Virus record (IMG/VR): IMGVR_UViG_3300038428_000087
Coordinates: 1 to 57,956 of that record
Source of the DNA: a virus
Direction: 5' to 3' (one strand)
DNA: 57,956 bases
How positions within the stretch are numbered: position 1 is the first letter of the stretch; each line of letters opens with the position of its first letter. Below are positions 1-57,956 of the stretch, one piece after another. The notes under the pieces were generated by a model, which had not been told where the DNA came from, did not search any database, and saw only the letters and a list, made by a program, of their open reading frames with translations. Made by a program: the position numbers and the translations under genes.

Positions 1-226
1 GCCGGTTGAAGATCAGGGAAATGAAGGTTCATGTACAGGCAACGCAGGCGACAACGCTTCTAAGATCCGAAGTTATACAGCAACAGGCAACTACTTCAAC
101 GGTGCCCGTCAGCAGATATACCAATGTGCCTTAGCGCACGATGGCAACCCACTACAAGATGTCGGTAGTTCATTAAGTACTATAGCGTGGGTTCTTGAGA
201 ACATCGGAGTTGCTGTTGAGTCTGAG
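1..226. repeat. Left copy of terminal direct repeat (genome closure)
   Basis: These 226 bases recur at 57731-57956 with one difference (T at 127, C at 57857), which is silent in a Cys codon. The repeat lies inside one protease reading frame that continues correctly from the right end into the left end. The simplest reading is a circular or circularly permuted genome of about 57,730 bp, with the single difference reflecting population variation. Confidence 0.95.
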
Positions 227-1036
227 TTTCCATACACAGGGGGGATGCAAGGGCCCGTTCCCGCAAACGTCTTAGCGGATGCAGCAAAAGATAAAACAAC
301 CAAAGCAACTCGTTTAGATGCAAGCGATGAAAATACTACAATAGCAAACATCAAAACAGCTATCGCTCCTAATTCAGTACTTCCTCCGTGTTACCCTGTA
401 ATGTACGGTTATACGGTATTTGAATCGTTCTTTAACACTGGTAGCGATGGCAACATGCCTGCACCATCGGGCGGCGTAGCAGGAGGGCATGCCAATGTTT
501 TCATTGCTTTCGACGACAACCACACAGGATGTTATGACGGAAGCAAAGGAGCGTTCCTGTCTAAAAACTCCTGGGGGACAGGATTCGGCTGTCAGAAAGA
601 CGGGACACCTTCAAGCGGTAACGGCGGGTACTGGTGGATGCCGTATTCGTACTTCCTAAACACAGACGATGGCGTAGGCGACTGTTGGGCCATAATCACG
701 GAGTCGGACTTTGTAACTCCAATTCCTACCCCAACACCAACACCCAATCCAGCGACACCGACTAGCTGCTTTCTCACGTGTGATACTGCTACTCCAAAAG
801 TGGGCCAGTTGGTTACGTTCACTGCTGAAGTAATCGCGAACGGAAAAGCGATTCCGGTGCCTGTGACGATCTACCATTATCTAAACGGAGTTAAATATGT
901 GGATAAGTTTGCGTATTCGACGCTTACTTTCCAGACAACATTTGAATCAGCAGCTCCGAGACCGTATTACGTGTCATTCGCAGGCAATTCAACGTACGGG
1001 AGCTCAAGCTCAGGACTTGCGATAAACGTAGCGTAG
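2..1036 (+). CDS. Papain-like (C1) cysteine protease with C-terminal Ig-like domain, 3' part across junction
   Basis: This is the continuation of the gene that starts at 57585; joined, it encodes 393 residues. The QGNEGSC motif (catalytic Cys) lies at the very start of this part, GGHANVFIAF carries the catalytic His and LSKNSWG the catalytic Asn, in the C1 papain order. A Pro-Thr linker near 720-755 leads to an Ig-like beta domain of about 90 residues that closely resembles the end of the 56060 protein. No signal peptide is seen, so a virion-borne enzyme that attacks host surface proteins during entry or release is likelier than secretion. It is a paralogue of the intein-bearing protease at 34467. 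The family assignment is firm; the substrate is unknown. Confidence 0.85.
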   Translation, partial: PVEDQGNEGSCTGNAGDNASKIRSYTATGNYFNGARQQIYQCALAHDGNPLQDVGSSLSTIAWVLENIGVAVESEFPYTGGMQGPVPANVLADAAKDKTTKATRLDASDENTTIANIKTAIAPNSVLPPCYPVMYGYTVFESFFNTGSDGNMPAPSGGVAGGHANVFIAFDDNHTGCYDGSKGAFLSKNSWGTGFGCQKDGTPSSGNGGYWWMPYSYFLNTDDGVGDCWAIITESDFVTPIPTPTPTPNPATPTSCFLTCDTATPKVGQLVTFTAEVIANGKAIPVPVTIYHYLNGVKYVDKFAYSTLTFQTTFESAAPRPYYVSFAGNSTYGSSSSGLAINVA

Positions 1037-1066
1037 GACGGATTTTGATAAGAGAAAAGCTATCAA

Positions 1067-1216
1067 GTGAATCAAAAAAGCTGCCATCTTTGGTGCTCAT
1101 TAAAGGACGAGTGGTGTTACAACTATATGTCGCAGGGTAAGGTAGTAGCTACGCATATCGTACAGGTGGAGAGAAAAGCCAGGTATTCAAGGGCAAGCGC
1201 ACAGGTTGAAACGTAA
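1067..1216 (+). CDS. Small Cys-rich protein, hypothetical
   Basis: A GTG-initiated frame of 49 codons fills the gap between the protease and the terminase. Its N-terminus carries a CHLWC cluster and a second Cys after DEW, resembling other tiny Cys/His proteins in this genome. The ribosome-binding site is weak (a GAGA run), and an internal ATG at 1127 would drop the Cys cluster. Function unknown; it could be a non-coding spacer. Confidence 0.35.
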   Translation: MNQKSCHLWCSLKDEWCYNYMSQGKVVATHIVQVERKARYSRASAQVET

Positions 1217-1222
1217 CTGAAC

Positions 1223-2110
1223 ATGGCAACAGACATCGAAAAAGAAGTAAAAGGTCTAAGCGAAGACCAGATCAGAACTGTAGCTCTGGGTATCGACCCC
1301 GTAAACTTCGCACGGCAATTCGGCTTTAATCCCGTAGACTGGCAAGCGGACTTTTTGCATAACAAGCATCCCAGGATTATCATGAACTGCCCCCGAGGTG
1401 CAGGCAAAAGCCTTCTCACTGCAATACTAACCCTACACCACGCGCTTTACACGCCAAATGCATTAGTGCTCTTGTTCTCACCTGGCGATAGACAATCGAT
1501 GGAGCTATTTAAGAAAGTCACCGATTTTTATAAACTACTTGGTAAGGACGCATCAGTAGAATATTCCAAAGCGGAATCAGCACACAGACTTGAGTTAAAA
1601 AACGGGTCAAGAATAATCTCTTTGCCAAACTCACCAAGAACCGTCGTAGGCTATCACAACGTAACATTACTCGTCATAGACGAAGCCGCACTCATTGATA
1701 ATGAAGAGCTTTATACACGAGCCCGCCCGATGCTTGACCATAAAAACGGTCGCCTGTTCCTACTCTCAACTCCATTCGGAAAGAGTGGTTTCTTTTATCG
1801 AGAATGGAGTGATTGGGAGAAAAACAACAGAACCGTCTGGCGAGGCATTACGGTTACAACTAACGAATGTCCGTGGATGCTTCCTTCGTTTCTAGCAGAA
1901 GAACGGCAAAAACTAGGGGATCGCGGCTATCGCCAAGAGTATGAATGCTCTTTTGAAGAGAATATCGACAGCTACTTTTCACTTGAAGAGATAGAAAATG
2001 CGTATAGTAAAGACGTTAGGCCGTTATTTACCGCAGACGGTGAACTCGACATTCCATTACCCAGCGTGCAGAATAAACGCGGCATGGAAGGCTTAGGGTG
2101 GAGCATTTAA
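1223..2110 (+). CDS. terL: Terminase large subunit, ATPase half
   Basis: This 295-residue protein is the DNA-packaging ATPase domain of a tailed-virus terminase. An adenine-binding W-Q pair is near residues 40-41, Walker A (CPRGAGKS) at 56-63, Walker B (LLVIDEA) at 149-155 and coupling motif III (LLSTPFGKSG) at about 180-189. The frame ends with TAA at 2108-2110, and the nuclease half begins at the very next base in the same frame. Most terminases are one polypeptide, so this is either a natural two-piece enzyme, a nonsense mutation, or readthrough. It would drive packaging at the portal. Confidence 0.9.
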   Translation: MATDIEKEVKGLSEDQIRTVALGIDPVNFARQFGFNPVDWQADFLHNKHPRIIMNCPRGAGKSLLTAILTLHHALYTPNALVLLFSPGDRQSMELFKKVTDFYKLLGKDASVEYSKAESAHRLELKNGSRIISLPNSPRTVVGYHNVTLLVIDEAALIDNEELYTRARPMLDHKNGRLFLLSTPFGKSGFFYREWSDWEKNNRTVWRGITVTTNECPWMLPSFLAEERQKLGDRGYRQEYECSFEENIDSYFSLEEIENAYSKDVRPLFTADGELDIPLPSVQNKRGMEGLGWSI

Positions 2111-2881
2111 GTGGAAACTGAAACACAGTTCACGTATTTTATAGGGCTAGACTTAGGTCAGGCAAGAGACTATACGGCGGTTGTTGTCTTAGAACACACA
2201 GAGACCTACGCAGTTCCACCACCCAAAACAGGTCGTGATGCTTTCGAGATGGTAGGTATCGGTGATTCTACCGGAAAGCCATCTAGACCAATATCATTTA
2301 CTCCAACAGCAGAAACGTACCATGTTCGGTACTGCCGCCGGTTTCCACTAGGTACACCATATCCAGAAATAGTGCGCTGGACTTCTACACAGGTCAGAAA
2401 TATAATGACTCGCGCGCGGGTTGGACTTATCATTGACGCTACCGGCGTAGGGCGCGCTATTTTAGATATGTTTCGTGACGCACAATTAAAAGTTGTTCCT
2501 GTTAACGTTACCAGCGGACAATACGACAACTTCGCAAAAGGAGTCTGGAACGTTCCTAAGAAAGACTTGGCGAGTGCAACTAAGTTTCTCTTAGACAAAA
2601 AAGTGCTCAAGATAGAAGATCCTACTGATAACACTCCAGGTGACAATGATCTCTACATCTCATCGGCGGAGCTGATAGAAGAAATCCAAAATTTTAGGAT
2701 AAAGATAAATGAGCGAACCAGACACGAAAGTTACGGGGCGTGGCGCGAAAATGATCACGACGACCTAGTCTTTGCTCTGTTTCTTACATGTTGGTGGTGC
2801 TTAAAAAGAAAAGAAAAGGCCGGAAAAGCATATACGCCGGTAATTGTCGGTGAAGACGAAGGAACCAAGCTGCCCGGATAA
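2111..2881 (+). CDS. terL: Terminase large subunit, nuclease half
   Basis: This 256-residue frame starts with GTG immediately after the TAA of the ATPase half and stays in the same frame. It has the RNase H-like terminase nuclease layout: GLDLGQARD with the first acidic residue near 14, GLIIDATGVGR with Asp near 109, and a late acidic cluster (ENDHDDL) near the C-terminus. The stop-start junction (TAAGTG) with a GGGTGG stretch about 10 bases upstream would allow termination-reinitiation. It would cut concatemers during headful packaging. The C-terminal domain is a sure match; whether it works as a separate polypeptide is inferred. Confidence 0.88.
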   Translation: METETQFTYFIGLDLGQARDYTAVVVLEHTETYAVPPPKTGRDAFEMVGIGDSTGKPSRPISFTPTAETYHVRYCRRFPLGTPYPEIVRWTSTQVRNIMTRARVGLIIDATGVGRAILDMFRDAQLKVVPVNVTSGQYDNFAKGVWNVPKKDLASATKFLLDKKVLKIEDPTDNTPGDNDLYISSAELIEEIQNFRIKINERTRHESYGAWRENDHDDLVFALFLTCWWCLKRKEKAGKAYTPVIVGEDEGTKLPG

Positions 2882-2904
2882 TTGAATATAGGAACAAGAC
2901 ATAA

Positions 2905-4689
2905 ATGCCCTCGAAAAAAGAAGAAACTAACGGTATAACGTCATTTAACGAGAACTCTTCACTTACTAATTTTACCAAAGCGAACCAAACTCCTGAAGAC
3001 GTAAAGAAATTAGTCGATCTCCAGGACCAGCCGTTTACGCCTCAAGGCTTGCCTACGCTGGGTTCAGGCGACTTAATGGGTGTCGGCCCATCCAGCCCAG
3101 GTCATCCTGCTCAAATTAATTACTTCGCAGAGTACGGCACTACCGGCCTGATGTACATACCTCCGTATGTATATGAAGAATGGCTGACTGAGCTCCAATA
3201 CACTCGCGGCGTCCGGATGTACAAAGAGATGTACACGATGGACGCTATTATTTCATCCATCTTTTACGCCGTGGAAATGAGCGTTAGAAGCGTTAATCTT
3301 TGGTGGGAAACCGCCGGAGCATCAGATGAGGACTTAAAAGCACTTCAATTTTACGAAGAGTGTTGGGAAGATATGAGCGTTAATCCACAAGACCTCGTAT
3401 CAGAAATTCTCAGCATGTTTATTTTCGGGTATCATCTCGCGGAGATAGTGTATAAAAAGAGAGAGGGCCCGCATCCTGAAGACAGCACGATAGATTCAAA
3501 TTATGACGATGGCCGCGTTGGGTGGAGAAAGTTTGCTACTAGGGCCCAAGAAACACTACTTAATTGGGACTTTGACGTTAACGGTGGAGTACGAGGCTTT
3601 AGGCAACTTGCGCCCCCGCATTTTATAATCACAGAGATACCGATAGAAAAACTGCTGCTTTTCAGAGTCAAACCGCGTAAATCCAATCCCGAAGGCGTCT
3701 CAATGCTTCGCGGGGCGTATCGGACGTATATGTTCAAAAAACTCGCTGAAGAAATAATGATGACGGGCATTGAGCGTGATTTGGCAGGCGTTCCGATCAT
3801 ACGGGCCCCAGGTGAAATAATAACCGGAGTAGATGCTAATTCTCAGTCTATGATGACCACGCTCACGCGCATCGTCAGGAACCTAAAACGAAACCAGGAC
3901 GAGGGCATTGTACTACCGTCTAACAACTATTCATCAGCAGACGGCGGCGGATTGATGTATGACGTCCAACTTATCGGCCCGCAATCGCAGAGGCAGTTCG
4001 ATATCGTTGGGATTATCCAGATGTTCTCTAAGTGGATAGCCATGACGATGTGTGCTGACTGGTTGATGCTCGGACAGGACGCTATAGGGTCATACGCGTT
4101 AGCGCAGACCAAGAACGATATGTTTGCGATGACGATTTCAACGATTCTCGATTCAATTTGTCAGGTCTTTAACTCATACGCAGTACCTCGCTTAGCGCAG
4201 CTTAATCCAGACGTAAACCCGGAAACGTTACCTAAACTCGTTCACGGCGATGTAAATACCGCACTGATAAGCGATGTCGGGATATTTTTAAACAACGTCG
4301 CGCGGGGCGGAGTTGAGATTCCAAACGACGTGCAATTTAGAAACGCCCTGTGGGATATGGTAGGACTTCCAAAAGAACCTGAACCTGAAGGCGAAACTGC
4401 TACGCCGGTGGATTCGTTATTACCTGGACAAACAGCCCAGAGATCAAGAGAACGAAACCAGAGGATAAACGAAGAGACGCCGTTCAGAGGAAAGCCACCA
4501 CGGGCGGTAGTTCAAACTCCTGGTCCAGTGAAACGGTCTGCTACAGTCGAAAAAATAACAAAACAACAGCCTAGTGTTTCAGACGTCCATGTAAAGCGGC
4601 CAAGTGAAGACATATCAGTTGCGTATCTACAGGGGACTAAACCAAAAAAGAAGCGAAAGAAAAATGGCAAAGGAACTGCTGGAAGTTAA
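2905..4689 (+). CDS. Portal protein
   Basis: 594 residues. The core (YKEMYTMDAII followed by VRSVNLWW and later FGYHLAEIVYKKREG) matches the Mu gp29/DUF935-like portal superfamily, and the gene lies directly behind terL. It would form the dodecameric vertex ring through which DNA is pumped. The C-terminal 90 residues are low-complexity, rich in Pro, Lys and Arg. They contain a segment at residues 555-576 (QPSVSDVHV ... ISVAYLQ) that strongly resembles residues 50-71 of the capsid candidate. The tail then ends in a basic KPKKKRKK stretch. The portal call is firm from sequence plus position. Confidence 0.85.
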   Translation: MPSKKEETNGITSFNENSSLTNFTKANQTPEDVKKLVDLQDQPFTPQGLPTLGSGDLMGVGPSSPGHPAQINYFAEYGTTGLMYIPPYVYEEWLTELQYTRGVRMYKEMYTMDAIISSIFYAVEMSVRSVNLWWETAGASDEDLKALQFYEECWEDMSVNPQDLVSEILSMFIFGYHLAEIVYKKREGPHPEDSTIDSNYDDGRVGWRKFATRAQETLLNWDFDVNGGVRGFRQLAPPHFIITEIPIEKLLLFRVKPRKSNPEGVSMLRGAYRTYMFKKLAEEIMMTGIERDLAGVPIIRAPGEIITGVDANSQSMMTTLTRIVRNLKRNQDEGIVLPSNNYSSADGGGLMYDVQLIGPQSQRQFDIVGIIQMFSKWIAMTMCADWLMLGQDAIGSYALAQTKNDMFAMTISTILDSICQVFNSYAVPRLAQLNPDVNPETLPKLVHGDVNTALISDVGIFLNNVARGGVEIPNDVQFRNALWDMVGLPKEPEPEGETATPVDSLLPGQTAQRSRERNQRINEETPFRGKPPRAVVQTPGPVKRSATVEKITKQQPSVSDVHVKRPSEDISVAYLQGTKPKKKRKKNGKGTAGS

Positions 4690-4780
4690 GGTTGAGCGAC
4701 TTGAAAAAGAGATTACGGAACTAAAGCGCCAGCTCAAGATGCACATTAGTAATTGTCCATTTCGGGAGGTACGCGTATGA
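4664..4780 (+). CDS. 38-residue coiled-coil protein
   Basis: The frame starts with ATG inside the 3' end of the portal gene and ends at a TGA overlapping the next ATG (ATGA). The product is a single predicted heptad coil (LLEVKVERLEKEITELKRQL) with a short tail. Overlaps at both ends point to translational coupling. The role is unknown; it may assist head assembly. Confidence 0.55.
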   Translation: MAKELLEVKVERLEKEITELKRQLKMHISNCPFREVRV

Positions 4781-5052
4781 GATATACTAATGAATGGGGG
4801 GACAAGGAAGACTTCGGTCTTGATGATCCTAAAGCTATCGTCGTTAAGAAGGAAGATTTACTCAATATGTCGGTAGTTCAGCAAGGCGATGATACACGGC
4901 CACTTACGAGAAAAGAAAAGAGAGAATTAAACGACGTGCTCAATCAGGCGGTAGGCAAGCCGTCACACAGAGAAGGAATTATCAACCTAGTCGTTCTCGT
5001 CAGTTGGACAATCTTCTGGATATTAGTCTCACATTATGTACTTCATTTCTAG
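4777..5052 (+). CDS. Small protein with C-terminal membrane segment
   Basis: 91 residues starting at ATG 4777 behind GGGAGGT, which is a better start than the upstream in-frame TTG at 4753. The first 65 residues are charged and hydrophilic; residues about 68-90 form one hydrophobic helix (LVVLVSWTIFWILVSHYVL). A membrane-tethered accessory protein is inferred. No family recognised. Confidence 0.65.
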   Translation: MRYTNEWGDKEDFGLDDPKAIVVKKEDLLNMSVVQQGDDTRPLTRKEKRELNDVLNQAVGKPSHREGIINLVVLVSWTIFWILVSHYVLHF

Positions 5053-5063
5053 GAGGGGTAAAC

Positions 5064-5858
5064 ATGCCAAAGTCAGAAAAAAAGAAAGCTAAGAAGAAAA
5101 CCGTAAAGAAAGAAGAAATTAAAGGAGTTAGCACACCGAAAGAACCTGACGTGTACGCCGAAAAGATCGAAGCGCAGCCGGATAACTATAGCTGGCTCGC
5201 AATGTCTCGTGCGAAACCGGAAGAAACTGAATCATCTGAAGGTGCCATCGATCCATTCGCTGATCTGGGTAGCGATAGCGCATTAGACCTCCTTAAACAA
5301 GATCAAGAAAAACGAGAGGAAGCTGAGTTAAAGGTCATTGAAGACGCAATGAAAAAAAGCCAGAAGGCCGCAAAGCGCCTGAAACCAGTCACCATCAAAA
5401 TAACCGGAGAGAATCTAATCCATTGGTATGCAATGCTCGATGGAATACGAAGTTCATTGTTAACACGCAATGGAGTATCAGCGGCAGAGAAAGCGGTCTA
5501 TTCCGAACTCCCGATTTCTAATGAAACTGCCATCGTTTATCTTCTCATGCTGCACGATGAAGAGATGGAGCGGCATACTAGAACTGTTGCGCCACATCAG
5601 GAAGATATTGAACGAATAGAAAAGCAGATGGGAGAAAAAGCGAGAGCATACCAAGCTAGACGACCCGCACCTATCACATCATCTAACCCACATAGCATTC
5701 TAGCTGAAAAAGGCCCAGCGATGCCCGCGCCGAATCCATTAGGAGCAATGACTATAGACTCAGGCTTTACTATGGGCGGAGCGCAAATGTCTGAAGCTGA
5801 TTTTTTCAGGATGGCACAGGCTAAGAAAGTCCCGAGACCTGTTAAAAAGGGAATGTGA
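5064..5858 (+). CDS. Hypothetical head-region protein, Lys-rich N-terminus
   Basis: 264 residues from ATG 5064 behind AGGAGGGG. The first 25 residues are almost all Lys/Glu. A predicted helical region at about 60-120 is followed by a compact segment (VTIKITGENLIHWYAMLDGIRSSLL) and a Pro-rich C-terminus. The position between portal and prohead genes suggests a head or packaging accessory role. I recognise no family. Confidence 0.7.
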   Translation: MPKSEKKKAKKKTVKKEEIKGVSTPKEPDVYAEKIEAQPDNYSWLAMSRAKPEETESSEGAIDPFADLGSDSALDLLKQDQEKREEAELKVIEDAMKKSQKAAKRLKPVTIKITGENLIHWYAMLDGIRSSLLTRNGVSAAEKAVYSELPISNETAIVYLLMLHDEEMERHTRTVAPHQEDIERIEKQMGEKARAYQARRPAPITSSNPHSILAEKGPAMPAPNPLGAMTIDSGFTMGGAQMSEADFFRMAQAKKVPRPVKKGM

Positions 5859-5861
5859 AAA

Positions 5862-5954
5862 ATGAAAGAAACTAAAGCGTATGTGATATTTTCAATCGCC
5901 GCGCTTATAGCGGTCTGTTACATAACGACGTTAGCATATTTTTTAGCACGATAA
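5862..5954 (+). CDS. 30-residue single-span membrane peptide
   Basis: ATG 5862 follows the previous stop by three bases and uses GTGAAAA upstream, a weak site. Nearly the whole peptide is one hydrophobic helix (VIFSIAALIAVCYITTLAYFL) with Lys at the N-terminus and Arg at the end. Unknown role. A further 13-codon frame (5979-6020) separates it from the HNH gene. Confidence 0.45.
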   Translation: MKETKAYVIFSIAALIAVCYITTLAYFLAR

Positions 5955-6015
5955 GATAAAGAGGAAACAACCTACAAATGGAAAACCAAGCTGTTGAATC
6001 CTATGAGGATCAGCA

Positions 6016-6621
6016 ATGAAGTGTTCTAAATGCGGTCGAGAAGCTGAAGACGCGAAGTTTAAACAGTGTAGTGCATGCCGCGAGAGTTATCGCAATTATC
6101 GTAAGCAACCCAAATGGATAGAGTACAACAGAAATTACCAACGCGAATGGATACGCACGCATAGAAAAGTACCTCCAGAAGGATGCTGTATCAGATGTGG
6201 CAAGCCGTTAGAATCTAATCTATTCGCAAAATGTGAGCAATGCCTCCAAAGTTCACGAGATTGGTTCTCTTTAAATCCCGACAAGGCTCTGAAATATGCG
6301 CGTAAGTCACGTGAAGCGAATCATGATAGACATCTGAACTATATACATAACTACCGGGCCCGGAAAAAAGGTAATGGCGGCACATTCACCTTTAAAGAGC
6401 TAAACGAGTTATTTGAACAACAAGAAGGATTCTGTTATTATTGCGGTGAATTACTTTATGCATCATTTGACAGAGAGATTCACATAGAGCATAAGATTCC
6501 AATATCTCGCGGAGGTTCTAATGATATCACGAATATTGTACTAAGTTGCGCAAAATGCAATCTTAGTAAAGGCGCAAAGACCGATGTGGAATTTTTAAAA
6601 TTGGTAACAAAGCAAAAATGA
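6016..6621 (+). CDS. HNH endonuclease with N-terminal zinc ribbons
   Basis: 201 residues. Two CxxC...CxxC ribbons occupy about residues 3-21 and 56-75. A C-terminal HNH module follows: FCYYCGE, then IHIEHKIPISRGGSNDITNIV, then CAKCN with a KG tail, the usual zinc-bound HNH layout. It sits between portal-linked and prohead genes, a typical place for a free-standing homing endonuclease, though HNH proteins can also assist terminases. The start overlaps the stop of a 13-codon frame (ATGA), and the stop overlaps the next gene. Confidence 0.85.
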   Translation: MKCSKCGREAEDAKFKQCSACRESYRNYRKQPKWIEYNRNYQREWIRTHRKVPPEGCCIRCGKPLESNLFAKCEQCLQSSRDWFSLNPDKALKYARKSREANHDRHLNYIHNYRARKKGNGGTFTFKELNELFEQQEGFCYYCGELLYASFDREIHIEHKIPISRGGSNDITNIVLSCAKCNLSKGAKTDVEFLKLVTKQK

Positions 6622-7970
6622 AAGAAGAAATCGCTGTTGAAAAGGAATCCAAACCTAAGCAATATTCCCAGGAATACATGGACGCACTTTTAGAAGGCGT
6701 CAGGCAGTATGTACCTCCGCACGTAATGGAAAATCTACACAGGCAAGCGTTACCTCGTGCCGGTGGCAAAGCAAGTGCCAATGCACGCGCAGCTCGAAAT
6801 GCTGCTCAGACCACTGAAGCTAGTCAAGCACAAAATACACAGGCCGAAGTAAACGCAGAGGTAGAGAAACAACCGATACCGGCAGACATAACACCAGTAC
6901 CGTTACCTACGAATGAAAAACCGTTAACACCTCCTGCACCACCGCAACTGCAACCGGAAACGTGTGCAGAGGGCGATGAAGCATGCGAGGCTTCTGGGTC
7001 AGGTCCAGAGCAATCTACACCCGTACAACAAGGTAAAAGTAAAATGGATAAGGAAGAAATAGATAAAGATGCACACGGTAAGCAGGGCGCACCCATAGCT
7101 GATACTAATGCATGGGATGCAGGTGCAGCTCAAAAGCGATTAGTGGCGTGGGCATCAGATAGTGATGGCAATATCAACTTTGGCAAACTCAAGCGAGGCT
7201 ATTTGTGGAGCGCACCGGGAGCAGATAAACTAGGAGATCTTAAATTCCCTGTCGCAGATATCATCAACGGACAGTTTAAGATAAGCGCAGCAGCTTTATC
7301 GGCAGCAGCAGGTCGTATTAACCAAAGTAAAGGAATACCACCCGATGAGCTCGCTTCAATGAAAGCCACGCTTAGAAGCTACTACAAAGACATAGGTGAA
7401 GACGCACCGGATAATATCTCAAAAGCAAGCGATGAGGACTTACATCCGGATTGTCAGAAGGTAGCGGACAACTGCATGAAACTGAAATCCGGCAAAGGCA
7501 TCTCTAAAGCAGATGTTCCGACCTACATAGGCAAACGTCCGATACTTACCTTCGTCGCTGCATCGCCAGGCATCATGGAGTCTATCAGGAAAACCGCTTT
7601 GGCAGGAGCTACAGGCAAGACATTCAACGATGAATACCTGACTCCTTTAGGCCTTACGAGAAACGACGTTGCGATTACCTATCTTGTCCCGAATCTGCTA
7701 AAAGACGAAGGCGGGAAAGTCAGAGAACCAACTGCCGAAGAAATAGAGAAGTGGCAACCCTGGTTCACCGAAGAAATCGAAAAGATTGAAAGCGGTAATA
7801 AGCTGCCAATAATCGCACTCGACCACACGGTGAAAAAAGCGTTAGATAGAGAAGTTGAATTTACACTGCCTCATCCAAACTCACTATATACTCCGCGAAC
7901 AAAGGATGAGCTGCAAAGGAAGAGATATCAGGTATCAAAGGCTCTCGAAGCTAGATACCGAAAAAACTGA
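6618..7970 (+). CDS. Prohead-locus protein with uracil-DNA-glycosylase-like domain
   Basis: 450 residues. The first 130 are low-complexity (Ala, Pro, Gln). Residues about 150-260 form a domain seen beside prohead proteases in other phages (AWDAGAAQKRLVAWAS ... KLKRGYLWSAPGAD ... FPVADIING). Residues about 305-430 resemble family-4/5 uracil-DNA glycosylases: FVAASPG in place of GEAPG, TGKTFNDEYL like the TGRPF loop, an ITYLVPNLL strand, PTAEEIEKWQPWF, and HPNSLY like the HP[AS] motif. Changed motif-A residues make activity uncertain. The frame ends in an A AAA AAC heptamer directly before TGA, and the -1 frame runs into the protease below. Confidence 0.75.
   Translation: MKEEIAVEKESKPKQYSQEYMDALLEGVRQYVPPHVMENLHRQALPRAGGKASANARAARNAAQTTEASQAQNTQAEVNAEVEKQPIPADITPVPLPTNEKPLTPPAPPQLQPETCAEGDEACEASGSGPEQSTPVQQGKSKMDKEEIDKDAHGKQGAPIADTNAWDAGAAQKRLVAWASDSDGNINFGKLKRGYLWSAPGADKLGDLKFPVADIINGQFKISAAALSAAAGRINQSKGIPPDELASMKATLRSYYKDIGEDAPDNISKASDEDLHPDCQKVADNCMKLKSGKGISKADVPTYIGKRPILTFVAASPGIMESIRKTALAGATGKTFNDEYLTPLGLTRNDVAITYLVPNLLKDEGGKVREPTAEEIEKWQPWFTEEIEKIESGNKLPIIALDHTVKKALDREVEFTLPHPNSLYTPRTKDELQRKRYQVSKALEARYRKN
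7961..7967 (+). promoter_or_regulatory. Candidate -1 ribosomal frameshift site (A AAA AAC)
   Basis: In the 0 frame the codons are CGA AAA AAC TGA, so the heptamer has the X XXY YYZ register and abuts a stop. After a -1 slip the next codon is CTG 7967, and that frame stays open for 161 codons to 8452, covering the protease frame. No ATG, GTG or TTG precedes TTG 8093 in it. The alternative is one lost or gained A in the A6 run. Confidence 0.55.
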
Positions 7971-7987
7971 TAAAACGTCCTGAGAAA

Positions 7988-8001
7988 TTAAGCCAGATTA
8001 A
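7988..8001. promoter_or_regulatory. TTAAGCCAGATTAA palindromic site 1
   Basis: The site and the bases after it (AACGTCAAAAAACAAG) are nearly identical to the intergenic site at 54793. A TATA-like CTTAAATACT lies about 20 bases downstream at 8021-8030. It may be an operator and promoter serving the protease frame, although it would lie inside coding sequence if frameshifting occurs. Confidence 0.5.
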
Positions 8002-8092
8002 CGTCAAAAAACAAGTAACGCTTAAATACTCTCAGGAGAATTTTGAACCGATACAAAAGCAAGCAGCGGCCTGGCACTACACCGCGCGCCTG

Positions 8093-8452
8093 TTGAAAGG
8101 GACAGACCATCTAGTGTGGGGTGTTGTCTATGAACCGTGCAACGGACCTGTCTGCAAGACCGATACGCAGGGGGACTTTATACGTCCCGATGAACTGCGA
8201 AAGGTCGCGCAGAATTATCTCGCCAATGCCGGTAGAATAGGACTCCACCATCAGAAAGAACTGAGTCCGTCCGAGGCGACGCCTGTGGAGAGCTTCATCG
8301 CGCCCGTTGATATGGTCGTCGATGGTGAACACATCACGAAAGGCTCCTGGGTGCTGTTCACGAAACTAAACGATGCACTTTGGAAACGCGCACAGAGCGG
8401 AGAACTCGGCGCGTATAGCATCGACGGAACAGGTGTGCGCGTAAAAGCGTAA
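8093..8452 (+). CDS. XkdF-like prohead serine protease
   Basis: 119 residues from TTG 8093, but the same frame is open back to 7952 and probably continues from the upstream gene by -1 frameshift. The sequence has the phage XkdF/prohead-protease features: WGVVYEP, DTQGDFIRPDELRKVAQNYL, the LHH pair with the catalytic-type His, a Ser followed by VESFIAPVDMV, and KGSWVLFTKLNDALW. It would cleave scaffold and capsid proteins during maturation. The downstream scaffold gene and nearby capsid gene support this. There is no convincing Shine-Dalgarno site in front of TTG. Confidence 0.75.
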   Translation: MKGTDHLVWGVVYEPCNGPVCKTDTQGDFIRPDELRKVAQNYLANAGRIGLHHQKELSPSEATPVESFIAPVDMVVDGEHITKGSWVLFTKLNDALWKRAQSGELGAYSIDGTGVRVKA

Positions 8453-8476
8453 CCTCTAAAGAGAACCAAGGCGCGA

Positions 8477-9472
8477 ATGGTAAACGACAAAGATTATTCA
8501 ACTGGCGTACCTAGCGTCGCTCTCGAAAAAGATACTGAACTTGTCGATACCGAAGTTAATTCCGTTCACCTCGTAACACGCGGGGCGAACCGTAAGAAAC
8601 TTCATTTGGTCAAGTCAGAATTAAAACGCGCACCAGGATCTAATTCTATGGCAGAAACACACGAACCAGCGTTCGCTATCGACGTCCTTAAAAATTATCA
8701 CGAGGAAGGACTGGCGGACAAAATAGAAAAAGGGATTCCTGGGCTACAACCTGAAGCGATGGAAGTAGGAGAGGCCATGGTCACTCTTGCCAAATCTGTT
8801 GCTGAAGAACTCCCCGCAAACTTCTTTGATGAGATCTCGTCTATCGCAGGTTTTCAGAAAGCCAGCACTAAGAAAGCGAAGCCTACTGAGGACGACGATG
8901 ACGATGATGATGACGGTTGCGATGGAGACGACGGAGCTCAGAAATCAAAGGCAACGAAAATGAAAAAGAGTATAGAAAAAACCCTCGAAAAGATCGAGAA
9001 AGAGGAAGACCTTGATCTTCTACCTGAAGATGTGCAGAAGGCCGTCCGTCCGATATGGAAGGCCCTCGTAGAGAAGGACGAGCGCATCGCCAAGATGGAA
9101 GAGCAAAAGCGTGAAGAGGTTTTTCTTGCGAAGGCAGCGCAGTACACCCGTATTGCCAAAGGTGCTGATTTCGTCAATTTGATGAAAGACGCAGCCGATT
9201 ACCTCCCAGAAAAGTCCTTCCAGGCATTTATTCATCTTCTCGACGCTCACGAGGAAATGCTTAGAAAAGGCGACCTGTTCGCAGAGTACGGCAGCTCGCT
9301 CGAAGGCGACGCATCGAACCCACTTGTTAGGTGGGATGCAGAAGCCAAAGCACTGCAGAAATCAGCAGGGATAACGTACGAACAAGCGTACACCGACGTT
9401 GTGCACGCAGACCCAGAAGGGTACAAGGAAGTCCTTAATCACAACCTAGCCGCATCACGAGGTGAGTTCTAA
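8477..9472 (+). CDS. Capsid scaffold-like protein
   Basis: 331 residues. It begins with a segment typical of protease/scaffold partners (VNSVHLVTRGANRKKLHLVKS), followed by predicted helices, an Asp run (8895-8915) and long charged helices. An in-frame ATG at 8648 (MAETHEP) could give a shorter scaffold, as in nested protease/scaffold genes. Between prohead protease and capsid is the classic scaffold position. The stop overlaps the next start (TAATG). No single catalytic motif is visible. Confidence 0.65.
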   Translation: MVNDKDYSTGVPSVALEKDTELVDTEVNSVHLVTRGANRKKLHLVKSELKRAPGSNSMAETHEPAFAIDVLKNYHEEGLADKIEKGIPGLQPEAMEVGEAMVTLAKSVAEELPANFFDEISSIAGFQKASTKKAKPTEDDDDDDDDGCDGDDGAQKSKATKMKKSIEKTLEKIEKEEDLDLLPEDVQKAVRPIWKALVEKDERIAKMEEQKREEVFLAKAAQYTRIAKGADFVNLMKDAADYLPEKSFQAFIHLLDAHEEMLRKGDLFAEYGSSLEGDASNPLVRWDAEAKALQKSAGITYEQAYTDVVHADPEGYKEVLNHNLAASRGEF

Positions 9473-10311
9473 TGGTCGGCGATACACCCGTCCTCGATAT
9501 GTCATATGTCGCGGGCATGGATCTGTCAAGTTACCAGTTCAGAGCGGTCACGATGGGAACTGACGGCAACATGTACCTTGCGAGTACCTCGGTACAGTCG
9601 TTGACCACGTCAACAGTACCCCCGGCACTTGATTCCGTAACCGTGCCTTCAAACCAGGTATGGGGCATACTCCAGAACGACCCGCCTATCGGCGATATTG
9701 CGGTTGTTCGTGAACTCGGACACAGCAAATGTGTCATGAGCGGAACTCCAGGGCCAGGCGTGGGTCTTAAGCTTGCTGACACGGCAGGTAGACTTACGAC
9801 GGGCTCAATAGGCTCAGACGTTATCGTCGCTATGATGTCGCAGGATAACTGCGGCGGGACTGGCGAGATACACGATGTCGCGCTTATGACTCGCGGATCG
9901 TCAGGAGCTACGTACAGAGCAGGCCAACTAGAATATGCGATCAAGCTGACGAACCTTGCTGGTACTAACAACGTCTATGCGGCGCTTCCGCTAGGCTTTA
10001 CTGGTACTATAGTAGGTTGGTACGGACTTTTCACGACTACATCTAGTGGCAGCTCGGGACAAGGATCACTTGACCTGATACTTACTACAGGCGCCTCGCC
10101 TAGAAGTCTTTACTCAGTAGGCACTACGAAGTCAACGCTGACAATTACTGAGGGATCGACAGTAGGAACAGTAGTCGCACCGAACGCAAATCCAACGATC
10201 AACAACACGTTCGCGTCAACGGACACGCTGACGATCCACTACACGCAAGTCGCTTCGGACGTATTCACAAGCGACCTCGGCGTTTTAGAGGTTCACATCA
10301 TTACAAACTAG
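9472..10311 (+). CDS. Capsid decoration-type protein (DUF2190-like)
   Basis: 279 residues. The N-terminal 110 residues match the phage decoration pattern: FRAVTMGTDGNMYLAS, then WGILQNDPPIGDIAVVRELG, then GVGLKLADTAGRLTTG. A second beta-rich domain fills the C-terminal half. Such trimeric proteins clip onto HK97-fold capsids, and the gene sits directly before the capsid candidate. Translation is probably coupled to the scaffold gene by TAATG. Confidence 0.7.
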   Translation: MVGDTPVLDMSYVAGMDLSSYQFRAVTMGTDGNMYLASTSVQSLTTSTVPPALDSVTVPSNQVWGILQNDPPIGDIAVVRELGHSKCVMSGTPGPGVGLKLADTAGRLTTGSIGSDVIVAMMSQDNCGGTGEIHDVALMTRGSSGATYRAGQLEYAIKLTNLAGTNNVYAALPLGFTGTIVGWYGLFTTTSSGSSGQGSLDLILTTGASPRSLYSVGTTKSTLTITEGSTVGTVVAPNANPTINNTFASTDTLTIHYTQVASDVFTSDLGVLEVHIITN

Positions 10312-10324
10312 GAGAACTAAAAAG

Positions 10325-11491
10325 ATGGCAACAAATTCTCAAAGAAACTTCGCCTCGATCACGCCGAACTATGGACTCTACGGAGCTGCGAAACGTCTTA
10401 CCAAAGCGGGTCTTATCGAAAGCCCTGCCGAAGCATGGACAATGCCAAGTCACGTTTCGCTCACCAAGAGCCAGCCAAGCGTCTTCGATGTGCACGTTAA
10501 TGTGCCCAATACAATTTTTAGTATTGCGTACATCCAAAGCCAAACCAACTTCAGGGCAGCCGAGATCTTTCCACTCATCCCTGTGATGAAGAAATCTGAC
10601 TACTACGTCAGCTACACGAAAGACTACTGGTTCACGAATGAAGCTAAAGTTCGGCTAGACGGTTCAGAGACAGCAGGAACGGGCTACGGCCTCAACATGA
10701 AAAACGTCTATATGTGCGACGTTTGGGGCCTGCACGTTGACCTAGGCGACATGGTATCAGCTAACGCCGATGCACCGCTTAACATGCAGCGTGATATCTC
10801 CCTGTTCTTGACGCAGAAGCTCCTGCTCGCCAGGGAAATGCAGTTCGTCACCAACTACTTCACGAACGGAGTATGGACAACCACCGAAAACGGCGCAGCT
10901 AACGGCGGCGGCGGCCAGTTTGTGTTCTGGGATGACCAAACTAACAGTACGCCTATCGAAGATATACGAAAGTTCAGACTCAACATGGCGCAACAGACGG
11001 GCTTTGTTCCTAACACCCTCGTAATTGGACCACAAGCCTACGAAGCGCTCATTGTCCACCCAGAAATCCTCGAAAGGATTAAATTCGGTGGAACGCCAGG
11101 TGCGCCCGCAGTTATATCAGAACAGGCTCTTGCTCAGGTATTCAGCATCGACAGAGTGATTGTGCCTATGTGCGTGGTTAACTCCGCCGCAGAAGGTTCA
11201 GCATCGCCAAGCATGGGCTTTGCATACGGCAACGATGCGCTGCTCTGCTACAGCAACCCAACACCCTCGATACTTACTCCATCTGCCGGGTACACGTTCG
11301 GATGGAACGGATACCTCAGCTCCGGTGGGCCGTATCAGGATATAGTCGGTTCTGGCGGTGCAGGTTGGTTCGCTGTCCGGAACTTCCGCATGGAGTGGAG
11401 ACGCGCCATGAGAATGGAAGCAGAGATGGCGATGGGCATGGAAATCATAGCTCAAGACCTCGGATGCTTCCTGAACGGTGTAATTAGTTAA
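10325..11491 (+). CDS. Major capsid protein (HK97-fold candidate)
   Basis: 388 residues. The N-terminal arm contains QPSVFDVHV ... FSIAYIQSQTNFRAAEIFPLIPV, resembling the 'vSvayiq..nFia..vFP.vpV' entry of siphovirus capsids. A long central helix region (MQRDISLFLTQKLLLAREMQF) follows, and a late region (FRMEWRRAMRMEAEMAMG) matches the P-domain and C-terminal part. Position after protease, scaffold and decoration genes is canonical. It would form the icosahedral shell. The shared N-arm motif with the portal C-terminus is unusual. Confidence 0.85.
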   Translation: MATNSQRNFASITPNYGLYGAAKRLTKAGLIESPAEAWTMPSHVSLTKSQPSVFDVHVNVPNTIFSIAYIQSQTNFRAAEIFPLIPVMKKSDYYVSYTKDYWFTNEAKVRLDGSETAGTGYGLNMKNVYMCDVWGLHVDLGDMVSANADAPLNMQRDISLFLTQKLLLAREMQFVTNYFTNGVWTTTENGAANGGGGQFVFWDDQTNSTPIEDIRKFRLNMAQQTGFVPNTLVIGPQAYEALIVHPEILERIKFGGTPGAPAVISEQALAQVFSIDRVIVPMCVVNSAAEGSASPSMGFAYGNDALLCYSNPTPSILTPSAGYTFGWNGYLSSGGPYQDIVGSGGAGWFAVRNFRMEWRRAMRMEAEMAMGMEIIAQDLGCFLNGVIS

Positions 11492-11502
11492 GGGCAAACG
11501 AA

Positions 11503-11892
11503 ATGGCAACGTGGAGTTACAGCGGCGATCCTTCCAATTCTTCACTAGATGAGGTGCGGTTTCTTATCGGCGATACCGATGAGGACCACCAACTCTTGTG
11601 GGATGAAGAAATTATCTTCGTCACCGATCAGTACACAAATGCCTACTGGGCGGCAGGTGTTTTAGCGAACACATTAGCCGCTCGCTTTGCTCCTACCACT
11701 GAGGAAAAACTCGGTGACTGGAGCGGCGCGTATCAACAGAGATACGACCATTTCCTTCAACTATCCAAGGATATGAAAGAGATGGCTATACGGCAAGCTA
11801 AACCGTTCTTTGGCGGAACAGAACCACTAGAGGACGAGAAATGCACCCCGAAGCAAATTAAGGTAGGTATGTGGAGCGATAAGACGTGGTAA
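11503..11892 (+). CDS. Head-tail connector protein
   Basis: 129 residues, largely helical. The opening SLDEVRFLIGDTDEDHQLLWDEEI is typical of gp6/gp15-type adaptor proteins that bind under the portal. It follows the capsid gene directly, as expected. The later AARFAPTTEEKLGDWSGAYQ segment also fits this family. Confidence 0.75.
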   Translation: MATWSYSGDPSNSSLDEVRFLIGDTDEDHQLLWDEEIIFVTDQYTNAYWAAGVLANTLAARFAPTTEEKLGDWSGAYQQRYDHFLQLSKDMKEMAIRQAKPFFGGTEPLEDEKCTPKQIKVGMWSDKTW

Positions 11893-11924
11893 ACCGCTAA
11901 ACTCCAACACTTTATTTTTTAGGT

Positions 11925-12101
11925 ATGAAGATGGCAGAAAAAAAGAAGGTTAATGGCAAATTAAAAGCAGAATCGACCGACGTACCGGCAGCGGTTGCAG
12001 CATTAAAAACCGCAGCAGGAGAGCTTAGATGTCAGACGGTGGGTTATCCGCTCACTCTTGAAGCAATGAGGCTCGCACGATTATACCGAAGTCACACATA
12101 A
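11925..12101 (+). CDS. 58-residue hypothetical protein
   Basis: ATG 11925 (or ATG 11931) follows a T-rich stretch and AGG. The product has a basic N-terminus and an Ala-rich helix. No family recognised. A 45-base AT-rich gap with TATA-like TTTTAAATATTC follows before the next gene, so a promoter may lie there. Confidence 0.5.
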   Translation: MKMAEKKKVNGKLKAESTDVPAAVAALKTAAGELRCQTVGYPLTLEAMRLARLYRSHT

Positions 12102-12146
12102 TTCAATTTTAAATATTCATTAAAAAAGGAGGTAGGAGGCCCAACT

Positions 12147-12926
12147 ATGGGATATAAGGATAACTTAGCGAGACTTTTTAGAGGCAGATGGTTTACCGGA
12201 GATTTACTCGCTACTAATACGATAACCGAGGACAATATCACCCCCGGAACGATAACCACCGCATCGATCAGCGAGACAGCGGGTATTACTTCAGAGCAGC
12301 TCGCAGCGGGTATTCTCACACAGGGAACGCGTACCCCTATAGGATTCGCTGAGATTACTGGATTACCGCTTACCGCTAGTAACCTCACACCTGGGACGTA
12401 TCCAATCTGCACCGTTCCTGGTGGTTCGCTTGTTATTGGTTGCATTGCGGTAGCGCGAATAGCGTTTGACGGTGATACTGCAATTACCGTGGGCAGAACC
12501 GCAGCACAAACGTCGCTTATGGCAGCTCCTACTTTGGCACCAATTAACTCAGTTACAGGGGATGACCCCGCCGTTCTAGGGACTGACCTATGGGTTACTG
12601 GCGGCCAGACAACGACCGCTGGAAACTGGACCGCAACGTTCCCGACGATTACAACCCCCGACAACTGGGAAGTAATTAATAAAGATACGGGTACTACGCT
12701 CACAGAAGCCGAACTCCCATTCACGCAAACAACGACTACTACAGTAATCAGTGCCGGGTCACAAACAAAAACTCCATCGAACTTCTCAGTAACGACGTGG
12801 GCGCATCCTAAATGGCATTGGTGCGCGAGCAATACAACGTATAACGCGTATCTAACGAGCACAACCGGCACAGTCGGCGCGTTGGATGTTTACATTTCAT
12901 ACATTCGCTACGTAATGGCGGGGTAA
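12147..12926 (+). CDS. Beta-rich virion protein, hypothetical
   Basis: 259 residues behind AGGAGGTAGGAGG. Thr, Gly and Ile dominate. The N-terminal stretch (TITEDNITPGTITTASI) looks like repeated short beta strands of a fibre or capsid surface protein, and the C-terminal half resembles a jelly-roll type domain. It is placed between connector and fibre-like genes, so a decoration or fibre role is inferred. No family recognised. Confidence 0.6.
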   Translation: MGYKDNLARLFRGRWFTGDLLATNTITEDNITPGTITTASISETAGITSEQLAAGILTQGTRTPIGFAEITGLPLTASNLTPGTYPICTVPGGSLVIGCIAVARIAFDGDTAITVGRTAAQTSLMAAPTLAPINSVTGDDPAVLGTDLWVTGGQTTTAGNWTATFPTITTPDNWEVINKDTGTTLTEAELPFTQTTTTTVISAGSQTKTPSNFSVTTWAHPKWHWCASNTTYNAYLTSTTGTVGALDVYISYIRYVMAG

Positions 12927-12930
12927 GATC

Positions 12931-14091
12931 ATGGTACAAAATGTCAACATCGTTAAAGTAGGCCCGACTAAAAATGCTAACGGGGCCGATGAACTCACTC
13001 CACTTAATATAGATTCAAGTGGAAATCTTGGCGTTAATCTCGAAACTGATATTGCTATAGGCTCAGTCAAGGTTTCAGACGGCACAACGCCCACACAACT
13101 GCTCGCGGTAGACTCAAATGGTAAAATCGGCATTAATGCGTTACCAGGGATTACGGGGACAGTTACCGCAACATTATCAAGTCAGGCGTTCACGAATACG
13201 ATCCTGACGGCGATCGAAGACACTATCGCGCACACTATCGGCGTACAAACAAAAGGCGTGCGAAACACATCGGGAGCGGTGGCGCACCGATCATCTCTCA
13301 CTGCTGCTGATGTTGTAGGTGCGACGAACACAGCGCCAACAGTTCCCACAGTCGCAGACAGCGGCGTAGCAGAAGGCACTCTTACTCACGCGCCGACCAT
13401 ATGGTACGCGGCATATGTTGTCCGAAACGGCATGGGGGTCACGATGGCCTCCGCTGTTGGTTCAGTATCATTGTCCGCAGCACATTCTATTAGAATAACC
13501 ATACCCGCAGCGTGGGGTTCAAGTCTTGCTGACACGGACTTAGTATACGAAATATTCCTTTCTACTGACTCAGGCGCACCAAAGCACGTCTGTACATTCA
13601 CTGGCGCACAGCTTGCAGCTAGTGGGGGTGTAGGAACGGGGTGTATCTGTACGAGTGCAGAAACGCCGGTTACGAATTCAACAGCTAGAGCAGCGTGGGC
13701 GTGTGATATAGGCGTCACTGGAGCAAACGCGCAGACAACGGCAGCGCAATTTGTAACAAGTACGGCATTTTCTCAGGCTACGATAGCTGGTTTAACACCC
13801 GTTTCAACGGCAGGATACAATAACGCTGATGTGTTTATAGATGCACAACAGACGGCATATACGACTACAGCGCCTTCATTAACGCTTGTACCCCTGTTCC
13901 TTAACGATAAACAAGGAGCAAACTACCATATCGGTGCGCCGATATACGTAAGCCTTCTTAACGGCACAGCGCAATCGTTTAGGCAGATGTTTAACCTTAC
14001 CACAAACGGCGACAGTATGATGATTCTCGTCGCGTCAATTACGAACGTAACCATAAACAGGATAGACGTGACGCCAACCAGTGTGGTGTAA
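12931..14091 (+). CDS. Fibre-like virion protein, hypothetical
   Basis: 386 residues. The N-terminus contains beta segments with NGADELTPLNIDSSGNLGVN and a later SNGKIGINALPGITGTVTA, typical of phage fibre shafts. The C-terminal 250 residues are Ala/Thr-rich beta domains. Only four bases separate it from the upstream gene. Receptor contact or capsid decoration is inferred; no enzyme motif is seen. Confidence 0.6.
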   Translation: MVQNVNIVKVGPTKNANGADELTPLNIDSSGNLGVNLETDIAIGSVKVSDGTTPTQLLAVDSNGKIGINALPGITGTVTATLSSQAFTNTILTAIEDTIAHTIGVQTKGVRNTSGAVAHRSSLTAADVVGATNTAPTVPTVADSGVAEGTLTHAPTIWYAAYVVRNGMGVTMASAVGSVSLSAAHSIRITIPAAWGSSLADTDLVYEIFLSTDSGAPKHVCTFTGAQLAASGGVGTGCICTSAETPVTNSTARAAWACDIGVTGANAQTTAAQFVTSTAFSQATIAGLTPVSTAGYNNADVFIDAQQTAYTTTAPSLTLVPLFLNDKQGANYHIGAPIYVSLLNGTAQSFRQMFNLTTNGDSMMILVASITNVTINRIDVTPTSVV

Positions 14092-14094
14092 CCA

Positions 14095-14220
14095 ATGGCC
14101 ACCAAGCAGAATACGCTCGTAACGGCAAACAGTGGTGGACTAACAGATAGGCGTCGCGGCTCTTTGTTCCCGCGTGTTGACTGCCGCAGCCTAAAGTATC
14201 TAAGAAAAGGAAGTGGTTAG
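14095..14220 (+). CDS. 41-residue basic protein
   Basis: The frame fills the gap exactly between two virion genes; its TAG is adjacent to the next ATG. The product is basic (DRRRG, LKYLRKG) with one Cys. The GGAAGTGG at its 3' end would act as ribosome-binding site for the next gene, so it may matter mainly for coupling. Unknown function. Confidence 0.45.
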   Translation: MATKQNTLVTANSGGLTDRRRGSLFPRVDCRSLKYLRKGSG

Positions 14221-15411
14221 ATGGGTGCAGAAGGTGTTAAATGGGTTACGAATAACTCAAGCCCCACCCTAACGCGTTACCACGGTGCATCAGGCAGCAA
14301 TACCCTTTATTCACCAGCCAACCAAGCGGCAGCGACGACCTACTTTAACAGTCTAGCTCCGTGGGGTGTTATGGGTCGTGTTTCATTACGACCGGACGGC
14401 TCAGTGTCGTCTCGCTGTAATGTCAATACCACTCCACTACAAACTGGCGACAACTGCTATTCCGACACCGACCAAACTGGTTTAGAACAGAAGATGGTGT
14501 ATATTCCGCAGTTCTGTTACGCAATTGACACGCTGACCGCAAATCAGGTGTGGTATTGGATTGGAAAAGTTGGCGACCAATTTGAGAAGTCAGATACCAG
14601 TGGTACGTATACATTCAGCGCATCAGATATTCATCCGGCGTTTATTGTAGACGGTGTCGCGAAGGCAGGTGTATATATTGGCGCGTATGAAGCCTACAAC
14701 AGTAGCAGCGTGCTCCAATCTGTGGCCGGTGTTGCGCCGACGGCGTCGACGACAAAAGCAAACTTCCGCGCGTATGCTGAAGCTATCGGCGCGGGGTGGG
14801 AGCTTATGACTATCCAAATCTATTCGGCGCTCCAGTACCTGTTTATAATCGAATATGGGTCGTTATATTCACGAAGCGTTCTTGGATACGGGGTCGGTTC
14901 TGGCTCAATGATAAACACTGGACATACTACATCCAACGGAAACGCATCATATGGTACAACAGCAAATACAACGACGCCGATGAGTTATAGGGGCGTTGAA
15001 AACCTTTATGGAAACCTTTACAAATACGCCGAAGGTATTAGGACTGACGCAAGTTACAATGTATGGATTCAACCGCAGACCGCCCTCCACACATATAGTG
15101 ACTCGTCAACGCTTGGGTCGCAGTCTTATTACGTAAACAGCAGTTTAACTACAATTTCGTCAAGTGGGTATATCACAGGCGTTAATACCGGCGCAGCACT
15201 TTCGTGGGGGTTTATTCCAAGTGCAGCATCAGGCGGCAGCGGTTCTACGTATTTCTGTGGGTGGGGAAACGTTGATGCTTCAAATACAGTATGGATGACG
15301 GGCGGGTCAGCAACCGGCGCACCGACATCGGCTGAAGGGGTATTCGGAATGAGAGAATACGCTGGCAATCAAGCGTATGTCGGCGCTAGAATCTGTTATC
15401 TACCATCATGA
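14221..15411 (+). CDS. C-type-lectin-fold (FGE-like) receptor-binding protein candidate
   Basis: 396 residues. The body (YIPQFCYAID, IHPAFIVDGV, YIGAYEAYN, YRGVENLYGNLYKYAEGI, and the end FGMREYAGNQAYVGARICY) follows the formylglycine-enzyme/C-type-lectin plan seen in phage tropism determinants such as Mtd. Such domains bind host surfaces. No reverse transcriptase or template repeat was found in the window, so it is not shown to be a diversity-generating target. The stop overlaps the next start (ATGA), coupling it to a glycosidase-like gene. Confidence 0.65.
   Translation: MGAEGVKWVTNNSSPTLTRYHGASGSNTLYSPANQAAATTYFNSLAPWGVMGRVSLRPDGSVSSRCNVNTTPLQTGDNCYSDTDQTGLEQKMVYIPQFCYAIDTLTANQVWYWIGKVGDQFEKSDTSGTYTFSASDIHPAFIVDGVAKAGVYIGAYEAYNSSSVLQSVAGVAPTASTTKANFRAYAEAIGAGWELMTIQIYSALQYLFIIEYGSLYSRSVLGYGVGSGSMINTGHTTSNGNASYGTTANTTTPMSYRGVENLYGNLYKYAEGIRTDASYNVWIQPQTALHTYSDSSTLGSQSYYVNSSLTTISSSGYITGVNTGAALSWGFIPSAASGGSGSTYFCGWGNVDASNTVWMTGGSATGAPTSAEGVFGMREYAGNQAYVGARICYLPS
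14320..14330. other. No promoter seen in the virion block
   Basis: Placeholder for the region 12.1-20.3 kb: genes abut or overlap throughout, so a single long transcript starting near the AT-rich gap at 12102-12146 or further upstream is likely. I see no non-coding stretch above 60 bases here. Confidence 0.2.
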
Positions 15412-16427
15412 AACGAGTATTCGGCGGCACGCACTCTGATTATTCAGTAGGGTTATTAACTGACGATATGGATTGGCTCATTTCAGATGGGTGGGCAATA
15501 AACATATATCTCAATTACGCCGGTCTTAATTCCCTGTCCGACACTGAAGCATGTATAGCCACGGCCAATTATCTTATAGACTACGGCTTAACTGTTTATT
15601 TGGATATTGAACAGCCATTTGGCCACAGTGGGAGCGTTGTAGACCCAACAAATCTAGCTGAAATCCCGTTACAAACCCCCGATATTTGGAGTGGTGCAGA
15701 TGGGGCGTGCGGGTGGAACAACTTTAATGCCGCTAACCTGCCAGCGATGTATGCTCTCTTTAACTCCGTAACAGGACGTTATCCTACACTATGGTGGAAC
15801 ACGCCGCTTTCATATTATCATGATAGATTCGACGAGTGCTTTGAATTATTAGACGCCGTTGACTTTGCAGGTTATGGGTGGGAAGAGGGCTATGATACTG
15901 GTATCCAATGGCTTCGGTCAATGACAAGCAAACCGTTGATGCAGTATATTGCATCGGCGCCTCCTAGCGGCCCTGGCGGTGGAAACATGGTTCCGACGAG
16001 CTGGTATTACTTCGTAAACCCACTTTCAGAGCGCCTTAACATCGTTGATGCCGTGATGCTGGAAGTCTATTTTGACGGTGATACCCAAGGAGGCGGCAAT
16101 CAATTTCTTGCGGCTCTTGGACTTATCCCCACAATTCAAAGTGAATATCCGACCATGCCAATCGGAGTTACGACTACATACGATTCATCTACAGAGTGGT
16201 TCGGTTCGTATGACCCAGACGTGCAGAAGCGGTCAATAGCTACAGACCTATGGCAGCTTAAAGAAGCGATGGCTGGCGGGTATTTAGACACGATTGAAAC
16301 ATTGATTAAAATGGAGCCGGTAAGCGGGATTGACACAGTGCAAGCACGCACCGCGTTTTTAGACACTCTTAATATGACAACATCAGTTTCGCAGATTGAC
16401 CTTAAAAACATAGCGTACGCAACTTAG
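15408..16427 (+). CDS. TIM-barrel glycosidase-like virion protein
   Basis: 339 residues. Alternating strand/helix blocks with acidic strand ends (TVYLDIEQPFG, TLWWNTPLSYY, VDFAGYGWEEGYD, IVDAVMLEVYFDGD, IETLIKMEPV) suggest a TIM barrel like GH25/GH-type glycosidases. Candidate acidic catalytic residues sit at DIEQ and EVYFD. It is coupled to the lectin-like gene and may digest host surface polysaccharide. The precise family is not recognised, and an inactive binding protein remains possible. Confidence 0.6.
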   Translation: MKRVFGGTHSDYSVGLLTDDMDWLISDGWAINIYLNYAGLNSLSDTEACIATANYLIDYGLTVYLDIEQPFGHSGSVVDPTNLAEIPLQTPDIWSGADGACGWNNFNAANLPAMYALFNSVTGRYPTLWWNTPLSYYHDRFDECFELLDAVDFAGYGWEEGYDTGIQWLRSMTSKPLMQYIASAPPSGPGGGNMVPTSWYYFVNPLSERLNIVDAVMLEVYFDGDTQGGGNQFLAALGLIPTIQSEYPTMPIGVTTTYDSSTEWFGSYDPDVQKRSIATDLWQLKEAMAGGYLDTIETLIKMEPVSGIDTVQARTAFLDTLNMTTSVSQIDLKNIAYAT

Positions 16428-16437
16428 GAGAATCAAA

Positions 16438-17040
16438 ATGACAGTAGGACACTGGTACGCCAACGGAAGATTATTAATGGATGCTAGTCAGAGTACGCCT
16501 TTCAAATGGAACGGTTCGACCACTAACTATGCATTGTACGCTGCCCTTGTCAATAGTTCTATATACGGCCCCACAGGTTCTACAGTGCTTGATGACTATA
16601 ACGATACCTATTTGAGTACCGCAATAGCCAACTCAGCAGAACCAGCGCAGGCTACTGGCTACCAGCGGATGCCTATACACATGGCACCAGTTGTAAAGTT
16701 TCAAAAGACCAACCCCACTTCTAATTATATTATTTACCCAGTTAATGCTTCGTATCCATTATCATGGGCAGTAAGCGGTGGCCAAACGATGACAGCAGGG
16801 ATTATGATACTCTACTGGGATCTAAACGTGGCTAACTCATTAGTCCCCCCACTCACGGCATATTATCCATCTGGAACGAATAACACGTATGACTCTACAA
16901 GTCCGTTGTTAGGGTGGTTCCCGTTCATTGATGCTGTCACTGGAAATAACTATTGGGCCGGTGCTGCCACCGTTCCTTATACATGTGATGCCACCTCATT
17001 TACTGGTTATTCAACGTTATTATACTCTCAGGAACGATAG
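16438..17040 (+). CDS. Beta-rich virion protein, hypothetical
   Basis: 200 residues behind AGGAGAATC. It is rich in Tyr, Asn, Ser and Thr, with aromatic beta strands and no charged helices, like phage fibre or baseplate domains. It lies in an unbroken run of virion genes and its TAG abuts the next ATG. No family recognised. Confidence 0.6.
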   Translation: MTVGHWYANGRLLMDASQSTPFKWNGSTTNYALYAALVNSSIYGPTGSTVLDDYNDTYLSTAIANSAEPAQATGYQRMPIHMAPVVKFQKTNPTSNYIIYPVNASYPLSWAVSGGQTMTAGIMILYWDLNVANSLVPPLTAYYPSGTNNTYDSTSPLLGWFPFIDAVTGNNYWAGAATVPYTCDATSFTGYSTLLYSQER

Positions 17041-17688
17041 ATGACAAACAACGTTACAGGGGTTGCAGTGGGTACGCATGATGGATCAGCCTGTGGGTAC
17101 ATTATATTAGTCCATAATTATGTTATGGGGGTCGCAGTAGGTACGCATGAGGGATTACCATGTGGGCTTACGCTTGAAATATATCCAGATGCAAATATTA
17201 AACAAGGGAAGATAGACCTTATATTCGCAGTTTTTTCAGATAGCGGTGCACTTATACTTGATAATGCAAATGTGGAGTTTATTATCAGTGGCACTAAGGG
17301 CACAGTAACCAAAGCAACAAGTGATTATTCAGTACTTACCTTTGGAAACACGCTCGTCGTTCACATGAACGTTGGTGACTTTACCGCGAGCGAAACAGCG
17401 GACTACACTGCAACAATCACGACTGCATTAGAAAACACCTATACAATGAGTGGTGAGCTGATAATAGCTGTATTTAAGACTGTCGAACGGCTATATGGGA
17501 TGCTACAAAATCCCGAACCGCGCGTTTATGGCAAACTCCAAAATCCAGTGAGCCGTGTGATAGGTATACTCCCAAATCCAGAACTGAGAGTATATGGGAA
17601 ACTCCCCACCCCTGAAACTAGAGTTTATGGCACACTTCCCAACCCAACAACTAGGTTATACGGTATGCTTCAAGAGGTTGAATGTTGA
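17041..17688 (+). CDS. Virion protein with decapeptide repeats
   Basis: 215 residues. Two N-terminal copies of GVAVGTH[DE]G..CG are followed by an Ig-like beta domain (about residues 45-145). At the end are six copies of an approximately ten-residue repeat, R[VL]YGxLxNPEx, from about 17490 to 17680. The tail repeats alternate YGKL, IGIL, YGTL and YGML. A repetitive elongated stalk or binding array is inferred. No family recognised. Confidence 0.6.
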   Translation: MTNNVTGVAVGTHDGSACGYIILVHNYVMGVAVGTHEGLPCGLTLEIYPDANIKQGKIDLIFAVFSDSGALILDNANVEFIISGTKGTVTKATSDYSVLTFGNTLVVHMNVGDFTASETADYTATITTALENTYTMSGELIIAVFKTVERLYGMLQNPEPRVYGKLQNPVSRVIGILPNPELRVYGKLPTPETRVYGTLPNPTTRLYGMLQEVEC

Positions 17689-17700
17689 TGAGGATACAAC

Positions 17701-18201
17701 ATGACAGATGATTTTACAATTTATCAGGGCGTAGATATTACGCCTTATGTAGCAGTCACGTCGAACGGACTAGCAAACGGGACACCTATAGACGTTTCAG
17801 GCTGGACAGCGGCAACGTGGGTGGCGTTTTCTATGCCATTAACAAGTTCTTCACAACTTCCACTCATCACAAAGCACAAAACAGACATGAGTGTAGGCAT
17901 TGATCCACAGGTTACACCTACACCAACAACGGAAAATAGTATATTTATCCCACTTAGTAACCAGGACTTAGGCAGCGTAGGCGCAATAGGGCAGTTCCGC
18001 CATGAGCTCAGGATCACGTTAGGCGGAAAAAATTACGTCGTGTATCCCTTAGTGGGCGTCCCTGCTACCTTTACGATTGACCAGAGCCTTTCGTGGACAA
18101 CTTCAACAACGCCACCAGCGCCGCGCAGTGAATTTGTCAGGCTGGGTGGGACGCTTGACAAAAAAACACAAGATAAACTATGGGGTGAAGAAAAGACATG
18201 A
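17701..18201 (+). CDS. BppU-like baseplate/decoration protein A
   Basis: 166 residues. The pattern 'F.IYQGVDITPYVAV ... DVSGWTAATWVAF ... FRHELRITLGGKNYVVYP ... FTI' resembles the N-terminal domain of lactococcal baseplate BppU and similar Ig-like phage proteins. It is paralogous in layout to the next gene and overlaps it by four bases (ATGA). A structural role in the tail or neck is inferred. Confidence 0.55.
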   Translation: MTDDFTIYQGVDITPYVAVTSNGLANGTPIDVSGWTAATWVAFSMPLTSSSQLPLITKHKTDMSVGIDPQVTPTPTTENSIFIPLSNQDLGSVGAIGQFRHELRITLGGKNYVVYPLVGVPATFTIDQSLSWTTSTTPPAPRSEFVRLGGTLDKKTQDKLWGEEKT

Positions 18202-18542
18202 CGCTTTCCACCGTTAACCCAGCCCCGTTCTATCAAGGCGATTATACTACGATTCCATTCGTCATAACTGATGATACCGATACCGCCGTAAACATCTTTA
18301 ATGCTACATTTACCTGGGCGCTCTGGAACGCGGGATTTGGGACGGTGCTTACGAAGACACTTGGGAACGGACTCTTGTTTGGTGACCCTACAAAAGGGCA
18401 GATAGCAGTAACGCTTGAGTATGTCGATACTGCAACTCTTGTAGCTACGCAATACGTTCACCAGCTTGAGATGGTATTGAGTAGTGAGAGTACGATCGAA
18501 GCAACTGGAACACTCACCATATTAAAAAATTATACACTATAG
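18198..18542 (+). CDS. BppU-like baseplate/decoration protein B
   Basis: 114 residues. FYQGDYTTIPFVITDDTDTA, WALWN, DPTKGQIAVTLEYVDTATL and QLEMVLS...ATGTLTI are typical of BppU N-terminal-like domains. The gene is coupled to its upstream paralogue by ATGA. The two may form a heteromeric structural unit. Confidence 0.6.
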   Translation: MTLSTVNPAPFYQGDYTTIPFVITDDTDTAVNIFNATFTWALWNAGFGTVLTKTLGNGLLFGDPTKGQIAVTLEYVDTATLVATQYVHQLEMVLSSESTIEATGTLTILKNYTL

Positions 18543-18557
18543 AGGAGAGGTGCGATA

Positions 18558-19148
18558 ATGAACGAAGACAGAAAGGAACCAATGGGAATGGACACAGAAC
18601 CGAAAAAAGAAAAGAAGATGCCAGTGGATAAGCTGGTAGACGAAACACGAGAACCTTTAAAAGAAAACCTCGGACTTGGTAGCGCACCGCTAACAAGCGG
18701 GCCGTTTACTCCTGAAAGGCCGTTAGGTGCTAAACAGCTAATCTACATCTGGGATATTTCAAATCTCGTATATGTTGGGTTAGATGGTCAGGACAAAGGA
18801 GATTTAAAGCGGAAGCAGGACTCGAAACCCGCCAAGGACAAAGACAGTTTCCCGTATATCGACAAGGCGACAGGCTTCCAGGACTGGACTATTGACTTCA
18901 GTGGGAACTGGATTATAGACGCAGTTACCGGAGCGCAAGCCCCAGGGATCCAGTTAATGGACTACTACTACGATAACTACATCAGTCCGATTAAGGTGAT
19001 GCTCGTAGAACCCGGCAATGCAGACATCCAACGTATCGGTAACATGATTATCACCCAGTGGGATCTAATGGGCCCTGTTGACGGTGTAGTTACCTACAGC
19101 GGGAATTTAGACGGGAAGATGGGTTACTCGACGGTAAACTTATTCTAA
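18558..19148 (+). CDS. Major tail (tube) protein candidate
   Basis: 196 residues behind GAGGAGAGG. The charged N-terminus is followed by a beta domain with KATGFQDWTIDFSGNWI, VEPGNADIQRIGNMIITQWD and VTYSGNLDGKMG, consistent with the tail-tube superfamily (TP901-1 type major tail protein). Tail tubes normally lie after connector genes and before chaperones and tape measure, roughly as here. Confidence 0.65.
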   Translation: MNEDRKEPMGMDTEPKKEKKMPVDKLVDETREPLKENLGLGSAPLTSGPFTPERPLGAKQLIYIWDISNLVYVGLDGQDKGDLKRKQDSKPAKDKDSFPYIDKATGFQDWTIDFSGNWIIDAVTGAQAPGIQLMDYYYDNYISPIKVMLVEPGNADIQRIGNMIITQWDLMGPVDGVVTYSGNLDGKMGYSTVNLF

Positions 19149-19164
19149 AGGAGAAAAAAGAAAC

Positions 19165-19533
19165 ATGGTTAATCCTACTTTATTTACGGCAATAACGCCG
19201 ACACAAAGCGGTGCTGCGTTAACATACACGGCGGCTTCCGCGAGTTCGACAGGCGACCTCGTGCCGGTGGCACTATTCGGCATGACGGTTGTTCTCATTA
19301 AGAACTCCGATGCCGGAAGTACGCACACGGTAACGTTCGCATCGCAGGCAGACCAATGGGGCAACGTGGTTAGTAAAACAGACACGGTTGGGGAAAGCGG
19401 CACGTTAGCAGTTCAGCTCTCGCCGCCTGCTCGATGGTGTAATACCGCAGCAGGAAACACCTGTGCAGTTACTTACGATGCATATGCTGACCTGTCTATT
19501 GCAGTGTTGAACGTTCCCTGGCAGTCCATATAA
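19165..19533 (+). CDS. Small beta-rich virion protein
   Basis: 122 residues with a strong AGGAGAAAAAAG site. Thr/Ala-rich beta strands (VVLIKNSDAGSTHTVTFAS) recall small phage decoration proteins. It sits between tail tube and head-tail joining genes. No family recognised with certainty. Confidence 0.6.
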   Translation: MVNPTLFTAITPTQSGAALTYTAASASSTGDLVPVALFGMTVVLIKNSDAGSTHTVTFASQADQWGNVVSKTDTVGESGTLAVQLSPPARWCNTAAGNTCAVTYDAYADLSIAVLNVPWQSI

Positions 19534-19539
19534 AACAAG

Positions 19540-19944
19540 ATGGGCAGATTAAGCGGATATCCACTCGACGCGGTAGAAGAAAGCAACCTTTACCCCTCGA
19601 CGTTTTCTATCTACCGCGCCTCAAGAACGTTAACGTCACATGGGGCAACACCTATGACGTGGAGCCTGGTAGATACCGCGCCCGGAAGAGTCCGCGAATT
19701 AAACGCCCACGAAAGACTACAGGACGATGTTAGAAAGGATAAGCTCACGCATAGATGCTACTGTGCTCCCAGCGCCGATATCGTTAGAAATGATGTAATT
19801 GTCGTATCTCCACCAGTCCAAGGCGGCGTGAATACCTTTCTCGTAGTGCACGCGCACCTCCCTGATAATATAATGCACCACTACGAGATAACCGCCAAGA
19901 CAATCGTTTCGGGATCGGCAGAATGGGCAGGATATATGATCTAA
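19540..19944 (+). CDS. Head-tail joining (head closure) protein
   Basis: 134 residues. The DAVEESNLYPSTFSIYRASR opening, DTAPGRVRELNAHERLQDD centre and DIVRNDVIVVSPPVQGGVNTF segment resemble head-closure proteins (SPP1 gp16-like). It precedes an HK97-gp10-like gene, the conserved order in siphoviruses. The closure ring would seal DNA in the head. Confidence 0.65.
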   Translation: MGRLSGYPLDAVEESNLYPSTFSIYRASRTLTSHGATPMTWSLVDTAPGRVRELNAHERLQDDVRKDKLTHRCYCAPSADIVRNDVIVVSPPVQGGVNTFLVVHAHLPDNIMHHYEITAKTIVSGSAEWAGYMI

Positions 19945-19948
19945 GAAT

Positions 19949-20299
19949 ATGAGCGGCCTTAACGTAACAGCAGACTTTGAATCGTCATTAGACCAGGAAG
20001 CAGTAGCAGGTGTAGCTCAGAAGACATTAGGGCCGTATTCAAAAGAAAAAGCTGAGAAGATACTTGAGATTTCACAAGGTCTTGTTCCAGTAGCAACAGG
20101 GACACTACAAGCTTCTGGTCATGTAGCGACCGTTGACGTGGCGCTTATTGCAGAAACAAACTATCAAATCGTCTATGATGCCCCAACTACAGACCAGAGT
20201 AAATGGAAAAGCTATGCGATATTTGTTGAAATGGGAACTGTAAAGATGTCCGCACAACCGTATCTCAGACCAGCGATAGACCAAGCATCTACTGAGTAA
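19949..20299 (+). CDS. HK97 gp10-like tail component
   Basis: 116 residues. LVPVATGTLQASG, YAIFVEMGTVKMSAQPYLRPAID is the well-known gp10-like signature ('T G.L..s ... vE.GT.km.aqPfLrPA'). It sits between head closure and tail completion genes. It would connect head to tail. Confidence 0.85.
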   Translation: MSGLNVTADFESSLDQEAVAGVAQKTLGPYSKEKAEKILEISQGLVPVATGTLQASGHVATVDVALIAETNYQIVYDAPTTDQSKWKSYAIFVEMGTVKMSAQPYLRPAIDQASTE

Positions 20300-20313
20300 T
20301 GTAGCGCACAAAG

Positions 20314-20327
20314 TTAATCTGGATTAA
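20314..20327. promoter_or_regulatory. TTAATCTGGATTAA palindromic site 2
   Basis: Near-perfect palindrome in the 49-base gap before the HNH gene, followed closely by GGTTAAGTATTG and the ATG. It matches the perfect site in front of the RHH regulator, so control of the HNH gene by that regulator is inferred. Confidence 0.5.
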
Positions 20328-20348
20328 TAAAAGAGGGTTAAGTATTGA

Positions 20349-20666
20349 ATGGAGAAACACCGCTCACCGCACTGGCCGGAAGTAAGAGCAGCCCATTTAA
20401 AAGACCATCCTACGTGTGAGGGCTGTGGTGGGAAAGTCAAGCTAAACGTACACCATATAGTCCCCTTTCACCTACATCCTGAGCTTGAACTTGTAGAGTC
20501 CAATCTAATAACACTGTGTGAATCCCGAAGCTATGGGGTAGAATGTCACAGGGCAATCGGGCATCTAGGTTCGTATTTCTCGTGGAATGATGATGTACGA
20601 AAAGACGCAGCCATATGTCTAAACAAGTTCAAGAATAGACCCAAGAAACTAAAGAGCACAAAATGA
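20349..20666 (+). CDS. HNH endonuclease in tail operon
   Basis: 105 residues. CEGCGGK, NVHHIVPFHLHPELELVESNLITLCES, and CHRAIGH form a zinc-bound HNH module similar to the one at 48615 (both have VHHI.P......E.E.SNLITLC). It splits the gp10-like and tail-terminator genes, typical of an intron-less homing endonuclease. Its upstream regulatory palindrome hints at separate expression. The stop overlaps the next start (ATGA). Confidence 0.85.
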   Translation: MEKHRSPHWPEVRAAHLKDHPTCEGCGGKVKLNVHHIVPFHLHPELELVESNLITLCESRSYGVECHRAIGHLGSYFSWNDDVRKDAAICLNKFKNRPKKLKSTK

Positions 20667-21160
20667 ACGCCCTAAACTATGCGGTAGTTGGCATGATTCA
20701 AGCCGACCCAGTTATGCAGGCACTTCTTTATAGCTACGGTGGCTCTCCTGCGGTCTTTACGTTCATTCCGGTTCCAGAAGTAGACCCAGGCCCGCCACCT
20801 GTTTTACCTCTTCCATTTATCGTGACCGAGGACTCTGTAAGCGATGTCTTCGATGACACGACGACTACCGTTGGACATAAGATAAAAAAAGACATCCGGT
20901 GCTATGATTTAGAAACCAACGATCCTACGAAAATCCAGACGATAGCGATGCGGATTAAGGATATATTTCACCGGCAAGAGTCGACTATGACGAGGTATAT
21001 TCTTAATTCAGGAGACGCAGAGCTCTTTACGGTTACGCAATGCTGGGCGAACGGCCCGCGACCAGCGCCGCATCAGGTTGATGAATACGTGCAAGGCAGG
21101 ATTATCACGTTGAATATACGACTCACCAGAATACCTAGCTCGATGCCCTATGCAGTATAG
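20663..21160 (+). CDS. Tail completion/terminator protein (DUF3168-like)
   Basis: 165 residues. The layout MNALNYAVVGMIQADP..., a central HKIKKDIRCYDLETNDPTKIQ strand-helix and a closing GRIITLNIRLTR beta strand fits tail terminator proteins. It follows the gp10-like gene as usual. The long insertion after QALLYSYGG is Pro-rich. Confidence 0.65.
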   Translation: MNALNYAVVGMIQADPVMQALLYSYGGSPAVFTFIPVPEVDPGPPPVLPLPFIVTEDSVSDVFDDTTTTVGHKIKKDIRCYDLETNDPTKIQTIAMRIKDIFHRQESTMTRYILNSGDAELFTVTQCWANGPRPAPHQVDEYVQGRIITLNIRLTRIPSSMPYAV

Positions 21161-22025
21161 CATTTCAGACATAGATAAGAAAACGAACGTGCATGAAGGA
21201 TGCTCGATTCTACCGTTTACTACTATCCTAGTCCCCGATAAAAGAAGACCAAATCAGGCAGAGATCCCGGTGAGTATCAGATACGATATAAAACACTTGC
21301 TTGAGATTGAGCAACTCCTGTGTAAACCGCTTTGGGAAGTCGTAGAATTGGGGCTGATACAGTTACTTGGTGAAGGTGATAACGTAACTGTAGTTTCGTT
21401 AGGCGTAAAATCACCACAATTAATTCAAGAACTATTGGATGAGTTAAACAGGGGCGAGGCACAGAGAGTTTACCGAATGGCGCATCTTGAAATAGCCAGG
21501 GCGATAGGTAACGATGTTGTCTATGACGACGAAGGAAACCCGATAAGCGTTACGCCTCGTAAAGCGGAAACGTATAAAAAAGCAGACGTTCAGGATTCAA
21601 GTGCGTTTTCTCAGCAGATAAAAGAACCTGACTCGTTTGCTCAGTGGTATGAACTCGCACTAAAACAATTATTCAAAAGTGATGTTATACTCCCGATTAA
21701 CGACCTGCTTTCACTTATGCCTATCGAACTTGAGACATACTTCACGGCACACGAATCAAGAAACGTGTATGCCCAGCAGATAGCCACACTTCAGTCGTGG
21801 CAAACGGCTAACTTTATGGGGTATGTGTGGAACGGAAAGAAGTTGCCTGACCTTACGCGCTTGCTTAAACACATAGAATTAGGGTCAGACAAACAGGCAA
21901 TTTCTAAATACGAACGATCAGAAGCACAGAAAGTCATTGACCAGAACATAAGAGACAGAGCAGCATTTGAAGAGAAACTACAGCGACATCAGCAGAAACA
22001 ACAAGCGAAACAGAGCGAAGCATGA
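21150..22025 (+). CDS. Tail assembly-region protein, hypothetical
   Basis: 291 residues, overlapping the previous gene by 11 bases. An early compact region (PVSIRYDIKHLLEIEQLL) is followed by helices, and the C-terminus is a Gln/Lys-rich coil (EEKLQRHQQKQQ). Position between tail terminator and tape measure is that of tail assembly chaperones. I recognise no definite family. Confidence 0.55.
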   Translation: MQYSISDIDKKTNVHEGCSILPFTTILVPDKRRPNQAEIPVSIRYDIKHLLEIEQLLCKPLWEVVELGLIQLLGEGDNVTVVSLGVKSPQLIQELLDELNRGEAQRVYRMAHLEIARAIGNDVVYDDEGNPISVTPRKAETYKKADVQDSSAFSQQIKEPDSFAQWYELALKQLFKSDVILPINDLLSLMPIELETYFTAHESRNVYAQQIATLQSWQTANFMGYVWNGKKLPDLTRLLKHIELGSDKQAISKYERSEAQKVIDQNIRDRAAFEEKLQRHQQKQQAKQSEA

Positions 22026-22038
22026 GAGGTAAAACCAA

Positions 22039-22482
22039 ATGTCAGACGAAAATGAAGGTTCTCGCCAGGCGCTTGACGCTGATAGGCGACAGTATAGGAT
22101 TGGTAAAAACGTAACTGAAGTTGTCGAAGTAAAGCTCGACCACGTCAGAAAGCTAACTTTTCGATCAAAAGCTCTTAGAGAGATGGAGCGGACGCTAAAT
22201 AAGAAGTCTATCCAGATAATAGCAGCGATAAACGAAGCGGACTGGAGCCACGAGGATACCCTTAACCTTATTTGGGCCGGGATGATAACTGAGGCTCCGG
22301 ATATATCGCTTGATGATTTGGATTTGATATGGGACGCTACCCCGATGATGGACAGGGTAAAAGCGTTCGCGGACGTTATCCACGCGGTATCCCGTGCGGT
22401 TGGGCTTCCCGTTGATGAAGAACGGTTTAAGAAGGCTATGGATCTGTGGAATAAGCAACAGGCAGCTACAAAAGGTGTTTAA
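22039..22482 (+). CDS. Tail assembly chaperone-like protein
   Basis: 147 residues with AGAGGTAAAACC upstream. VTEVVEVKLDHVRKLTFRSKALREMERTL opens like siphovirus gpG-type chaperones, which read a short beta segment then 'R.....l..lE...', followed by helices and a DLDLIWDATP segment. The next gene starts two bases after its TAA. No convincing slippery site links the two, so a frameshift product is not claimed. Confidence 0.6.
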   Translation: MSDENEGSRQALDADRRQYRIGKNVTEVVEVKLDHVRKLTFRSKALREMERTLNKKSIQIIAAINEADWSHEDTLNLIWAGMITEAPDISLDDLDLIWDATPMMDRVKAFADVIHAVSRAVGLPVDEERFKKAMDLWNKQQAATKGV

Positions 22483-22483
22483 G

Positions 22484-22846
22484 ATGGATACTGCAACCGA
22501 TGATTCAACTCTTGGATACGCTACTCGTGTTCCAGAACTCGAAAAAGAAGTTAAGGAATTAAAAGCTCGATTGGACGAAAGGGACTACTTCGACAGCCTC
22601 ACTAGAAAGATTAAGGTAAGTAAAGAAACCGAAGAGTTGCTTGACGATTGTCTACGCAAGGCAGGCACATATGAGTGTTATGATTGTGAGAAAGGAGAAA
22701 CCTATGATCAGGTCATAGCACGCCTCGCTCGAAAAGAGTTAGTAGGAACATACTTTGCCGAACTACACGACGTTGACAATTTGGGTATTAAAATCGGTTA
22801 CCAAGCTACTGACATAATGAGGAAAACGCAAATTTTGAAAGGTTAA
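22484..22846 (+). CDS. Hypothetical coiled-coil protein
   Basis: 120 residues from ATG 22484; the longer open frame back to 22394 reads poorly and overlaps the chaperone-like gene. The N-terminus is a coiled coil (VPELEKEVKELKARLDERD), the centre has CLRKAGTYECYDC and the C-terminus GIKIGYQATDIMRK. Function unknown. Confidence 0.6.
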   Translation: MDTATDDSTLGYATRVPELEKEVKELKARLDERDYFDSLTRKIKVSKETEELLDDCLRKAGTYECYDCEKGETYDQVIARLARKELVGTYFAELHDVDNLGIKIGYQATDIMRKTQILKG

Positions 22847-22848
22847 GG

Positions 22849-23421
22849 ATGAAATACAAAGACCAGTTTGATAAAACCGTACCCGTTGAGATCGTAGACG
22901 CTTTGATCGGTAAAGAAGCGATTTTTAAAGAGGTATGCGAAACCACGAAAGCCAGTCCCGAAAAAGTAAGAGAGCTTCTTGATACGATACTTGACCAAGA
23001 AATTCCAGAGAACCTAATTAAAGACTATCAAAACGGCTTACTTACTGAAAAGTTCTGCGCCGGGTGCGGTGCTCAGTGTTGCATGATGAGCGACCCGATT
23101 GCGGTAAACTGGCCTGACGTGCAAAGACTCGCAAAAGGATTAGGTACGAACAATAAGAAAATAGTTAAAGAATATCTTGAACCACACACGCTCTCGGATT
23201 TCTCGCACTTGGAGTATAAGATAAAGAAAACAAAGCCCTGTCAGTGGTTGAATGAAAAGACAAAAAAATGTACGATTTACGAGTTACGGCCACACATTTG
23301 TCGTACATATCCAGTAATCCCGAATAGAGAAAATCCCCGTGAATCAAAACTAGACGCCCCGATATTCTGTAAAGTCACGGCGAGCATGATAAAACAGGAC
23401 ATAATAAACAGGTTAGCATAA
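22849..23421 (+). CDS. YkgJ-type cysteine-cluster protein
   Basis: 190 residues. CAGCGAQCCMM near residue 65 and later CQW....KKCTIYELRPHICRTYP match the YkgJ/CxxCxxCC family, which binds zinc or an iron-sulfur cluster. It lies one base from the tape measure gene inside the tail block, where no such gene is normally expected. Its N-terminal 60 residues are helical. It may be a host-derived gene or a virion or assembly factor with a metal cluster. Confidence 0.75.
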   Translation: MKYKDQFDKTVPVEIVDALIGKEAIFKEVCETTKASPEKVRELLDTILDQEIPENLIKDYQNGLLTEKFCAGCGAQCCMMSDPIAVNWPDVQRLAKGLGTNNKKIVKEYLEPHTLSDFSHLEYKIKKTKPCQWLNEKTKKCTIYELRPHICRTYPVIPNRENPRESKLDAPIFCKVTASMIKQDIINRLA

Positions 23422-23422
23422 A

Positions 23423-25726
23423 ATGGGCGGCGGCGATGTCGTAGGGACTGCGATAGTTAATCTTAAAAGTGATGCCACAAGCTTCCTCAGCGACTTAACA
23501 AGTGCGTTAGGTAAGGGTAAAGGCCTGTTCTCAGACTTCGGTAGCGATATCGCCGGCACAATGAAAGGCGCTGGCGGCATCATGACCGCAGGCATAACCG
23601 CGCCGATAGTAGCCGTCGGAGCGTTTGCCATTAAGAGTGGAGAGATTGTAGAAGATGCTACGTCGTCGATAGCCAAAGCCACCGGGCAACAGGGAGCGCA
23701 ACTTGCTTCTACGATGACGCAGTGGAAAAGCGTGTATGCCTCGGTTCCTTCTTCTGCTGCCGATGTGACAGCGGTTATCACAAAGCTTACGACTTCGTTA
23801 CACCTACAAGGCCAAGAACTTAAAGATACTGCAACAGACGTCCTTAATTATTCAATCGCTACAAAAACCAGCGCATCGTCTGACGCTGCTACGTTTGCGA
23901 CAATGACCAACGCCGCTCACTTGGCGGGCAATGCGTCATTAACTGCTGCACAACTTACCGATATGGCAACCGTAGCGTATCAAAAGACGGGCGTAACTAT
24001 GGACCAGATTTCACCTGCCTTTAACAAAGCAACGGCATCAATGACGGCGATGGGCCTATCTATACCGCAGCAAATTGCTATGTTGGATGGACTGACTCAG
24101 GCAGGGCTCAAGGCTAAACAGGTCACTACGATATTGATGGGAATCGGCCCAGCGGCTAAGGCGGCAGGTGAGAGCTCTAGTGCGTTCTGGCAGCACATGA
24201 TCCAAGACGCTAAAGACGGGGGTACGTACACCGCAGCCGAAACGAAACTGCTTGGCAAGAACGCTGATATGTTCACGGCGGCTGCGAAGTCAGGCAAACT
24301 CAGCAATGACCAGTTAGTCGCATCACTACAGAATAGCAAAGGAGCAGCAGATAAAGCAGGCGAAGCCTCAGAAACATTTGGTGAGAAGTTAACCAAATTC
24401 ACCCATCAAGGAGAGATGGCGCTTGCTCCGTTGGGTATCACGCTCATCAATATAGCAACGAAACTCCTTGATGCAGCAGGGCCGGTTATAGCATTTGTCG
24501 GAAAGTTATTAAGCCTCTTTTCTGAAATGCCTGAGCCTATCCAGCTTATCGTTATCGCCATTGCTGGAATAGCCGCAGCCATTGGGCCGGTGCTGATGTT
24601 AATAGGGATGATGGCACCTGCGATCGGACCAATAGTCACGATATTAGGTATGATGGGTATCGAGATAGACATGAGCGCACTCGCCGCTGGCGGTCTTACT
24701 GGGGCACTTGGCGGGGCGGCGGCGGCAGCGTGGGCGGTCAGCATCCCAATCATGGGGATGGAACTTCCGCTAATAGCTATTATCGCGGCGGTCGTAGTTA
24801 TCGGCGCAATCCTTTATCTATTATATACCCGATTCAAACCCTTCCACGATGCAGTGCAAGCAGTGTTGGGCTGGGCTAAAAACCTTGTCAGCACCCTTCA
24901 GAACCTTAATTGGGGCAGCGCATTTAGTGGGGTCGTGGCTACAGTAGAGAGCATAGGAGGTAAACTTTGGAACTCCATCGTGAGTGCAGTAGGTGGATTC
25001 GGCTCGTGGTTATGGAGTCTTATCTCAGACCTCCCATCAAAATTATGGTCTGCGTATATAGGTATTTGGACTCAGATAGGCTCTTGGTTATGGGGTGAGA
25101 TATCGGGACTTGCCGAGAAAGCGTGGAATACGTATATCGGTATCTGGACAGCAATAGGCTCATGGTTATGGGGTTTGATCTCACCGCTTCCTGGGGAGTT
25201 ATGGGGCGGACTACAGAGCGCCCTTGGTGGATTTGGAAACTGGCTTTGGAACCAACTCACTTCAATTCCAGGTAAGTTAGAAAGTGCGATTAATGCGATA
25301 TGGAGCGATGTCGCCAATGCGTTCGTTAATGCGCTCAAAGGGGCAGTATCAGGGGCAGCAAGCAGTATCGTTAGTCCTATACAAAACGCCATCTCTAGCC
25401 TACATCTTCCTGCATTACCAGCAGCTCAACACGGCGGTATCGTTACTAAACCCACATTATTAATCGCAGGCGAAGCAGGCCCGGAAGCGATTACACCATT
25501 AAGCAATGTTAGCGGTGGTGGCTTTTCGGTAAACCCAGGTAGTATAAGTCCGTATAGTCCGGGTGGAAGCGCTGGGCAAGGACAAGGCAACGTTATCATC
25601 TCAGCCGGAGCAATTCAGATTAACAACCCGATTTTAACTTCAAATTCAGCCATTGACACGCTAAGCACAAAAATCGGTTATAAAGTGAATAGCGAGATGC
25701 GGCGAGCAGGATTAAGCAAAGGATAA
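23423..25726 (+). CDS. Tape measure protein
   Basis: 767 residues. The N-terminal 350 residues follow the TP901-type pattern (ATSFLSDLTSAL, then GGIMTAGITAPIVAVGAFAIKSGE, then ADVTAVITKL). Hydrophobic stretches lie near residues 370-430 and 440-470. Trp-rich repeats (GSWLWGLISPLPGELWG type) follow, with the common end motif HGGIVTKPTLLIAGEAGPE. It fixes tail length and is ejected with DNA. At 767 residues a short to mid-length tail is expected. Confidence 0.93.
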   Translation: MGGGDVVGTAIVNLKSDATSFLSDLTSALGKGKGLFSDFGSDIAGTMKGAGGIMTAGITAPIVAVGAFAIKSGEIVEDATSSIAKATGQQGAQLASTMTQWKSVYASVPSSAADVTAVITKLTTSLHLQGQELKDTATDVLNYSIATKTSASSDAATFATMTNAAHLAGNASLTAAQLTDMATVAYQKTGVTMDQISPAFNKATASMTAMGLSIPQQIAMLDGLTQAGLKAKQVTTILMGIGPAAKAAGESSSAFWQHMIQDAKDGGTYTAAETKLLGKNADMFTAAAKSGKLSNDQLVASLQNSKGAADKAGEASETFGEKLTKFTHQGEMALAPLGITLINIATKLLDAAGPVIAFVGKLLSLFSEMPEPIQLIVIAIAGIAAAIGPVLMLIGMMAPAIGPIVTILGMMGIEIDMSALAAGGLTGALGGAAAAAWAVSIPIMGMELPLIAIIAAVVVIGAILYLLYTRFKPFHDAVQAVLGWAKNLVSTLQNLNWGSAFSGVVATVESIGGKLWNSIVSAVGGFGSWLWSLISDLPSKLWSAYIGIWTQIGSWLWGEISGLAEKAWNTYIGIWTAIGSWLWGLISPLPGELWGGLQSALGGFGNWLWNQLTSIPGKLESAINAIWSDVANAFVNALKGAVSGAASSIVSPIQNAISSLHLPALPAAQHGGIVTKPTLLIAGEAGPEAITPLSNVSGGGFSVNPGSISPYSPGGSAGQGQGNVIISAGAIQINNPILTSNSAIDTLSTKIGYKVNSEMRRAGLSKG

Positions 25727-25730
25727 AACC

Positions 25731-25874
25731 ATGAAAGCGAAATTAATTACTAAAGTAATACGAATCCCGATGGAACAGTACTGGGCCGGAGGGATGTATC
25801 GAGTAGGAGCATCGAGAACAACCGAAAGCGTACAGGAATTTGAATTTGATTTAGCAACTAAAGGAGGTGAATAA
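25731..25874 (+). CDS. 47-residue hypothetical protein
   Basis: The frame fits between tape measure and baseplate genes, and its last codons AAAGGAGGTGAATAA supply the ribosome-binding site of the next gene. The product is a small mixed beta protein (ITKVIRIPMEQYW, QEFEFDLA). No family recognised. Confidence 0.55.
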   Translation: MKAKLITKVIRIPMEQYWAGGMYRVGASRTTESVQEFEFDLATKGGE

Positions 25875-25876
25875 CA

Positions 25877-26275
25877 ATGGCAATTACAAGTGGATTAACC
25901 ACCGCAGGAGCCGTTGCGCTTGCGAGTTTCTTGATTAACGACGGTGCAACATTACCGTTCAACAACTCAAATGCGTACCTCGGCGTCGGCAATGATAACA
26001 GCACAGCCTTTAACGTGAGTCAGACCGCTTTGATAGGCGCAAGTCAGCAGCTTAACCCTGTTGATACTGGATACCCTGTAAGGACGAGTAATTCAATTCT
26101 ATACCAGGCGACTTTTTACGCGGCAGATGCTATTTTTGATTGGTCAGAGTATGGCATCTTTAACGCGGCGAGTGCCGGGACAATGCTCGTGCGTGTTGCT
26201 GGCGATGACTTGGGAACTAAAACGGGAGCAGAGCAGATTGTCTTGCAGATAACCTTAGTAATTAGTACGTCGTGA
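25877..26275 (+). CDS. Small baseplate/tail-fibre type protein
   Basis: 132 residues. SNAYLGVGNDNSTAF, LYQATFYAADAIFDWSEYGIFNA and GTKTGAEQIVLQITL are typical of phage baseplate or fibre-linked proteins (wedge-type 'W.EiGif' pattern). It lies between tape measure and the large tail protein. Structural role inferred. Confidence 0.65.
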   Translation: MAITSGLTTAGAVALASFLINDGATLPFNNSNAYLGVGNDNSTAFNVSQTALIGASQQLNPVDTGYPVRTSNSILYQATFYAADAIFDWSEYGIFNAASAGTMLVRVAGDDLGTKTGAEQIVLQITLVISTS

Positions 26276-26279
26276 ACAA

Positions 26280-29200
26280 ATGACCGTCGCTTCATACGTT
26301 GGAACCTTTAACACACCTACCAGCACAGGCAATCAGACGATTTCCTTACCTGCGGGTTTCACTCCGAGTGCTGTTATTATCTGGGGCGTTCCATTATCGT
26401 CAGCAGGATGGAGCAGCGTTGGCGACCAGTTTTCCATTGGCTTCTGTGCCGGTGCAGGTGGGGCATCTCAAGGATATATCTCAATCGCAGGAAAGGGCGG
26501 TGCAGATCCAAGCGCAGAGTACCGCAGGTATAGCGCCAGTGCCGCCATTGGCATGGTTCAGTATGATGGCACGTTACTGTACGAAGCGACGTTATACGGG
26601 CTTAATTCAGGCGATTTTATATTAAACTGGACTACGGTATCCGCAACATCATACGAGTTTAACTTCCTAGCATTAACCGGCGTACCTGCAAAAGTAGTAC
26701 ACTGGACCTCTAACACCTCAACGGGCAACCAGAGCATTACAGGCGCGGGCTTCCAACCGGACTGTGTTATCCATATCGGTGATGCGGATGCTGGTCATAC
26801 TGCGAATACGACGACTAGCTCTGTTTACAGTATCGGTGCGATGGATGCTAGCGGTAACCAGTGGTCAAAGTATGGCTTTGCGATGAGTGGTGTTACTACT
26901 ACAAGCACAGGACGTATCCAGCTTGCCGACTCGTGCATTGTCGATACCGGCGCCACTACCTCTGTACACACTAAAGCATCCTTTGTATCAATGGATGCAG
27001 ACGGCTTTACGATACACTGGGGGACATACAGCAGCGGCGGAGCGAGAGATTATTTAAGTTTGTGTCTTAATACGGGCGGCGGGAGTTTAGTTGGCAACTG
27101 GACTAAATCAACGGCAGCCGCTCCAACAACAGACACGATTTCAGTACTCACCATAACACCTACGGCGGTACTGGCAACAACCGACAGCTATCCGGCCAAT
27201 ACCTCAGAGCAATCTGGACATCGGATTATGGTAGGCGCGTCGGATGGCACGAATAACTTAGTGGCGGGGGCCACCGATAAAAACGGCATTGTACTAAGCG
27301 GCAGTTCTAAAACGGTTACGCATAGGTACTTAAACGAATCATACTCCCTTGCAGGAACCAATAACGACCTAGGGAGCTATGATTCACTAGGTACTATAGG
27401 TTCATATGCCACAGGTTCGTTCCAGGCATCGTGGCCAACCACAAACTCAAACATTGCGACGCAAATCTGTTTTGTGGCGTTTGGAAACCCACGAATCGTT
27501 ATAAGCCGCTCCATTGACGTTGTTCCTGTTTTATATCCTTCCACGTACATATCGGGTTTTCCCTCAGTTATTCCTGCTTCTGTTTCAATCGCCCCGGAGG
27601 TAGACCTTTCTGTTACCACACAGCTAAGTTCAGTCATAACACGCACGATTACCCACGCAACGCACGTAGTTCCTACGGTATCAAAATCGATCATTTATAA
27701 CGTAATCTCAAGAAGCGTGACCATAACACCGCATGCACACGCTACCACTACACAATACCCGACCACGGGAATTGGCATGATGACTTTCGGTGGCGTTGAT
27801 ATTACGCAACCACCGTACTATGCTCACCTTGCCGATGCAACAAAATACTGGTGGCTTGATGGTTTTGATTCTACACAATTTACAACCAGCCCACTATCAA
27901 CAATTTCAACACGACCATATCTAAAGGACTGGGTTATCTCTACAGTAATACGGCCTAAAGTTCCCGATAATAAGAGAACCACGATGATAGCCGCAATGAT
28001 AGCGCTTGGGGAGGTTTTCGATCCAACCAAAGGCGAACAACAGCTTTCTTTTGGTGAATACCCTGCGAGTTATTTTATAGCAAAACGTCAGAAATCAAAT
28101 CCCTCAAATGAGAACGTTACCCCTACGTTATTAGATTTAGATATTGACTTCGCGTGTACCGGGCCTGCATACTCTGTAGTAGAATCAGTTATATGGGCCA
28201 CGGCCAGCGGAGTCGAGACCTCGTATGCAACGTTTACCTCAAAAGGCGATACGCTGGCCTCTCCGCGATGGCGGTTTTATTCGGTGGGTTACTTTAACGG
28301 CACGCTTACCATCACCAACGTAACCACGGATGAGGCAATTTCGTGGACAGGTACATTGAACGTGGCGGATACCCTAGAATTTATCATGGATGCTGAATAC
28401 GGAACGCCGTATACGGTGTTCCTCAACAACGAACAATCGCTTTCCAGCTTTAACGGCCCAGCGTGGCCTCATCTACAACCAGGACTTAATGAAATAGAAC
28501 TTTCAGCGTCCACACCAATACACGGCATACTTGAGGCTAGGTGGCGGGATAGGTTCTTAATCGGTCAACAGGTCGCCCCTACCCCCTCAGCGGCAAGCGC
28601 AGTTATCCCTACTATCTTAGTACTCAATGGAAAAGACAGCACATCTCCGGGTTCCTATGTGCTCTCCGGGACGTTAAAAGACGTATTCGGGAATCCGGTC
28701 GTAGGCGCTACGGTTACATTAGCCTCTTCTACAGATACCGCTCACTGGAATAATTTACAGACGACAACTACCAACGCAAGCGGATCGTATACCTTCGCCG
28801 CGACTGCGGTTTATACTGGCCTGCAGGAGTTCAGGACAATGTACATCGGGGGTTCTGAGTACTTAGGGAGCACCAGTGAGATGTTACACACATACCCACC
28901 CGATCAGAGGATACCCGTAAAACTCTCCTTAAGCATGGACGCATCGGCGTCTCCATATTACACGTTCAGTGGCAGCCTCGTGCTTGCGAGCAATACAAAA
29001 GTGCCCATCCCGAATGCACCTATTCATTTAGAAGTAAAAGTCCCGGCGAGTCTTTATACAAACGTTCCCTTCACATTCGACGGGCAAACAAACTTCACGC
29101 TGGCTAATACCGACATTCACGGGAAGTATTCTTATACGTACTACGTCGGGCCTACAACTAACGGGATTTCGGGAAGTTATACGTGGAACCAATACTTTAC

Positions 29201-30806
29201 GACGCAATTTGCAGCGAACCTCTATTATAGAGCGGCCTCGCCGCCATCCGCGATGACGGTATCAAACCAAAACACTCCCTGGCCAGCTCAAAATCCTGGG
29301 CCGGTTACGTATATGATCTCAGTAAACCCCGAAATGATAGACGCTGGCATGTTGCAGTACTTCGCAGGGTGCGGCTTTACCGTTTGTTTCTTGATATGCA
29401 ACAATCCCGACATGTACACAAACACGCTCTATCAAAAAGAATATGATATGATAACGTCAGTGGGCATGGTCCCGATGCTCGATGTTGAAAAGGTGGACCA
29501 ATACGGCACGGGAACTCCTAGCGCACCCGGGCCTAACTCTGGATCATGGTCAAACTGTCAGACTATGACACAGGTCGGATACTTTGGGACATGGTTCGCA
29601 AACCTCGCGGCGGTCGGGTGGCAGGGGGTCTCTTCTGAAATGGGCGCTGCTGGTGCTGTTGAGTTTTGTAGAAAGTATTTCCCCAATTATACAAACTACA
29701 CCCCGCCTGAGCCGTTTAGTTGGTATGCCCCCGGGCAGTACTACGAACAGGCAGTGGACACGTCAACGACACAAAACAGCATTGAGGCGTACTATAACTC
29801 AGACCCGCCTTACATCTACACCGCAGCACTCCAATCAGCGGAGCTAGGCATACCGATGGGCATACTAGGCTACGTCGGCGGTTCAACATGGAACTCGATT
29901 TATGTACAAAGCCTAAACGATGAAACACCAAGCTATCAGTCTCTTTTCGATTGGTCATACGCCAATGGAGTAGGTTTCAACACGTTCCAGGTGTGGATAG
30001 ACCCCGGTTCGTGGAATATTCTACTTTACGGTGAGCCCCACCAGTATTTCTTAAACGGTTATCGCGCTGCTGGATATGACACGATAGTAGCGCAATTACA
30101 AGAATCGTACCCGCCCGCTGGTACTGAAGTGCTCAATATCACACAATTAGCAACCGAGTTAACTTTATACATAAACGAAAACTCAGACGGCACATATACC
30201 ATATCAGGGCAGCTTTATGAGGTTCTTTCTGGCAATCCAATACCAAGCGCGCAGATATTCCTGCAACTCTCTACGAATACTACCACGAACGGACTCCTTA
30301 GTACACACTGGAATAATACAAACTTAGGCAACGCTAACCCGACAACCACCGATCAATCAGGTTCGTGGACTTCTACGCCTATCACACTGACAAGCGGGAC
30401 GTATTACTTCAGGGCGTATTACACAGGTACAATTACGTACTTAGGTTCGTATTCAGGGGACTATTACTTCGGATTAGGAGTAACGAAGGGCGGACCTCCG
30501 TCTAGCCTGACCATCACCGCAGATGACACAACCCCTGCTATTAATCAGGTGGTTAACTTCACGGCTACATTAACAGGTGGTGGAAACCCGATAGTAGGCG
30601 ACACAGTAACGATTTACCATTACATAGGCACAGGTGGAACCAAGTACATTGATGGCAGCGGGGTAACAGATGCAAACGGCGACTTCACCATACCTGCTTC
30701 CTTTACAACCGCAGGGCTACGCACCTACTATGCGACATTTAGTGGGGACGATAACTTTGCAGGAACAACCAGTGCGGTGCTTGATATTACAGTCACGGGT
30801 GCATAA
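26280..30806 (+). CDS. Giant distal tail protein: Dit-like, glycosidase-like and Ig-like domains
   Basis: 1508 residues. Residues 1-430 are beta-rich with tandem sandwich domains. About 495-765 look like a distal tail (Dit) module (GIGMMTFGGVDI, then YLKDWVISTVIRPKVPD, then LNEIELSAS). Two Ig/CnaB-like domains (about 778-1000) follow. A glycosidase-like TIM barrel spans about 1005-1280 (VTYMISVNPEMIDAG, MVPMLDVEKVDQYG, VGWQGVSSEMGAAG, FNTFQVWIDPGS). Two further Ig-like domains (1290-1508) end it. It would sit at the tail tip and digest or bind the host envelope. The fusion of Dit with an enzyme is uncommon. Confidence 0.75.
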   Translation: MTVASYVGTFNTPTSTGNQTISLPAGFTPSAVIIWGVPLSSAGWSSVGDQFSIGFCAGAGGASQGYISIAGKGGADPSAEYRRYSASAAIGMVQYDGTLLYEATLYGLNSGDFILNWTTVSATSYEFNFLALTGVPAKVVHWTSNTSTGNQSITGAGFQPDCVIHIGDADAGHTANTTTSSVYSIGAMDASGNQWSKYGFAMSGVTTTSTGRIQLADSCIVDTGATTSVHTKASFVSMDADGFTIHWGTYSSGGARDYLSLCLNTGGGSLVGNWTKSTAAAPTTDTISVLTITPTAVLATTDSYPANTSEQSGHRIMVGASDGTNNLVAGATDKNGIVLSGSSKTVTHRYLNESYSLAGTNNDLGSYDSLGTIGSYATGSFQASWPTTNSNIATQICFVAFGNPRIVISRSIDVVPVLYPSTYISGFPSVIPASVSIAPEVDLSVTTQLSSVITRTITHATHVVPTVSKSIIYNVISRSVTITPHAHATTTQYPTTGIGMMTFGGVDITQPPYYAHLADATKYWWLDGFDSTQFTTSPLSTISTRPYLKDWVISTVIRPKVPDNKRTTMIAAMIALGEVFDPTKGEQQLSFGEYPASYFIAKRQKSNPSNENVTPTLLDLDIDFACTGPAYSVVESVIWATASGVETSYATFTSKGDTLASPRWRFYSVGYFNGTLTITNVTTDEAISWTGTLNVADTLEFIMDAEYGTPYTVFLNNEQSLSSFNGPAWPHLQPGLNEIELSASTPIHGILEARWRDRFLIGQQVAPTPSAASAVIPTILVLNGKDSTSPGSYVLSGTLKDVFGNPVVGATVTLASSTDTAHWNNLQTTTTNASGSYTFAATAVYTGLQEFRTMYIGGSEYLGSTSEMLHTYPPDQRIPVKLSLSMDASASPYYTFSGSLVLASNTKVPIPNAPIHLEVKVPASLYTNVPFTFDGQTNFTLANTDIHGKYSYTYYVGPTTNGISGSYTWNQYFTTQFAANLYYRAASPPSAMTVSNQNTPWPAQNPGPVTYMISVNPEMIDAGMLQYFAGCGFTVCFLICNNPDMYTNTLYQKEYDMITSVGMVPMLDVEKVDQYGTGTPSAPGPNSGSWSNCQTMTQVGYFGTWFANLAAVGWQGVSSEMGAAGAVEFCRKYFPNYTNYTPPEPFSWYAPGQYYEQAVDTSTTQNSIEAYYNSDPPYIYTAALQSAELGIPMGILGYVGGSTWNSIYVQSLNDETPSYQSLFDWSYANGVGFNTFQVWIDPGSWNILLYGEPHQYFLNGYRAAGYDTIVAQLQESYPPAGTEVLNITQLATELTLYINENSDGTYTISGQLYEVLSGNPIPSAQIFLQLSTNTTTNGLLSTHWNNTNLGNANPTTTDQSGSWTSTPITLTSGTYYFRAYYTGTITYLGSYSGDYYFGLGVTKGGPPSSLTITADDTTPAINQVVNFTATLTGGGNPIVGDTVTIYHYIGTGGTKYIDGSGVTDANGDFTIPASFTTAGLRTYYATFSGDDNFAGTTSAVLDITVTGA

Positions 30807-30809
30807 GAC

Positions 30810-31868
30810 ATGACAACACCCTCACTGCTAACGTTTACCATATCCAACCCAAACCCCGCCATTAATCAGAGCTTCGTATTTGGGGGGGCGTTAACTGACA
30901 ACGAAGGCAATCCAGAGTGGGGAAGCCGGGTTATTACCATTTACAAAATAGTATCGGGCAGTAATGATGTAATAGGCACAGTTAGCACAGACTCAAATTC
31001 AAGCACGTACCAGTTTCTATGGAGTGAGTCAAGTTATGGAAACTTCACTTATTATGCCTACTTTGCAGGTGATGATGTATACGGAGCTGCGACGAGCGAA
31101 ACGATCTTAGTATCAATACCAGAGCCAGTTGTAGTACAAACAACCCCATTAATTTCAGATTATACATTCGAGCTCCATAGGTGGAACTGGACTAATAAAA
31201 GCACCGATAACCCATTTGGTACTGCTGAATACCTGGGAACGCTCGATAAACGCACAGTTCCGTACCTCTCGCGTGAGCTTGGACTTGCTGATTCTTTAAC
31301 GTTTAACCTACCCTTAGACGACCCGAAATACTTGTGGTTTTTAGACAACCCGCCTGGAAACACGATCGGACTAGAAGTATGGTATTATGGGCGCGATAAG
31401 AACCTAAAACAAATCTTTGTTCCCGTTTCAGATGAACCATATAGAGATTACGGAGCGACTTCTACAGGCTCAGGATCGGGTTCGTTAGGATCAGGGAGTG
31501 GTGATTGGGCGTTAATAACGTGCGACGGGCCGGAATCATATCTGACTCGTTATATCACTCAGAATTATAAAGTATCTCAAAGACTCGTAAGCGACATTCT
31601 ATTAGATATTACAGCCGAAATAAGGAAAGACGGCTTGATTTATTGGTGTAACGTTGACCCGTCGCTTAATATGCTGATTGATATTGACCTCTCATGGGAA
31701 AACCTACAGACCGCCGTTGGCAATGTGATAACACAAGTCGGCGGGTATATGCAAGTTCAAATGGAGTACGGCAACCCACTACACCGTGACCTTAACCTGA
31801 TGCCAATTCCAGGACAACTACCACAACCAACTGACACAGGAACAACCTCGGCGGTGTTGCCACAATGA
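30810..31868 (+). CDS. Tail-tip protein, N-terminal half (gp37-like) with Ig domain
   Basis: 352 residues. Residues 1-100 form an Ig-like domain related to the last domain of the upstream giant. The rest (DYTFELHRWNWTNKS, YLSRELGLADSLTFNLPLDD, EVWYYGRDKNLKQIFVP, DGPESYLTRYI) matches ReqiPepy6-gp37/minor structural tail proteins. The frame ends at ATGA overlapping the second half, which carries the expected continuation. The protein appears split into two coupled chains. Confidence 0.7.
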   Translation: MTTPSLLTFTISNPNPAINQSFVFGGALTDNEGNPEWGSRVITIYKIVSGSNDVIGTVSTDSNSSTYQFLWSESSYGNFTYYAYFAGDDVYGAATSETILVSIPEPVVVQTTPLISDYTFELHRWNWTNKSTDNPFGTAEYLGTLDKRTVPYLSRELGLADSLTFNLPLDDPKYLWFLDNPPGNTIGLEVWYYGRDKNLKQIFVPVSDEPYRDYGATSTGSGSGSLGSGSGDWALITCDGPESYLTRYITQNYKVSQRLVSDILLDITAEIRKDGLIYWCNVDPSLNMLIDIDLSWENLQTAVGNVITQVGGYMQVQMEYGNPLHRDLNLMPIPGQLPQPTDTGTTSAVLPQ

Positions 31869-33634
31869 GCGTACAGCCTCCGATAATGACTATCGGCAAG
31901 AACCTGAGCGGTATTGATATGAAGCGGGACAAATCCCAACTCGTGACTAAACTTTATCCAAGAGGCTCAGGTTCCACGCCTAGCGAACTTTGTTTGAATA
32001 ACCCTGCGTATTGGCCATCCGCACAAGAGCTTGAGTTATATGAAACAGACAACGGTTGGGCGTACTTCCATCTTCCTAAGATAAATGGTCAGTATGAATA
32101 TCAGGTCTATGATGGATGGACGGCTGTTGGTGCCGCGTTACCGAAGAAAGGAGCCGTAACGAGCAATGGTACAACAATTACTGATAACTTTGCGGTTGGC
32201 AAAGGTCTGGCAATGCCTTACACATTGCCGTCAACGGGCACCGACACTGCTGTTGAGGAAGTTATGGGAACTTCTTCAATGGCCATGGCTCAAATATTTT
32301 ATATGAGTAACTTGGTTACAGGAAACTCTACGCAATTTAGAATTTATGATGTAGCACTTCAGCTCCAGAGAGTGACACACACCGCTGTAGCGTGGCCTCT
32401 ACAGCCACGATTTATTGTTGGGTTATATTCGACTACTCCATCGGTAGCCGCCAACGGCGCAGTCGGGTATAGGGTGCCGTATCAAGGGCCTCTAGTTTGG
32501 TGCTATGGTAACCTATTTTCAATTTCTACTACACCCACTTGGTATCATTTTCCAATGCAGACCTCTGCATTTCCGTCTGGGTACTATGCTATTGTTATTA
32601 CTCCGTATGCCGGAACAGCATCTTGGGACAAAGTTAACCCCTCCCCCCAACATGTTAACGATGGCCTAGCGTTCGGTATTGGTCCCGCGAAAACATCTAA
32701 AACTGCTAGCTGTTATGCAGCCCAAAGTAGGGCAGGCATCACACAAGTATCGTGGTTACTTAACACTGCTGGGGGTCCTTATGCATCCCAATATGCTTTT
32801 CAAATTAGAACCATTGCAACCGACTTAACATCTAAATTCCAGCAGAGCGACGTGGTACACCCCGGAAGGCAGATAAAATGCCCACTCGCAGATTATGATT
32901 CAAGCGCACCTTACATTTTCCACTTCCAACACGCGCCGTATATGCAGGCGTGGGATGCCTATGATTCATATGGAAAATTTGAAGGGACGTTTAAAGACGA
33001 CGCATTAACGACGCAAAACGCTCTAATAAACGCGGGGGCACAGTATTTAACCGCAAACAGCCAACCGATGTACACGGTTAGCTTATCCGCTGCGGATCTC
33101 TACGATTTAGACCCAGTAAAGAATTGGGCGGAAGAGCTTACAATCGGCGGGGCGGTTACGGTGATTGACGATAGGATTCTTGATAACTACGGCAACCCTT
33201 TACAACTAACCGCGATAATCACTAAGATAGAGAAACAGGATTTAACACAGCCGCATACGTTAGATACGCTGACTTTAGATAATGTCCACCTCTCTGCACA
33301 TAAGATGATGGCGCAGTTGGGAAAGGCGTCGCAGCGAGGTCCTAAGTATTTACAAGGGCAAACCGTTGAAACGCCCTACCCCGGAGCAGTTGCAGCGACT
33401 TCTACTTCTCCAGGAACCATGAAGTTTTCGATCCGGGCGGGAACAACACTAACACAAGCGGTACGATTAACAGTTGATACACCGAGCGCGTTTACCCTAA
33501 AAGTCGATGGAACGGCGCTGGGGCAGACATTCTCAGGGTACTACAACGTTGATATTATGCAATACCTCACACAAAGCCACACCGGGCAACCTACACCCGG
33601 TGAGCACACCGTAGAAGTCTTGCCGACGTCATAA
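31865..33634 (+). CDS. Tail-tip protein, C-terminal half
   Basis: 589 residues. It opens with TIGKNLSGIDMKRDKSQLVTKLYPRGSG, the usual follow-on of the gp37-like module, then has an inserted beta domain (about residues 90-320) and the returning tail-hub pattern (PVKNWAEELTIGGAVTVIDD, then ITKIEKQDLTQPHTLDTLTL). Start overlaps the previous stop in the -1 frame, suggesting reinitiation. It likely helps form the tail hub. Confidence 0.7.
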   Translation: MSVQPPIMTIGKNLSGIDMKRDKSQLVTKLYPRGSGSTPSELCLNNPAYWPSAQELELYETDNGWAYFHLPKINGQYEYQVYDGWTAVGAALPKKGAVTSNGTTITDNFAVGKGLAMPYTLPSTGTDTAVEEVMGTSSMAMAQIFYMSNLVTGNSTQFRIYDVALQLQRVTHTAVAWPLQPRFIVGLYSTTPSVAANGAVGYRVPYQGPLVWCYGNLFSISTTPTWYHFPMQTSAFPSGYYAIVITPYAGTASWDKVNPSPQHVNDGLAFGIGPAKTSKTASCYAAQSRAGITQVSWLLNTAGGPYASQYAFQIRTIATDLTSKFQQSDVVHPGRQIKCPLADYDSSAPYIFHFQHAPYMQAWDAYDSYGKFEGTFKDDALTTQNALINAGAQYLTANSQPMYTVSLSAADLYDLDPVKNWAEELTIGGAVTVIDDRILDNYGNPLQLTAIITKIEKQDLTQPHTLDTLTLDNVHLSAHKMMAQLGKASQRGPKYLQGQTVETPYPGAVAATSTSPGTMKFSIRAGTTLTQAVRLTVDTPSAFTLKVDGTALGQTFSGYYNVDIMQYLTQSHTGQPTPGEHTVEVLPTS

Positions 33635-33647
33635 ATTGGGGGGCAGT

Positions 33648-34466
33648 ATGGCAAGCAAAGTATTTCAGCTATGTGCGGAATCATTCAGCAGCCCATCAGC
33701 TTTAAAGAGCGCAGGATTTATTGACCTCGTAGTCGAAGGGGGTTCCGGCTGTGTACAACCACCCGGCGGTTTTATATCTGCATGTCACTCGGCGGGTATG
33801 GGCGCACTTCTCCAAAACAGCGATTCAGGTTCAGGCGGCTGCAGCGATACTTCGTATCTTTCTGGATTGGCTAGTGCTGGCCTTGACGCAGTTGGCGGTG
33901 AGTCTGAAGGCGCTGCTGAAATAGACGCCATAATGGAATACCTTCCTTTTATGAACTATGGGGGAAGTGGGACAGGTGGTGGGACGTATGGTAATAATGA
34001 TGTATGGGCAAGTGGTGCGAAAGTTGGTAAATTCGGATGCTCAACATTCATGGAACCGTATGTTGGCAGCAGTCCGATGAGTGCCGATGAGATTGCATCA
34101 GAAGCCGCGATAAATAAAGATGCCGGGTGTTTTGAGGTTGGAATATTGGTAACTAATTATGATATCGGTCAAACGACAGACATGATGATCGGCTATGTTG
34201 ACGCAGCGGCGGATCAAGGCGTTACCATAGTAGGGTTCCAACAATGGTACGTGCTGGGCGATGGGTCTGGGTGGTCTGGGAATCCGGGGGGCAGTGTGAT
34301 AAGTGGGTTAATGAGTGAGTACGGTACGAATATGACTAATTTCTCCGACCGAAGGGGTGGAGTAACGCCAACACCTACACCCACTCCGACACCTACACCA
34401 GTAGGAACAGCACCCAACACAAACCTGTGCGTCAGAGTACGAGCGTACCAACCGGGGCAAGAATAG
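33648..34466 (+). CDS. Glycosidase-like virion enzyme with C-terminal QPGQE tag
   Basis: 272 residues from ATG 33648 behind GGGGGG; an earlier TTG at 33636 is less likely. The body is homologous to the 56060 protein (shared EAAINKDAGCFEVG and acidic strands such as AVGGESEG), suggesting a TIM-barrel hydrolase or hydrolase-like binder. A (Pro-Thr)n linker (about 34367-34400) leads to the 18-residue end APNTNLCVRVRAYQPGQE. The next two genes carry the same end tag. The TAG abuts the protease start. Confidence 0.65.
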   Translation: MASKVFQLCAESFSSPSALKSAGFIDLVVEGGSGCVQPPGGFISACHSAGMGALLQNSDSGSGGCSDTSYLSGLASAGLDAVGGESEGAAEIDAIMEYLPFMNYGGSGTGGGTYGNNDVWASGAKVGKFGCSTFMEPYVGSSPMSADEIASEAAINKDAGCFEVGILVTNYDIGQTTDMMIGYVDAAADQGVTIVGFQQWYVLGDGSGWSGNPGGSVISGLMSEYGTNMTNFSDRRGGVTPTPTPTPTPTPVGTAPNTNLCVRVRAYQPGQE

Positions 34467-36461
34467 ATGCCAATAGACCTTAGCAACTGGAAAGGCACGC
34501 GGGGCGCATTACCGAGCCCGTATGATCCGAGCGACCCCGTATTTCCCAATATCACCGCTGAACAGGCTGCGGCTCTGCCATCGTCAGTAGATCTCCGGCA
34601 CTATGACTCTCCAATCCGAAACCAAGATGGAGTGGGGTGCTGCGTGGCAGCAGCGTCGTGTGGCGTATTTGAATGGCTGGTACGTTATCTAGAACCGTCG
34701 GCGTGGTTTAAGACCAGCATGCTTGCTATTTATTATTGGGCTCGGGCGCTTGACGGCATGCAGAACACAGACGGCGGTACATATCCAAAATCAGCGATTG
34801 TAGCTATGACTAATACCGGGATGGCGCACGACTCGTTATGGCCGTTTGGGTCAGAAGTAAACTGCAACTCAGGCGTTGCGTATCCTAAACCTACGAATGT
34901 TAACACGGCACCCACTTCTGCTGTTACCACTGACGCAGCTAAGAATAAAGTAACGAAAAGCGTTAGCGTGGCGACGGGAACAACGATAGCAGGCAGCGGG
35001 GATAGTGTAATTACTGTGATGGGGCTAGACGATGCAAAAAACGCGATTGCTTCTGGCTACCCTGTCATGTTTATACTTTGTGCAGATGAATATGATGGCC
35101 TTATGAACACATCTATTAAATCAGGACAATCGTATGGGTTGATTCCAAACTTATCAGACTGGACAAAATCACCAGACCACGGGCAGATTGTAATGGGCTA
35201 CGATGATTCGATCACGAACCTTGATAGCTCAACAGGCGCGTTTATCGTAAAAAACTCGTGGTCTACTATGTGGGGCGATTGTGTATCCGGAGACACAAAA
35301 ATCCCGCTACTATCTGGAAAAGATGTACCCATCAGGTCTCTATTAAACGCTGCGCCGTTCTGGGTCTACGCGTATGATACTGACCGAAAGAAGATAGTCC
35401 CAGCGCAAGCGACCGCATGCAAACGTGCACATAAAAACGTTCCGACTGTAACCGTGTATCTCGACAACGATGAACATATCACATGCACGCCGGATCATCC
35501 TTTTTTGTTGCGAGACGGGACATATAAAAAAGCGGAAAAACTCAACGAGGGGGATTCTCTTATGCCGTTCTATCGTTCTTATGACAAAGACGGCTATACA
35601 AAAATCGCGTGTAACAGTACCTTCTCATGGGTACGCGCACACTGGATGATAGCCCGTGAGATGCGGATGTTTGAGGAACACAAAGGACGTGCAGTTATCC
35701 ACCATATTAATTTTGATAAAACAGATAACACACCAGAAAACCTTTTGGTAATGTCGCCAGAAGCACATTCAAGTTACCACTCACAACTCAAAGATAATAC
35801 ACCGATACTAGAAGCTTGGAACCGGAATTATGACAAATTGGTGAAAAATTCTATTAAAAACATCACCGGATATAACGAGCGCCTTAAAAACGGCGAAGTA
35901 GAGATTACAGAGCGGCAGCGGGAAGCGCGACGGAGAAATGCTATCACCCTAAACAAGAGTGGTACTCCAGAAGAAAGAAGTGAAAAAGCCGAACGTGCAG
36001 CGGTCACTAGGAAAAAGAGGGGGCCCGCTGCGTATGCTGGATGCGGGGTATACGAAAGAACTGAAGCACAGTCGAAACAAGCACGTGAAATGTGCTCGAA
36101 ACTTGCAGAGTATAGATGGTACAAAAATGCGGAGTCTGAACCACTATCATATAATGAGTGGGCCGCGACGTATAATCATAAAGTCTTGAAAGTAGAACGT
36201 CACGAGCGAATAGACACCTATGATATATGTGTGCCACGTTACCGCAACTTTGCTACTTCTGCGGGAGTATTCATACATAATTCCGGATACGGCTACCTTC
36301 CGTACGCGTACGCGAACAACAGTGCGATGTACGACGGGTGGATTATCACCGGAGAATCTGAGATCGTTGTACCGACACCTACACCTACGCCTGGTGGCGG
36401 GGGAGCTCCGAATGTAAACATCAACGTAGAGATACGAACCTATCAACCGGGGAATGAATAA
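34467..36461 (+). CDS. Papain-like cysteine protease interrupted by an intein, QPGNE-tagged
   Basis: 664 residues including a 334-residue intein (272-605), leaving a 330-residue mature protease. RNQDGVGCCVAAA holds the catalytic Cys, SPDHGQIVMGYDD the His and VKNSWSTMWGD the Asn of a C1 papain-type enzyme. The intein sits six residues after that Asn, and C-extein SGYGYLPYAY completes the strand. A PT linker and the end APNVNINVEIRTYQPGNE follow. It is paralogous to the protease across the genome junction. Activity would depend on protein splicing. The intein is described separately. Confidence 0.85.
   Translation: MPIDLSNWKGTRGALPSPYDPSDPVFPNITAEQAAALPSSVDLRHYDSPIRNQDGVGCCVAAASCGVFEWLVRYLEPSAWFKTSMLAIYYWARALDGMQNTDGGTYPKSAIVAMTNTGMAHDSLWPFGSEVNCNSGVAYPKPTNVNTAPTSAVTTDAAKNKVTKSVSVATGTTIAGSGDSVITVMGLDDAKNAIASGYPVMFILCADEYDGLMNTSIKSGQSYGLIPNLSDWTKSPDHGQIVMGYDDSITNLDSSTGAFIVKNSWSTMWGDCVSGDTKIPLLSGKDVPIRSLLNAAPFWVYAYDTDRKKIVPAQATACKRAHKNVPTVTVYLDNDEHITCTPDHPFLLRDGTYKKAEKLNEGDSLMPFYRSYDKDGYTKIACNSTFSWVRAHWMIAREMRMFEEHKGRAVIHHINFDKTDNTPENLLVMSPEAHSSYHSQLKDNTPILEAWNRNYDKLVKNSIKNITGYNERLKNGEVEITERQREARRRNAITLNKSGTPEERSEKAERAAVTRKKRGPAAYAGCGVYERTEAQSKQAREMCSKLAEYRWYKNAESEPLSYNEWAATYNHKVLKVERHERIDTYDICVPRYRNFATSAGVFIHNSGYGYLPYAYANNSAMYDGWIITGESEIVVPTPTPTPGGGGAPNVNINVEIRTYQPGNE
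35280..36281 (+). other. Intein with HNH homing endonuclease (334 aa)
   Basis: The insert begins with Cys1 (CVSGDTKI), has block B TPDHPFLLRDG, an HNH module (VIHHINFDKTDNTPENLLVM) and ends DTYDICVPRYRNFATSAGVFIHN with a penultimate His and terminal Asn, followed by C-extein Ser. All splicing residues are present, so it should be active. The length fits an intein with endonuclease. The frame is continuous with both exteins. Confidence 0.92.
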
Positions 36462-37384
36462 TGATCGGGGGACCAAGACCACCACCTGAGCAGGGCGGAG
36501 TGGGGGCTTCATCACAGTATCTAATCTACAAGTTTGCTCAAGACTCAACAACTATCACCAACTCGGGTAGTGGTGGAGACACATATAATGGAACGGCAGC
36601 ACGCGCTCAGTACCAAAAAGATTCTGTTGGGTATCCTATATGGGGACCCATGAACGCAAATACAGACGGGATACGGGTAGCGGGTGGAATTAATAACCCG
36701 TACCAGCACACATGGCAGGTTGGGCTTAATATAAACCAGTGGTGGCCCGGTCGCGGTCTAGGTTCGGATGGGTATCAGGATGGAAACGATGGGAAGTTAT
36801 TAGCTGCTGGGGGAAACCAATTCTATATGTATTTTCATGGTGTATCTGATGGCGTCCTCGGCGGCCCAAACTGTGCGCCCGCGACAGCAGGCACCTACAA
36901 TTTCACTGTCGAAGGCACTGGCATGAGCGGGGGTAACGATGCTGTTCAGTTGTGGCTTGGTGTAGAAGATGCAAAACCTGTTCAAATATCATGTTCAGGC
37001 CCAAACCCTGATGGCGCAAGGTTATATTGGGTGTTCGACTACAGCTTCCAGCTACATACCAACTATTATCTTCAGATTACAGTAAACAGCAGTGGAGTTG
37101 ACCTTTCTGCAGGATATTCTCTAAGTAACTGTATTGATACTGGTTCGCCGTGTTCGGACTCGTGTATAACTGGCTTTCCATCGGGCTGCTATTTTTATGT
37201 GTGGCGAGAGGATAACACAGTCTTAGATTTATCCAGTGGTGGTAACTGGGCTGATGATGTCGTTTTATGGAAAGGCGGGGGCCCTGGACCTAGCCCTACA
37301 CCAGGACCGACACCCACACCAGGCACAGCACCGAACGTAAACATGAACGTGAGTGTGAGAGAATGGCAACCAGGGAACGAATAA
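36461..37384 (+). CDS. Beta-sandwich virion protein with QPGNE tag
   Basis: 307 residues; ATG overlaps the previous TAA. The body is Gly/Asn/Tyr-rich, with a strand-rich domain (DSVGYPIWGPM, QFYMYFHGVSDG, YNFTVEGTGMSG, LYWVFDYSFQLHTNYYLQITV) like carbohydrate-binding or lectin folds. A PTP-rich linker leads to APNVNMNVSVREWQPGNE, the same C-terminal tag as the two upstream enzymes. It may bind sugars for the neighbouring enzymes. No exact family recognised. Confidence 0.6.
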   Translation: MIGGPRPPPEQGGVGASSQYLIYKFAQDSTTITNSGSGGDTYNGTAARAQYQKDSVGYPIWGPMNANTDGIRVAGGINNPYQHTWQVGLNINQWWPGRGLGSDGYQDGNDGKLLAAGGNQFYMYFHGVSDGVLGGPNCAPATAGTYNFTVEGTGMSGGNDAVQLWLGVEDAKPVQISCSGPNPDGARLYWVFDYSFQLHTNYYLQITVNSSGVDLSAGYSLSNCIDTGSPCSDSCITGFPSGCYFYVWREDNTVLDLSSGGNWADDVVLWKGGGPGPSPTPGPTPTPGTAPNVNMNVSVREWQPGNE

Positions 37385-37407
37385 AAAAGGGAGTTGAACA
37401 GTGAAAA

Positions 37408-37929
37408 ATGCCACAAGAAGAGATAACAAAACGCCTTGATGTTCATAGAGAAGAACTTACAGATCTGGAAAAATGTGTTAAAGAGTGTCAGATAAGCAAC
37501 GCTCAACACGATGAACGGATTAAAGCTGGCGAGGAGTACCGGAAAAAGCAAAACGGCATACTCGAATCACTGGAGCATGGAATACACCATATAGGGAAAC
37601 AAGTTGATGTGTTAAGTCTTAGTATGGCTAATAGGTTTGGCGAGATGGAACGGGGGGCAATAACACGTGAAACAGAACGCGATAGGTCAATAGCAGCGTC
37701 GCTCATCCTTGCAGATGCAAAGGTAGCAAAAGCCCTCCTCGAAGCAGACGAAAAGATTACGGAGGCTAAGGAGAAAGCCGATGATGATATTAATAAACTG
37801 CGCGTCGAGGTTCTAAATCGAAGAATCTTTCTTAACTGGAAGATCATCGGAGCCGTGTCATCCATCACATTTCTTTTCATACTCGTTTTTATCTCATATT
37901 CATTTCACGTTTTTGGGGGGCTTCCTTAA
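37408..37929 (+). CDS. Coiled-coil protein with C-terminal membrane anchor
   Basis: 173 residues. A long coiled coil (about 1-135) is followed by one strong transmembrane helix (IIGAVSSITFLFILVFISYSF). The arrangement resembles XhlA-type lysis accessory proteins or spanin-like anchors. It overlaps a further short frame, and a related small protein follows. A lysis role is inferred from position and layout. Confidence 0.6.
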   Translation: MPQEEITKRLDVHREELTDLEKCVKECQISNAQHDERIKAGEEYRKKQNGILESLEHGIHHIGKQVDVLSLSMANRFGEMERGAITRETERDRSIAASLILADAKVAKALLEADEKITEAKEKADDDINKLRVEVLNRRIFLNWKIIGAVSSITFLFILVFISYSFHVFGGLP

Positions 37930-37930
37930 T

Positions 37931-38185
37931 ATGGATGAGGACATAAACAAAATAAGAGACATAGCTCAAGAGGCCCATGACTGGTGTCTGATTGATAAAC
38001 AAAGGTTAGATACCATCGAAGACCACTTAGATAAACAGGACGCGAACGATGTAGTTATTCGAGATGAGCTGCTTAAAAAAATTGACGAGAACAAATCAAA
38101 GTTCAATGACGCAATGTGGGCTATCGCTATGCTTATTATCGGTGGACTTGTAGCAGGATTCGTTTATGCACTCATTTTGAGATAA
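37931..38185 (+). CDS. XhlA-like coiled-coil/membrane protein
   Basis: 84 residues from ATG 37931; the in-frame earlier start at 37913 lies inside the previous gene. An N-terminal coiled coil with KQRLDTIEDHLDKQ leads to a transmembrane helix (AMWAIAMLIIGGLVAGFVYALIL). It pairs with the preceding gene, which has the same topology. This fits the hemolysin XhlA-like lysis family. Confidence 0.65.
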   Translation: MDEDINKIRDIAQEAHDWCLIDKQRLDTIEDHLDKQDANDVVIRDELLKKIDENKSKFNDAMWAIAMLIIGGLVAGFVYALILR

Positions 38186-38204
38186 AACCTAAAGGAGGTG
38201 AAAC

Positions 38205-38534
38205 ATGACAACCTATACAGCAGCAACAAGCAACCTGGTTAACGTAGATGTCGTTGTTCCGTCAGTGGTTACGCAGCTCACCGCAGTTGCAAGCGTATCA
38301 ACGGCAAACGTAAATGAAGTATTTGAGGTTTCAGGCGTGCTCACGGCAGCCGACGGTTCTATACCAGTGAACCAGACTATTCAGTTGCAGATGCAGCAAA
38401 CGGATGGAACCTTTGCAGACGTAAGTGGTGCAACTGGCGCAACCGACGAGACCGGGGCATACACGATTCCGGTATCTGAGATAACCGCAGCCGTGTATGG
38501 ATTCCAAACTACCTACGCCGGAGGTTCAGCATGA
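38205..38534 (+). CDS. Single Ig-like domain protein
   Basis: 109 residues behind AAAGGAGGTGAAAC. The sequence QLTAVASVSTANVNEVFEVSGVLTAADGSIP, followed by TDETGAYTIPVSE and YGFQTTYAGG, is an Ig-like/CnaB-type fold related to those in the tail enzymes, here standing alone. Its TGA overlaps the next ATG. It may decorate the virion or act as an adaptor. Confidence 0.65.
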   Translation: MTTYTAATSNLVNVDVVVPSVVTQLTAVASVSTANVNEVFEVSGVLTAADGSIPVNQTIQLQMQQTDGTFADVSGATGATDETGAYTIPVSEITAAVYGFQTTYAGGSA

Positions 38535-38647
38535 ACGAAGAAGAGTGGCACCACCATCACCACAAGCATAAAAGATACTACGAACCTTCAACGAGTAGAA
38601 TCGTACGGGTGCTTGTAACCAAGAAGCACCATCACTGGAGAGAATAA
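38531..38647 (+). CDS. Histidine-rich 38-residue protein
   Basis: The product starts NEEEWHHHHHKHKRYY and ends TKKHHHWRE, so 9 of 38 residues are His. Translation is coupled to the Ig-domain gene by ATGA. A metal-binding or pH-sensing role is conceivable. I do not recognise a family. Confidence 0.5.
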   Translation: MNEEEWHHHHHKHKRYYEPSTSRIVRVLVTKKHHHWRE

Positions 38648-38666
38648 AATTTAAGGAGGTGTTATA

Positions 38667-38942
38667 ATAGACGCAAATACGATAAACTTTATTTCTGTGT
38701 TCGTCGGCGTCATATTGGGTATTGTCCTTACGCAGTTAATGGTCGATGTAAGTCCGATGATCCATAAGATAGTGATCTCTGTAATGGCCGTTCTCGCCGT
38801 TATGGGTTCGCTCGCAACCGGCGGATCGGTAGTAATTCCAGCGTTCTTCTCTTCGCTCATCGTCGGTTATGTTGCCGGTGTGACGTTTGAGACGAACGGA
38901 GCTATGGTCCAACTGCGTAAGCAGTTAGCAAAGAAAGAATAG
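38667..38942 (+). CDS. Membrane protein, holin candidate (possible AUA start)
   Basis: 91 residues if begun at ATA 38667, which lies seven bases after a perfect AAGGAGGT (38653-38660); the first conventional in-frame start, GTG 38697, has no ribosome-binding site and would cut into the first hydrophobic segment. Two or three helices (INFISVFVGVILGIVL, KIVISVMAVLAVMG, VVIPAFFSSLIVGYVAG) and a charged tail (LRKQLAKKE) are holin-like. It follows two XhlA-like genes and precedes a terminator. Confidence 0.6.
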   Translation: MDANTINFISVFVGVILGIVLTQLMVDVSPMIHKIVISVMAVLAVMGSLATGGSVVIPAFFSSLIVGYVAGVTFETNGAMVQLRKQLAKKE

Positions 38943-38970
38943 CGATATTCTTTCACTCTTTTTCTTTTTT
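38933..38970 (+). terminator. Hairpin terminator of the late block
   Basis: GAAAGAATA and TATTCTTTC form a perfect 9-bp stem around a GCGA loop, followed by a T-rich tract (CTTTTTCTTTTTT). The stem overlaps the last codons of the holin candidate. Confidence 0.75.
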
Positions 38971-39004
38971 AACCACCTTATTTTTTATACTATTAAGTCA
39001 ATCC

Positions 39005-39170
39005 TTTAGTTTGCAGAAGGAACATCTGCTGGGCGCGCTGGCGGGGCGCGTGTAGGATTAACGGTATGATTCCAGCTTTGGAACGCCCTCTCTGGGTCCG
39101 GACGCGGGGCAGGCACCAGTTGGATAATGCCGCGAAGACTACAACCAGGTACCCCAAATCCTCGCCTACG
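39005..39170. other. GC-rich possibly structured intergenic segment
   Basis: This part of the 438-base gap between the late terminator and the next gene is richer in GC than its flanks. It contains a GCAGA...TCTGC hairpin (39015-39031) and further GC-rich inverted segments. No tRNA could be folded by eye, and small open frames here look random. A non-coding RNA is possible but not shown. Confidence 0.25.
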
Positions 39171-39270
39171 CTCACTTTCTCACCTATCCTTTATACCACA
39201 ACTCTACCCCTTTCAGCGTTGCTTTTCAATTCAAGCCCACTGCGTAGAGTAAACGCGTTTTTAAACATCG

Positions 39271-39303
39271 TATATATACTTGAGGCCGCTCTTTAGTGGG
39301 TTG
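39271..39303 (+). promoter_or_regulatory. TATA box plus CCGCT hairpin (copy 1)
   Basis: TATATATAC at 39271 is followed by GGCCGCTCTTTAGTGGGTTG. CCGCT (39286-39290) pairs with AGTGG (39295-39299). The same hairpin with compensatory changes occurs at 43761 and 54867. Confidence 0.45.
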
Positions 39304-39380
39304 CTCGTATCTTTGTCGCGTTGACGCTACAATTTACGTACGATACCTATTAATAGTATTATAGTGTATTACATATTGTT

Positions 39381-39506
39381 ATGTTAACTAAGAGTGAAAA
39401 GACGATGATACAGGTAAGCAAGAAAACGAGGGAAGAGCTGCATGCGATTGGCAAGAAAGGCGAGTCGTATGATACTATTATCCGCCGTTTGCTAAGAGGT
39501 GAATGA
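39381..39506 (+). CDS. VapB/DUF7557-like small DNA-binding protein
   Basis: 41 residues from ATG 39381, or 33 from ATG 39405. VSKKTREELHAIGKKGESYDTIIRRLL is the common archaeal antitoxin-like ribbon pattern ('s..t...L...g.kgesyd.ii..Ll'). No toxin follows, only the lipoprotein gene, with which it overlaps (ATGA). It is likely a solitary regulator. Confidence 0.7.
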   Translation: MLTKSEKTMIQVSKKTREELHAIGKKGESYDTIIRRLLRGE

Positions 39507-40063
39507 AAATGAAACAAATTGTAATCTTTGGAGTTATCGCACTCATCATCTGCGCCATAGGAATAGCTGGCTGCACAACCCAAATCCCCGCACCAAATAA
39601 CCAGTTGAACACGACTAATGTTACTACGACTTCCGCTGTTTCTAAAGCCGTTGTTACACCTACGCCTACTGTTGTAGCCACGCCAACGCCAACAGTGACA
39701 CCTTTACCTACTCCTATACCTACACCTATACCTTCGCCTTTACCTACCCCGATAACGCCTACCGTGATGGGAATAAGCATGATGCCCGTTGCAGTCATCC
39801 AAGGAGAACCGATCGCTTTTACTACCTGGGTAAACGCTAACGGCCACGCAGTTCCGAACCTACCAATCAACTGCTACGTGGATGGTGTGTTTATAGGAAC
39901 GGTATCTTCCGCTAATGGTTACGCACAATTTACCACGGGATCATTGAACGTGCCGCTTGGTACTGTTACGGTAACGGCGTCGTTCGCTGGAAATAGTCAG
40001 TACGGTGCATCAAGTCAAGGTGGAAGCTTTAAGTTGGTAGTAGATTTGAACGCCACCAGATGA
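39503..40063 (+). CDS. Surface lipoprotein with Thr/Pro stalk and Ig-like domain
   Basis: 186 residues. The signal peptide VIFGVIALIICAIGIAGC ends in a lipobox Cys (residue 24). A Thr/Ser/Pro stalk with many PTP units (about residues 45-88) holds an Ig-like domain away from the membrane (VAVIQGEPIAFTTWVNANGHAVPNL ... VTASFAGNSQYGASSQGG). That domain resembles the Ig-like ends of the virion enzymes at 2-1036 and 56060-57199. Display on the infected cell suggests receptor masking or superinfection exclusion. Typical of methanogen surface proteins. Confidence 0.75.
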   Translation: MKMKQIVIFGVIALIICAIGIAGCTTQIPAPNNQLNTTNVTTTSAVSKAVVTPTPTVVATPTPTVTPLPTPIPTPIPSPLPTPITPTVMGISMMPVAVIQGEPIAFTTWVNANGHAVPNLPINCYVDGVFIGTVSSANGYAQFTTGSLNVPLGTVTVTASFAGNSQYGASSQGGSFKLVVDLNATR

Positions 40064-40110
40064 GTGAACAAAATTGTTTAACAGCGGAGGGCGTTACGGC
40101 GTTATCTAAG

Positions 40111-40132
40111 ATACAAAAGAAGGGTTTTGTAT
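40111..40132. promoter_or_regulatory. ATACAAAA/TTTTGTAT inverted repeat before small-gene strip
   Basis: A perfect 8-bp stem with a six-base loop lies 25 bases before the first small gene of the cassette strip. A close relative is at 41068-41091. It could end the lipoprotein transcript or bind a regulator. Confidence 0.4.
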
Positions 40133-40157
40133 TCTGAAGAAATGAGGGGTTTGAAAA

Positions 40158-40358
40158 ATGACCAACTTCGTGGACATTGATACACTCGATATGATTACGC
40201 AGCAAATCGTTTATGACGCTCAGATAGAAGCCTCAATTTGTGGGAATTGCGTACATAACCGAAGATACTACGACGACAGCCATCAGTGTGAACGCAGACC
40301 GTCAGTATGTGACATAGAGATGATTGAACTTAAAAAATGTGGGTGGAAGAAAAAATGA
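40158..40358 (+). CDS. Small Cys-rich protein (zinc-binding type)
   Basis: 66 residues; starts with the GGGTTTGAAAAATG element. CGNCVHNRRYYDDSHQCERR and a final KKCGW suggest one zinc site. Its end overlaps the next ATG. Function unknown. Confidence 0.7.
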   Translation: MTNFVDIDTLDMITQQIVYDAQIEASICGNCVHNRRYYDDSHQCERRPSVCDIEMIELKKCGWKKK

Positions 40359-40513
40359 CCATCAAATATCTTGAACACTACGATGATATAAACCAAACGG
40401 GCGAGGTAGTAATCCGATTTAATTATAAAGATTTAGACCAAGCAAGTGAAACGTGGCTCGGGAATTTGCGTCTTCAGTTAGATATAATTAAGGATATCAT
40501 AGAAGAAAAATGA
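40355..40513 (+). CDS. 52-residue hypothetical protein
   Basis: ATG overlaps the previous stop (ATGA). The product starts with a beta pair (MTIKYLEHYDDI, VVIRFNYKDL) and ends with a helix (LRLQLDIIKDIIEEK). Its TGA is part of the following initiation element. No family recognised. Confidence 0.6.
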   Translation: MTIKYLEHYDDINQTGEVVIRFNYKDLDQASETWLGNLRLQLDIIKDIIEEK

Positions 40514-40678
40514 GGTTTGAAAAATGACAGAAACAGGATACGAACACATTGGTGGTGAATCTGAAGAGCAACCAGAACCGGACGTGTTGTTAGATTATAT
40601 CACATATGGGTTCAGTGGTATGCCAGTTCCGAGAAAATGCGCCAAGAAAATATGGAAAAAATGAGGTTTGAAAAATGA
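40514..40678 (+). repeat. 165-bp perfect direct repeat, copy 1
   Basis: Identical to 41111-41275. It covers GGTTTGAAAAATGA, a complete 46-codon gene and the next GGTTTGAAAAATGA, so each end of the repeat unit is the initiation element itself. Confidence 0.95.
40524..40664 (+). CDS. 46-residue hypothetical protein, duplicated gene copy 1
   Basis: The product has an acidic start (MTETGYEHIGGESEEQPEPD) and a basic end (RKCAKKIWKK). An identical copy is encoded at 41121. The perfect identity shows a very recent duplication. Function unknown. Confidence 0.7.
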   Translation: MTETGYEHIGGESEEQPEPDVLLDYITYGFSGMPVPRKCAKKIWKK

Positions 40679-40911
40679 ATGACGATGCTGATTTTGACCG
40701 AGCCGTGAAAGCATATAAACAGTCATTGAAAGGACGACGTATTATAATCCTCAACAAAACAACAAAGCGCCTTATTAAAAGTTGCACAGAGTACTGGGAT
40801 TATCCATCATACGACTATCTGTTAGTCGATTCAATAAATGCGTTGTTCGATAAGAAGCACGTAGAGGGACTGAAAAATGGCTATACATTATCCGCCGTGC
40901 TGCGACTGTAA
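40675..40911 (+). CDS. 78-residue hypothetical protein
   Basis: Starts behind GAGGTTTGAAAAATG. Charged helical segments (FDRAVKAYKQSLKGRRIIILNK) lead to a Tyr-rich centre (CTEYWDYPSYDYLL). It overlaps the next small gene by 35 bases. No family recognised. Confidence 0.6.
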   Translation: MNDDADFDRAVKAYKQSLKGRRIIILNKTTKRLIKSCTEYWDYPSYDYLLVDSINALFDKKHVEGLKNGYTLSAVLRL

Positions 40912-41035
40912 GCATTTGCAACGCAGTAAAAAAACTCGAAAAGGAATTCAGATGTTTTGGGAGTGCGAAGCCGGTGAGAAGGTGAGGCACCCCACGACTA
41001 GTTGTAAAAGTTTCGAAGAAGGCTACGTGTCTTAA
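40877..41035 (+). CDS. Small Cys-rich protein
   Basis: 52 residues, ATG preceded by CTGAAAA, a worn form of the shared element. PPCCDCKHLQRS followed by FWECEAG and TSCKSF gives a probable zinc site. Such C-x-x-C-K-H...C proteins recur in this genome (47776, 50384, 50524). Confidence 0.6.
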   Translation: MAIHYPPCCDCKHLQRSKKTRKGIQMFWECEAGEKVRHPTTSCKSFEEGYVS

Positions 41036-41067
41036 AAGATGTGACAAAATAGCTCTTACGTAGTGAG

Positions 41068-41091
41068 GATACAAAAGACATGTTTCGTATC
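41068..41091. promoter_or_regulatory. GATACAAAA/TTTCGTATC inverted repeat
   Basis: The hairpin has one mismatch and lies 30 bases before the second copy of the duplicated gene. It parallels the inverted repeat at 40111. Both precede a gene run that starts with a G-rich form of the shared initiation element. Confidence 0.4.
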
Positions 41092-41110
41092 TTAACGGAG
41101 AACGTAGGGG

Positions 41111-41275
41111 GGTTTGAAAAATGACAGAAACAGGATACGAACACATTGGTGGTGAATCTGAAGAGCAACCAGAACCGGACGTGTTGTTAGATTATATCAC
41201 ATATGGGTTCAGTGGTATGCCAGTTCCGAGAAAATGCGCCAAGAAAATATGGAAAAAATGAGGTTTGAAAAATGA
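41111..41275 (+). repeat. 165-bp perfect direct repeat, copy 2
   Basis: Identical to 40514-40678. The flanks differ at once beyond both ends, so exchange probably took place inside the short GGTTTGAAAAATGA repeats. Confidence 0.95.
41121..41261 (+). CDS. 46-residue hypothetical protein, duplicated gene copy 2
   Basis: Same protein as at 40524, no change. The gene is now followed by a zinc-ribbon gene instead of the 40675 gene, showing that the cassette moved into a different context. Confidence 0.7.
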   Translation: MTETGYEHIGGESEEQPEPDVLLDYITYGFSGMPVPRKCAKKIWKK

Positions 41276-41424
41276 CCAAGTGCATAGATTGCAAAATGGA
41301 GATATTTACTGGGGATGACGGCACGCATCTTTGCGCCGCATGCCACGCGGAACGCTGGAAAAACGCCCAACCATTAGTAACTATTTATGATTTAGGTAAA
41401 GAAAAAAAGAGGTCTGAAAAATGA
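41272..41424 (+). CDS. 50-residue zinc-ribbon protein
   Basis: MTKCIDCKMEIFTGDDG followed by HLCAACHAE gives CxxC...CxxC(H), a treble-clef or ribbon zinc site. It starts with GAGGTTTGAAAAATG, and its end (GAGGTCTGAAAAATGA) forms the element for the next gene. Nucleic-acid or protein binding is likely. Confidence 0.65.
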   Translation: MTKCIDCKMEIFTGDDGTHLCAACHAERWKNAQPLVTIYDLGKEKKRSEK

Positions 41425-41666
41425 CCGATAAAGAAAAATGGCTGGAGATATTAGCCAATTTATACTGGAGCATTGAGGACATAGAAGGCTCCGCGTATTG
41501 TGGTTCTATTGCATGCATCCAAAAAATCCTTGACGAATTAGATATAACCCGCGAAGAATTAGATTCATATATGAATGACGGTGATAGTGACTGTCACTGG
41601 TGGAACCCCTACTGCAATAAAAACTGGGTTTGTAAGTCATATGAAGAACAATATGAGAAGAAATGA
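41421..41666 (+). CDS. 81-residue acidic hypothetical protein
   Basis: Coupled by ATGA to the zinc-ribbon gene. Helical acidic N-terminus (EKWLEILANLYWSIEDIEG) and a Cys/Trp-rich end (CHWWNPYCNKNWVCKSY). No family recognised. Confidence 0.65.
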   Translation: MTDKEKWLEILANLYWSIEDIEGSAYCGSIACIQKILDELDITREELDSYMNDGDSDCHWWNPYCNKNWVCKSYEEQYEKK

Positions 41667-41678
41667 GAGGTTTGAAAA

Positions 41679-41840
41679 ATGACTTTTATTTGTTGTGCGT
41701 ACACCTTGCACCTACTCTGGGAAGATGAAGTTGTGATTGTAAACGGAGTTCCTTACTGTAAAGAACACGCCAAAGATGTAACGTTTATTCCACGGATGGT
41801 AGAACTAGCAGAACGCCAGCGACAAGAGGCCGAACAATGA
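41679..41840 (+). CDS. 53-residue hypothetical protein
   Basis: Starts behind GAGAGGTTTGAAAAATG. It has a CC pair near the start and C..H (YCKEHAKD) in the middle, possibly one zinc site. The C-terminus is a charged helix, and its stop overlaps the next ATG. Confidence 0.6.
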   Translation: MTFICCAYTLHLLWEDEVVIVNGVPYCKEHAKDVTFIPRMVELAERQRQEAEQ

Positions 41841-41998
41841 AACCTATCCCTATTTCAGAAGACTGGATTGATCCTAGAACCCTACCAGACAAAAAACTAA
41901 GTGGACTTGCGCGGGGAGCAATCATCGGGTTAATAGTGGTGTTTGTTTTCTGGGCCCTTGTTTTTATTATCGCTGGAGCAATGCTGGTGTTACATTAA
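41837..41998 (+). CDS. 53-residue single-span membrane protein
   Basis: A polar N-terminus (residues 1-27) is followed by a hydrophobic helix (AIIGLIVVFVFWALVFIIAGAM). ATGA coupling to the preceding gene. Unknown function. Confidence 0.6.
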   Translation: MKPIPISEDWIDPRTLPDKKLSGLARGAIIGLIVVFVFWALVFIIAGAMLVLH

Positions 41999-42014
41999 AA
42001 AGGAGGTGAAATAC

Positions 42015-42218
42015 ATGGCTAATATATTCTTCACGCTGGGAGTCGCTATTATAGCTTTCCTAGTACTGCTCCTAATACTAGGATTCCTGGCGCTGTTTTT
42101 CTTTGCGCTGTTCGGACCTGTCGGCGTACTAGTGATAGTAGTATTCGTATTACTGCTGCTGTACGCGGTGGTTAAGGCGTCCAGGTCTAAGAAGCAGAAA
42201 GAAGATGTAGTCGCGTAG
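42015..42218 (+). CDS. 67-residue membrane protein
   Basis: ATG 42015 has AAGGAGGTGAAAT upstream, better than the open frame further back. Two closely packed hydrophobic segments (VAIIAFLVLLLILGFLALFF and VGVLVIVVFVLLLLYAVV) and a basic tail. Unknown; it closes the small-gene strip. Confidence 0.65.
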   Translation: MANIFFTLGVAIIAFLVLLLILGFLALFFFALFGPVGVLVIVVFVLLLLYAVVKASRSKKQKEDVVA

Positions 42219-42246
42219 TATCTTCGGGTACTACTTTTCTTTTTTC
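42215..42246 (+). terminator. UUCG-hairpin terminator
   Basis: GTAGTATC and GGTACTAC form an 8-bp stem around the very stable TTCG tetraloop, followed by TTTTCTTTTTT. It ends the accessory strip. Confidence 0.8.
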
Positions 42247-42259
42247 CTAATTTAGGGGG

Positions 42260-42268
42260 TATATATAA
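42260..42268 (+). promoter_or_regulatory. TATA-type promoter for replication operon
   Basis: TATATATAA follows a G run about 90 bases before the ATG at 42356. The remaining leader is AT-rich and ends in AAGGAGGAATGAA. It is the likely promoter of the wHTH/nuclease pair. Confidence 0.5.
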
Positions 42269-42355
42269 CTTTTTAATAATCTACCGTTTCTAAACTGACT
42301 AAATACAAACTTAAGATATTGTATAAAGTGGTTTATTAGGATAAGGAGGAATGAA

Positions 42356-42919
42356 ATGTTCTCAGTAATGGAACGCGCGTACTACAAAAAAATAGAAAAT
42401 ATGTTATTGGAGTGCTTAGTTTATGCTTCGCGACACCCCAACCCTTACACAGCGAGAACAGCAAAAGAACTTTGTGCATTTATGCATGACGGGTGTCCCG
42501 AAACAGAATACAAACCAAATATAGAGCTAATAGAAAAATGCTTAAGGCGACTTAAAGATGAGCGCTTAGTCTACTGTTACCGACAGAAAACGGTGAGTAA
42601 AGACTTAGCGTGGATGATCTCGCCGCGAGTATCCGCGTGCGACTGCGTTGAGCGTTTAGCGACTCTAGATTGTATACGTGGAGATTTTGAGATTGCGTGT
42701 GATCTATTAGCTGAGCTTTTAATCTACCATAATAAACACATGCAGTCTAAAAATTGGGTCGAAGGACACCTTAAAACCATATTGCCTGCTATCAAAAGAT
42801 ATTTCACACAGGAAGAATGGGAAGACCTAATGGGTAAGGGTAAGAACCGGACTGAGTACCTCGAAGAAATAGAAGAACAGTTAGCTAATAGAGGATTGAT
42901 AAGGGGTATAAACAAATGA
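42356..42919 (+). CDS. Winged-helix-like protein of replication region
   Basis: 187 residues. The N-terminal 85 residues look like a winged helix (NMLLECLVYASRHP, TAKELCAFM, LIEKCLRRLKDERLVYCYRQ). The C-terminal half is helical and charged. It overlaps the next gene by ATGA and precedes the origin. A replication or transcription role is inferred; no exact family. Confidence 0.65.
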   Translation: MFSVMERAYYKKIENMLLECLVYASRHPNPYTARTAKELCAFMHDGCPETEYKPNIELIEKCLRRLKDERLVYCYRQKTVSKDLAWMISPRVSACDCVERLATLDCIRGDFEIACDLLAELLIYHNKHMQSKNWVEGHLKTILPAIKRYFTQEEWEDLMGKGKNRTEYLEEIEEQLANRGLIRGINK

Positions 42920-43671
42920 CACCAAATACATTGAGCGGAAGCTCACAAATGAGTCCGAACTGTGAAAAAGACAAACTGATCGAAGCCGCCAAGTATATGA
43001 AAGCTTGCGGATTGGGTGGGTCTAAATCAAGTTTGTATTATGGAATCCGAGCAATAGAACTTCGTGAGAAACTTAAAGGCGACGGGTTAGCCAAAGACGG
43101 CCGTCGGAAGGTCAATGATAAAACAGTTGCATTGGTATATGGTCGTAACACAAGTTTGGAGGACTCAGAACAGCTATACAACGTGGCACTTAAACACTTA
43201 AAGGACGATCCAAACATTAAATCCTCAGTTCTTAATGGGGTTATCAGGGGCGTCAAGCGCGAACTTGGACACAAACAGGAGGACCACAGCACACTAAAAG
43301 AGCGCTTCGTTGTAGCACTCAAAAAAGAGGGGTGGGTCTTAAAACTAAAGGAGGCGACGTTGGCTGGGCCTGTCGACATAGTGACGAACGATAAGACGAC
43401 GTTGTTTGAAGTAGAAGCGCATATAAGCAACCCCCGCACGGACACAGCTCGCATGGCTACGGCATTAGGCAAACTACTGATCCACAAAACATTTTATCCA
43501 AATGCTAAACTCTATATAGCGACTTCGGATAAGATCTCAGTTGCTTGGAGAAACGCGTTTAAAAAATTTGGAATCGGTAACGTGATTATACTGACAGGCG
43601 GGGGCCTACTCTACTACGACGCCGAATCGCGAAGCAATGAGGTGGTACAGTCGCAAGCATTAAAGGCTTGA
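42916..43671 (+). CDS. PD-(D/E)XK-like nuclease candidate
   Basis: 251 residues. A helical N-terminal domain with SLYYGIRAIELREKL is followed by a segment LKERFVVALKKEGWVL, GPVDIV and TTLFEVEA, which fits the D...ExE/K core of restriction-endonuclease-like folds, and further strands (KLYIATSDK, GIGNVIILTGGGL). It may act in replication or recombination, for example junction cleavage. The third catalytic residue is not a canonical Lys, so activity is uncertain. Confidence 0.55.
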   Translation: MTPNTLSGSSQMSPNCEKDKLIEAAKYMKACGLGGSKSSLYYGIRAIELREKLKGDGLAKDGRRKVNDKTVALVYGRNTSLEDSEQLYNVALKHLKDDPNIKSSVLNGVIRGVKRELGHKQEDHSTLKERFVVALKKEGWVLKLKEATLAGPVDIVTNDKTTLFEVEAHISNPRTDTARMATALGKLLIHKTFYPNAKLYIATSDKISVAWRNAFKKFGIGNVIILTGGGLLYYDAESRSNEVVQSQALKA

Positions 43672-43742
43672 CTATTCTATCTCTGTCACGTTAAACACAA
43701 CAAAAGATATATTAGTTCAATACATAGAGAGTGAGTACCGTT

Positions 43743-43787
43743 ATCCCTGCACAGGGCAAGCCGCTCTTAAGGCGGTCGCTTTTGACC
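43743..43787. other. CCGCTCTTAAGGCGG hairpin element (copy 2) with overlapping terminator hairpin
   Basis: CCCTGCACAGGG, then CCGCT/GGCGG (43761-43775), then GCGGTC/GACCGC (43772-43789) before a T-rich tract. The last two stems share GCGG and exclude each other. It lies between the + strand nuclease gene and the 3' end of the minus-strand RHH gene. It may end transcripts from both sides or be a small RNA driven from GATATATT at 43706. Confidence 0.45.
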
Positions 43788-43788
43788 G

Positions 43789-44106
43789 CTATTTCTTTTT
43801 TCTTTTGAATATCCTTTTCCACCATGGTTCTGCTGCTGGAAGCAACTTCGTAGTGACCAGGCTGTACTCACCTTTTAACCATTCAAAGTCCAATTTAAGC
43901 GCAGTATATTCTTCCTTTTGAATCTCAAGTAGTTTATCCTTGTGTTCAAGCTCTTTTTTAAGTATATCTATATCATGTGCCTCTGAACTGTAATATGCTT
44001 CAATCGCGTGCTGGATGACCTTCGCCCTAGAAGTTCCATTATCTAGAGTATCTCTCTCAATCTTCTCCGCGAGTTCGGTTGTGAGGTCCAGCTTTATTGA
44101 TGGCAT
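43789..44106 (-). CDS. Ribbon-helix-helix regulator with coiled coil
   Basis: 105 residues on the minus strand, one of only two minus-strand genes. KLDLTTELAEKIERDTLDNGTSRAKVIQHAIEAYY is a MetJ/Arc-type RHH domain, followed by a coiled coil and a basic tail (KRIFKRKKK). A perfect TTAATCTAGATTAA palindrome lies 47-60 bases upstream of its start, and five similar sites occur elsewhere. It is a likely autoregulated repressor of the virus. Confidence 0.8.
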   Translation of the reverse strand: MPSIKLDLTTELAEKIERDTLDNGTSRAKVIQHAIEAYYSSEAHDIDILKKELEHKDKLLEIQKEEYTALKLDFEWLKGEYSLVTTKLLPAAEPWWKRIFKRKKK

Positions 44107-44152
44107 GGTCTAGGAATCACAAGGTGAGATAATAAAGATTGTGATGTGGACG

Positions 44153-44166
44153 TTAATCTAGATTAA
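44153..44166. promoter_or_regulatory. TTAATCTAGATTAA perfect palindrome (site 3)
   Basis: The only perfect copy of the virus-wide palindrome. It stands upstream of the RHH gene on one side and before the origin and Orc1/Cdc6 on the other. It is the best candidate for the primary operator. Confidence 0.6.
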
Positions 44167-44188
44167 TTCTTAGAAACTCCCCTCACTT

Positions 44189-44438
44189 TAGGTGGGGGGG
44201 AGGGGTTGAACGACGTAACATAACCACGACACCGACCTGCCAAAAAGAGGATATGGGTAGTTATATATATCTCAAAGAACATAACACCACAACAAGACTT
44301 TTTTTAATAATCAAATCAATCATCCTAGACCTTTTTTAATAATACGTCGTTCAGGGGGTCCCCCCCACCTAGCCGTTTCTTTAAATATAAAATACGTTGC
44401 AAGGTGTGTTAAACAACGCAAACAACGAAAACGACGTA
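44189..44438. other. Replication origin with inverted ORB-like repeats
   Basis: Two 30-base elements face each other: TAGGTGGGGGGGA plus TGAACGACGTA at 44189-44218 (+) and its inverted counterpart at 44342-44371 (-); 24 of the first 29 positions agree. Between them lies an AT-rich stretch with two TTTTTTAATAAT copies (44300-44311, 44332-44343). A half element AACGACGTA at 44430 touches the orc1 promoter. G-rich inverted repeats flanking AT-rich DNA next to orc1/cdc6 define archaeal origins. Confidence 0.8.
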
Positions 44439-44447
44439 TTTATATAC
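44439..44447 (+). promoter_or_regulatory. TATA box of orc1/cdc6
   Basis: TTTATATAC lies 29 bases before the ATG, so the transcript would be nearly leaderless; no Shine-Dalgarno site precedes the ATG. The adjoining AACGACGTA half element suggests autoregulation by Orc1/Cdc6. Confidence 0.6.
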
Positions 44448-44475
44448 AAGATATGCGTTCTCTCTAGCGAGCGTT

Positions 44476-45618
44476 ATGGACGATATCATGCGTGAACTAG
44501 TAGAAGAGGCCCCGGTCATATTCAAAGACGAACGCACCCTCACCCCACTATACGCTCCAAAGAAGATAGTCGAACGGGATGAGATGATTCGGGAGATAGG
44601 GAAGAACATACGAAAACTGGCACGCGCTCAATTACCACATCACATGTTAATCTTAGGTGGAAACGGCACGGGGAAGACCGTTACGGTCCAATACGTCATG
44701 CACCAGATCAGCGAGGTCGCGGCGTTTTATTACATCCACTTGCATGGCAGCGATGAGGTTCCATTGTATGAGACATTGCGGTATATAGCCGATGATTGTC
44801 TTTGTATGATCCAGGCTAAAGACATCTCTTGGGCTGCCGTTTATGATCAGTTCGCCGACTCTCTACGTCAGCAGAATAAACCACTTATCCTCGTGCTTGA
44901 CGAGTTTGATTATTTTATTACCGGTCCGATGTTCAAGTTGCTCAAGAAGTTGTCACGTAATCCAAACGTCTGTATGATAGGGATAAGCAATGATTATAAT
45001 GTTCTTGACATGGTAAACGACCCAAGCTTTCTTTCTGCCTTCAATCCGCAGCGTGTGGAGTTTCCAGAATACACAGGTGAAGAGCTTGAAACGATCCTAC
45101 AAGAGAGGGCTAAAGAGGCGTTACTCCCTAACACACTGGATGAAATTGTTATTAAGCTGATTGCCGCATTTACCTTAAATAAACGAAGCGGAGATGCTCG
45201 TTATGCGTTGGATCTTTTAAAATATTCTGCAGACAATAGTACCGATAACAACCGAGAAAAGATATTCGAAGAGGATGTGCGCACATCAGTTGAGCGTTTA
45301 GAGCTCGTTTATAATGTGAGCATCGTCACGCGTTTGCCTCCACAACTCAAGCGCATCGCTGCCCAGGTAGTGAAAAAAGAAGTAATCAAACGCAGTGAGG
45401 TGCTCGATGCGTATAACAAAGCAGCTAAGCGACATGGCTTTGCGACGCTTTCTAGAACTAAGTTTTCATTTTATTTAAGTTCACTTGAGCGGAAGGGTAT
45501 TATCGAGCGAACAAACAAAGGTGGGGGCAGAGGTAAAGGTATCGAGCGGCTTGTGCGGTTGTCTCCTAACCTTGACATTGATGAGACTAAGGAGGCATTA
45601 GTCGATTTTGCGGGATGA
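44476..45618 (+). CDS. cdc6: Orc1/Cdc6 replication initiator
   Basis: 380 residues, normal for the family. Walker A GGNGTGKT (61-68), Walker B LVLDEFD (139-145), sensor 1 MIGISND (167-173), and a C-terminal winged helix (about 300-375, with SRTKFSFYLSSLERKGIIE). It would bind the neighbouring inverted repeats and start replication. The gene lies directly beside the origin, as in most archaea and their large plasmids. No helicase or polymerase is present, so host enzymes must be recruited. Confidence 0.93.
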   Translation: MDDIMRELVEEAPVIFKDERTLTPLYAPKKIVERDEMIREIGKNIRKLARAQLPHHMLILGGNGTGKTVTVQYVMHQISEVAAFYYIHLHGSDEVPLYETLRYIADDCLCMIQAKDISWAAVYDQFADSLRQQNKPLILVLDEFDYFITGPMFKLLKKLSRNPNVCMIGISNDYNVLDMVNDPSFLSAFNPQRVEFPEYTGEELETILQERAKEALLPNTLDEIVIKLIAAFTLNKRSGDARYALDLLKYSADNSTDNNREKIFEEDVRTSVERLELVYNVSIVTRLPPQLKRIAAQVVKKEVIKRSEVLDAYNKAAKRHGFATLSRTKFSFYLSSLERKGIIERTNKGGGRGKGIERLVRLSPNLDIDETKEALVDFAG

Positions 45619-45630
45619 GGTAAGAAAAAA

Positions 45631-45843
45631 ATGAACGACACAGCAATTTTAGAGTTAGTTAAGCGGTCTTTGAGACAAGGCGAATGGTCCGACAAACGAT
45701 ATGGTGGTTCTTTTAACCCAAGCGATAAGCGAAATGATGGTCAAAGGCTATTAGAACTAATCGAACATGAGCAGTCGGAAGAAGAGCTCAATGAGCGGAT
45801 TAAGAAGGAAGTCAAAAGGCAACTGAGCTATAAACACCGTTAG
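45631..45843 (+). CDS. 70-residue charged protein after cdc6
   Basis: ATG 45631 with GAGGTAAG upstream, 12 bases after cdc6. A small helical protein, highly charged, with a coil end (EELNERIKKEVKRQLSYK). Probably co-transcribed with cdc6. No family recognised. Confidence 0.6.
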   Translation: MNDTAILELVKRSLRQGEWSDKRYGGSFNPSDKRNDGQRLLELIEHEQSEEELNERIKKEVKRQLSYKHR

Positions 45844-45912
45844 TTGCCATCTCCCCACAATATTGCCCTGTAACAGCAACTTGTCACACAGCTTTATTAT
45901 ACCACAAACCAA

Positions 45913-45923
45913 TAAGCTTAATA
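45913..45923 (+). promoter_or_regulatory. TATA-like promoter of parB
   Basis: GCTTAATACTC is followed about 50 bases later by the parB ATG with GGAGGGG. The same box type occurs as CTTAAATACT at 8021 and TTTAAGTATT at 47106. Confidence 0.45.
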
Positions 45924-45970
45924 CTCAAGGCTGCATTGACCATTTCCCACTTATGGAGGGGTGAAGGAAC

Positions 45971-47029
45971 ATGGCAACCACAAAAGAAGAAAAAGAAACT
46001 GAAAGAAAATTACCACAAGAAACGAAACGGCTTTTTATCAGCACTAAGCTTATTCGTCCAAATCGGTTCAATCCACGGACCGAGATAGACAAAGAAAGCG
46101 ATTCAGAGTTACTACAAAGCATCGCGGTCCGCGGCGTAGAAACTGAAATACGCGTACGCCCTCTCGAAGAACCCGACGAAGAAGGGCATTACTATGAAGT
46201 CTTTGACGGGGACCGCAGGTTACAGGCTGCAATCAAGGCAAAGCATGCTACAGTACCGATTATCATACTATCCAAATCAGACGACGAAGTCCTGGAATAC
46301 GGCCTCGTATCAACAATCCGCCGAGGGCTGCGCGGCGTCGAGATGGGGAGGACTCTTTTAGAACTCCAGAAAAGGTTTAGTTCAAAGTACCCAAACCAGA
46401 GAGCAATGGCACGCAAGCTTGGCATCTCGACCGCCAGGATTAATCAATACATTAAACTCGTCACCGACCTGGACCCAGAAGTACAGGATTTAGTCGCACC
46501 GGCAGATCAGCGAGGGAATATACCAGAAGGCGCGATAACCGACCGAATAGCGTATGAGATATCCCACATTCCGGACAAGGAACGGCAACGCGAAGTAGCT
46601 AAAGAAATCGCAACACACCCAAAGCTTACCAGCGATAGGGCCAGGCTCCTTGTCTACGAGGCACGCGACGAACCTGAAACACCAGTACCGGAATTAACGC
46701 AACGAAGATTAGAACATATCACCCCGTACCGGCCTACGCTTGTAATGTCAGCAGAAGATTATGAAGCACTAAAGTCCGGGAAGAAAAGGGTCTTAATAGA
46801 GCGGAAACGCAGGCCGGGGATGCAAAAAGACGCGGTAGTCGAACCACTCATTAAAGCCGAATCGCTCGAGCTCGCAGACGTGTTCGACCGTCCGTTAGGC
46901 AGGTTCAAAGACCTCGACGCAAAGAGCGCAGGGTATCCTGACCTTGAAAGCTTTAAAGAAGCGTGGTTAGAACGGTTTGGTGGAGAGTGGAACCCGCAAG
47001 AAGTAGTCTACGTCCTGTTGTTTAAGTGA
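45971..47029 (+). CDS. parB: ParB-like DNA-binding protein
   Basis: 352 residues. LIRPNRFNPRTEIDKES, then FDGDRRLQAAIKAKHATVPIII is the ParB/Srx nucleotide-binding box (with GDRR), followed by an HTH (NQRAMARKLGISTARINQYIKL). The C-terminal 150 residues are specific. No ParA ATPase is encoded here, so it may be a ParB-type regulator, a CTP switch that recruits host factors, or a partition protein using host ParA. Behind it stands a strong terminator. Confidence 0.85.
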   Translation: MATTKEEKETERKLPQETKRLFISTKLIRPNRFNPRTEIDKESDSELLQSIAVRGVETEIRVRPLEEPDEEGHYYEVFDGDRRLQAAIKAKHATVPIIILSKSDDEVLEYGLVSTIRRGLRGVEMGRTLLELQKRFSSKYPNQRAMARKLGISTARINQYIKLVTDLDPEVQDLVAPADQRGNIPEGAITDRIAYEISHIPDKERQREVAKEIATHPKLTSDRARLLVYEARDEPETPVPELTQRRLEHITPYRPTLVMSAEDYEALKSGKKRVLIERKRRPGMQKDAVVEPLIKAESLELADVFDRPLGRFKDLDAKSAGYPDLESFKEAWLERFGGEWNPQEVVYVLLFK

Positions 47030-47070
47030 AGCAATCTTGTTAACTCAGGTTAACATTGCTTCCCTTTTTT
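47028..47070 (+). terminator. Long hairpin terminator after parB
   Basis: GAAGCAAT pairs with ATTGCTTC, and inside it GTTAAC pairs with a second GTTAAC around TCAG, with a CTT bulge; CCTTTTTT follows. Confidence 0.75.
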
Positions 47071-47105
47071 ACCTTCCTTTTTACTTTTAGAGTCAAATAG
47101 CAAGG

Positions 47106-47227
47106 TTTAAGTATTAAGCCTACATTGGGGTATATGCAGACGTCAAAAGTTAATCTGGCATTAACAAAAAATTAAGCTGGATTAACGTAGCCACCGTGGC
47201 GGCAGAAAGCTACGGCTTGCGTCTGCA
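47106..47227 (+). promoter_or_regulatory. Promoter and structured leader with two TTAATC sites
   Basis: TTTAAGTATT at 47106 would place transcription start near 47135. There TGCAGACG (47135-47142) pairs with CGTCTGCA (47220-47227), enclosing GTTAAT/ATTAAC (47149-47165), TTAAGCTGGATTAA (47172-47185) and CGTAGC/GCTACG (47186-47214). The result is a multibranched fold upstream of the 47253 gene. The two inner palindromes are also copies of the regulator site, so DNA binding and RNA folding are both possible. Confidence 0.5.
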
Positions 47228-47252
47228 AAAAAAAGAAAAGGACATGGTATAG

Positions 47253-47699
47253 ATGAACCAAATAGAACTTAAGTCTTCCGTTGTTGGTGTCGTAATGACC
47301 GACAAGGCGGACTATATTCTAAAGTCTCTAAGAAACTCTCGGAACAACATAAAAGTTCTTTCAGATCAAATAGCTGACAAAGAGTGCGGAGCTAAAGCGG
47401 TCGAGGACCAGCTCAAGATTGCACAGGCGGAGGCGTTTGTTAAGGCCGCTACTGCGACAAGGCAAGACGGTAAGCTCGTAAATCCTAATATCGACAGCCA
47501 AAAAGCAGCATCTGAGATTATACTCAAAGAGGTAGATGGTTACGACGCCACGCTCGACGCACATCGGGACATGCTTAAAGAAATCCAGATCAAGAAGAAC
47601 ACCATAGTCTGTGAGCACGAAAGAAGGGGCGATCTCAAGACAGAAGTGGAGCTCCTAACGCTGCTTAATGGCCGAGGCGATCTGAGATGGACGAAGTAG
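47253..47699 (+). CDS. 148-residue helical protein, hypothetical
   Basis: ATG 47253 comes 25 bases after the structured leader; GGACATGG is a weak site. The product is helical with a coiled-coil tendency (SLRNSRNNIKVLSDQIADKE ... AHRDMLKEIQIKKN). A role in early DNA metabolism is possible. No family recognised. Confidence 0.6.
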   Translation: MNQIELKSSVVGVVMTDKADYILKSLRNSRNNIKVLSDQIADKECGAKAVEDQLKIAQAEAFVKAATATRQDGKLVNPNIDSQKAASEIILKEVDGYDATLDAHRDMLKEIQIKKNTIVCEHERRGDLKTEVELLTLLNGRGDLRWTK

Positions 47700-47779
47700 A
47701 GTACGCAACAGAGAACGACGTGAGTTATCTGCTTAGTCTTATTGATGAGCTGCGGGAAGAGCTAGGAGTCGAACGATGA
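47687..47779 (+). CDS. 30-residue acidic peptide
   Basis: Overlaps the end of the preceding gene and is coupled to the next by ATGA. Acidic helix (YLLSLIDELREELG). Short and therefore uncertain. Confidence 0.45.
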   Translation: MDEVEYATENDVSYLLSLIDELREELGVER

Positions 47780-47916
47780 CTAAGAAGCAATGCGATAACT
47801 GTATCAACGTGCGAGGGCTAGGAAAAAAGCATTTTTCTCCGCATCTTTGGTGTAACCCTGAGCACGCATACTTTGAACGCGATCACACGTGCTCTCGTTG
47901 GGAGGGAACGCAATGA
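47776..47916 (+). CDS. 46-residue zinc-binding type protein
   Basis: CDNCIN near the start, then HFSPHLWCNPEH and CSRW give a four-Cys/His site, one of the repeated small Cys proteins of this virus. Coupled at both ends by ATGA. Confidence 0.6.
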   Translation: MTKKQCDNCINVRGLGKKHFSPHLWCNPEHAYFERDHTCSRWEGTQ

Positions 47917-48047
47917 ACAACGGTAAAAAGCTCAAATTTAAATCACTTCCGTGGCTCTCTATACTAAAGGTTTACTGGGCCGTTGTTCTAAATCTATTGG
48001 CGACGGTGCTCGTAATATATGGGGTGATCTTAATCATTAATCATTAA
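47913..48047 (+). CDS. 44-residue membrane protein
   Basis: Basic N-terminus (NNGKKLKFK) followed by one long hydrophobic span (VYWAVVLNLLATVLVIYGVI). ATGA coupling. Function unknown. Confidence 0.55.
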   Translation: MNNGKKLKFKSLPWLSILKVYWAVVLNLLATVLVIYGVILIINH

Positions 48048-48065
48048 AAAGGGAGGTAGGGCGGA

Positions 48066-48230
48066 ATGGACGAAATGGTAAATAAAAACAACCTAGACGA
48101 ACACGACGCGCTTTGGGAAGCTATCTCACGAATTGAAGACGCACAGGCGAAACAACGGAAAGAGATTGAAGAACTTAGTAAGGGGGACGGCAACCACGCT
48201 GAAACGGCAGACATCAAAATACCGCGATAA
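48066..48230 (+). CDS. 54-residue coiled-coil protein
   Basis: GGGAGGTAGGGCGG precedes the ATG. The helix ALWEAISRIEDAQAKQRKEIEELS suggests a coiled coil. The 3' half overlaps the next reading frame. Function unknown. Confidence 0.5.
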   Translation: MDEMVNKNNLDEHDALWEAISRIEDAQAKQRKEIEELSKGDGNHAETADIKIPR

Positions 48231-48507
48231 GTGGGAAGCAAAGAACGGGCAGCTTGACCTCCTTGATAAAGGGATTATTCGTTGCCTCTACGACCGGCCT
48301 GGGTCCAGCATGGTACGGGTCCAGGCGTGTCTTAATTTTGCTGAGCGGTACGGTAGAATCAAATACGGCATAATACTCACCCGGATTCGTACGCTCGAAA
48401 AAGCGGGAATACTCAGTACTGAACGAATCAGGAACGAAAGAAGATGTTTCTTGTCACAAGCTGCTCGCGAGGCTTGGAGAAGTGGGCGTTATGGAACTCA
48501 AGAATAG
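48133..48507 (+). CDS. Winged-helix DNA-binding protein, start uncertain
   Basis: The frame is open from TTG 48133; TTG 48166 or CTG 48202 are other possible starts, and no ATG exists. The core from about residue 45 (LLDKGIIRCLYDRPGSSMVRVQ, then LTRIRTLEKAGILST) is a winged helix with a recognisable wing (IRNERRCFLS). It probably regulates transcription. Confidence 0.6.
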   Translation: MKTHRRNNGKRLKNLVRGTATTLKRQTSKYRDKWEAKNGQLDLLDKGIIRCLYDRPGSSMVRVQACLNFAERYGRIKYGIILTRIRTLEKAGILSTERIRNERRCFLSQAAREAWRSGRYGTQE

Positions 48508-48537
48508 GCACGGAAACCAGTGGAGAGAAGCCTTAGC

Positions 48538-48618
48538 ATGGAAAACCTAGCCATACTTGATTCACCTCCTTTTGTCCACTGGCCGTATAGCCGATTTGTC
48601 GCGACAAGAGATACATGA
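48538..48618 (+). CDS. 26-residue peptide before HNH gene
   Basis: A short frame overlapping the HNH start by ATGA. GAGAGAAG upstream is a fair ribosome-binding site. It may serve only to couple translation. Confidence 0.3.
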   Translation: MENLAILDSPPFVHWPYSRFVATRDT

Positions 48619-48944
48619 CAATTAAATCAGACAATCTGTTACTCTCTACATACAAGAGAAATGACGATTGGCCTAAACTACGACGGCGGTTTAAGAAAAG
48701 GCATCCTGAGTGTGCGGTATGCGGGGGAAGGTCAAAGGGAAACAACGTCGTTCACCATATTAAACCGTACCAGTGGTATCCAGAGCTAGAAATGGAAGAG
48801 TCAAATTTAATCACGCTTTGTAAGTCGCACCACCTTACATTCGGTCATTTACAGGACTATAAAAGTTGGAACCCCAGTGTTAGGGATGATGCTGCAATAT
48901 GGTTACAAAAAATTAAAAACCGCGAAAGATGGAGGCCCAAATGA
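48615..48944 (+). CDS. HNH endonuclease
   Basis: 109 residues. CAVCGGRSKGNNVVHHIKPYQWYPELEMEESNLITLCKSHH is a full HNH with zinc ribbon, close to the one at 20349. Position among small early genes suggests a selfish or accessory role. Confidence 0.85.
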   Translation: MTIKSDNLLLSTYKRNDDWPKLRRRFKKRHPECAVCGGRSKGNNVVHHIKPYQWYPELEMEESNLITLCKSHHLTFGHLQDYKSWNPSVRDDAAIWLQKIKNRERWRPK

Positions 48945-49618
48945 CTGTTGATATTCAAGGGGACTGTTGGGATTGGCAGTGGGCAGTTAATCAATACACT
49001 GGTTATGGCGTCATAATAGATGAAGAGACAAAGAAAGCAGTCAGCGCACACAGATATTTCTACGGAAAGCTAGTAGGAGCCATTCCAGGGGGCATGTTCG
49101 TTCTGCATACCTGCGATCACCGAATATGTGTGAATCCAAGGCATCTCTATATCGGGACGGCTAAAGACAATAGTCAAGATGCCGTCAAAAGAGAGAGGTT
49201 CAATCCAAATAACCCACCAGGAGAACTTGCCAAGCACGCGCTGTTAACACAATCACAAGTTGATGCAATTCGTAAGCGATATTCAGAAGGCGAGTCAACT
49301 CAGAAGCAATTAGGCGAGGAATACGAAATTACAGAGTCCGCTATCAATAAAATCGTCAACAGCGGTAACTGGGGCGCCAACCCCTTCAGAGAGGTTTACA
49401 AGCGACGTGGAAATACAAAACTAACACAGAAACAGGTTGATGAAATCCGAGAGCGATACGCGAGAGGGGGTACAACCCATAGGCAGCTAGCCGAGGAATA
49501 TGGGGTTGTCCATTCTCAGATAGCGAATATATTACGATGTAAACACTGGTGCGTCGTAGAAGATGCGGCAGCATGGAATCATCGTATTAAGGAACGTCCT
49601 AAATGGATTAGGAGGTAA
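48941..49618 (+). CDS. HNH homing endonuclease with two HTH repeats
   Basis: 225 residues from ATG 48941 (ATGA with the previous gene); ATG 48929 would overlap more. The N-terminal HNH_3-like module (SAHRYFYGKLVG, VLHTCDHRICVNPRHLYIGT) is followed by two similar HTH units (VDAIRKRYSEGESTQKQLGEEY and VDEIRERYARGGTTHRQLAEEY), the layout of phage homing enzymes with repeated DNA-binding arms. Confidence 0.85.
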   Translation: MTVDIQGDCWDWQWAVNQYTGYGVIIDEETKKAVSAHRYFYGKLVGAIPGGMFVLHTCDHRICVNPRHLYIGTAKDNSQDAVKRERFNPNNPPGELAKHALLTQSQVDAIRKRYSEGESTQKQLGEEYEITESAINKIVNSGNWGANPFREVYKRRGNTKLTQKQVDEIRERYARGGTTHRQLAEEYGVVHSQIANILRCKHWCVVEDAAAWNHRIKERPKWIRR

Positions 49619-49620
49619 AA

Positions 49621-49812
49621 GTGTCAACTGATTCTGAAAACAGACACCATAAAGCGTGGGTAGCCAGGAGAAAAGAGGACGGCTGGAAAAAGCTTAGTAT
49701 CTGGCTACCGCCTGAGCTCGCACACCAAGTCGAACGGTACGCATCAAGAGAGATGATGCCCCAGGCTACGGTTATCGAGGTGATTTTAAAGGACGCGCTA
49801 TTAAAAACGTAA
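49621..49812 (+). CDS. RHH-type small DNA-binding protein
   Basis: 63 residues from GTG with AGGAGGTAAAA upstream. KKLSIWLPPELAHQVERYASREMMPQATVIEVILKDAL fits a ribbon-helix-helix. It may regulate the adjoining genes. Confidence 0.65.
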   Translation: MSTDSENRHHKAWVARRKEDGWKKLSIWLPPELAHQVERYASREMMPQATVIEVILKDALLKT

Positions 49813-49879
49813 AAACCAGGCCGAAAACGTAGAAACACTAAAGATTGATTACGTTAATTTGAAAGGGGGGAAACTTCCG

Positions 49880-50065
49880 GTGAAACCGAGGGAGGAAGTT
49901 AAAAACTGTCCGTGCGGCAGGCAATTCATAAGAACCAACTGGAAGGTCGGGTCGCAGGGCGCACACGTCGAGAACGATGGCCGTCCGAGAGAATACTGTG
50001 ACTCGTGCCGTGAAGCACGTTCACACGGGCGCCGTTACGGGACTGCTTTAAAGGAGGTGAGCTGA
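49880..50065 (+). CDS. Small zinc-ribbon protein
   Basis: 61 residues from GTG 49880 behind AAAGGGGGGAAAC. NCPCGRQFIRTN and EYCDSCREARSH form a CxC...CxxC site. The 3' end AAGGAGGTGAGC serves as ribosome-binding site of the next gene. Confidence 0.6.
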   Translation: MKPREEVKNCPCGRQFIRTNWKVGSQGAHVENDGRPREYCDSCREARSHGRRYGTALKEVS

Positions 50066-50188
50066 ATGTGGCCATTAATTGACTACATCTATGTCAGCTT
50101 AGTACTCGGTATTTTTATTATCGTCTACCTAGCTGTAAGTCTGCCGTTATACGCGATAGAACGTCTAAGCAGGAAACATGAAAACTAA
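50066..50188 (+). CDS. 40-residue membrane protein
   Basis: Strong GGAGGTGAGCTGA site. One hydrophobic span (YVSLVLGIFIIVYLAVSLPL) and a basic end. Overlaps the next gene by 11 bases. Function unknown. Confidence 0.55.
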   Translation: MWPLIDYIYVSLVLGIFIIVYLAVSLPLYAIERLSRKHEN

Positions 50189-50387
50189 ACCAAATGAGTT
50201 TTACCAGTGTGCTATGGCGGTAATCGGGAAACCGTGCGCTCCTAAAGAACTTGCTGCGTTTACTGAGACAGGGGTAGTACAGACACTAAGGAACCTCAAA
50301 GAGCTTAATAAAAAAGGACTGGTTGGAATGGTACTATCACGCGAAGATGGCAGGAAAACGCTGTATTACCTAAAGGGGAAACAATGA
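50178..50387 (+). CDS. Winged-helix protein
   Basis: 69 residues. PCAPKELAAFTETGVVQTLRNLKELNKKGLVGMVLSREDGRKTLYYL is a compact winged helix with a clear wing. Likely transcription regulator. Coupled to the next gene by ATGA. Confidence 0.7.
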   Translation: MKTKPNEFYQCAMAVIGKPCAPKELAAFTETGVVQTLRNLKELNKKGLVGMVLSREDGRKTLYYLKGKQ

Positions 50388-50524
50388 ATCTACCGTGCGA
50401 TTGCTGCGCTCATGCTATTCGGAAAGATGGAAAGTATCACTGCGAAACCAGGGGCTTTGATATTCCTAACGTAGATGAAGCTCCGGCTATCTGTGATTTC
50501 TATTCTCGAAAAGCGAGCGACTAA
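50384..50524 (+). CDS. 46-residue Cys-rich protein
   Basis: CDCCAHAI, YHCETRG and AICDFY form a probable zinc knot, similar to 50524 and 47776. TAATG coupling to the next gene. Function unknown. Confidence 0.6.
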   Translation: MNLPCDCCAHAIRKDGKYHCETRGFDIPNVDEAPAICDFYSRKASD

Positions 50525-50700
50525 TGGATAGATGCGACACCTGCAAAAATAGTCGTGTAATGAATAACTTACGGGTTCGATGTCTTGAAACAGGCGAAAT
50601 CCTGAGTGCATTTACCGAAGCCTGCTCACTTTACGATTGTCATGCTAGTAAACATAATCGGGGCTGGGGCGTTATTAAAAAGCTAATGGGGGGTGTTTAG
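50524..50700 (+). CDS. 58-residue Cys-rich protein
   Basis: RCDTCKN, VRCLETG, ACSLYDCHA repeat the pattern of the previous gene, so the two are probably paralogues in tandem. Its TAG abuts the next GTG. Confidence 0.6.
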   Translation: MDRCDTCKNSRVMNNLRVRCLETGEILSAFTEACSLYDCHASKHNRGWGVIKKLMGGV

Positions 50701-50913
50701 GTGGGTAATAGAATGAACAGGCAGAAAATAGAACGAAGAATAGAAAAGTACCTTAAAGAAGTCAGGGAAATCAGACTAAACAGACTGGTCCCGAAGGGGT
50801 ACAGGACCTACTGTTTCAGACACCGTAACGCCACGAAGGACCACGCAACCAACTTTGCTGTCGTAGGAATATGGCTTTTCTTTCTAATACTTGCGTTTGG
50901 GGTTTTGAGGTAG
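50701..50913 (+). CDS. 70-residue basic membrane protein
   Basis: GTG start behind GGGGGGTG. Arg-rich helix (KIERRIEKYLKEVREIRLNRL) and a C-terminal hydrophobic span (FAVVGIWLFFLILAFGVL). Function unknown. Its TAG abuts the next ATG. Confidence 0.6.
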   Translation: MGNRMNRQKIERRIEKYLKEVREIRLNRLVPKGYRTYCFRHRNATKDHATNFAVVGIWLFFLILAFGVLR

Positions 50914-51729
50914 ATGCCGAAGCGGTCAAAGACAAACTACATCAATCGACATAAATTACTTATGCACGCTCTTGTCGGTCATGAGAACTCAAAAGGAACG
51001 TTCAAAGGCGGACAGAACTACCACATCGTCCGGGGCGTCTATAAAAGACAAAAGCCACTTATAATAAAATACGTATTCAACTCACACTCACACAAGACAG
51101 CATTAAAAAACCTACCTACTTTTTTCAAAACGGTTATTAAACCCCTATGGCTGCCCGCTCTTACGAAGGTATGGACTAACGGCGCGGAAGAGGCTGAGAA
51201 TTTCATTAAAGACTGGCACGGTACGGTTAAGAAGATAGCCAAAGCAGATTATCAGGATTATGCCGACCAGTTCCTAGCTGACCACGGTGCCAGCAAAATA
51301 GATGGAATTACGGATACTGACCAGCAATGGCTAGCCAATACCTTGAGAAGCGGCGTATCAGAAGGACTAAGCACGTCGGATATTGCTTCTAACTTAACTG
51401 ATGACTTTGACAATGTATCAGATTCGCGTGCGATGACTATAGTGCGTACCGAAACAAACGGTGCGTTTTCTTACGCGAGCAACGAAACGGCAAAGGATCT
51501 ACTTCCAGACGGATCAACTAAAACTTGGTGGACCACATCAGATAACCCACGTCCAAGTCATCAGGATATGGAAGGAACTGAAATCGACATTGATGATGTA
51601 TTCGAGTTTGACGACGGTGAGTGTGCATATCCTTGCGATCCCGATGGTCCAGATGCTGAAACCATAAATTGTATGTGTGTACTGGAATATTCAGCGGGGA
51701 GCACGGAAACAGAAGAAGAAAATGACTGA
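50914..51729 (+). CDS. Mu gpF/SPP1 gp7-like head morphogenesis protein
   Basis: 271 residues. The C-terminal half has RAMTIVRTETNGAFSYASN, then KTWWTTSDNPRPSHQDMEG and INCMCVLEY, the Phage_Mu_F signature with its paired Cys. Such minor head proteins normally follow the portal gene and join the head; here it lies 46 kb away among early-type small genes. The N-terminus (about 100 residues) is basic. Relocation of a head gene is the notable point. Confidence 0.85.
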   Translation: MPKRSKTNYINRHKLLMHALVGHENSKGTFKGGQNYHIVRGVYKRQKPLIIKYVFNSHSHKTALKNLPTFFKTVIKPLWLPALTKVWTNGAEEAENFIKDWHGTVKKIAKADYQDYADQFLADHGASKIDGITDTDQQWLANTLRSGVSEGLSTSDIASNLTDDFDNVSDSRAMTIVRTETNGAFSYASNETAKDLLPDGSTKTWWTTSDNPRPSHQDMEGTEIDIDDVFEFDDGECAYPCDPDGPDAETINCMCVLEYSAGSTETEEEND

Positions 51730-51874
51730 ACTCACATTTGGAAGATGCACTCGTTGTAAAGAAAAAGTCTCAGGACACGCAGTGTACTACGATGGTGTCT
51801 TGTTCTGCGGATGGTGCGAACTTGACACATACTTCACACGACTTGAAGACATCTTAAAAGGAATCTCAGGTTGA
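51722..51874 (+). CDS. Small zinc-ribbon protein
   Basis: 50 residues from ATG 51722. RCTRCKEKVSGHA and LFCGWCELD give a CxxC...CxxC ribbon. Overlaps the head gene end by eight bases. Confidence 0.65.
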   Translation: MTELTFGRCTRCKEKVSGHAVYYDGVLFCGWCELDTYFTRLEDILKGISG

Positions 51875-51875
51875 G

Positions 51876-52058
51876 GTGAACACCGCAATCAAATGCCCCA
51901 ACTGCAACTGGCCCGTGCTCCCAAAGCAAAACTTAGCCTTTAACGGTGAGCGATGGTACTTACTCTGTCCGAAGTGTCAGGAACATATTACGGTCCCTAT
52001 ATCCAGCGAAGACGGAAATCCGTTGCTAAGAATCTGGAACCGAGGATGTGAAGAATAA
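51876..52058 (+). CDS. Small zinc-ribbon protein
   Basis: 60 residues from GTG 51876 with TTGAGGT upstream. KCPNCNWPVLPKQ and LLCPKCQEH form a rubredoxin-like knuckle. Function unknown. Confidence 0.65.
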   Translation: MNTAIKCPNCNWPVLPKQNLAFNGERWYLLCPKCQEHITVPISSEDGNPLLRIWNRGCEE

Positions 52059-52214
52059 ATGAGCGAATCTAAAAAACAAATCCTGCTTCAAAGGGTAACG
52101 GCACTAAAGCGCCTCGCAAAAATGACGGCTGCTAAAGAAAAATCTCCTATGCTATCTGAAATAGATTCGTGGGCTGCCGAACTTGAGGGGTTTATTAAAA
52201 CGTCAGGACACTAG
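52059..52214 (+). CDS. 51-residue helical protein
   Basis: ATG adjoins the previous TAA. Two amphipathic helices (QILLQRVTALKRLAKM and MLSEIDSWAAELEGFI). No family recognised. Confidence 0.55.
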   Translation: MSESKKQILLQRVTALKRLAKMTAAKEKSPMLSEIDSWAAELEGFIKTSGH

Positions 52215-52216
52215 AA

Positions 52217-52387
52217 ATGACACGAACATGCGAAAAGTGCGGAAATCCTATAGCCGATGGCGACCTGGCCGAAACCCTCTGGAAATCCCCCCAAAGGTGG
52301 CACCTGCACTCGTTTTGTACTAGGTGTCATGCCATAATCTACGCCGATTTCATATATCGGTATAACCTAAAACGAGCTCCGAAATGA
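52217..52387 (+). CDS. 56-residue zinc-binding type protein
   Basis: CEKCGNPI with HLHSFCTRCHAI is a LIM/ribbon-like site. ATGA coupling to the next gene. Function unknown. Confidence 0.65.
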   Translation: MTRTCEKCGNPIADGDLAETLWKSPQRWHLHSFCTRCHAIIYADFIYRYNLKRAPK

Positions 52388-53586
52388 GTAAAAAGGTCGT
52401 CGCGTGTCCGCTCACTCGTTCAACGGTTGAAGTCAAGTATTGTGAGACGTTCTGTGAACTTTACTGGGTTTGTGTAATCTATAAAAATGAATGGAAAAGA
52501 GCTGTTGATTGTTGCAAATTTAAAAATCAAAAAAGCTATATCTGGCCCAATTTAAATCACAAAGGAAAAATGAACAACTGTCGCAACGTCGTAAGCTTTT
52601 TTTCCGGCTGCGGTGGCTTTGATCTCGGATTCAGAAAGGCCGGCTACCGTATTGTATTGGCCAACGACGTTTGGCCCCCCGCCGCCAAAACATACAAACT
52701 GAATTTTCCGCGAACGAAGCTCATTTTGAGAGACATCCGAGAGATCGAACAATCAATGTTGGACTCCATCCTCAAAGCTAAAAAGGTGGAAAAAGTTCAA
52801 GTGATCATAGGGGGGCCGCCGTGCCAATGCTACACGCGGATGAACAACAATAATCCCCACAAAATAAACGACGAAAGAGCGCAGCTATTCAAGAGCTACA
52901 TCAATATGGTAAACGTTGTTAAACCGGACTTCGTCGTAATGGAGAACGTCCCAGATCTCCTTATAAGAACAAACGGCGACGGTTGCTTTTACCAGGATTT
53001 AATTGCGAATGAATTTGCCAAAGCTGGTTACAGATCTTCATATGATATCCTCGAAGCGGAGCGGTACGGTGTTCCTCAACGAAGAAGGCGAGTGATATTC
53101 TTGGCGACGAATAGAGACGACGTTGAACTGTCCTTTCCTGCTCCCTCGTCAAAAACAGCAAAAGTCGGCGAATTCTTGAGGAAGATCAATGGATTACAAA
53201 AGCTTGACAATCACGAGTTTGTGCCGAATAATCGGGAAGTGCTCGAGCGCATCAAGCACGTTCCGCCAGGGGGCTATTATGAACAGTTGCCGGAGCATTT
53301 GAAAGTGAAGAAGTTCAGAGATGGCAAATGGGTCGTTGCAAAGCGCTATGGGAGTTACTATCGGAGACTGAAAAGCGATGAACCTGCGGTAACGATTACA
53401 GAGAATTACCTTATACACCCCGACGAAGACCGCTATCTGACTAACAGGGAATTGGCTTTGCTCCAAACGTTCCCTCTAGCCTTCAAATTTTTTGGCACCA
53501 GAAAGGAAGTAAGGCAACAGATCGCCAACGCTGTCCCTCCAAAGTTCGGGGAACGCATTGGAAAACACCTTTTGTCTTATTTGTGA
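52384..53586 (+). CDS. dcm: DNA (cytosine-5) methyltransferase with chimeric N-terminus
   Basis: 400 residues. Motif I FSGCGGFDLGF (73-83), IV GGPPCQ with catalytic Cys 147, VI ENV (187-189), VIII QRRRR (232-236) and X QIANAVPPKFGERIG at the end are all present, so it should be active. The first about 55 residues are a Cys-rich small protein coupled to the upstream gene by ATGA and unlike any methylase. A second start, ATG 52570, has AAAGGAAAA upstream and gives a normal methylase. The Vsr gene follows on the other strand. No restriction enzyme was seen, so self-protection from host restriction is likely. Confidence 0.9.
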   Translation: MSKKVVACPLTRSTVEVKYCETFCELYWVCVIYKNEWKRAVDCCKFKNQKSYIWPNLNHKGKMNNCRNVVSFFSGCGGFDLGFRKAGYRIVLANDVWPPAAKTYKLNFPRTKLILRDIREIEQSMLDSILKAKKVEKVQVIIGGPPCQCYTRMNNNNPHKINDERAQLFKSYINMVNVVKPDFVVMENVPDLLIRTNGDGCFYQDLIANEFAKAGYRSSYDILEAERYGVPQRRRRVIFLATNRDDVELSFPAPSSKTAKVGEFLRKINGLQKLDNHEFVPNNREVLERIKHVPPGGYYEQLPEHLKVKKFRDGKWVVAKRYGSYYRRLKSDEPAVTITENYLIHPDEDRYLTNRELALLQTFPLAFKFFGTRKEVRQQIANAVPPKFGERIGKHLLSYL

Positions 53587-53852
53587 CGCACAGCGCTTTT
53601 GACCTTCTGAACGCACATTTCGGGTTCGGATTTGATCTCGTGTTCCCAAAAACGGATCACTGTCCAGCCCAAGCCGTGCAATTGATTGTTGACTTTTTCG
53701 TCTCTCTCCATGTTGTACCGTATCTTGTTTCTCCAATAGTCATTTTTCAGTTTGCCTTCAAGGTTTTCCCAGTTGTAACCGTGCCAAAAATGACTGTCGA
53801 CAAAAACGGCGACCTTCTTGGTCGGAAACGCGATATCAGGCTTTCCAGGCAT
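53577..53852 (-). CDS. vsr: Vsr-type mismatch endonuclease, N-terminally truncated
   Basis: 91 residues. PGKPDIAFPTKKVAVFVDSHFWHGYNW, then the RDEKVNNQLHGLGWTVIRFWEHEI end are the Vsr core with the catalytic Asp (of KPD) and His residues. Upstream in the same frame one can still read LLNNGLRYRIHLKEM, typical Vsr sequence, but the usual opening (IRGKDT region) and a start codon are missing. It overlaps the methylase end by ten bases, tail to tail. Vsr repairs T:G mismatches caused by deamination at Dcm sites. Confidence 0.8.
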   Translation of the reverse strand: MPGKPDIAFPTKKVAVFVDSHFWHGYNWENLEGKLKNDYWRNKIRYNMERDEKVNNQLHGLGWTVIRFWEHEIKSEPEMCVQKVKSAVRHK

Positions 53853-53861
53853 TTCCTTAAG

Positions 53862-54685
53862 GTGAATCCTGTAGCGAAGCCCGTTATTTAGAAGGCATTT
53901 ATGATAAATATACTCATGATGAATTAAAGGCGATAAGCAAAGGCAAAGGCGTCTATGAGTTTACCATAACACCTCCTAAAGTAAACATTGACCATACCGG
54001 GGAAGAAATACGCTTTGGGTTTTTTACTGATTCTCACATGGGAAGCATTTACTATCATGAAGCGTTTTTAGACGATTTTATAAAAACCTGCAAGGAAAAG
54101 AAAGCTCAGTTTTGCGTAGCCGCTGGCGACATCACACACGGCATGGATTCAAGGAAATACAATTTGCTCTACGAGTTAAAACACATCGGCTACGCGGCAC
54201 AAAAAGAATACGCCGAGGAACAACTATCAAAAATACCTTTTAGGACGTATTTAGTCTCTGGAAACCACGACAGGTGGTATGAATCAGTAGGCGCAAACAT
54301 CGTGAAAGATATATGCGAAATGGTTCCAAAGACAGAATATATCGGACGTGATGAAGGCGATATTGAAGTTGAAGGGATATCTATACGTGTTTTTCACGGT
54401 GAGGATTTTTCGAGCTATGCAACGAGCTATCGGGCTCAGAAGCTTATCGAGAGCTTCACTGGTGGAACAAAGCCCAATGTGCTTCTTTTAGGTCACGCAC
54501 ACAAACAAGGGTACTTCTTTGAACGCAATATTCACGCGGTAAGTGGCGGAGCGTTATCTACACAATCTAAATGGATGCGAAGTAAACGAATGGCTAATCA
54601 CGCCGGATATCATTTTATAACTATGCGGGTCGATGATGAGGGCGTCGCCGAGTTCACACTAACCTTTAGGCCATTCTATGTTTGA
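53862..54685 (+). pseudogene. Calcineurin-like metallophosphoesterase, 5' end lost
   Basis: The ATG at 54038 gives 215 residues with GDITHG, SGNHDRW and GHAHKQG metal-binding motifs, but the first motif, FFTDSH (54017-54034), lies just upstream of it. The frame stays open back to 53861 and reads as real protein (RYLEGIYDKYTHDELKAISKG), yet holds no ATG, GTG or TTG. The start was evidently lost where the Dcm/Vsr cassette joins. From ATG 54038 the enzyme would lack its first metal ligands. Nucleic-acid phosphodiesterase is the usual role. Confidence 0.75.
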
Positions 54686-54702
54686 AAAATGAGGTTTGAA
54701 AA

Positions 54703-54789
54703 ATGACTCCTACTGACGCCATCATCTTGCTAGTCGGCGTGGCCGTGTTCTATACAATCATAATATACATCATCTTAACAACAACATAA
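54703..54789 (+). CDS. 28-residue membrane peptide
   Basis: Starts behind GAGGTTTGAAAAATG, the cassette element otherwise seen at 40-42 kb. The peptide is one hydrophobic helix (AIILLVGVAVFYTIIIYIIL). The GTTTGAAAAATGAGGTTTGAAAAATG doublet here suggests cassette recombination at this place too. Confidence 0.5.
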   Translation: MTPTDAIILLVGVAVFYTIIIYIILTTT

Positions 54790-54792
54790 AAA

Positions 54793-54806
54793 TTAAGCCA
54801 GATTAA
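54793..54806. promoter_or_regulatory. TTAAGCCAGATTAA palindromic site 6 with TATA box
   Basis: The site plus AACACCAAAAAACAAG equals site 1 at 7988 except for two bases. GTATAAAC at 54827-54834 is a good TATA box 60 bases before the next gene. Confidence 0.55.
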
Positions 54807-54850
54807 CACCAAAAAACAAGAAAAAAGTATAAACTAGTAAATTAATTTTT

Positions 54851-54883
54851 CCCATGCACGGATAAGCCGCTCTTAAGGCGGTT
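54851..54883 (+). other. CCGCTCTTAAGGCGG hairpin element (copy 3)
   Basis: CCCATGCACGG, then AAGCCGCTCTTAAGGCGGTTG; CCGCT (54867-54871) pairs with GGCGG (54877-54881). It lies in the leader of the 54895 gene, about 33 bases after the TATA box and just before the ribosome-binding site GAGGTAAGA. Confidence 0.5.
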
Positions 54884-54894
54884 GTGAGGTAAGA

Positions 54895-55356
54895 GTGTCA
54901 AGTTGCACCATGGTAGAAGACACAGACGGAATACGTGCCCGCCTCTACCCACTACAGAACGATATCGAAGACACTAGCAAGCGCACGCTGTTTACCAACA
55001 TCCTATTCAAGCTCAGCAAAATCGAAAGAGAAATAAAAGGAGTCTCAAGAACACAGCTCATTCATATATCCAGAGAAAAAGAAAAAATAGAAAAAGGCTT
55101 CCTTGAGACTCCCGAAGCTGAGGCCCAAGCCAAGGCGATAATCAAACACTGGTCCAGGGTACATGATGGACACTGGGAAAGCAATTTTGTATTCCTGAGC
55201 GAAGAGCTGGAAAGGGAAAAAACCAAAATCTTCGGCCTGAACGACCGCGTGTTAGAAGATACTCTGCTTTTAGAATATGAAATGCTCGATACCATGCTTG
55301 GGATACTGAAAGACGAATACGATGCAGTACAGGCTTTTAAGGTTAAAGTAGATTAG
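54895..55356 (+). CDS. 153-residue coiled-coil protein, hypothetical
   Basis: GTG 54895 (with GAGGTAA upstream) or ATG 54910. The product is helical and charged with several coiled-coil segments (LFKLSKIEREIKG, SEELEREKTKIFGL). It is the first gene behind a regulated promoter and precedes the small terminase candidate. Function unknown. Confidence 0.6.
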   Translation: MSSCTMVEDTDGIRARLYPLQNDIEDTSKRTLFTNILFKLSKIEREIKGVSRTQLIHISREKEKIEKGFLETPEAEAQAKAIIKHWSRVHDGHWESNFVFLSEELEREKTKIFGLNDRVLEDTLLLEYEMLDTMLGILKDEYDAVQAFKVKVD

Positions 55357-55365
55357 GGGGTTTGT

Positions 55366-55938
55366 TTGCCAAAAACGAGAGAAGCTGAATTATGGGATAG
55401 AAGGCAAAACGAACGCTCTAAAGCATTTGATCTCTTTTGTATGTACCGTGATATGGGCCCAAGCCGTAGTCTTGAAAAGCTAGCGCGGAGTAGTGACGAG
55501 ACCGGCATGAGTTTTGGGAACCTCCGGTTGCATAGTAAACGTCACGATTGGGTCAAGCGTGCAGAAGCATACGATGACCACAGAGCCGCTCAAGATTTAA
55601 AAGACAACGAACAGCTCATTAAAAAGTTCAAAACGCAGCGGGCCCTGGAAGCATTAGCCATCGCCGATAAAGCATATTCCAGCATGAAAGATGACAAAAC
55701 AGGCTCGAAAGAAGCACGAAAACGCTGGGAGCTTGGCATTGATAAGTTCATGCAGATATTAGGATTAGACAAGACAAAAGTAGAACTGAGCGGCGAAGTT
55801 AAAACAAATGATTCTGATAAAGCACTTCATCTAATAGAAGCCATCAACGCTACAGTAACACCTGAGCAAAGGATGGAGCTTTCTAAGAAACTTATGGATA
55901 TTGCTGAAGGTTCTAAGGATAAAGAATCAGAGCAATAA
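55366..55938 (+). CDS. terS: Terminase small subunit candidate
   Basis: 190 residues from TTG 55366 with TAGGGGGTTTG upstream. The N-terminal part (YRDMGPSRSLEKLARSSDETGMSFGNLRLHSKRHDWVKRAEAYDDH) is the HTH of many small terminases, which read 'rsl..vA...g.....l..ws..h.W..Ra.ayD'. A helical oligomerisation domain and a charged end follow. It lies 3.6 kb before terL in the circular map, separated by the glycosidase/protease pair. Confidence 0.7.
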   Translation: MPKTREAELWDRRQNERSKAFDLFCMYRDMGPSRSLEKLARSSDETGMSFGNLRLHSKRHDWVKRAEAYDDHRAAQDLKDNEQLIKKFKTQRALEALAIADKAYSSMKDDKTGSKEARKRWELGIDKFMQILGLDKTKVELSGEVKTNDSDKALHLIEAINATVTPEQRMELSKKLMDIAEGSKDKESEQ

Positions 55939-55960
55939 TGTCCGGCAAAGTAAGGAAACT

Positions 55961-55977
55961 AAGACCGTATCGGTCTT
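55961..55977. other. Perfect 17-base inverted repeat after terS
   Basis: AAGACCG TAT CGGTCTT lies in the gap before the next gene. TGTCCGG occurs on both sides (55940, 56027). A doubtful 25-codon frame (55938-56015) covers it. An operator or packaging-recognition (pac-like) site is possible. Confidence 0.4.
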
Positions 55978-56059
55978 TGATATACCGAAATTGTCAAAAC
56001 AAGCTTGAATTATGAAACGGGGTAAATTGTCCGGTATAAGTTGTTAAATGGAGGCTAAA

Positions 56060-57199
56060 ATGGCTACACAAAAGATGGTCTACGGGGTTGCCGCTTCAAG
56101 CGACACAAACCCAACACCGTATAAACTAAAAAGGGTGTCAACGACGCCAGTACCGCAACCTACGCTGGCAAAGTCAATCGCGCCACTAAAAGCGCAAGGT
56201 ATAGAAGATTTCTTACAAGTCGTTGCTGACGGAGCGTATCCAGATTCATCGTTTATCTCAGACTGTAAAACAAATGGGGTAACGTGTGGAATAAACAACA
56301 GCAATGACGGAACTAGCTCAAACTGGTCTTTAGCATATTACCAAGCCCTTGCTGCTCAAGGCGTGCAGTGGGCAATCGGAGAATCAGAAAGTGGTGGCGA
56401 GATGTGCGCTATGATGCAGGCAGCGCCAGGGAAACTTGTAGCGGGTACGTATGGTGGCGAGGGGACCGGGGGGCCCACAGGTAATAATGACATCTGGAGT
56501 GGGAATAACCTCACGCCAACGTGTACTATTGCTAAAGGCACAATAAACGCTTGGCTCGAAACATACACAAGCAGTGCAATGCTCAGCGCAAGTGAAATAG
56601 GAACGGAGGCAGCTATCAATAAGGACGCTGGCTGCTTTGAGGTTGGTCTTTTACCCGGAACATGGTGCGAGGCCGACTATGGTGCTACAGCAGAGACGTA
56701 TCTTGAGATGGTCGATGCGATGAAATCACAAGGAGTTACCTGCGCTGGGGTTCAGATGTGGTACTATCAAGGTGGTTTCGCATATCCAGATATTTTCACA
56801 GGTTTGATGGCAGAATATCCAGCTAACATGACGCCCATACTACAAAGAGCGAGTGGGACACCGACACCGACACCCACACCACCGACGCCCGATCCAGCAG
56901 TAGCAACACAATGCTTCCTAACCGTAGACAATGCAAACCCGAAGGTAAACGCTCCGGTAACGTTTACTGCTACAGTAATGAGCAACGGCAAAGAGATTCC
57001 AGTCCCCGTTACAGTTTACCATTACCTCAACGGAATCAAATACATCGACGCTCCAAGTAAAGCGGTTCTAAACTCTTTCTCAACGCTGACCTTCCAGACA
57101 ACGTTTACGACAGCAGATCCGAGACCATACTATATGTCATTCGCCGGAAATGCTCAGTATAAAGCTTCAAACGCACCATTGGGTGTGAACGTGCAGTGA
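56060..57199 (+). CDS. Glycosidase-like virion enzyme with Ig-like C-terminus
   Basis: 379 residues from ATG 56060 with GGAGGCTAAA upstream. The body parallels the 33648 protein (QWAIGESESGGEM like AVGGESEGAAE; EAAINKDAGCFEVG identical) and suggests a TIM barrel with acidic strand ends. A PTPTPTPPTP linker joins an Ig-like domain (FLTVDNANPKVNAPVTFTA ... YYMSFAGNAQYKAS) nearly the same as in the junction-spanning protease. It would digest or bind the host surface. The exact family is not recognised. Confidence 0.65.
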   Translation: MATQKMVYGVAASSDTNPTPYKLKRVSTTPVPQPTLAKSIAPLKAQGIEDFLQVVADGAYPDSSFISDCKTNGVTCGINNSNDGTSSNWSLAYYQALAAQGVQWAIGESESGGEMCAMMQAAPGKLVAGTYGGEGTGGPTGNNDIWSGNNLTPTCTIAKGTINAWLETYTSSAMLSASEIGTEAAINKDAGCFEVGLLPGTWCEADYGATAETYLEMVDAMKSQGVTCAGVQMWYYQGGFAYPDIFTGLMAEYPANMTPILQRASGTPTPTPTPPTPDPAVATQCFLTVDNANPKVNAPVTFTATVMSNGKEIPVPVTVYHYLNGIKYIDAPSKAVLNSFSTLTFQTTFTTADPRPYYMSFAGNAQYKASNAPLGVNVQ

Positions 57200-57207
57200 G
57201 GTAGAAA

Positions 57208-57588
57208 ATGGATGAAGATGAGCAGAATACTGAGGGGTATATTCTACGTCGCGATGTCGAAGAATTAGATTCAATTATCGAAAATCTCTCTACAGTAACC
57301 GACAGTAAAGCACGAACGCTGTTTAGATTACGAAGGGTTCACGAAAGCCTGAAGATGATGGAAAATAGATTATCCAGACCAGGTAGACGGGAAGAACTAA
57401 GCAAAGAACATTGGGAACCTAAAACTGAAACGGTTTCAACTGCAACACCAAATTGTTGGACTCGACCATCTGAAACTGGTTCGACTACAGCACCAAATAC
57501 TCTTACATTTGGCCAGGTGCTAAGAAAAAAGTTTGTTGATAAAGATGACGATGAGGCGTTTATAGGTTTTATAGGAGATAAAAAATGA
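57208..57588 (+). CDS. 126-residue coiled-coil protein, hypothetical
   Basis: ATG 57208 with GAGGTAGAAA upstream. N-terminal half is a coiled coil (LRRDVEELDSIIENLS, RRVHESLKMMENRLSR), then a Thr/Ser/Pro stretch and an acidic end. ATGA coupling to the protease gene. It may link the two enzymes to the virion or act as a chaperone. Confidence 0.6.
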   Translation: MDEDEQNTEGYILRRDVEELDSIIENLSTVTDSKARTLFRLRRVHESLKMMENRLSRPGRREELSKEHWEPKTETVSTATPNCWTRPSETGSTTAPNTLTFGQVLRKKFVDKDDDEAFIGFIGDKK

Positions 57589-57956
57589 CTCAAGTATATT
57601 ACGACCACTCGAACGGCAAAAGATATTTTATGGGGTGCAATCGCGACCCACCACACGCCGATGCAAAGTTACTTTTAACTCGTAAACAACAGGCGGAACT
57701 ACCTAGTTCTTATACTATTATAGATGGCACGCCGGTTGAAGATCAGGGAAATGAAGGTTCATGTACAGGCAACGCAGGCGACAACGCTTCTAAGATCCGA
57801 AGTTATACAGCAACAGGCAACTACTTCAACGGTGCCCGTCAGCAGATATACCAATGCGCCTTAGCGCACGATGGCAACCCACTACAAGATGTCGGTAGTT
57901 CATTAAGTACTATAGCGTGGGTTCTTGAGAACATCGGAGTTGCTGTTGAGTCTGAG
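57585..57956 (+). CDS. Papain-like cysteine protease, 5' part across junction
   Basis: First 124 codons of the protease that continues at position 2. It starts with ATG 57585 overlapping the previous TGA. The opening (TQVYYDHSNGKRYFMGCN) is short and has no signal peptide. PVEDQGNEGSC with the catalytic Cys is near residue 60. See the entry at 2-1036 for the remaining domains. Confidence 0.85.
   Translation, partial: MTQVYYDHSNGKRYFMGCNRDPPHADAKLLLTRKQQAELPSSYTIIDGTPVEDQGNEGSCTGNAGDNASKIRSYTATGNYFNGARQQIYQCALAHDGNPLQDVGSSLSTIAWVLENIGVAVESE
57731..57956. repeat. Right copy of terminal direct repeat
   Basis: Same as 1-226 apart from one base (57857). Its presence shows that the window is longer than the genome by 226 bases. 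Confidence 0.95.

Follow-up and report, generated by a model that had tools for sequence, protein, structure and literature searches.

A possible procapsid recruitment tag, copied from the capsid N-arm onto the portal and, in related phages, onto the head-maturation protease

A long-standing question in phage head assembly is how one portal and a small number of protease molecules enter a shell built from hundreds of capsid subunits. Scaffolds are described as binding the N-terminal arm of the coat protein in SPP1, 80alpha and P22 (PMC6813328, PMC5644958, PMC12005531), and the scaffold hook of P22, placed between the coat protein and the portal, touches the two of them (PMC12005531). Phage T4 uses a 10-residue capsid targeting sequence (CTS) to put proteins into the head, and a targeting role has been proposed for its protease propeptides (PMC9026906). 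A related device is found in the Family 2A encapsulin SrpI, where a disordered segment of the cargo, a cysteine desulfurase, directs it into an HK97-fold shell (PMC8049743).

The phage analysed here differs from each of these systems. In the pairs gp8-gp5 (P22), SP-CP (80alpha) and gp11-gp13 (SPP1), the capsid arm is the scaffold's handle, and it is likewise a segment of the arm that is copied here; the portions of those accounts used here describe no copy of the arm in a portal sequence, whereas our phage has one. The T4 CTS (on IPI-IPIII) resembles the copy in being a short peptide on non-capsid head proteins, which here are the portal and the XkdF-type protease only. However, the CTS is N-terminal and cleaved, and the account of it concerns its interactions with core (scaffold) proteins and does not present it as a copy of the capsid N-arm (PMC9026906), whereas the tag here is a capsid copy carried by portal or protease. 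The SrpI signals LARLANEFFS and AASPYYFLDG are different sequences and are not reported as copies of a shell arm (PMC8049743). A capsid targeting peptide is a known device, but one that copies the arm of the phage's own capsid and is placed on portal and protease seems to be new: our search of open-access papers found no published description of either, in line with the sequence-only reading that began this work, which knew of none.

The window, i.e., the whole stretch of DNA analysed, is an IMG/VR virus record of 57,956 bases. A direct repeat of 226 bases (99.6% identical) occupies both record ends (1-226 and 57731-57956), so the genome is suggested to be nearly complete. The head genes (Table 1) run in the order terminase, portal, two unknown genes, HNH endonuclease, UDG-fold protein, XkdF-type protease, likely scaffold, 279-aa protein and major capsid. 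The Portal_Mu profile scores 93.4 bits on the window portal against a curated cut-off of 23.9, and the mimic lies beyond both this match and that of phrog_113. The scaffold candidate has no Pfam or PHROG match, and its role is inferred from gene order; it has a conserved C-terminal end (...TYEQAYTDVVHADPEGYKEVL) and lacks the mimic. The window's own protease also lacks the mimic, which its counterparts in other phages carry.

Table 1. Portal, protease, scaffold and capsid features of the window
Feature	Positions	Strand	Basis
Portal protein, Mu-type, 594 aa	2905-4689	+	PF06074 Portal_Mu, E=2.3e-26, residues 104-441; phrog_113 portal, E=6e-64, residues 75-529
Variable linker from portal body to mimic, residues 496-552	4390-4560	+	gapped and diverged among relatives; pN/pS 0.45
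Capsid N-arm mimic QPSVSDVHVKRPSEDISVAYLQ, portal residues 555-576	4567-4632	+	13/22 identical to residues 50-71 of own capsid
Lysine-rich end TKPKKKRKKNGKGTAGS, portal residues 578-594	4636-4686	+	Lys/Arg-rich stretch after mimic
XkdF-type head maturation protease	8093-8452	+	PF14550 Peptidase_S78_2, E=6.7e-25; phrog_3017
Scaffold candidate	8477-9472	+	gene position, coiled composition, family; homologues at same position in relatives
Major capsid protein, HK97 fold, 388 aa	10325-11491	+	phrog_1005 major head protein, E=1.2e-62, residues 57-387; AlphaFold model
Copied capsid N-arm segment QPSVFDVHVNVPNTIFSIAYIQ, residues 50-71	10472-10537	+	family hallmark near capsid N-terminus

The copied stretch carries the hallmark by which this family of capsids is recognised. 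In 78 distinct capsid arms it takes the form (M)PQPxxxDVHVN.PLTNISVAYxQ or (M)PQPxINSVHVDAILTNISVAYxQ, and most of these capsids start directly with it. The window capsid, which phrog_1005 matches over most of its length, was modelled with AlphaFold from a 59-sequence alignment (mean pLDDT 69.9); the model shows the HK97 fold and aligns to 3bjq (Z 23.5), HK97 1ohg (Z 17.0) and 6x8m (Z 16.7), the last being the point of likeness to the encapsulin. Residues 1-66 are unordered (pLDDT<50) in this model of a lone subunit. Residue 59 of the model corresponds to HK97 residue 117, and the copied stretch, as modelled, is therefore the N-arm. The sequence-only reading had this stretch leading into the N-arm/E-loop region, and the capsids of relatives, most of which begin at the motif, agree with a place in the N-arm. 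A literature search for N-terminal sequencing data on a related mature capsid returned nothing useful.

The similarity between portal tail and capsid arm is real, and the portal and capsid ORFs are correctly called. The sequence-only reading had counted about 12 identical positions of 22 and described the DNA as well diverged; we find 13, with 39 of 72 nucleotides identical over 24 codons, and the match extends upstream as TKQQPSV in the portal and TKSQPSV in the capsid. When the portal was shuffled 2,000 times, the ungapped local score of 81 was never approached (mean 33.9, sd 4.1, maximum 60), giving a Gumbel-extrapolated p of about 2e-7, so the match withstands the shuffled-sequence control proposed for it. 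In a six-frame scan of the window with the capsid segment, the portal copy scores 65 and the next best ungapped match 26, and when the genome was searched blind with the portal, the only match besides the portal itself was the capsid N-arm (E=2.2e-4). In an all-against-all comparison of the window's ORFs, six other pairs score at least as high as portal and capsid, the top-scoring pair being an effect of the repeated record ends.

The portal loci comprise twelve from an initial search and further ones from later searches. Every window-clade portal with a readable tail carries the motif, at overall portal identities of 62-98%, in the form [ST]xxDVHV..P.[ED][DE][FI]S[VI]AY[LVI][QP]G, with a lysine-rich end behind it; these portals copy the whole arm, SVAYxQ included. 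The mimic is gap-free across the clade and its flanks are full of gaps; pN/pS is 0.27 for the mimic, 0.45 for the linker and 0.19 for the portal body. Where portal and capsid copies share a residue, the codons are identical at 2 of 14 positions in the window and at 2/14 to 9/15 across comparisons. The portal copy was therefore not made recently, which excludes recent gene conversion between the two genes. Since it is conserved, comes at the end of a variable linker and uses codons unlike the capsid's, we regard it as old and under selection rather than a product of recent recombination.

Beyond this clade, the copy is patchily distributed. Four sister-group portals (L054, L056, L230 and L231) have the first half only, QPSAGDVHV[ND]AP, and then lysines, while their nearest sisters (L049-L053, L232 and L233) lack the mimic; portals without the tag include ones 77-83% identical to the L054 portal over the matched part. 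Among cultured phages, the portals of Ottawa, Kovu, Salgado, ValentiniPuff, KPP23, RDJL1, RHph_Y60 and Tedan have no copy. The capsids of Roseobacter RDJL, Pseudomonas KPP23 and Arthrobacter Laroyevirus phages carry the window capsid's N-terminal hallmark (the YuA-like/Mesyanzhinovviridae capsid family, that of phage Lydia, may also be close), but unlike the window's group these phages have no copy on portal or protease, and the same is true of all cultured relatives inspected. The motif is thus not general to the portals of the family. Because close portal relatives and inspected cultured relatives lack it, the mimic is an accessory device that this capsid type does not require, and the idea of a general necessity falls. 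The sequence-only reading had named relatives without the motif as the result that would count against it, and here the outcome is divided: all clade portals keep the motif, but sisters and cultured relatives are without it. A search of genome contigs with the portal alignment returned no relative. Cultured phages searched with the portal tail alone gave mainly capsids and no recognisable portal or protease match; three matches in Salmonella SPFM jumbo phages (E 3-7) were taken as chance.

The copy is not confined to portals. An HMM built from 65 capsid arms and run on 20,230 distinct non-capsid ORFs of related loci matched 71 proteases and 16 portals at E<=0.1 and no other ORF; no scaffold among these ORFs has a copy. 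The mimic-bearing protease is the XkdF-type enzyme (PF14550), whose C-terminus in a large group of freshwater type has the sequence [DEG]P.V.[DSAQ]VH[VI]DTIM.P.KKK. In a 33-sequence alignment, the P, V, H, D, T and I of this copy are as invariant as the active-site-like residues. The copies on proteases correspond to the first half of the motif alone (P...VHVDTI), and their place varies: the C-terminus in L092-type proteases, for L096 and L144 a linker close to the N-terminus, the N-terminus itself in L123 (MSEPSAAAVHVDGTDWAARKKPKK), an internal linker in L228 (SPGATDVHVDVPLGDDSKPTPRKKRK, E=5.9e-4), and in L142 a large ORF upstream of the protease. Copies at the C-terminus, in linkers and at the N-terminus point to a transplanted short motif rather than shared ancestry of one gene. 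No locus among those examined, few of which have both genes complete, carries the copy on both portal and protease. A Lys/Arg-rich stretch, absent from the capsid, follows the mimic in every mimic-bearing portal and in nearly all protease copies.

The copies tend to match the subtype of their own phage's capsid. For example, phages with DVHVNVP capsids have DVHVN.P on the portal, and those with VHVDAI capsids have a protease with VHVDTI. The 27 distinct pairs of capsid and copy have a mean identity of 6.44/11, against 5.85 when permuted (p=7.5e-4, a value inflated by shared ancestry, as most pairs come from one freshwater clade). There are exceptions: L123, L228 and L056 have D where their own capsid has N.

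On balance, we favour the reading in which the portal tail is a decoy of the capsid N-arm and acts as a procapsid recruitment tag. The partner that grips capsid N-arms during assembly would also grip the twelve portal tails, and the portal would be built into the growing shell as though it were a capsid subunit. The tag would thus share its partner with the N-arm, the likeliest candidate being the C-terminus of the scaffold, with the lysine-rich end perhaps helping, and its effect would be recruitment. Since the scaffold grips the coat arm in SPP1, 80alpha and P22, it would also take up a portal on which that arm is copied. The XkdF-type protease, to which the tag is fused in related phages, likewise has to end up inside the procapsid, so one mechanism, a capsid-mimicking recruitment tag, would cover both proteins. 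The earlier suggestion that the portal imitates the arm to bind shell or scaffold is therefore strengthened, because the same capsid N-terminal peptide sits on this protease; it is the best-supported reading, though not as something these phages generally need.

It is unlikely, in our view, that the portal tails instead dock directly on the shell, filling the grooves under the E-loop or P-domain that accept N-arms in the hexons around the portal, where capsid subunits at the portal vertex would lack a neighbour. In the mature capsid of SPP1, N-arms do connect capsid subunits with one another (PMC6813328), and copying of the whole arm by window-clade portals would suit such docking. However, docking alone leaves the protease copy unaccounted for, since the protease is not part of the shell lattice, and the half-motif copies (on the L054 portal and the proteases) leave out SVAYxQ, the more arm-like half. 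Another reading, which we consider rather improbable and which the sequence-only reading had named as a protease or assembly target, is that the shared peptide is a recognition or cleavage site at which capsid N-terminus, the protease's own tail and portal tail are processed and the lysine-rich end is removed. That the copy sits on the protease itself, beside a removable basic tail, would fit, as would the T4 precedent of targeting peptides that are both address and substrate (PMC9026906). Conservation over 11 to 25 residues is nevertheless longer than usual for prohead protease sites, and the scaffold, a usual substrate, has no copy. The protease tail (residues 108-151) was also disordered (pLDDT<50) in an AlphaFold self-docking test, which is weak evidence against cleavage as the model is poor overall.

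Very little probability goes to a timing device, in which the tail competes with capsid N-arms for the scaffold and so slows or restricts growth of the shell around the portal while recruiting nothing. Any high-affinity copy would presumably compete, and the copies are few (12 portals) relative to hundreds of capsid subunits, but such low numbers would make for weak competition, and the protease copy would go unexplained. We give almost no credence to chance similarity or a functionless scar of recent recombination: a sister clade did lose the copy or never had it, but the shuffle result, the conservation and low pN/pS across the window clade, the dissimilar codons and the independent protease copies all speak against it.

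Extending the recruitment-tag reading to the whole group is a more tentative step. The sequences could mean that this lineage addresses portal and protease to the procapsid by a copied capsid N-arm plus a basic tail, a label that would have moved several times from gene to gene and position to position and would evolve with the capsid it imitates. The carriers are a group of uncultured tailed phages, and the address, a peptide of 11 to 25 residues, is apparently readable in the plain sequence of two different proteins. If this is true, it would offer a portable tag with which proteins could be loaded into HK97-fold shells, and an aid in recognising portals and proteases in unannotated phage genomes.

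Several further observations concern the same genes. The scaffold candidate contains an acidic run, DDDDDDDDGCDGDD. Strongly acidic runs occur in window-clade and L071/L072 scaffolds, whose matching portals, where known, end in lysines, and in the L049 type the scaffold run is weaker and the portal has no such tail. A link between lysine-rich portal ends and acidic scaffold runs is suggestive but not clean, because L053 has an acidic run and no portal tail. Near the C-terminus of the first ORF (MuF-type) of L103 and L105, HIQPISVAYIQGALGEANEDK resembles the second half of the capsid arm; this ISVAYIQG match (E about 0.7) is unproven.

In the window-clade capsid, about 46 extra N-terminal residues (10325-10462) precede the arm; this extension has a conserved GLYGAAxRLTKAGxIESPxEAWTMP and is absent from the other family capsids seen here. 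The large terminase is encoded by two ORFs, 1223-2110 (ATPase part) and 2111-2881 (presumed nuclease part), with an in-frame TAA between them. The two parts are likewise separate ORFs in relatives at 49-79% identity, in some of them with a gap, which argues for a conserved split rather than a sequencing error. Inserted amid the head genes is an HNH endonuclease gene (6016-6621; PF01844), and the protein encoded at 6618-7970, also among the head genes, has a uracil-DNA-glycosylase fold (PF03167, E=2.8e-6); a UDG-like domain similar to it is fused to the XkdF protease in L115 and L081. Lastly, the portal genes of L028 (1387-, 942 aa), L054 (8372-, 943 aa), L056 and L231 are interrupted by an insert of about 330-360 aa, which in L028 begins after a conserved NPEG stretch and ends ...GNGFVPTHN before S, and which looks like an intein.

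Follow-up and report, generated by a model that had tools for sequence, protein, structure and literature searches.

Comparative evidence for a probable programmed -1 ribosomal frameshift joining a UDG-like protein to an XkdF-type prohead protease in a tailed virus

RESULTS

A UDG-like ORF and an XkdF-type protease lie between the portal and capsid genes

The 57,956 bases analyzed here, hereafter the window, make up one IMG/VR virus record. Its head genes follow the order terminase, Mu-type portal, HNH endonuclease, UDG-like protein, XkdF-type protease, probable scaffold and major capsid. The features of the locus are collected in Table 1.

TABLE 1 Features of the UDG-like/XkdF locus (window coordinates)
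Feature	Position	Strand	Remarks
HNH endonuclease ORF	6016-6621	+	Pfam HNH, E 7e-12; directly upstream of the UDG-like ORF, ATGA overlap with it
Zero-frame UDG-like ORF	6618-7970	+	450 aa, 49.1 kDa
5' hairpin GGTATC...GATACC	7931-7959	+	Predicted; adjoins the heptamer; absent in L021
Stretch open in both frames	7955-7970	+	About 5 codons, between -1-frame TAG (7952-7954) and zero-frame TGA; heptamer inside
Slippery heptamer A_AAA_AAC	7961-7967	+	In phase, abuts the stop; identical in 19/19 contigs
Zero-frame stop TGA	7968-7970	+	Immediately 3' of the heptamer; TAG in L013 and L014
-1-frame ORF	7967-8452	+	Linker and XkdF-type prohead protease; 161 codons past the shift, ending at TAA 8450-8452
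3' stem-loop	7978-8037	+	Predicted 8-bp stem, TCCTGAGA (7978-7985) with TCTCAGGA (8030-8037); -15.2 kcal/mol, z -3.9
AGGAG	8034-8038	+	Apparent relic ribosome-binding site of a once-separate protease gene; mostly within the 3' arm of the stem
12 codons KQAAAWHYTARL	8057-8092	+	Immediately precede the first candidate start; evolve under purifying selection as -1-frame codons
TTG	8093-8095	+	First standard -1-frame start codon; leucine codon inside the conserved core
Probable scaffold protein	8477-9472	+	Next gene; assigned from position and acidic charged composition
Major capsid protein	10325-11491	+	PHROG 1005, E 1e-62

The UDG-like protein comprises an N-terminal helical and low-complexity region, a middle domain, a C-terminal domain with the UDG fold, and a C-terminal helix that reaches the shift site. 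The fold was recognized by Pfam (PF03167, E 2.8e-6), by profile comparison with the family-4 UDG of S. tokodaii (4zbx, E 7e-5), and by Foldseek, in which a model with a mean pLDDT of 58 resembled family-4 UDG and UdgX structures (best E 4e-5). The Glu of the GEAPG motif, which we take to be catalytic in family-4-like UDGs, is missing: AASPG is aligned at this place, and none of the seven sequences compared has a Glu there. Because of this absence in seven relatives glycosylase activity is unlikely, and the protein is probably a UDG-fold head protein, an active glycosylase being improbable. The middle domain (residues 156 to 264) resembles part of an annotated head maturation protease of Thermus phage Riverbug (L137, 2054-3370), with 30% identity.

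The -1 frame matched PF14550 of Pfam (Peptidase_S78_2/XkdF) with an E value of 1.4e-24 and 86.9 bits against a cut-off of 24, and PHROG 3017, head maturation protease, with an E value of 4e-28. H96 and S152 of the protease core, invariant in nine sequences, presumably form the catalytic pair; with a conserved Ser and His and a locus between portal and capsid genes, the protein corresponds to the XkdF type. A fold search of the PDB with a low-confidence protease model (mean pLDDT 62) gave no match at E values up to 0.001.

Elsewhere in the window, an Orc1/Cdc6-like ATPase with lid and winged-helix domains is encoded at 44476-45618. Since this protein carries the Cdc6_lid and Cdc6_C domains, the host of these tailed viruses is probably, rather than provably, archaeal. 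Scanning genome contigs for relatives of the UDG-like alignment and of the Orc1/Cdc6-like protein revealed none, and hence no host; comparison of the latter with phage records gave no match. A papain-family (Peptidase_C1) protein at 34467-36461 is split by an intein with an HNH motif, and the portal ORFs of three relatives (L026, L027 and L029) contain apparent, putative intein-like insertions.

The slippery heptamer is in phase and abuts the zero-frame stop

Read from the sequence, the zero frame ends with CGA (7959-7961), AAA (7962-7964), AAC (7965-7967) and TGA, while the -1 frame is shut by TAG just upstream and is open thereafter until TAA. A reading of this DNA made from its sequence alone (the sequence-only reading) had proposed a slippery heptamer in frame directly before the stop, followed by a -1 frame free of stops for 161 codons, and both proposals were borne out. 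The fusion of about 611 residues and about 67 kDa that it predicted likewise agrees with our count (450 + 161 = 611 aa, 67.1 kDa computed). Its statement that the -1 frame has no ATG or GTG holds upstream of the first TTG but not further down, where GTG at 8114 and later GTG and ATG codons lie inside the protease core. It was right that this TTG is the first possible start in the -1 frame, and no ribosome-binding site was seen for it.

The site conforms to X_XXY_YYZ read in the zero frame and falls within the ORF overlap. We estimated how often this would occur by chance in the 15,538 codons of the 53 ORFs on the plus strand that encode 110 aa or more, the shift-site ORF being counted. In-phase A_AAA_AAC or A_AAA_AAG occurs 8 times, giving approximately 0.003 expected per five-codon overlap, and in-phase X_XXY_YYZ with A or T as Y occurs 38 times, giving approximately 0.012. 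Fifteen such ORFs have a -1 frame extending at least 60 codons beyond their stop, and in 13 of them a start codon lies within 20 codons of the stop. The exceptions are the UDG-like ORF, with 41 codons, and ORF 19165-19533, with 42.

No tail-chaperone frameshift was evident in the window: the tail-chaperone-like ORF at 22039-22482 ends with TAA, and the next gene starts with ATG at 22484. Between the tail-chaperone-like gene and a long ORF (23423-25726) lies a gene for a CxxCxxCC (PF03692) zinc- or iron-chelating protein, at 22849-23421.

The heptamer is constant among relatives

The UDG-like alignment, used as a profile, retrieved 28 viral contigs, 19 of which, from 19 metagenomes, have the overlap. 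The conservation of the heptamer in relatives, suggested earlier as a check, was confirmed in all 19, diverged lineages included. In the five contigs L020 to L023 and L025, the UDG-like protein is only about 48% identical in amino acids to that of the window. The match of the heptamer between the two deep lineages is by itself weak evidence, amounting to two twofold-degenerate codons plus one more third position. To guard against picking out expected forms alone, we also searched 2.9 million viral contigs with a pattern that allowed any synonymous codons for A-R-Y-[RQ]-K-N preceded by Glu, then whichever stop codon, then a loosely defined [KR]RP; as the amino acids were fixed, more distant forms would escape it. 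The 19 matches were the same 19 contigs, in seven nucleotide versions, every one with A_AAA_AAC. The heptamer is constant while the stop (TGA in 17, TAG in 2), the following codons and the linker vary.

The -1 frame is under coding-type selection upstream of any standard start

Codons right past the shift vary (AAA, CAA, CGG, AGG or AAG; CGT, CGC or CGG; CCT, CCA or CCC) with [KRQ]-R-P kept, their differences being mostly synonymous or Lys/Arg. In the KQAAAWHYTARL codons, the window differs from L006, L010, L011 and L013 at two or three positions per pair, all synonymous and all in the third position. The place of the TTG at 8093 is common to all seven variants compared. Over the first 38 to 43 codons past the shift, ATG, GTG and TTG are absent from four of the five clade-1 linker types compared; the exception, L011, has some of these codons within an insertion. 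Judging from these substitutions, clade-1 viruses probably have their -1 frame translated from a point ahead of every standard start codon.

The dN/dS ratio of the protease core was 0.10 to 0.15 in four clade-1 pairs and 0.32 against L021. As changes in the core and at the start and end of the linker are conservative while the dN/dS of the linker is higher (0.3 to 0.9), the ends of the linker appear constrained and its middle does not. The insertion in L011 (in the region 2671-3380) is in frame, about 75 codons long, and lies after the shift; it comes with GGPGSGPHPG next to the shift site and leaves the frame intact, as if a linker module had been added. A 30-base sequence with two free positions occurs twice in the window, in the coding linker past the shift (7986-8015) and in a gap between listed ORFs (54791-54820), against a chance expectation of 0.00.

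Predicted stimulatory RNA structures differ between lineages

Upstream of the heptamer, the six clade-1 variants tested have the same predicted 5' hairpin with one A-U to G-U change, and z scores ranged from -2.6 to -3.2 in the four that were scored. The last 13 codons of the UDG-like ORF show the lowest third-position divergence of 417 stretches of 13 codons (0.10 compared with a mean of 0.59); recombination of this end together with the protease gene, itself less diverged, may account for part of this.

For a downstream structure, the spacing taken as favorable to frameshifting was 5 to 9 nt past the heptamer. The 3' stem-loop of the window starts 10 nt past it and is present in the window variant and L004 but not generally. 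In the L021 type, a 6-bp G+C stem begins 6 nt past the heptamer, although the energy of the region reaches a z score of only -1.3, and GAGG, resembling a Shine-Dalgarno sequence, is read about 10 nt before the heptamer in this type only. The L021-type signal, as predicted, is the textbook layout for a ribosomal frameshift. No downstream stem better than shuffled sequence was found in L006, L010 and L013, and none was significant in L011. We sought hairpins across the variants and rejected a common downstream one, as no shared one was found; the putative stimulatory RNA is lineage-specific.

Relatives have separate-gene and single-ORF arrangements

The other ARRANGEMENTS, separate UDG-like and XkdF genes, was found in nine contigs out of 28. 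Each of the nine starts XkdF with a separate ATG, and the slippery heptamer is absent from the end of the UDG-like ORF (that of L049 was read by eye, and its branch was left out of the UDG tree). Homologues with separate, well-started genes had been named beforehand as a case that would speak against frameshifting. They do exist, but as a different arrangement without the heptamer, and so do not oppose a frameshift here.

In L051 to L053, the UDG-like and XkdF genes are adjacent, and a block CTTAAATACTC...CAGGAGAA precedes the XkdF ATG. The window retains this block as coding sequence (approximately 8021-8040), without an ATG there. Since the block is kept and the ATG is missing, this suggests that the fusion derives from separate genes through loss of the start; we infer the direction of the change. 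The AGGAG is not kept in L006, L010, L013 and L021.

An exchange between arrangements is apparent from L024 and L021. Their flanks are 93 to 94% identical and most of the UDG-like ORF is 90 to 100% identical per 100 bases, but the last UDG-like codons and the protease gene have been exchanged (XkdF 62%). The heptamer travels with this cassette, present in one contig and absent from the other. L024 has an HNH gene between the UDG-like and XkdF genes. Free-standing HNH genes occur at differing boundaries of the same pair of capsid genes: at 7384-7938 in L024, between UDG-like and XkdF in L026, L027 and L029, and upstream of the UDG-like ORF in the window (6016-6621). One of them accompanies the exchange of the heptamer cassette; those of the relatives were read from the sequence and that of the window was identified by Pfam.

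In the distant L061 and L062, UDG and XkdF form one continuous ORF, both above the Pfam cut-offs; in L064, XkdF is above and UDG just below its cut-off, and L068 has XkdF only. The single-ORF proteins (with UDG of L064 just below the cut-off) have the same two domains in the same order as here. Unlike the frameshift pair, they are read in one continuous frame, making the domains one to one.

Other routes to the protease fit the comparative data less well

A homopolymer run sits at the joint, and an indel in the A6 run was the rival feared in the sequence-only reading. That an indel, an assembly error or pseudogene decay produced the junction is refuted for practical purposes: 19 contigs of 19 metagenomes share it in seven nucleotide versions, and the low dN/dS of the core within clade 1 and its invariant His and Ser argue against decay. 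Slippage of RNA polymerase on the A run, which would add one A to part of the transcripts so that ordinary translation makes the fusion, is very improbable. The run, of six A (seven in L021), is rightly placed, but it is short and varies in length between 6 and 7, yet the heptamer, C included, is always the same and in phase, and the layout of L021 suits a ribosomal signal. Polymerase slippage usually requires longer runs.

The protease might instead be made separately, with a TTG or near-cognate codon of the -1 frame serving either for re-initiation after termination at TGA or for internal initiation. ATGA stop-start overlaps are frequent in the window genome and an ATG overlaps the stop (TGATG) in L020 to L023 and L025; re-initiation is therefore a possible additional route in the L021 type only and would leave clade 1 unexplained. 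An internal start could draw on the AGGAG, which is preceded by a TTAAATA box as in the separate-gene relatives. However, clade 1 has ATA, or GCA in L013, at the place of the ATG, and the codon next in line as a start reads ATA in the window and TTA in L006. A start at the first TTG would drop the strictly conserved WHYTARL, part of the first predicted strand in the low-confidence model. With neither ATA nor AGGAG conserved, we rejected an internal start at ATA or TTG as a general route, and a separately made protease is altogether improbable.

Programmed -1 ribosomal frameshifting at A_AAA_AAC, giving the 450-aa UDG-like protein and a 611-aa UDG-XkdF fusion, is very probably the correct explanation. 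In its favor are an in-phase heptamer that relatives conserve, selection of the coding type ahead of every standard start, and the separate-gene and single-ORF counterparts; a single step accounts for all of these observations, and no other mechanism is as well supported. The comparative data, with the heptamer in 19 of 19 contigs and selection in the -1 frame, thus support the frameshift proposed in the sequence-only reading.

DISCUSSION

From one translation start, ribosomes would make two products by slipping at A_AAA_AAC directly ahead of the stop. The majority product would be the 450-aa UDG-fold head protein and the minority product the 611-aa fusion, whose C-terminal part is the XkdF-type prohead protease; we infer the slippage itself and the product ratio from the sequence. 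Because the -1-frame gene lacks a standard start codon, the fusion would be the only evident route to the protease in clade 1. The frequency of slipping would set the dose of protease and the N-terminal part would carry it into the prohead, so that, by analogy, the fusion may serve both to dose and to deliver the protease. In full, the scenario is one of a tailed virus, probably archaeal, with a Gag/Gag-Pro logic, in which a frameshift makes a minority prohead protease as a C-terminal extension of a core protein with a catalytically inactive UDG fold, dosing and delivering it. The arrangement would go back to a free-standing protease gene whose start codon was lost, and in one lineage the former ribosome-binding site would today form part of a stimulatory hairpin. 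We regard this whole picture as an even bet.

If true, frameshifting would control the dose and delivery of a maturation protease, in convergence with retroviral Gag-Pro, and the locus would be a well-conserved addition to the few known or predicted frameshifts of archaeal systems. The existence of three arrangements (separate genes, frameshift and single ORF), with one recent exchange between two of them, would allow direct study of how a recoding signal originates and what it is worth. The literature searched, which includes few subscription journals, yielded no account of a frameshift at a prohead protease gene. To our knowledge, tail chaperones, along with some capsid proteins, supply most of the known cases of frameshifting in tailed viruses.

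The G/GT tail-assembly chaperones of tailed phages and of haloarchaeal HVTV-1, HCTV-1, HCTV-2 and HCTV-5 resemble the present case in pairing a virion-assembly gene with X_XXY_YYZ as the site of a -1 shift. PMC5009743 reports A_AAA_AAC itself as the G/GT shift site of HCTV-2. G/GT sites precede the tape-measure gene and extend a tail chaperone, whereas here the site lies between the portal and capsid genes and adds a maturation protease; the shift site at 7961 is far from the tail-chaperone-like ORF at 22039-22482 and is not directly upstream of a tape-measure gene. Among the archaeal cases listed in reviews are the fucosidase gene, the haloarchaeal virus G/GT genes and magnesium chelatase (PMC8211752, PMC5009743). 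For the alpha-L-fucosidase of Sulfolobus (Saccharolobus), PMC8211752 describes a -1 frameshift at A-AAA-AAT. This is an archaeal shift at an A-rich heptamer, like the one here, but it concerns a host enzyme split in two, whereas here two products of differing domain content would be made.

Among viral head genes, Lactobacillus phage A2 reportedly has a -1 frameshift in its major head protein. The shift yields a second capsid component by extending the capsid protein, with no protease fusion as here. Retroviral Gag/Gag-Pro follows a comparable logic: -1 slippage, in MMTV at the same A_AAA_AAC heptamer as here, links a particle protein to the protease in a minority product. The proteins, virus and host are nevertheless unrelated, and no Gag-like protein was found.

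Follow-up and report, generated by a model that had tools for sequence, protein, structure and literature searches.

A short repeat that serves as ribosome-binding site and start codon heads a strip of tiny genes in the accessory region of the virus genome analysed here, and whole genes bounded by it have been gained, lost, duplicated and moved among related genomes. Element-sized homologous recombination acting on a joint that couples translation appears to be the best explanation, with a probability of roughly 0.6; the repeat would then be a translated joint linking promoterless mini-gene cassettes.

The window, i.e. the whole stretch of DNA that was analysed, is the virus record IMGVR_UViG_3300038428_000087 of 57,956 bases, the ends of which (1-226 and 57731-57956) are identical over 226 bp. 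The junction of the record ends is spanned by two contigs from other samples, G003 and G001, each with one copy of these 226 bp, indicating a circular or terminally redundant genome that is near complete. The window has genes for tailed-virus-type portal, terminase and major head proteins, for a protein of the archaeal Orc1/Cdc6 type (44476-45618), for a ParB-like protein, and for several HNH nucleases and a C5 DNA methylase. The virus is called archaeal-type because of the Orc1/Cdc6 gene, and on the same ground its host is putatively archaeal. The sole match of the capsid protein (43%) is to a 9-kb contig assigned to Acidobacteria by binning and was not accepted as evidence for such a host. 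Distant blastn searches against phage records gave no match, and the 187-aa neighbour gene and the right-flank pattern, used as queries, retrieved no relative other than G002 (IMGVR_UViG_3300038425_000044). This sister is 85-95% identical to the window across most shared segments and about 94% identical in the flanks of the strip. A more distant relative, the 53-kb G016, has a major head protein 85% identical to that of the window, and L158 (IMGVR_UViG_3300009760_000082) is the sister of G016.

The strip and the second site of the element, at 54.7 kb, comprise the following features.

39503..40063, + strand: left flank gene, lipoprotein/Pro-Thr-rich, common to G002 (93.5% nt)
40110..40133, unstranded: inverted repeat GATACAAAA-N6-TTTTGTATT, ESAS-like, 5' of the first joint
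40136..40162, + strand: joint 1 (GAAGAAATGAGGGGTTTGAAAAATGAC)
40158..40358, + strand: cassette gene 1, 66 aa, CxxC-type, no G002 counterpart
40356..40513, + strand: cassette gene 2, 52 aa from ATG 40356; its short joint GAAGAAAAAATGAC overlaps the upstream stop
40502..40528, + strand: joint (GAAGAAAAATGAGGTTTGAAAAATGAC)
40514..40678, + strand: 165-bp direct repeat, copy 1, element-cassette-element
40524..40664, + strand: cassette gene 3a, 46 aa
40654..40678, + strand: joint
40675..40911, + strand: cassette gene 4, 78 aa, no G002 counterpart
40862..40880, + strand: eroded joint (GAGGGACTGAAAAATGG)
40877..41035, + strand: cassette gene 5, 52 aa, Cys-rich, no G002 counterpart
41068..41091, unstranded: second inverted repeat GATACAAAA-N6-TTTCGTATC; with the downstream TTAACGGAGAACGTA, the version heading the G002 strip
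41111..41275, + strand: 165-bp direct repeat, copy 2
41121..41261, + strand: cassette gene 3b, identical to 3a
41272..41424, + strand: cassette gene 6, 50 aa, CxxC-type, ending within the next joint
41411..41424, + strand: joint, variant GGTCTGAAAAATGA
41421..41666, + strand: cassette gene 7, 81 aa, no G002 counterpart
41657..41683, + strand: joint where colinearity of the window and G002 resumes
41679..41840, + strand: element-headed gene, common to G002 at 96% aa
41837..41998, + strand: right flank, 53-aa membrane protein, common to G002
54679..54706, + strand: two 14-bp units forming a tandem joint, which is fused to the metallophosphoesterase gene at its native TATGTTTGA stop
54703..54789, + strand: gene for a 28-aa membrane peptide, with the 54.7-kb joint at its head

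Of the eight element-type starts of tiny genes between 40.1 and 41.8 kb, seven have the element, GGTTTGAAAAATGA, at their head, one of the seven with a single mismatch; the eighth is eroded. Exact copies are located at 40148, 40514, 40665, 41111, 41262, 41669 and 54693, copies with one mismatch at 41411 (GGTCTGAAAAATGA) and 54679 (TGTTTGAAAAATGA, the tandem 14-bp partner of the 54693 copy), and the eroded copy (GGACTGAAAAATGG) at 40867. Matches numbered nine on the forward strand and none on the reverse, and a reversed control pattern gave no matches. An earlier, sequence-only reading of this DNA had reported tiny genes headed by the element, and the copies are found at its positions, all on the + strand; its 41412 copy starts at 41411 and is the one-mismatch variant, and its element near 54693 is an exact copy that forms part of a tandem of two 14-bp units (54679 and 54693). 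The perfect 165-bp duplication that it described also holds in the assembled sequence: 40514-40678 and 41111-41275 are 100% identical (165/165 bp), the unit is bounded by the element at both edges, and the sole longer repeat in the window is the 226-bp record-end pair.

Among 12-mers that end in a start ATG, the commonest has six copies in the accessory region of the window and ten in G016. A control set of 88 unrelated virus loci (873 kb) was picked for a similar 16-17-mer and is hence biased against the claim; there the same measure gave one occurrence in 57 loci, two in 29, three in one and four in one. A broad scan for the element returned 69 stretches, nearly all lone chance copies in unrelated viruses, so that presence of the element alone is no evidence; many copies occur only in this virus group. 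Two adjoining tiny genes starting with GGAGGTTTGAAAAATG in an unrelated virus (L113:12809-13020) were set aside as convergence.

The joint consists of a Shine-Dalgarno site and a start codon, with GAGG or GGGG 8-12 bases 5' of the ATG. The stop codon of the upstream gene mostly lies within or beside the joint, at -15, -13, -6, +1 or +5 from the A of the start codon, and all three frames are represented. In G016 the most used upstream frame reads through the joint, so that unrelated proteins share an ...EKEAEK end. A ribosome leaving any upstream frame would be released at or near the next start, an arrangement that suggests termination-reinitiation coupling at the joint, and stops in three frames would let cassettes join in any combination, irrespective of phase. 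On the minus strand of G016 (L068, 12322-12561) one joint contains an extra A, and the two cassettes that it links are read as a single ORF with EKEAEK-M at the internal junction. The small genes shared between sisters have a summed pN/pS of 0.25, i.e. they are under purifying selection, and CxxC pairs are present in many of the cassette proteins. Pfam searches with the cassette proteins revealed no convincing family or function; that they act against host functions or defences is a guess.

The A-rich/TGAGG stretch upstream (-27 to -15, outside the search motif) carries 5.0 bits, compared with 0.8 bits for other genes. Conservation reaches upstream of the Shine-Dalgarno site into the end of the preceding gene, beyond what a plain ribosome-binding site would require. 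This observation bears on an alternative that we consider unlikely, in which the element is a convergent translation signal, the best termination-reinitiation or ribosome-binding sequence for the host, while illegitimate recombination occurs anywhere and selection leaves the breakpoints at gene boundaries. The element is indeed a good combination of Shine-Dalgarno site, spacer and start, and looser versions such as GGGGTGAAAAATGA precede some other genes of G016. However, convergence does not readily explain conservation extending into the coding end of the previous gene, nor a spacer that is uniform within each lineage yet differs between lineages (GGTTTG, GGCTG and GGCCG).

Inverted repeats of the form GATACAAAA-N6-TTTTGTATC (9-N6-9) precede three joints, at 40110, at 41068 and in G002. 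At the head of its strip G002 has the version that lies mid-strip in the window, with TTAACGGAGAACGTA behind it, and therefore the inverted-repeat block has moved too. We did not adopt an RNA hairpin for these repeats, as one arm has an uncompensated change (TTTCGTATC) and that copy has no hairpin fold. The joints themselves form no stable fold under RNA parameters, their energies of -0.3 and -1.5 kcal/mol being within those of shuffles. The inverted repeats could also point to a regulon tag, a viral or host regulator binding them together with the element, with repetition kept for co-regulation and recombination as a by-product. The same layout is found in the start-associated sequences (SAS) and ESAS of unrelated phages, for which a regulatory role has been proposed (PMC3203893, PMC7302621). 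Within the window, however, only two joints have the inverted repeat, no regulator is known, and co-regulation alone leaves exact joint-to-joint insertions and deletions unexplained, which makes this explanation distinctly improbable.

Such insertions and deletions were found in the sister genomes. Between the same flanks (the 39503-40063 gene and the 41679 gene onward) G002 carries five different tiny genes, none of which has a counterpart in the window and all of which are headed by GGTTTGAAAAATG; colinearity is restored at the joint that precedes the 41679 gene, which both genomes have. At 54.7 kb G002 contains one additional 61-codon cassette, absent from the window, G001, G003 and G004, which is inserted at the native metallophosphoesterase stop (TTTGA). 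In the window and three further contigs the native stop TATGTTTGA is fused to the tandem joint; the metallophosphoesterase gene of G016 also ends with TATGTTTGA, but no element follows it. The initial bases of homology probably came from this native stop. The element has no part in two other differences of G002, in which the Cdc6 gene and the 42.2-44.0 kb block are absent or replaced.

A search of G016 for GGTTTGAAAAATG found none. This genome has ten exact copies of GGCTGAAAAATG, mostly as GAAAAAGAGGCTGAAAAATGAC, in a tiny-gene strip elsewhere in the accessory region, and its element version GAAAAAGAGGCTGAAAAATGAC is present at about 15 genes. L158 lacks seven consecutive G016 cassettes (G016 minus-strand coordinates 11927-13209), and the left side of its single remaining joint corresponds to the left outer joint of G016 and the right side to the right outer joint. 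The crossover at this junction (a) is confined to 16 identical bp, GGCTGAAAAATGACTA, and the element sequence that the junction has in common with both parents argues against a merely convergent signal. Two further two-cassette indels between G016 and L158 lie at joints (junctions b and c), the right end of junction b being a weak match to the element only, and G016 contains an older two-cassette duplication. In the third lineage, L170/G013, the element version is GGCCGAAAAATG; the longer string AAGAGGCCGAAAAATGAC is absent from every other record of the collection. The MTFESVC cassette occupies one locus in G016 and another in L170, joints included; in L170 it adjoins the homologue of the G016 5585 gene, from which it is separated by about 6 kb in G016. 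Comparison of the strip among related viruses therefore bears out the shuffling proposed earlier, in that cassettes have been swapped, copied, moved, deleted and inserted, and the element forms the joints; a fixed gene order without exchange at the element was looked for in these genomes and was not found.

Genes can also move without the element, since one gene of 44 aa (MTSCTEC...) is located at two loci, behind the metallophosphoesterase gene in G019 (L076:7987-8121) and in the 42-kb-type region in G020 (L077 minus, near 13889-14023), with hardly any shared joint. The two copies are near-identical across the ORF and unlike outside it, so that the gene moved as an exact ORF, as the convergent signal would allow.

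The sister lacks 26 of 35 element-headed genes, compared with 40 of 132 other genes (p=3e-6, although genes lost together are not independent). Because several genes may vanish in one event, the count of junctions is fairer: between sisters, all six element junctions of shared genes were broken, compared with 13 of 42 others (p=0.002), in a small sample of about six element events. One of the six element junctions (39503) depends on a two-mismatch element in G002. The 13 broken non-element junctions indicate that the accessory region is variable in general, which counts against a recombination role of the element and is consistent with convergence. Genes of up to 100 aa in G016 speak against convergence: 11 of 14 with the element are missing from the sister but none of the 13 without it (p=3e-5, not event-independent).

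For element-sized homologous recombination, the identical 14-24 bp at both ends of a cassette would provide a substrate for homologous or annealing-type recombination between joints, which, within one genome or between co-infecting genomes, could delete, insert, duplicate or relocate whole genes intact. Repeated exchange would hold the joint uniform within a lineage while lineages drift apart. A length of 16-24 bp is short for recombination of the RecA/RadA type, which counts against homology, and the genomes yielded no recognisable protein for single-strand annealing. In eight records, including the window, no match was found to Phage_integrase (PF00589; 14/14 controls positive), and none in eight records to Resolvase (PF00239) or to the RecT and ERF families. 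As these records gave no recombinase family and the joints do not fold, plain short-homology recombination by host or viral functions is the simplest reading. The earlier view of the element as both ribosome-binding site and homology patch agrees with the Shine-Dalgarno/start anatomy and with the junctions, from which we infer the short-homology recombination.

A very improbable alternative is that the strip is a true recombination-site array, its element being the target of a site-specific recombinase that escaped recognition. The joints do behave as recombination sites, and many viral genes belong to no known family; on the other hand, the eight records contain no tyrosine or serine recombinase family, the joints lack inverted symmetry or fold, and the crossovers fit plain homology. 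An integron proper was rejected, there being no PF00589/PF00239 match in the eight records and no attC-like fold at the joints. The description "integron without an integrase" stands as a functional analogy, given the rows of small cassettes with uniform boundaries that differ in presence and order (gain, loss and reordering being found here), and fails as a classification: integrons have an integrase and an attC fold, neither of which was found, whereas the boundary here is the ribosome-binding site and start itself and direct homology would suffice. In a fuller form of the homology reading, for which we see about even odds, the strip would be an integrase-free array in which one sequence acts as stop in every frame, ribosome-binding site, start and recombination patch, is kept uniform within each lineage by its own exchange (concerted evolution) and permits the virus to trade complete mini-genes with neither reading frame nor expression impaired.

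An assembly artefact at short repeats is favoured by the metagenomic origin of all of the genomes and by the 165-bp repeat, the length of which is close to that of a short read. Against this, several records from different samples have the strips, whose open genes are under purifying selection, and the joints are well below usual assembly k-mers, which are far longer than 16-24 bp. An artefact at joints of this size is unlikely, and artefact as a general explanation has a very slight probability, the lowest among those considered.

Phage mosaicism through boundary or linker sequences, or through moron accretion, generates novel joints at gene boundaries, whereas here one uniform joint is repeated across many genes. 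Whether mosaicism results from boundary sequences or from random recombination and selection is an old question, and the same short joint at several sister-genome exchanges makes the boundary-sequence model testable by counting.

SAS are known from cluster K mycobacteriophages (Pope 2011, PMC3203893) and have been surveyed in 188 genomes (PMC12699233); Microbacterium cluster EF phages have similar start motifs (PMC7302621). SAS and ESAS resemble the present element in being short asymmetric repeats at the ribosome-binding sites of many accessory genes, in one orientation, conserved beyond Shine-Dalgarno needs and with a lineage-specific consensus; the upstream stop may fall within the repeat, and inverted repeats lie 5' of a subset (here three sites, 9-N6-9). 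The SAS consensus, GGGATAGGAGCCC, is unrelated to the element and SAS genes mostly follow gaps of more than 50 bp, whereas the joints here are tight or overlapping, with most upstream stops at -15 to +5, include the start codon and belong to an archaeal-type virus. The accessible part of Pope 2011 proposes no recombination (PMC3203893), and exchange at the repeat, seen here by sister comparison, is not reported for SAS in the parts available. The promoter early stem-loop (PeSL) of T4 is credited with gene shuffling (Arbiol 2010, as cited in PMC3950731 and PMC4503421), and a comparable motif occurs in the haloarchaeal virus HGTV-1 (PMC3950731). Both are repeated regulatory sequences between small accessory genes with modular shuffling, as in G016/L158 junctions a-c and the window and G002 strips; PeSL is an intergenic early promoter with a stem-loop, whereas the joint here is translational, has no hairpin or demonstrated promoter and partly encodes the tail of the upstream protein.

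The claim that such an arrangement had not been described is thus too broad, as start-associated repeats and repeat-mediated shuffling are already known, although their combination, with junction-level evidence of exchange, was not found in the searchable literature. The element joins two known ideas and adds direct junction evidence. If the frame-independent joint is real, it would let small accessory proteins be exchanged by simple modular means, could be used as a search key for such genes in archaeal viruses, and would suggest a second possible role, besides regulation, for the unexplained start-associated sequences of actinobacteriophages.

Several minor observations were made in the same genomes. 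In the window the C5 DNA methylase gene (52384-53586, +) is followed on the opposite strand by an endonuclease gene (phrog_13076, 53604-53891, -), resembling a Dcm/Vsr-type pair. Two adjoining genes in L170 (reverse complement, 2581-4094), itself from a virus of archaeal type, resemble an IS200/IS605-type pair of TnpA and TnpB, as judged by eye only. A 2.3-kb insertion adjoining parB in G002 (L064:7533-9829) carries a second ParB-like gene (362 aa) and is bordered on both sides by a 34-bp repeated stretch (window 46999-47032). Tandem repeats that separate the accessory genes from the parB region (L158:13347-13799 and L068:18101-18404) are possibly centromere-like. Finally, a 34-bp repeat (91%), AAATTAAGCCAGATTAAC..CAAAAAACAAG, lies in intergenic positions at 7985-8018 and 54790-54823, and G002 has this repeat too.

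Follow-up and report, generated by a model that had tools for sequence, protein, structure and literature searches.

Matched C-terminal ends on two sets of putative envelope-attacking enzymes in a tailed virus

Genome of the virus and location of the two sets

The window, meaning the whole stretch of DNA analysed here, is a genome record of 57,956 bases in which positions 1-226 recur at 57731-57956 and differ only at position 127. Such a repeat suits a genome that is circular or terminally redundant, and with its one difference it may stem from strain variation at a circular junction or from true terminal redundancy. The window carries terminase, portal, head, tape measure, Dit-like and Tal-like genes. 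The host of this tailed virus is likely to be an archaeon, mainly because its Orc1/Cdc6-type replication initiator has plasmid matches that, among those listed, are all archaeal (the best listed is from Methanothermobacter, 34%). Scans of a collection of 84,980 genomes found no relative in cellular genomes. The initiator gene adjoins that of a ParB-like protein (45971-47029), a plasmid-like replication and partition pair in a tailed virus. Elsewhere, a perfect 165-nt direct repeat (40514-40678 and 41111-41275, 597 nt apart) lies among small ORFs.

Two sets of genes encode a cysteine protease together with a glycosidase-like protein. Set A consists of g2 and of PJ, a protease gene that spans the record ends and contains the 226-nt repeat; set B, next to the tail-tip gene Tal, consists of g1, p2 and lec. 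The features of interest are the following.

2-1036, plus strand: remainder of PJ, with the C1 body to ~727, a PTPTP linker and an Ig-like domain at ~767-1030
26280-30806, plus strand: large tail protein with a Dit-like part and the same Ig-like end as set A at ~30510-30791 (Ig profile E 8.9e-14)
30810-31868, plus strand: tail protein with an N-terminal Big_3_5-like domain at ~30837-31112 (E 4.1e-5, below cut-off)
31865-33634, plus strand: Tal, tail-tip protein (Prophage_tail E 7.4e-15), with a C-terminal domain at ~33485-33631 that appears to lack its last strand
33648-34466, plus strand: g1, glycosidase-like protein of set B, with a predicted TIM-barrel body, a linker and a C-terminal tag at 34410-34463, APNTNLCVRVRAYQPGQE
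34467-36461, plus strand: p2, protease of set B, with a C1 body interrupted by an intein, a linker and a tag at 36405-36458
35280-36281, plus strand: intein in p2, 334 aa (aa 272-605), with Cys1, a terminal His-Asn (IHN), +1 Ser and an HNH endonuclease region
36461-37384, plus strand: lec, lectin-like third member of set B (conserved family A4), with a tag at 37328-37381
37408-37929 and 37913-38185, plus strand: two coiled-coil-like proteins with a C-terminal membrane segment (hydrophobicity scan)
44476-45618, plus strand: Orc1/Cdc6-type replication initiator with lid and winged-helix parts (Cdc6_lid 4e-18, Cdc6_C 7e-9)
56060-57199, plus strand: g2, glycosidase-like protein of set A (family A7), with a TIM-barrel body at ~56063-56860 (predicted from the model of its paralogue g1), a PTPTP linker and an Ig-like C-terminal domain at ~56918-57193
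57585-57956, plus strand: N-terminal part of PJ, running off the record end, with the active-site Cys in VEDQGNEGSC

When the record ends are wrapped, PJ reads as one intact ORF of 393 aa, and the independent contigs L005 and L009 also carry it unbroken, so that a gene broken at the record end was rejected. Tal, g1, p2 and lec are closely packed, with adjacent or overlapping stop and start codons at the g1-p2 and p2-lec boundaries. The name lectin-like is a working label for lec, which has no family match in Pfam, PHROGs or PDB sequences. The pair of coiled-coil-like proteins beyond lec occupies a holin/XhlA-like position beside set B, and the second of them matches phrog_1193, annotated as "hemolysin" (E 1e-4). 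Among the membrane-segment genes that follow set B there is also a 109-aa protein (38205-38534) with weak similarity to Big_1 and phage_tail_N.

Catalytic bodies of the proteases and barrel proteins

The initial annotation took the catalytic bodies to be paralogous across the two sets, and the comparisons bear this out for both families. The bodies of g1 and g2 are 36% identical (E 3e-32), and the C1 body of p2, represented by its copy in the near-identical virus G007, matches that of PJ (E 1e-11, 27% identity); protease bodies of set A and set B are ~27-31% identical. The block EAAINKDAGCFEVG is common to g1 and g2 and identical as protein, but a recent DNA copy was rejected because only 32 of its 42 nt are identical.

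The window proteases are assigned by profile and motif to peptidase family C1 (papain). Against Pfam Peptidase_C1 (gathering score 20.7 bits), p2 scores 28.6 bits (E 1.8e-6) and PJ 29.2 bits (E 1.3e-6), while a relative in G010 reaches 57.2 bits. The catalytic residues, whose absence would have spoken against the initial annotation, are in place: Q54, C60, H212 and N238, corresponding to the oxyanion Gln and the catalytic Cys, His and Asn, do not vary among six aligned proteases, p2 and PJ among them. The NSW motif is found in all 14 proteases examined, and PJ also has the His motif. The nearest solved chain to the C1 profile is 3ois (PDB; E 1.7e-37), matched over nearly the whole body.

In p2 the C1 body is interrupted directly after the active-site Asn motif, NSWSTMWGD, by an intein with the features of class 1 (Intein_splicing 59.4 bits, cut-off 35.8), whose HNH region has matches in PHROGs and, just under the cut-off, in Pfam. 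The protease is probably inactive until the intein splices. The same intein is present in G007 (94.9% DNA identity to that of the window) and absent from the orthologous proteases of G008 and G009.

The body shared by g1 and g2 has no Pfam or PHROGs family and no match to a glycoside hydrolase (GH) family, and its best match among PDB sequences extends over 33 residues (E 0.035). An AlphaFold2 model of g1, built from an alignment of 22 sequences, is a confident eight-stranded (beta/alpha)8 barrel (pLDDT 88.4, pTM 0.90), in which two Glu residues that are invariant in the 22 sequences are located at the end of strand 4 (E86) and just after strand 6 (E137). Many GH families, though not all, have the (beta/alpha)8 fold, and several GH clans use acidic positions on strands 4 and 6. 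Fold comparison of the barrel retrieves TIM barrels in general (TM ~0.4-0.55), with an arabinoxylanase and an endo-N-acetylglucosaminidase among many non-glycosidases. The term glycosidase-like is plausible because of the barrel model, the invariant acidic residues and the TIM-barrel fold matches. Of the earlier proposal of a modular tool with one enzyme for sugars and one for protein, the modular build, the exchangeable ends and the C1 residues stand, and the sugar-cutting part is left without a GH family match. A structure model of the L052 protein from its single sequence was uninformative (pLDDT 30). A third copy of the barrel, which the tail protein 26280-30806 seemed by eye to contain (aa 1010-1290), was not supported by profile comparison (probability 1%, no profile match to the g1/g2 family).

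C-terminal ends of set A and the relationship of the sets

As had been claimed, g2 and PJ end in the same Ig-like domain (67% identity over 101 aa), which is joined to unrelated catalytic bodies by linkers with PTPTP-coding repeats. The best Pfam family for both ends is Big_3_5, at sub-threshold scores (24.0 bits for g2 and 19.2 bits for PJ, cut-off 35.5), whereas the related domain of the tail protein 26280-30806 scores 35.7 bits. The set-A domain recurs in two tail proteins of the window, 26280-30806 and 30810-31868, just as the propeller-like ends found in relatives also occur on the G008 Tal and on G010 tail proteins. The first of the two window tail proteins (1508 aa) resembles a Dit-like protein onto which large N- and C-terminal extensions have been fused: its aa 495-764 are matched by a G008 protein of 269 aa that has no such extensions, and its match to SPP1_Dit is weak.

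Among relatives that carry both set-A enzymes, no discordant pair of ends was found. Both enzymes have Ig-like ends in the window, L006, L007 and L008; both have propeller-like ends in G006 and G010, as also in L089, where the barrel copy is truncated; and both have a third type of domain in L084 and L102. In G008 the barrel enzyme has a propeller-like end and the protease a 13-aa remnant alone, and in L095, L096 and L101 an end is present on the barrel enzyme and absent from the protease. The propeller-like continuation that a frameshift in the ends of the G008 set-A protease and the G006 lectin-like protein would have left was sought just downstream in other frames and not found; for this reason both look like genes that have lost their end modules and kept linker remnants. 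The two set-A genes are ~12 kb apart in G008 and more than 20 kb apart in G006 and G010, where the ends nevertheless match in type.

Phylogenetic trees of the bodies were set against the ends, a comparison proposed at the outset, and indicate that the two have separate histories, since differently ended bodies are neighbours while each end matches that of its partner. In the protease tree, L084, with the third type of end, is sister to L008, with the Ig-like type (100/100); in the barrel tree, the Ig-bearing body of the window is placed beside the propeller-bearing bodies of G008 and G006 (99/98). Within L084 the end domains of the barrel enzyme and the protease are 87% identical. Very different C1 bodies are attached to a near-identical C-terminal domain in L084 (782-1921) and L102 (2178-3347), which clearly shows that one body has taken the place of another at the linker. 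The set-A ends have thus been replaced in both enzymes together, a pattern that is suggestive rather than statistically strong because the independent lineages are few (about five or six).

The initial annotation further supposed either that a whole pair was duplicated and its anchors exchanged or that anchors spread within each site by conversion. Exchange of anchors agrees with the trees and with the matched types. As for duplication, the trees of both families separate set-A bodies from set-B bodies across viruses (92/97 for the protease split, and only 75/56 for the TIM-barrel split). The separation therefore probably predates these viruses, in keeping with an ancient duplication of both enzymes; a single duplication of the whole pair, separate duplications and independent acquisitions are all compatible with the data.

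The set B tag, the tail tip and a possible mount

The 18-aa tag that was noticed at the ends of g1 and p2 is confirmed (11 of 18 residues identical; pattern xNxNxxVxVRxYQPG[NQ]E), and it also ends lec, whose tag is identical to those of g1 and p2 at 11 and 13 of the 18 positions, so that set B is a trio and not the pair first described. Among the 1552 ORFs of the window and its relatives, no genes other than those of set B end in this pattern. On inspection, hydrophobic residues alternate along the tag in the manner of a beta-strand. The mounts of the two sets therefore differ in kind, contrary to what had been assumed, set A having a folded domain and set B about one beta-strand.

A possible counterpart of the tag is found in Tal. 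The barrel enzyme and lectin-like protein of G010 have a 66-aa domain at their C-termini. A profile built from this domain matches the C-termini of two Tal proteins, that of the window at profile positions 10-42 (E 2e-11) and that of G008 at positions 11-43 (E 4e-8), and both proteins stop there. The set-B tags of the window and G008 correspond to profile positions ~42-66, the scores of the tag by itself being non-significant (E 0.08-4). The Tal proteins of G010 and G009 end earlier, after a strand ending in IDGVVV or VDGNAVW, and there the set-B proteins bring more of the domain: positions 1-66 in the barrel and lectin-like proteins of G010 and position 8 onward in the barrel enzyme of G009. 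At the level of sequence, Tal and a partner add up to a single complete, non-overlapping domain in all four lineages, and the split falls at one of two points. The protease and lectin-like protein of G009 do not fit a simple one-to-one complement, because they bring the last strand alone, though the G009 Tal lacks the larger half. Judged by position, pattern and orthology, the set-B tag seems to correspond to the final beta-strand of Tal's C-terminal domain. No unsplit relatives of Tal were found beyond the four lineages, no Tal match was found in named phages, and nothing significant was retrieved for the split domain from the PDB.

Within set B, lec differs most between the window and G007. 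DNA identity between the two is 99.9% in Tal, 99.6% in g1 and 100% in the N-extein of p2, and falls to 79% in the end of p2 and 71% in lec (27737-28693 in G007), which keeps its tag. The divergence of lec amid near-identical neighbours points to cassette exchange, and lec would be the fast-exchanged member of the set, as expected of a surface-binding part. In L064, L065 and L070-L074, the lectin-like body forms the N-terminal part of a larger protein (670-740 aa) that also has several propeller-like repeats, and no recognisable relative of the window Tal adjoins the gene.

We lean towards the explanation that the virus has two matched envelope-attacking sets, each with a C-terminal mount of its own, of which set B docks by supplying a strand that Tal lacks and set A has had its mount replaced jointly. 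Each set would combine a C1 protease with a TIM-barrel, probably sugar-cleaving, enzyme, to which the tail-proximal set B adds the lectin-like protein. In set B, Tal would be built one strand short and g1, p2 and lec would each supply the strand, docking on the tail tip by split-domain complementation; protease, barrel enzyme and lectin would in this way be placed at the contact point and act at first contact, perhaps breaching an S-layer or other glycoprotein envelope through lectin-like binding and the two enzymes. The chances seem even that Tal offers a single socket for interchangeable tools in this manner, with each accessory enzyme or lectin bringing the missing strand or strands, with the split point having moved between lineages by matching changes in Tal and its partners, and with lectin bodies swapped while the plug was kept. 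In set A the mount would be a folded adhesion-type domain (Ig-like, propeller-like or of the third type), and because the same types of end are used on some tail proteins, we propose that they direct both enzymes to a common surface or partner, whether on the virion or once lysis has occurred. A mount that serves a whole set would be replaced jointly, while catalytic bodies would be swapped separately. Accordingly, the earlier suggestion that the enzymes are mounted at two places on the virion is favoured for set B by the complementarity with Tal, while what points to it for set A is the end domain shared with tail proteins.

The main rival for set B is a role in lysis, because genes for holin/XhlA-type proteins with a membrane segment come directly after it. 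Both sets would then be cytoplasmic lysins, released at the end of infection, whose shared ends merely bind the host envelope, and such a role agrees with the location of set B between Tal and the two coiled-coil-like proteins, together with a small membrane protein, with the absence of a hydrophobic signal-peptide-like segment from all set-A and set-B enzymes in a hydrophobicity scan, and with the failure to recognise another endolysin among the proteins searched. Tail-tip accessory proteins, however, are often encoded between Tal and holin genes as well, an 18-aa tag of a single strand is unlikely to fold by itself as a binding domain, and the tag corresponds to a piece absent from Tal. A lysis role for both sets thus seems somewhat unlikely, and set A by itself may possibly act as free lysis enzymes.

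Two further alternatives concern the origin of the sets and their ends. That the sets came from different sources and not by duplication, with ends added afterwards, we regard as unlikely: the modest identity of the protease bodies and the weakly supported barrel split allow it, but both families occur in both sets in the window, the protease does so in G008 and the barrel in G010, and the block shared by g1 and g2 would have to be accounted for. Moreover, no outside source of the barrel is known, because no relative of it was found in genome or phage collections at the sensitivity used. It is more doubtful still that end domains simply spread by chance between genes, with the PTPTP-coding linkers as recombination hot spots. 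The repeats themselves, the close similarity of the two L084 ends and the near-identical protease ends of L084 and L102 on unlike bodies are what neutral exchange would produce; types that match across more than 20 kb, the lack of discordant pairs and the complementarity with Tal are left unexplained by it.

Several surface enzymes are often found in one tailed virus, yet the way in which a single tail tip accommodates unrelated enzymes has been worked out in few cases. If docking by strand completion is correct, a one-strand C-terminal plug that completes a tail-tip protein would be a very small and transferable mount, and the sets would offer a way into the questions of how viruses of uncultured archaea breach envelopes with a protease, a presumed sugar cutter and a lectin, and of why two matched tool sets are kept. 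Openly accessible papers on complementation by strands in tail fibres, on archaeal viruses with papain-like proteases and on inteins together with papain and phage yielded no description of such an arrangement, and the tag as a detached strand of Tal appears to be new here.

SpyTag/SpyCatcher was engineered as a split that is closed by an isopeptide bond, and donor-strand complementation in pili passes strands along a polymer. In both, as proposed for Tal, a beta-sandwich that is missing a strand is completed by the strand of another molecule; unlike them, Tal would be a natural split on a viral tail tip, with a split point that varies by lineage. The branched tailspike complex of the Ackermannviridae (phage CBA120 TSP1-4), the closest of the known arrangements compared, in which several spikes are attached through N-terminal anchor and XD domains (PMC8825819, PMC11414711), likewise brings several surface-acting proteins to one tail part by dedicated anchor modules. 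There the scaffold is formed from the N-terminal anchor and XD domains of one tailspike, whereas the element in the window is C-terminal, about one strand long, and appears to complete a truncated Tal; the N-terminal parts of the window proteins are enzyme or lectin-like bodies instead of anchor or XD domains. Viruses of methanogens encode pseudomurein endoisopeptidases (Pei) (PMC12596118), which resemble the window proteases in being virus-encoded peptidases with an archaeal envelope as their target, presumed in the case of the window. Unlike Pei, the window peptidases match the papain family, C1, with Gln-Cys-His-Asn, and matched no other peptidase family. Finally, whereas 3ois is listed as a stand-alone cysteine protease chain, the viral C1 proteins add PTPTP linkers, swappable ends and, in one case, an intein.
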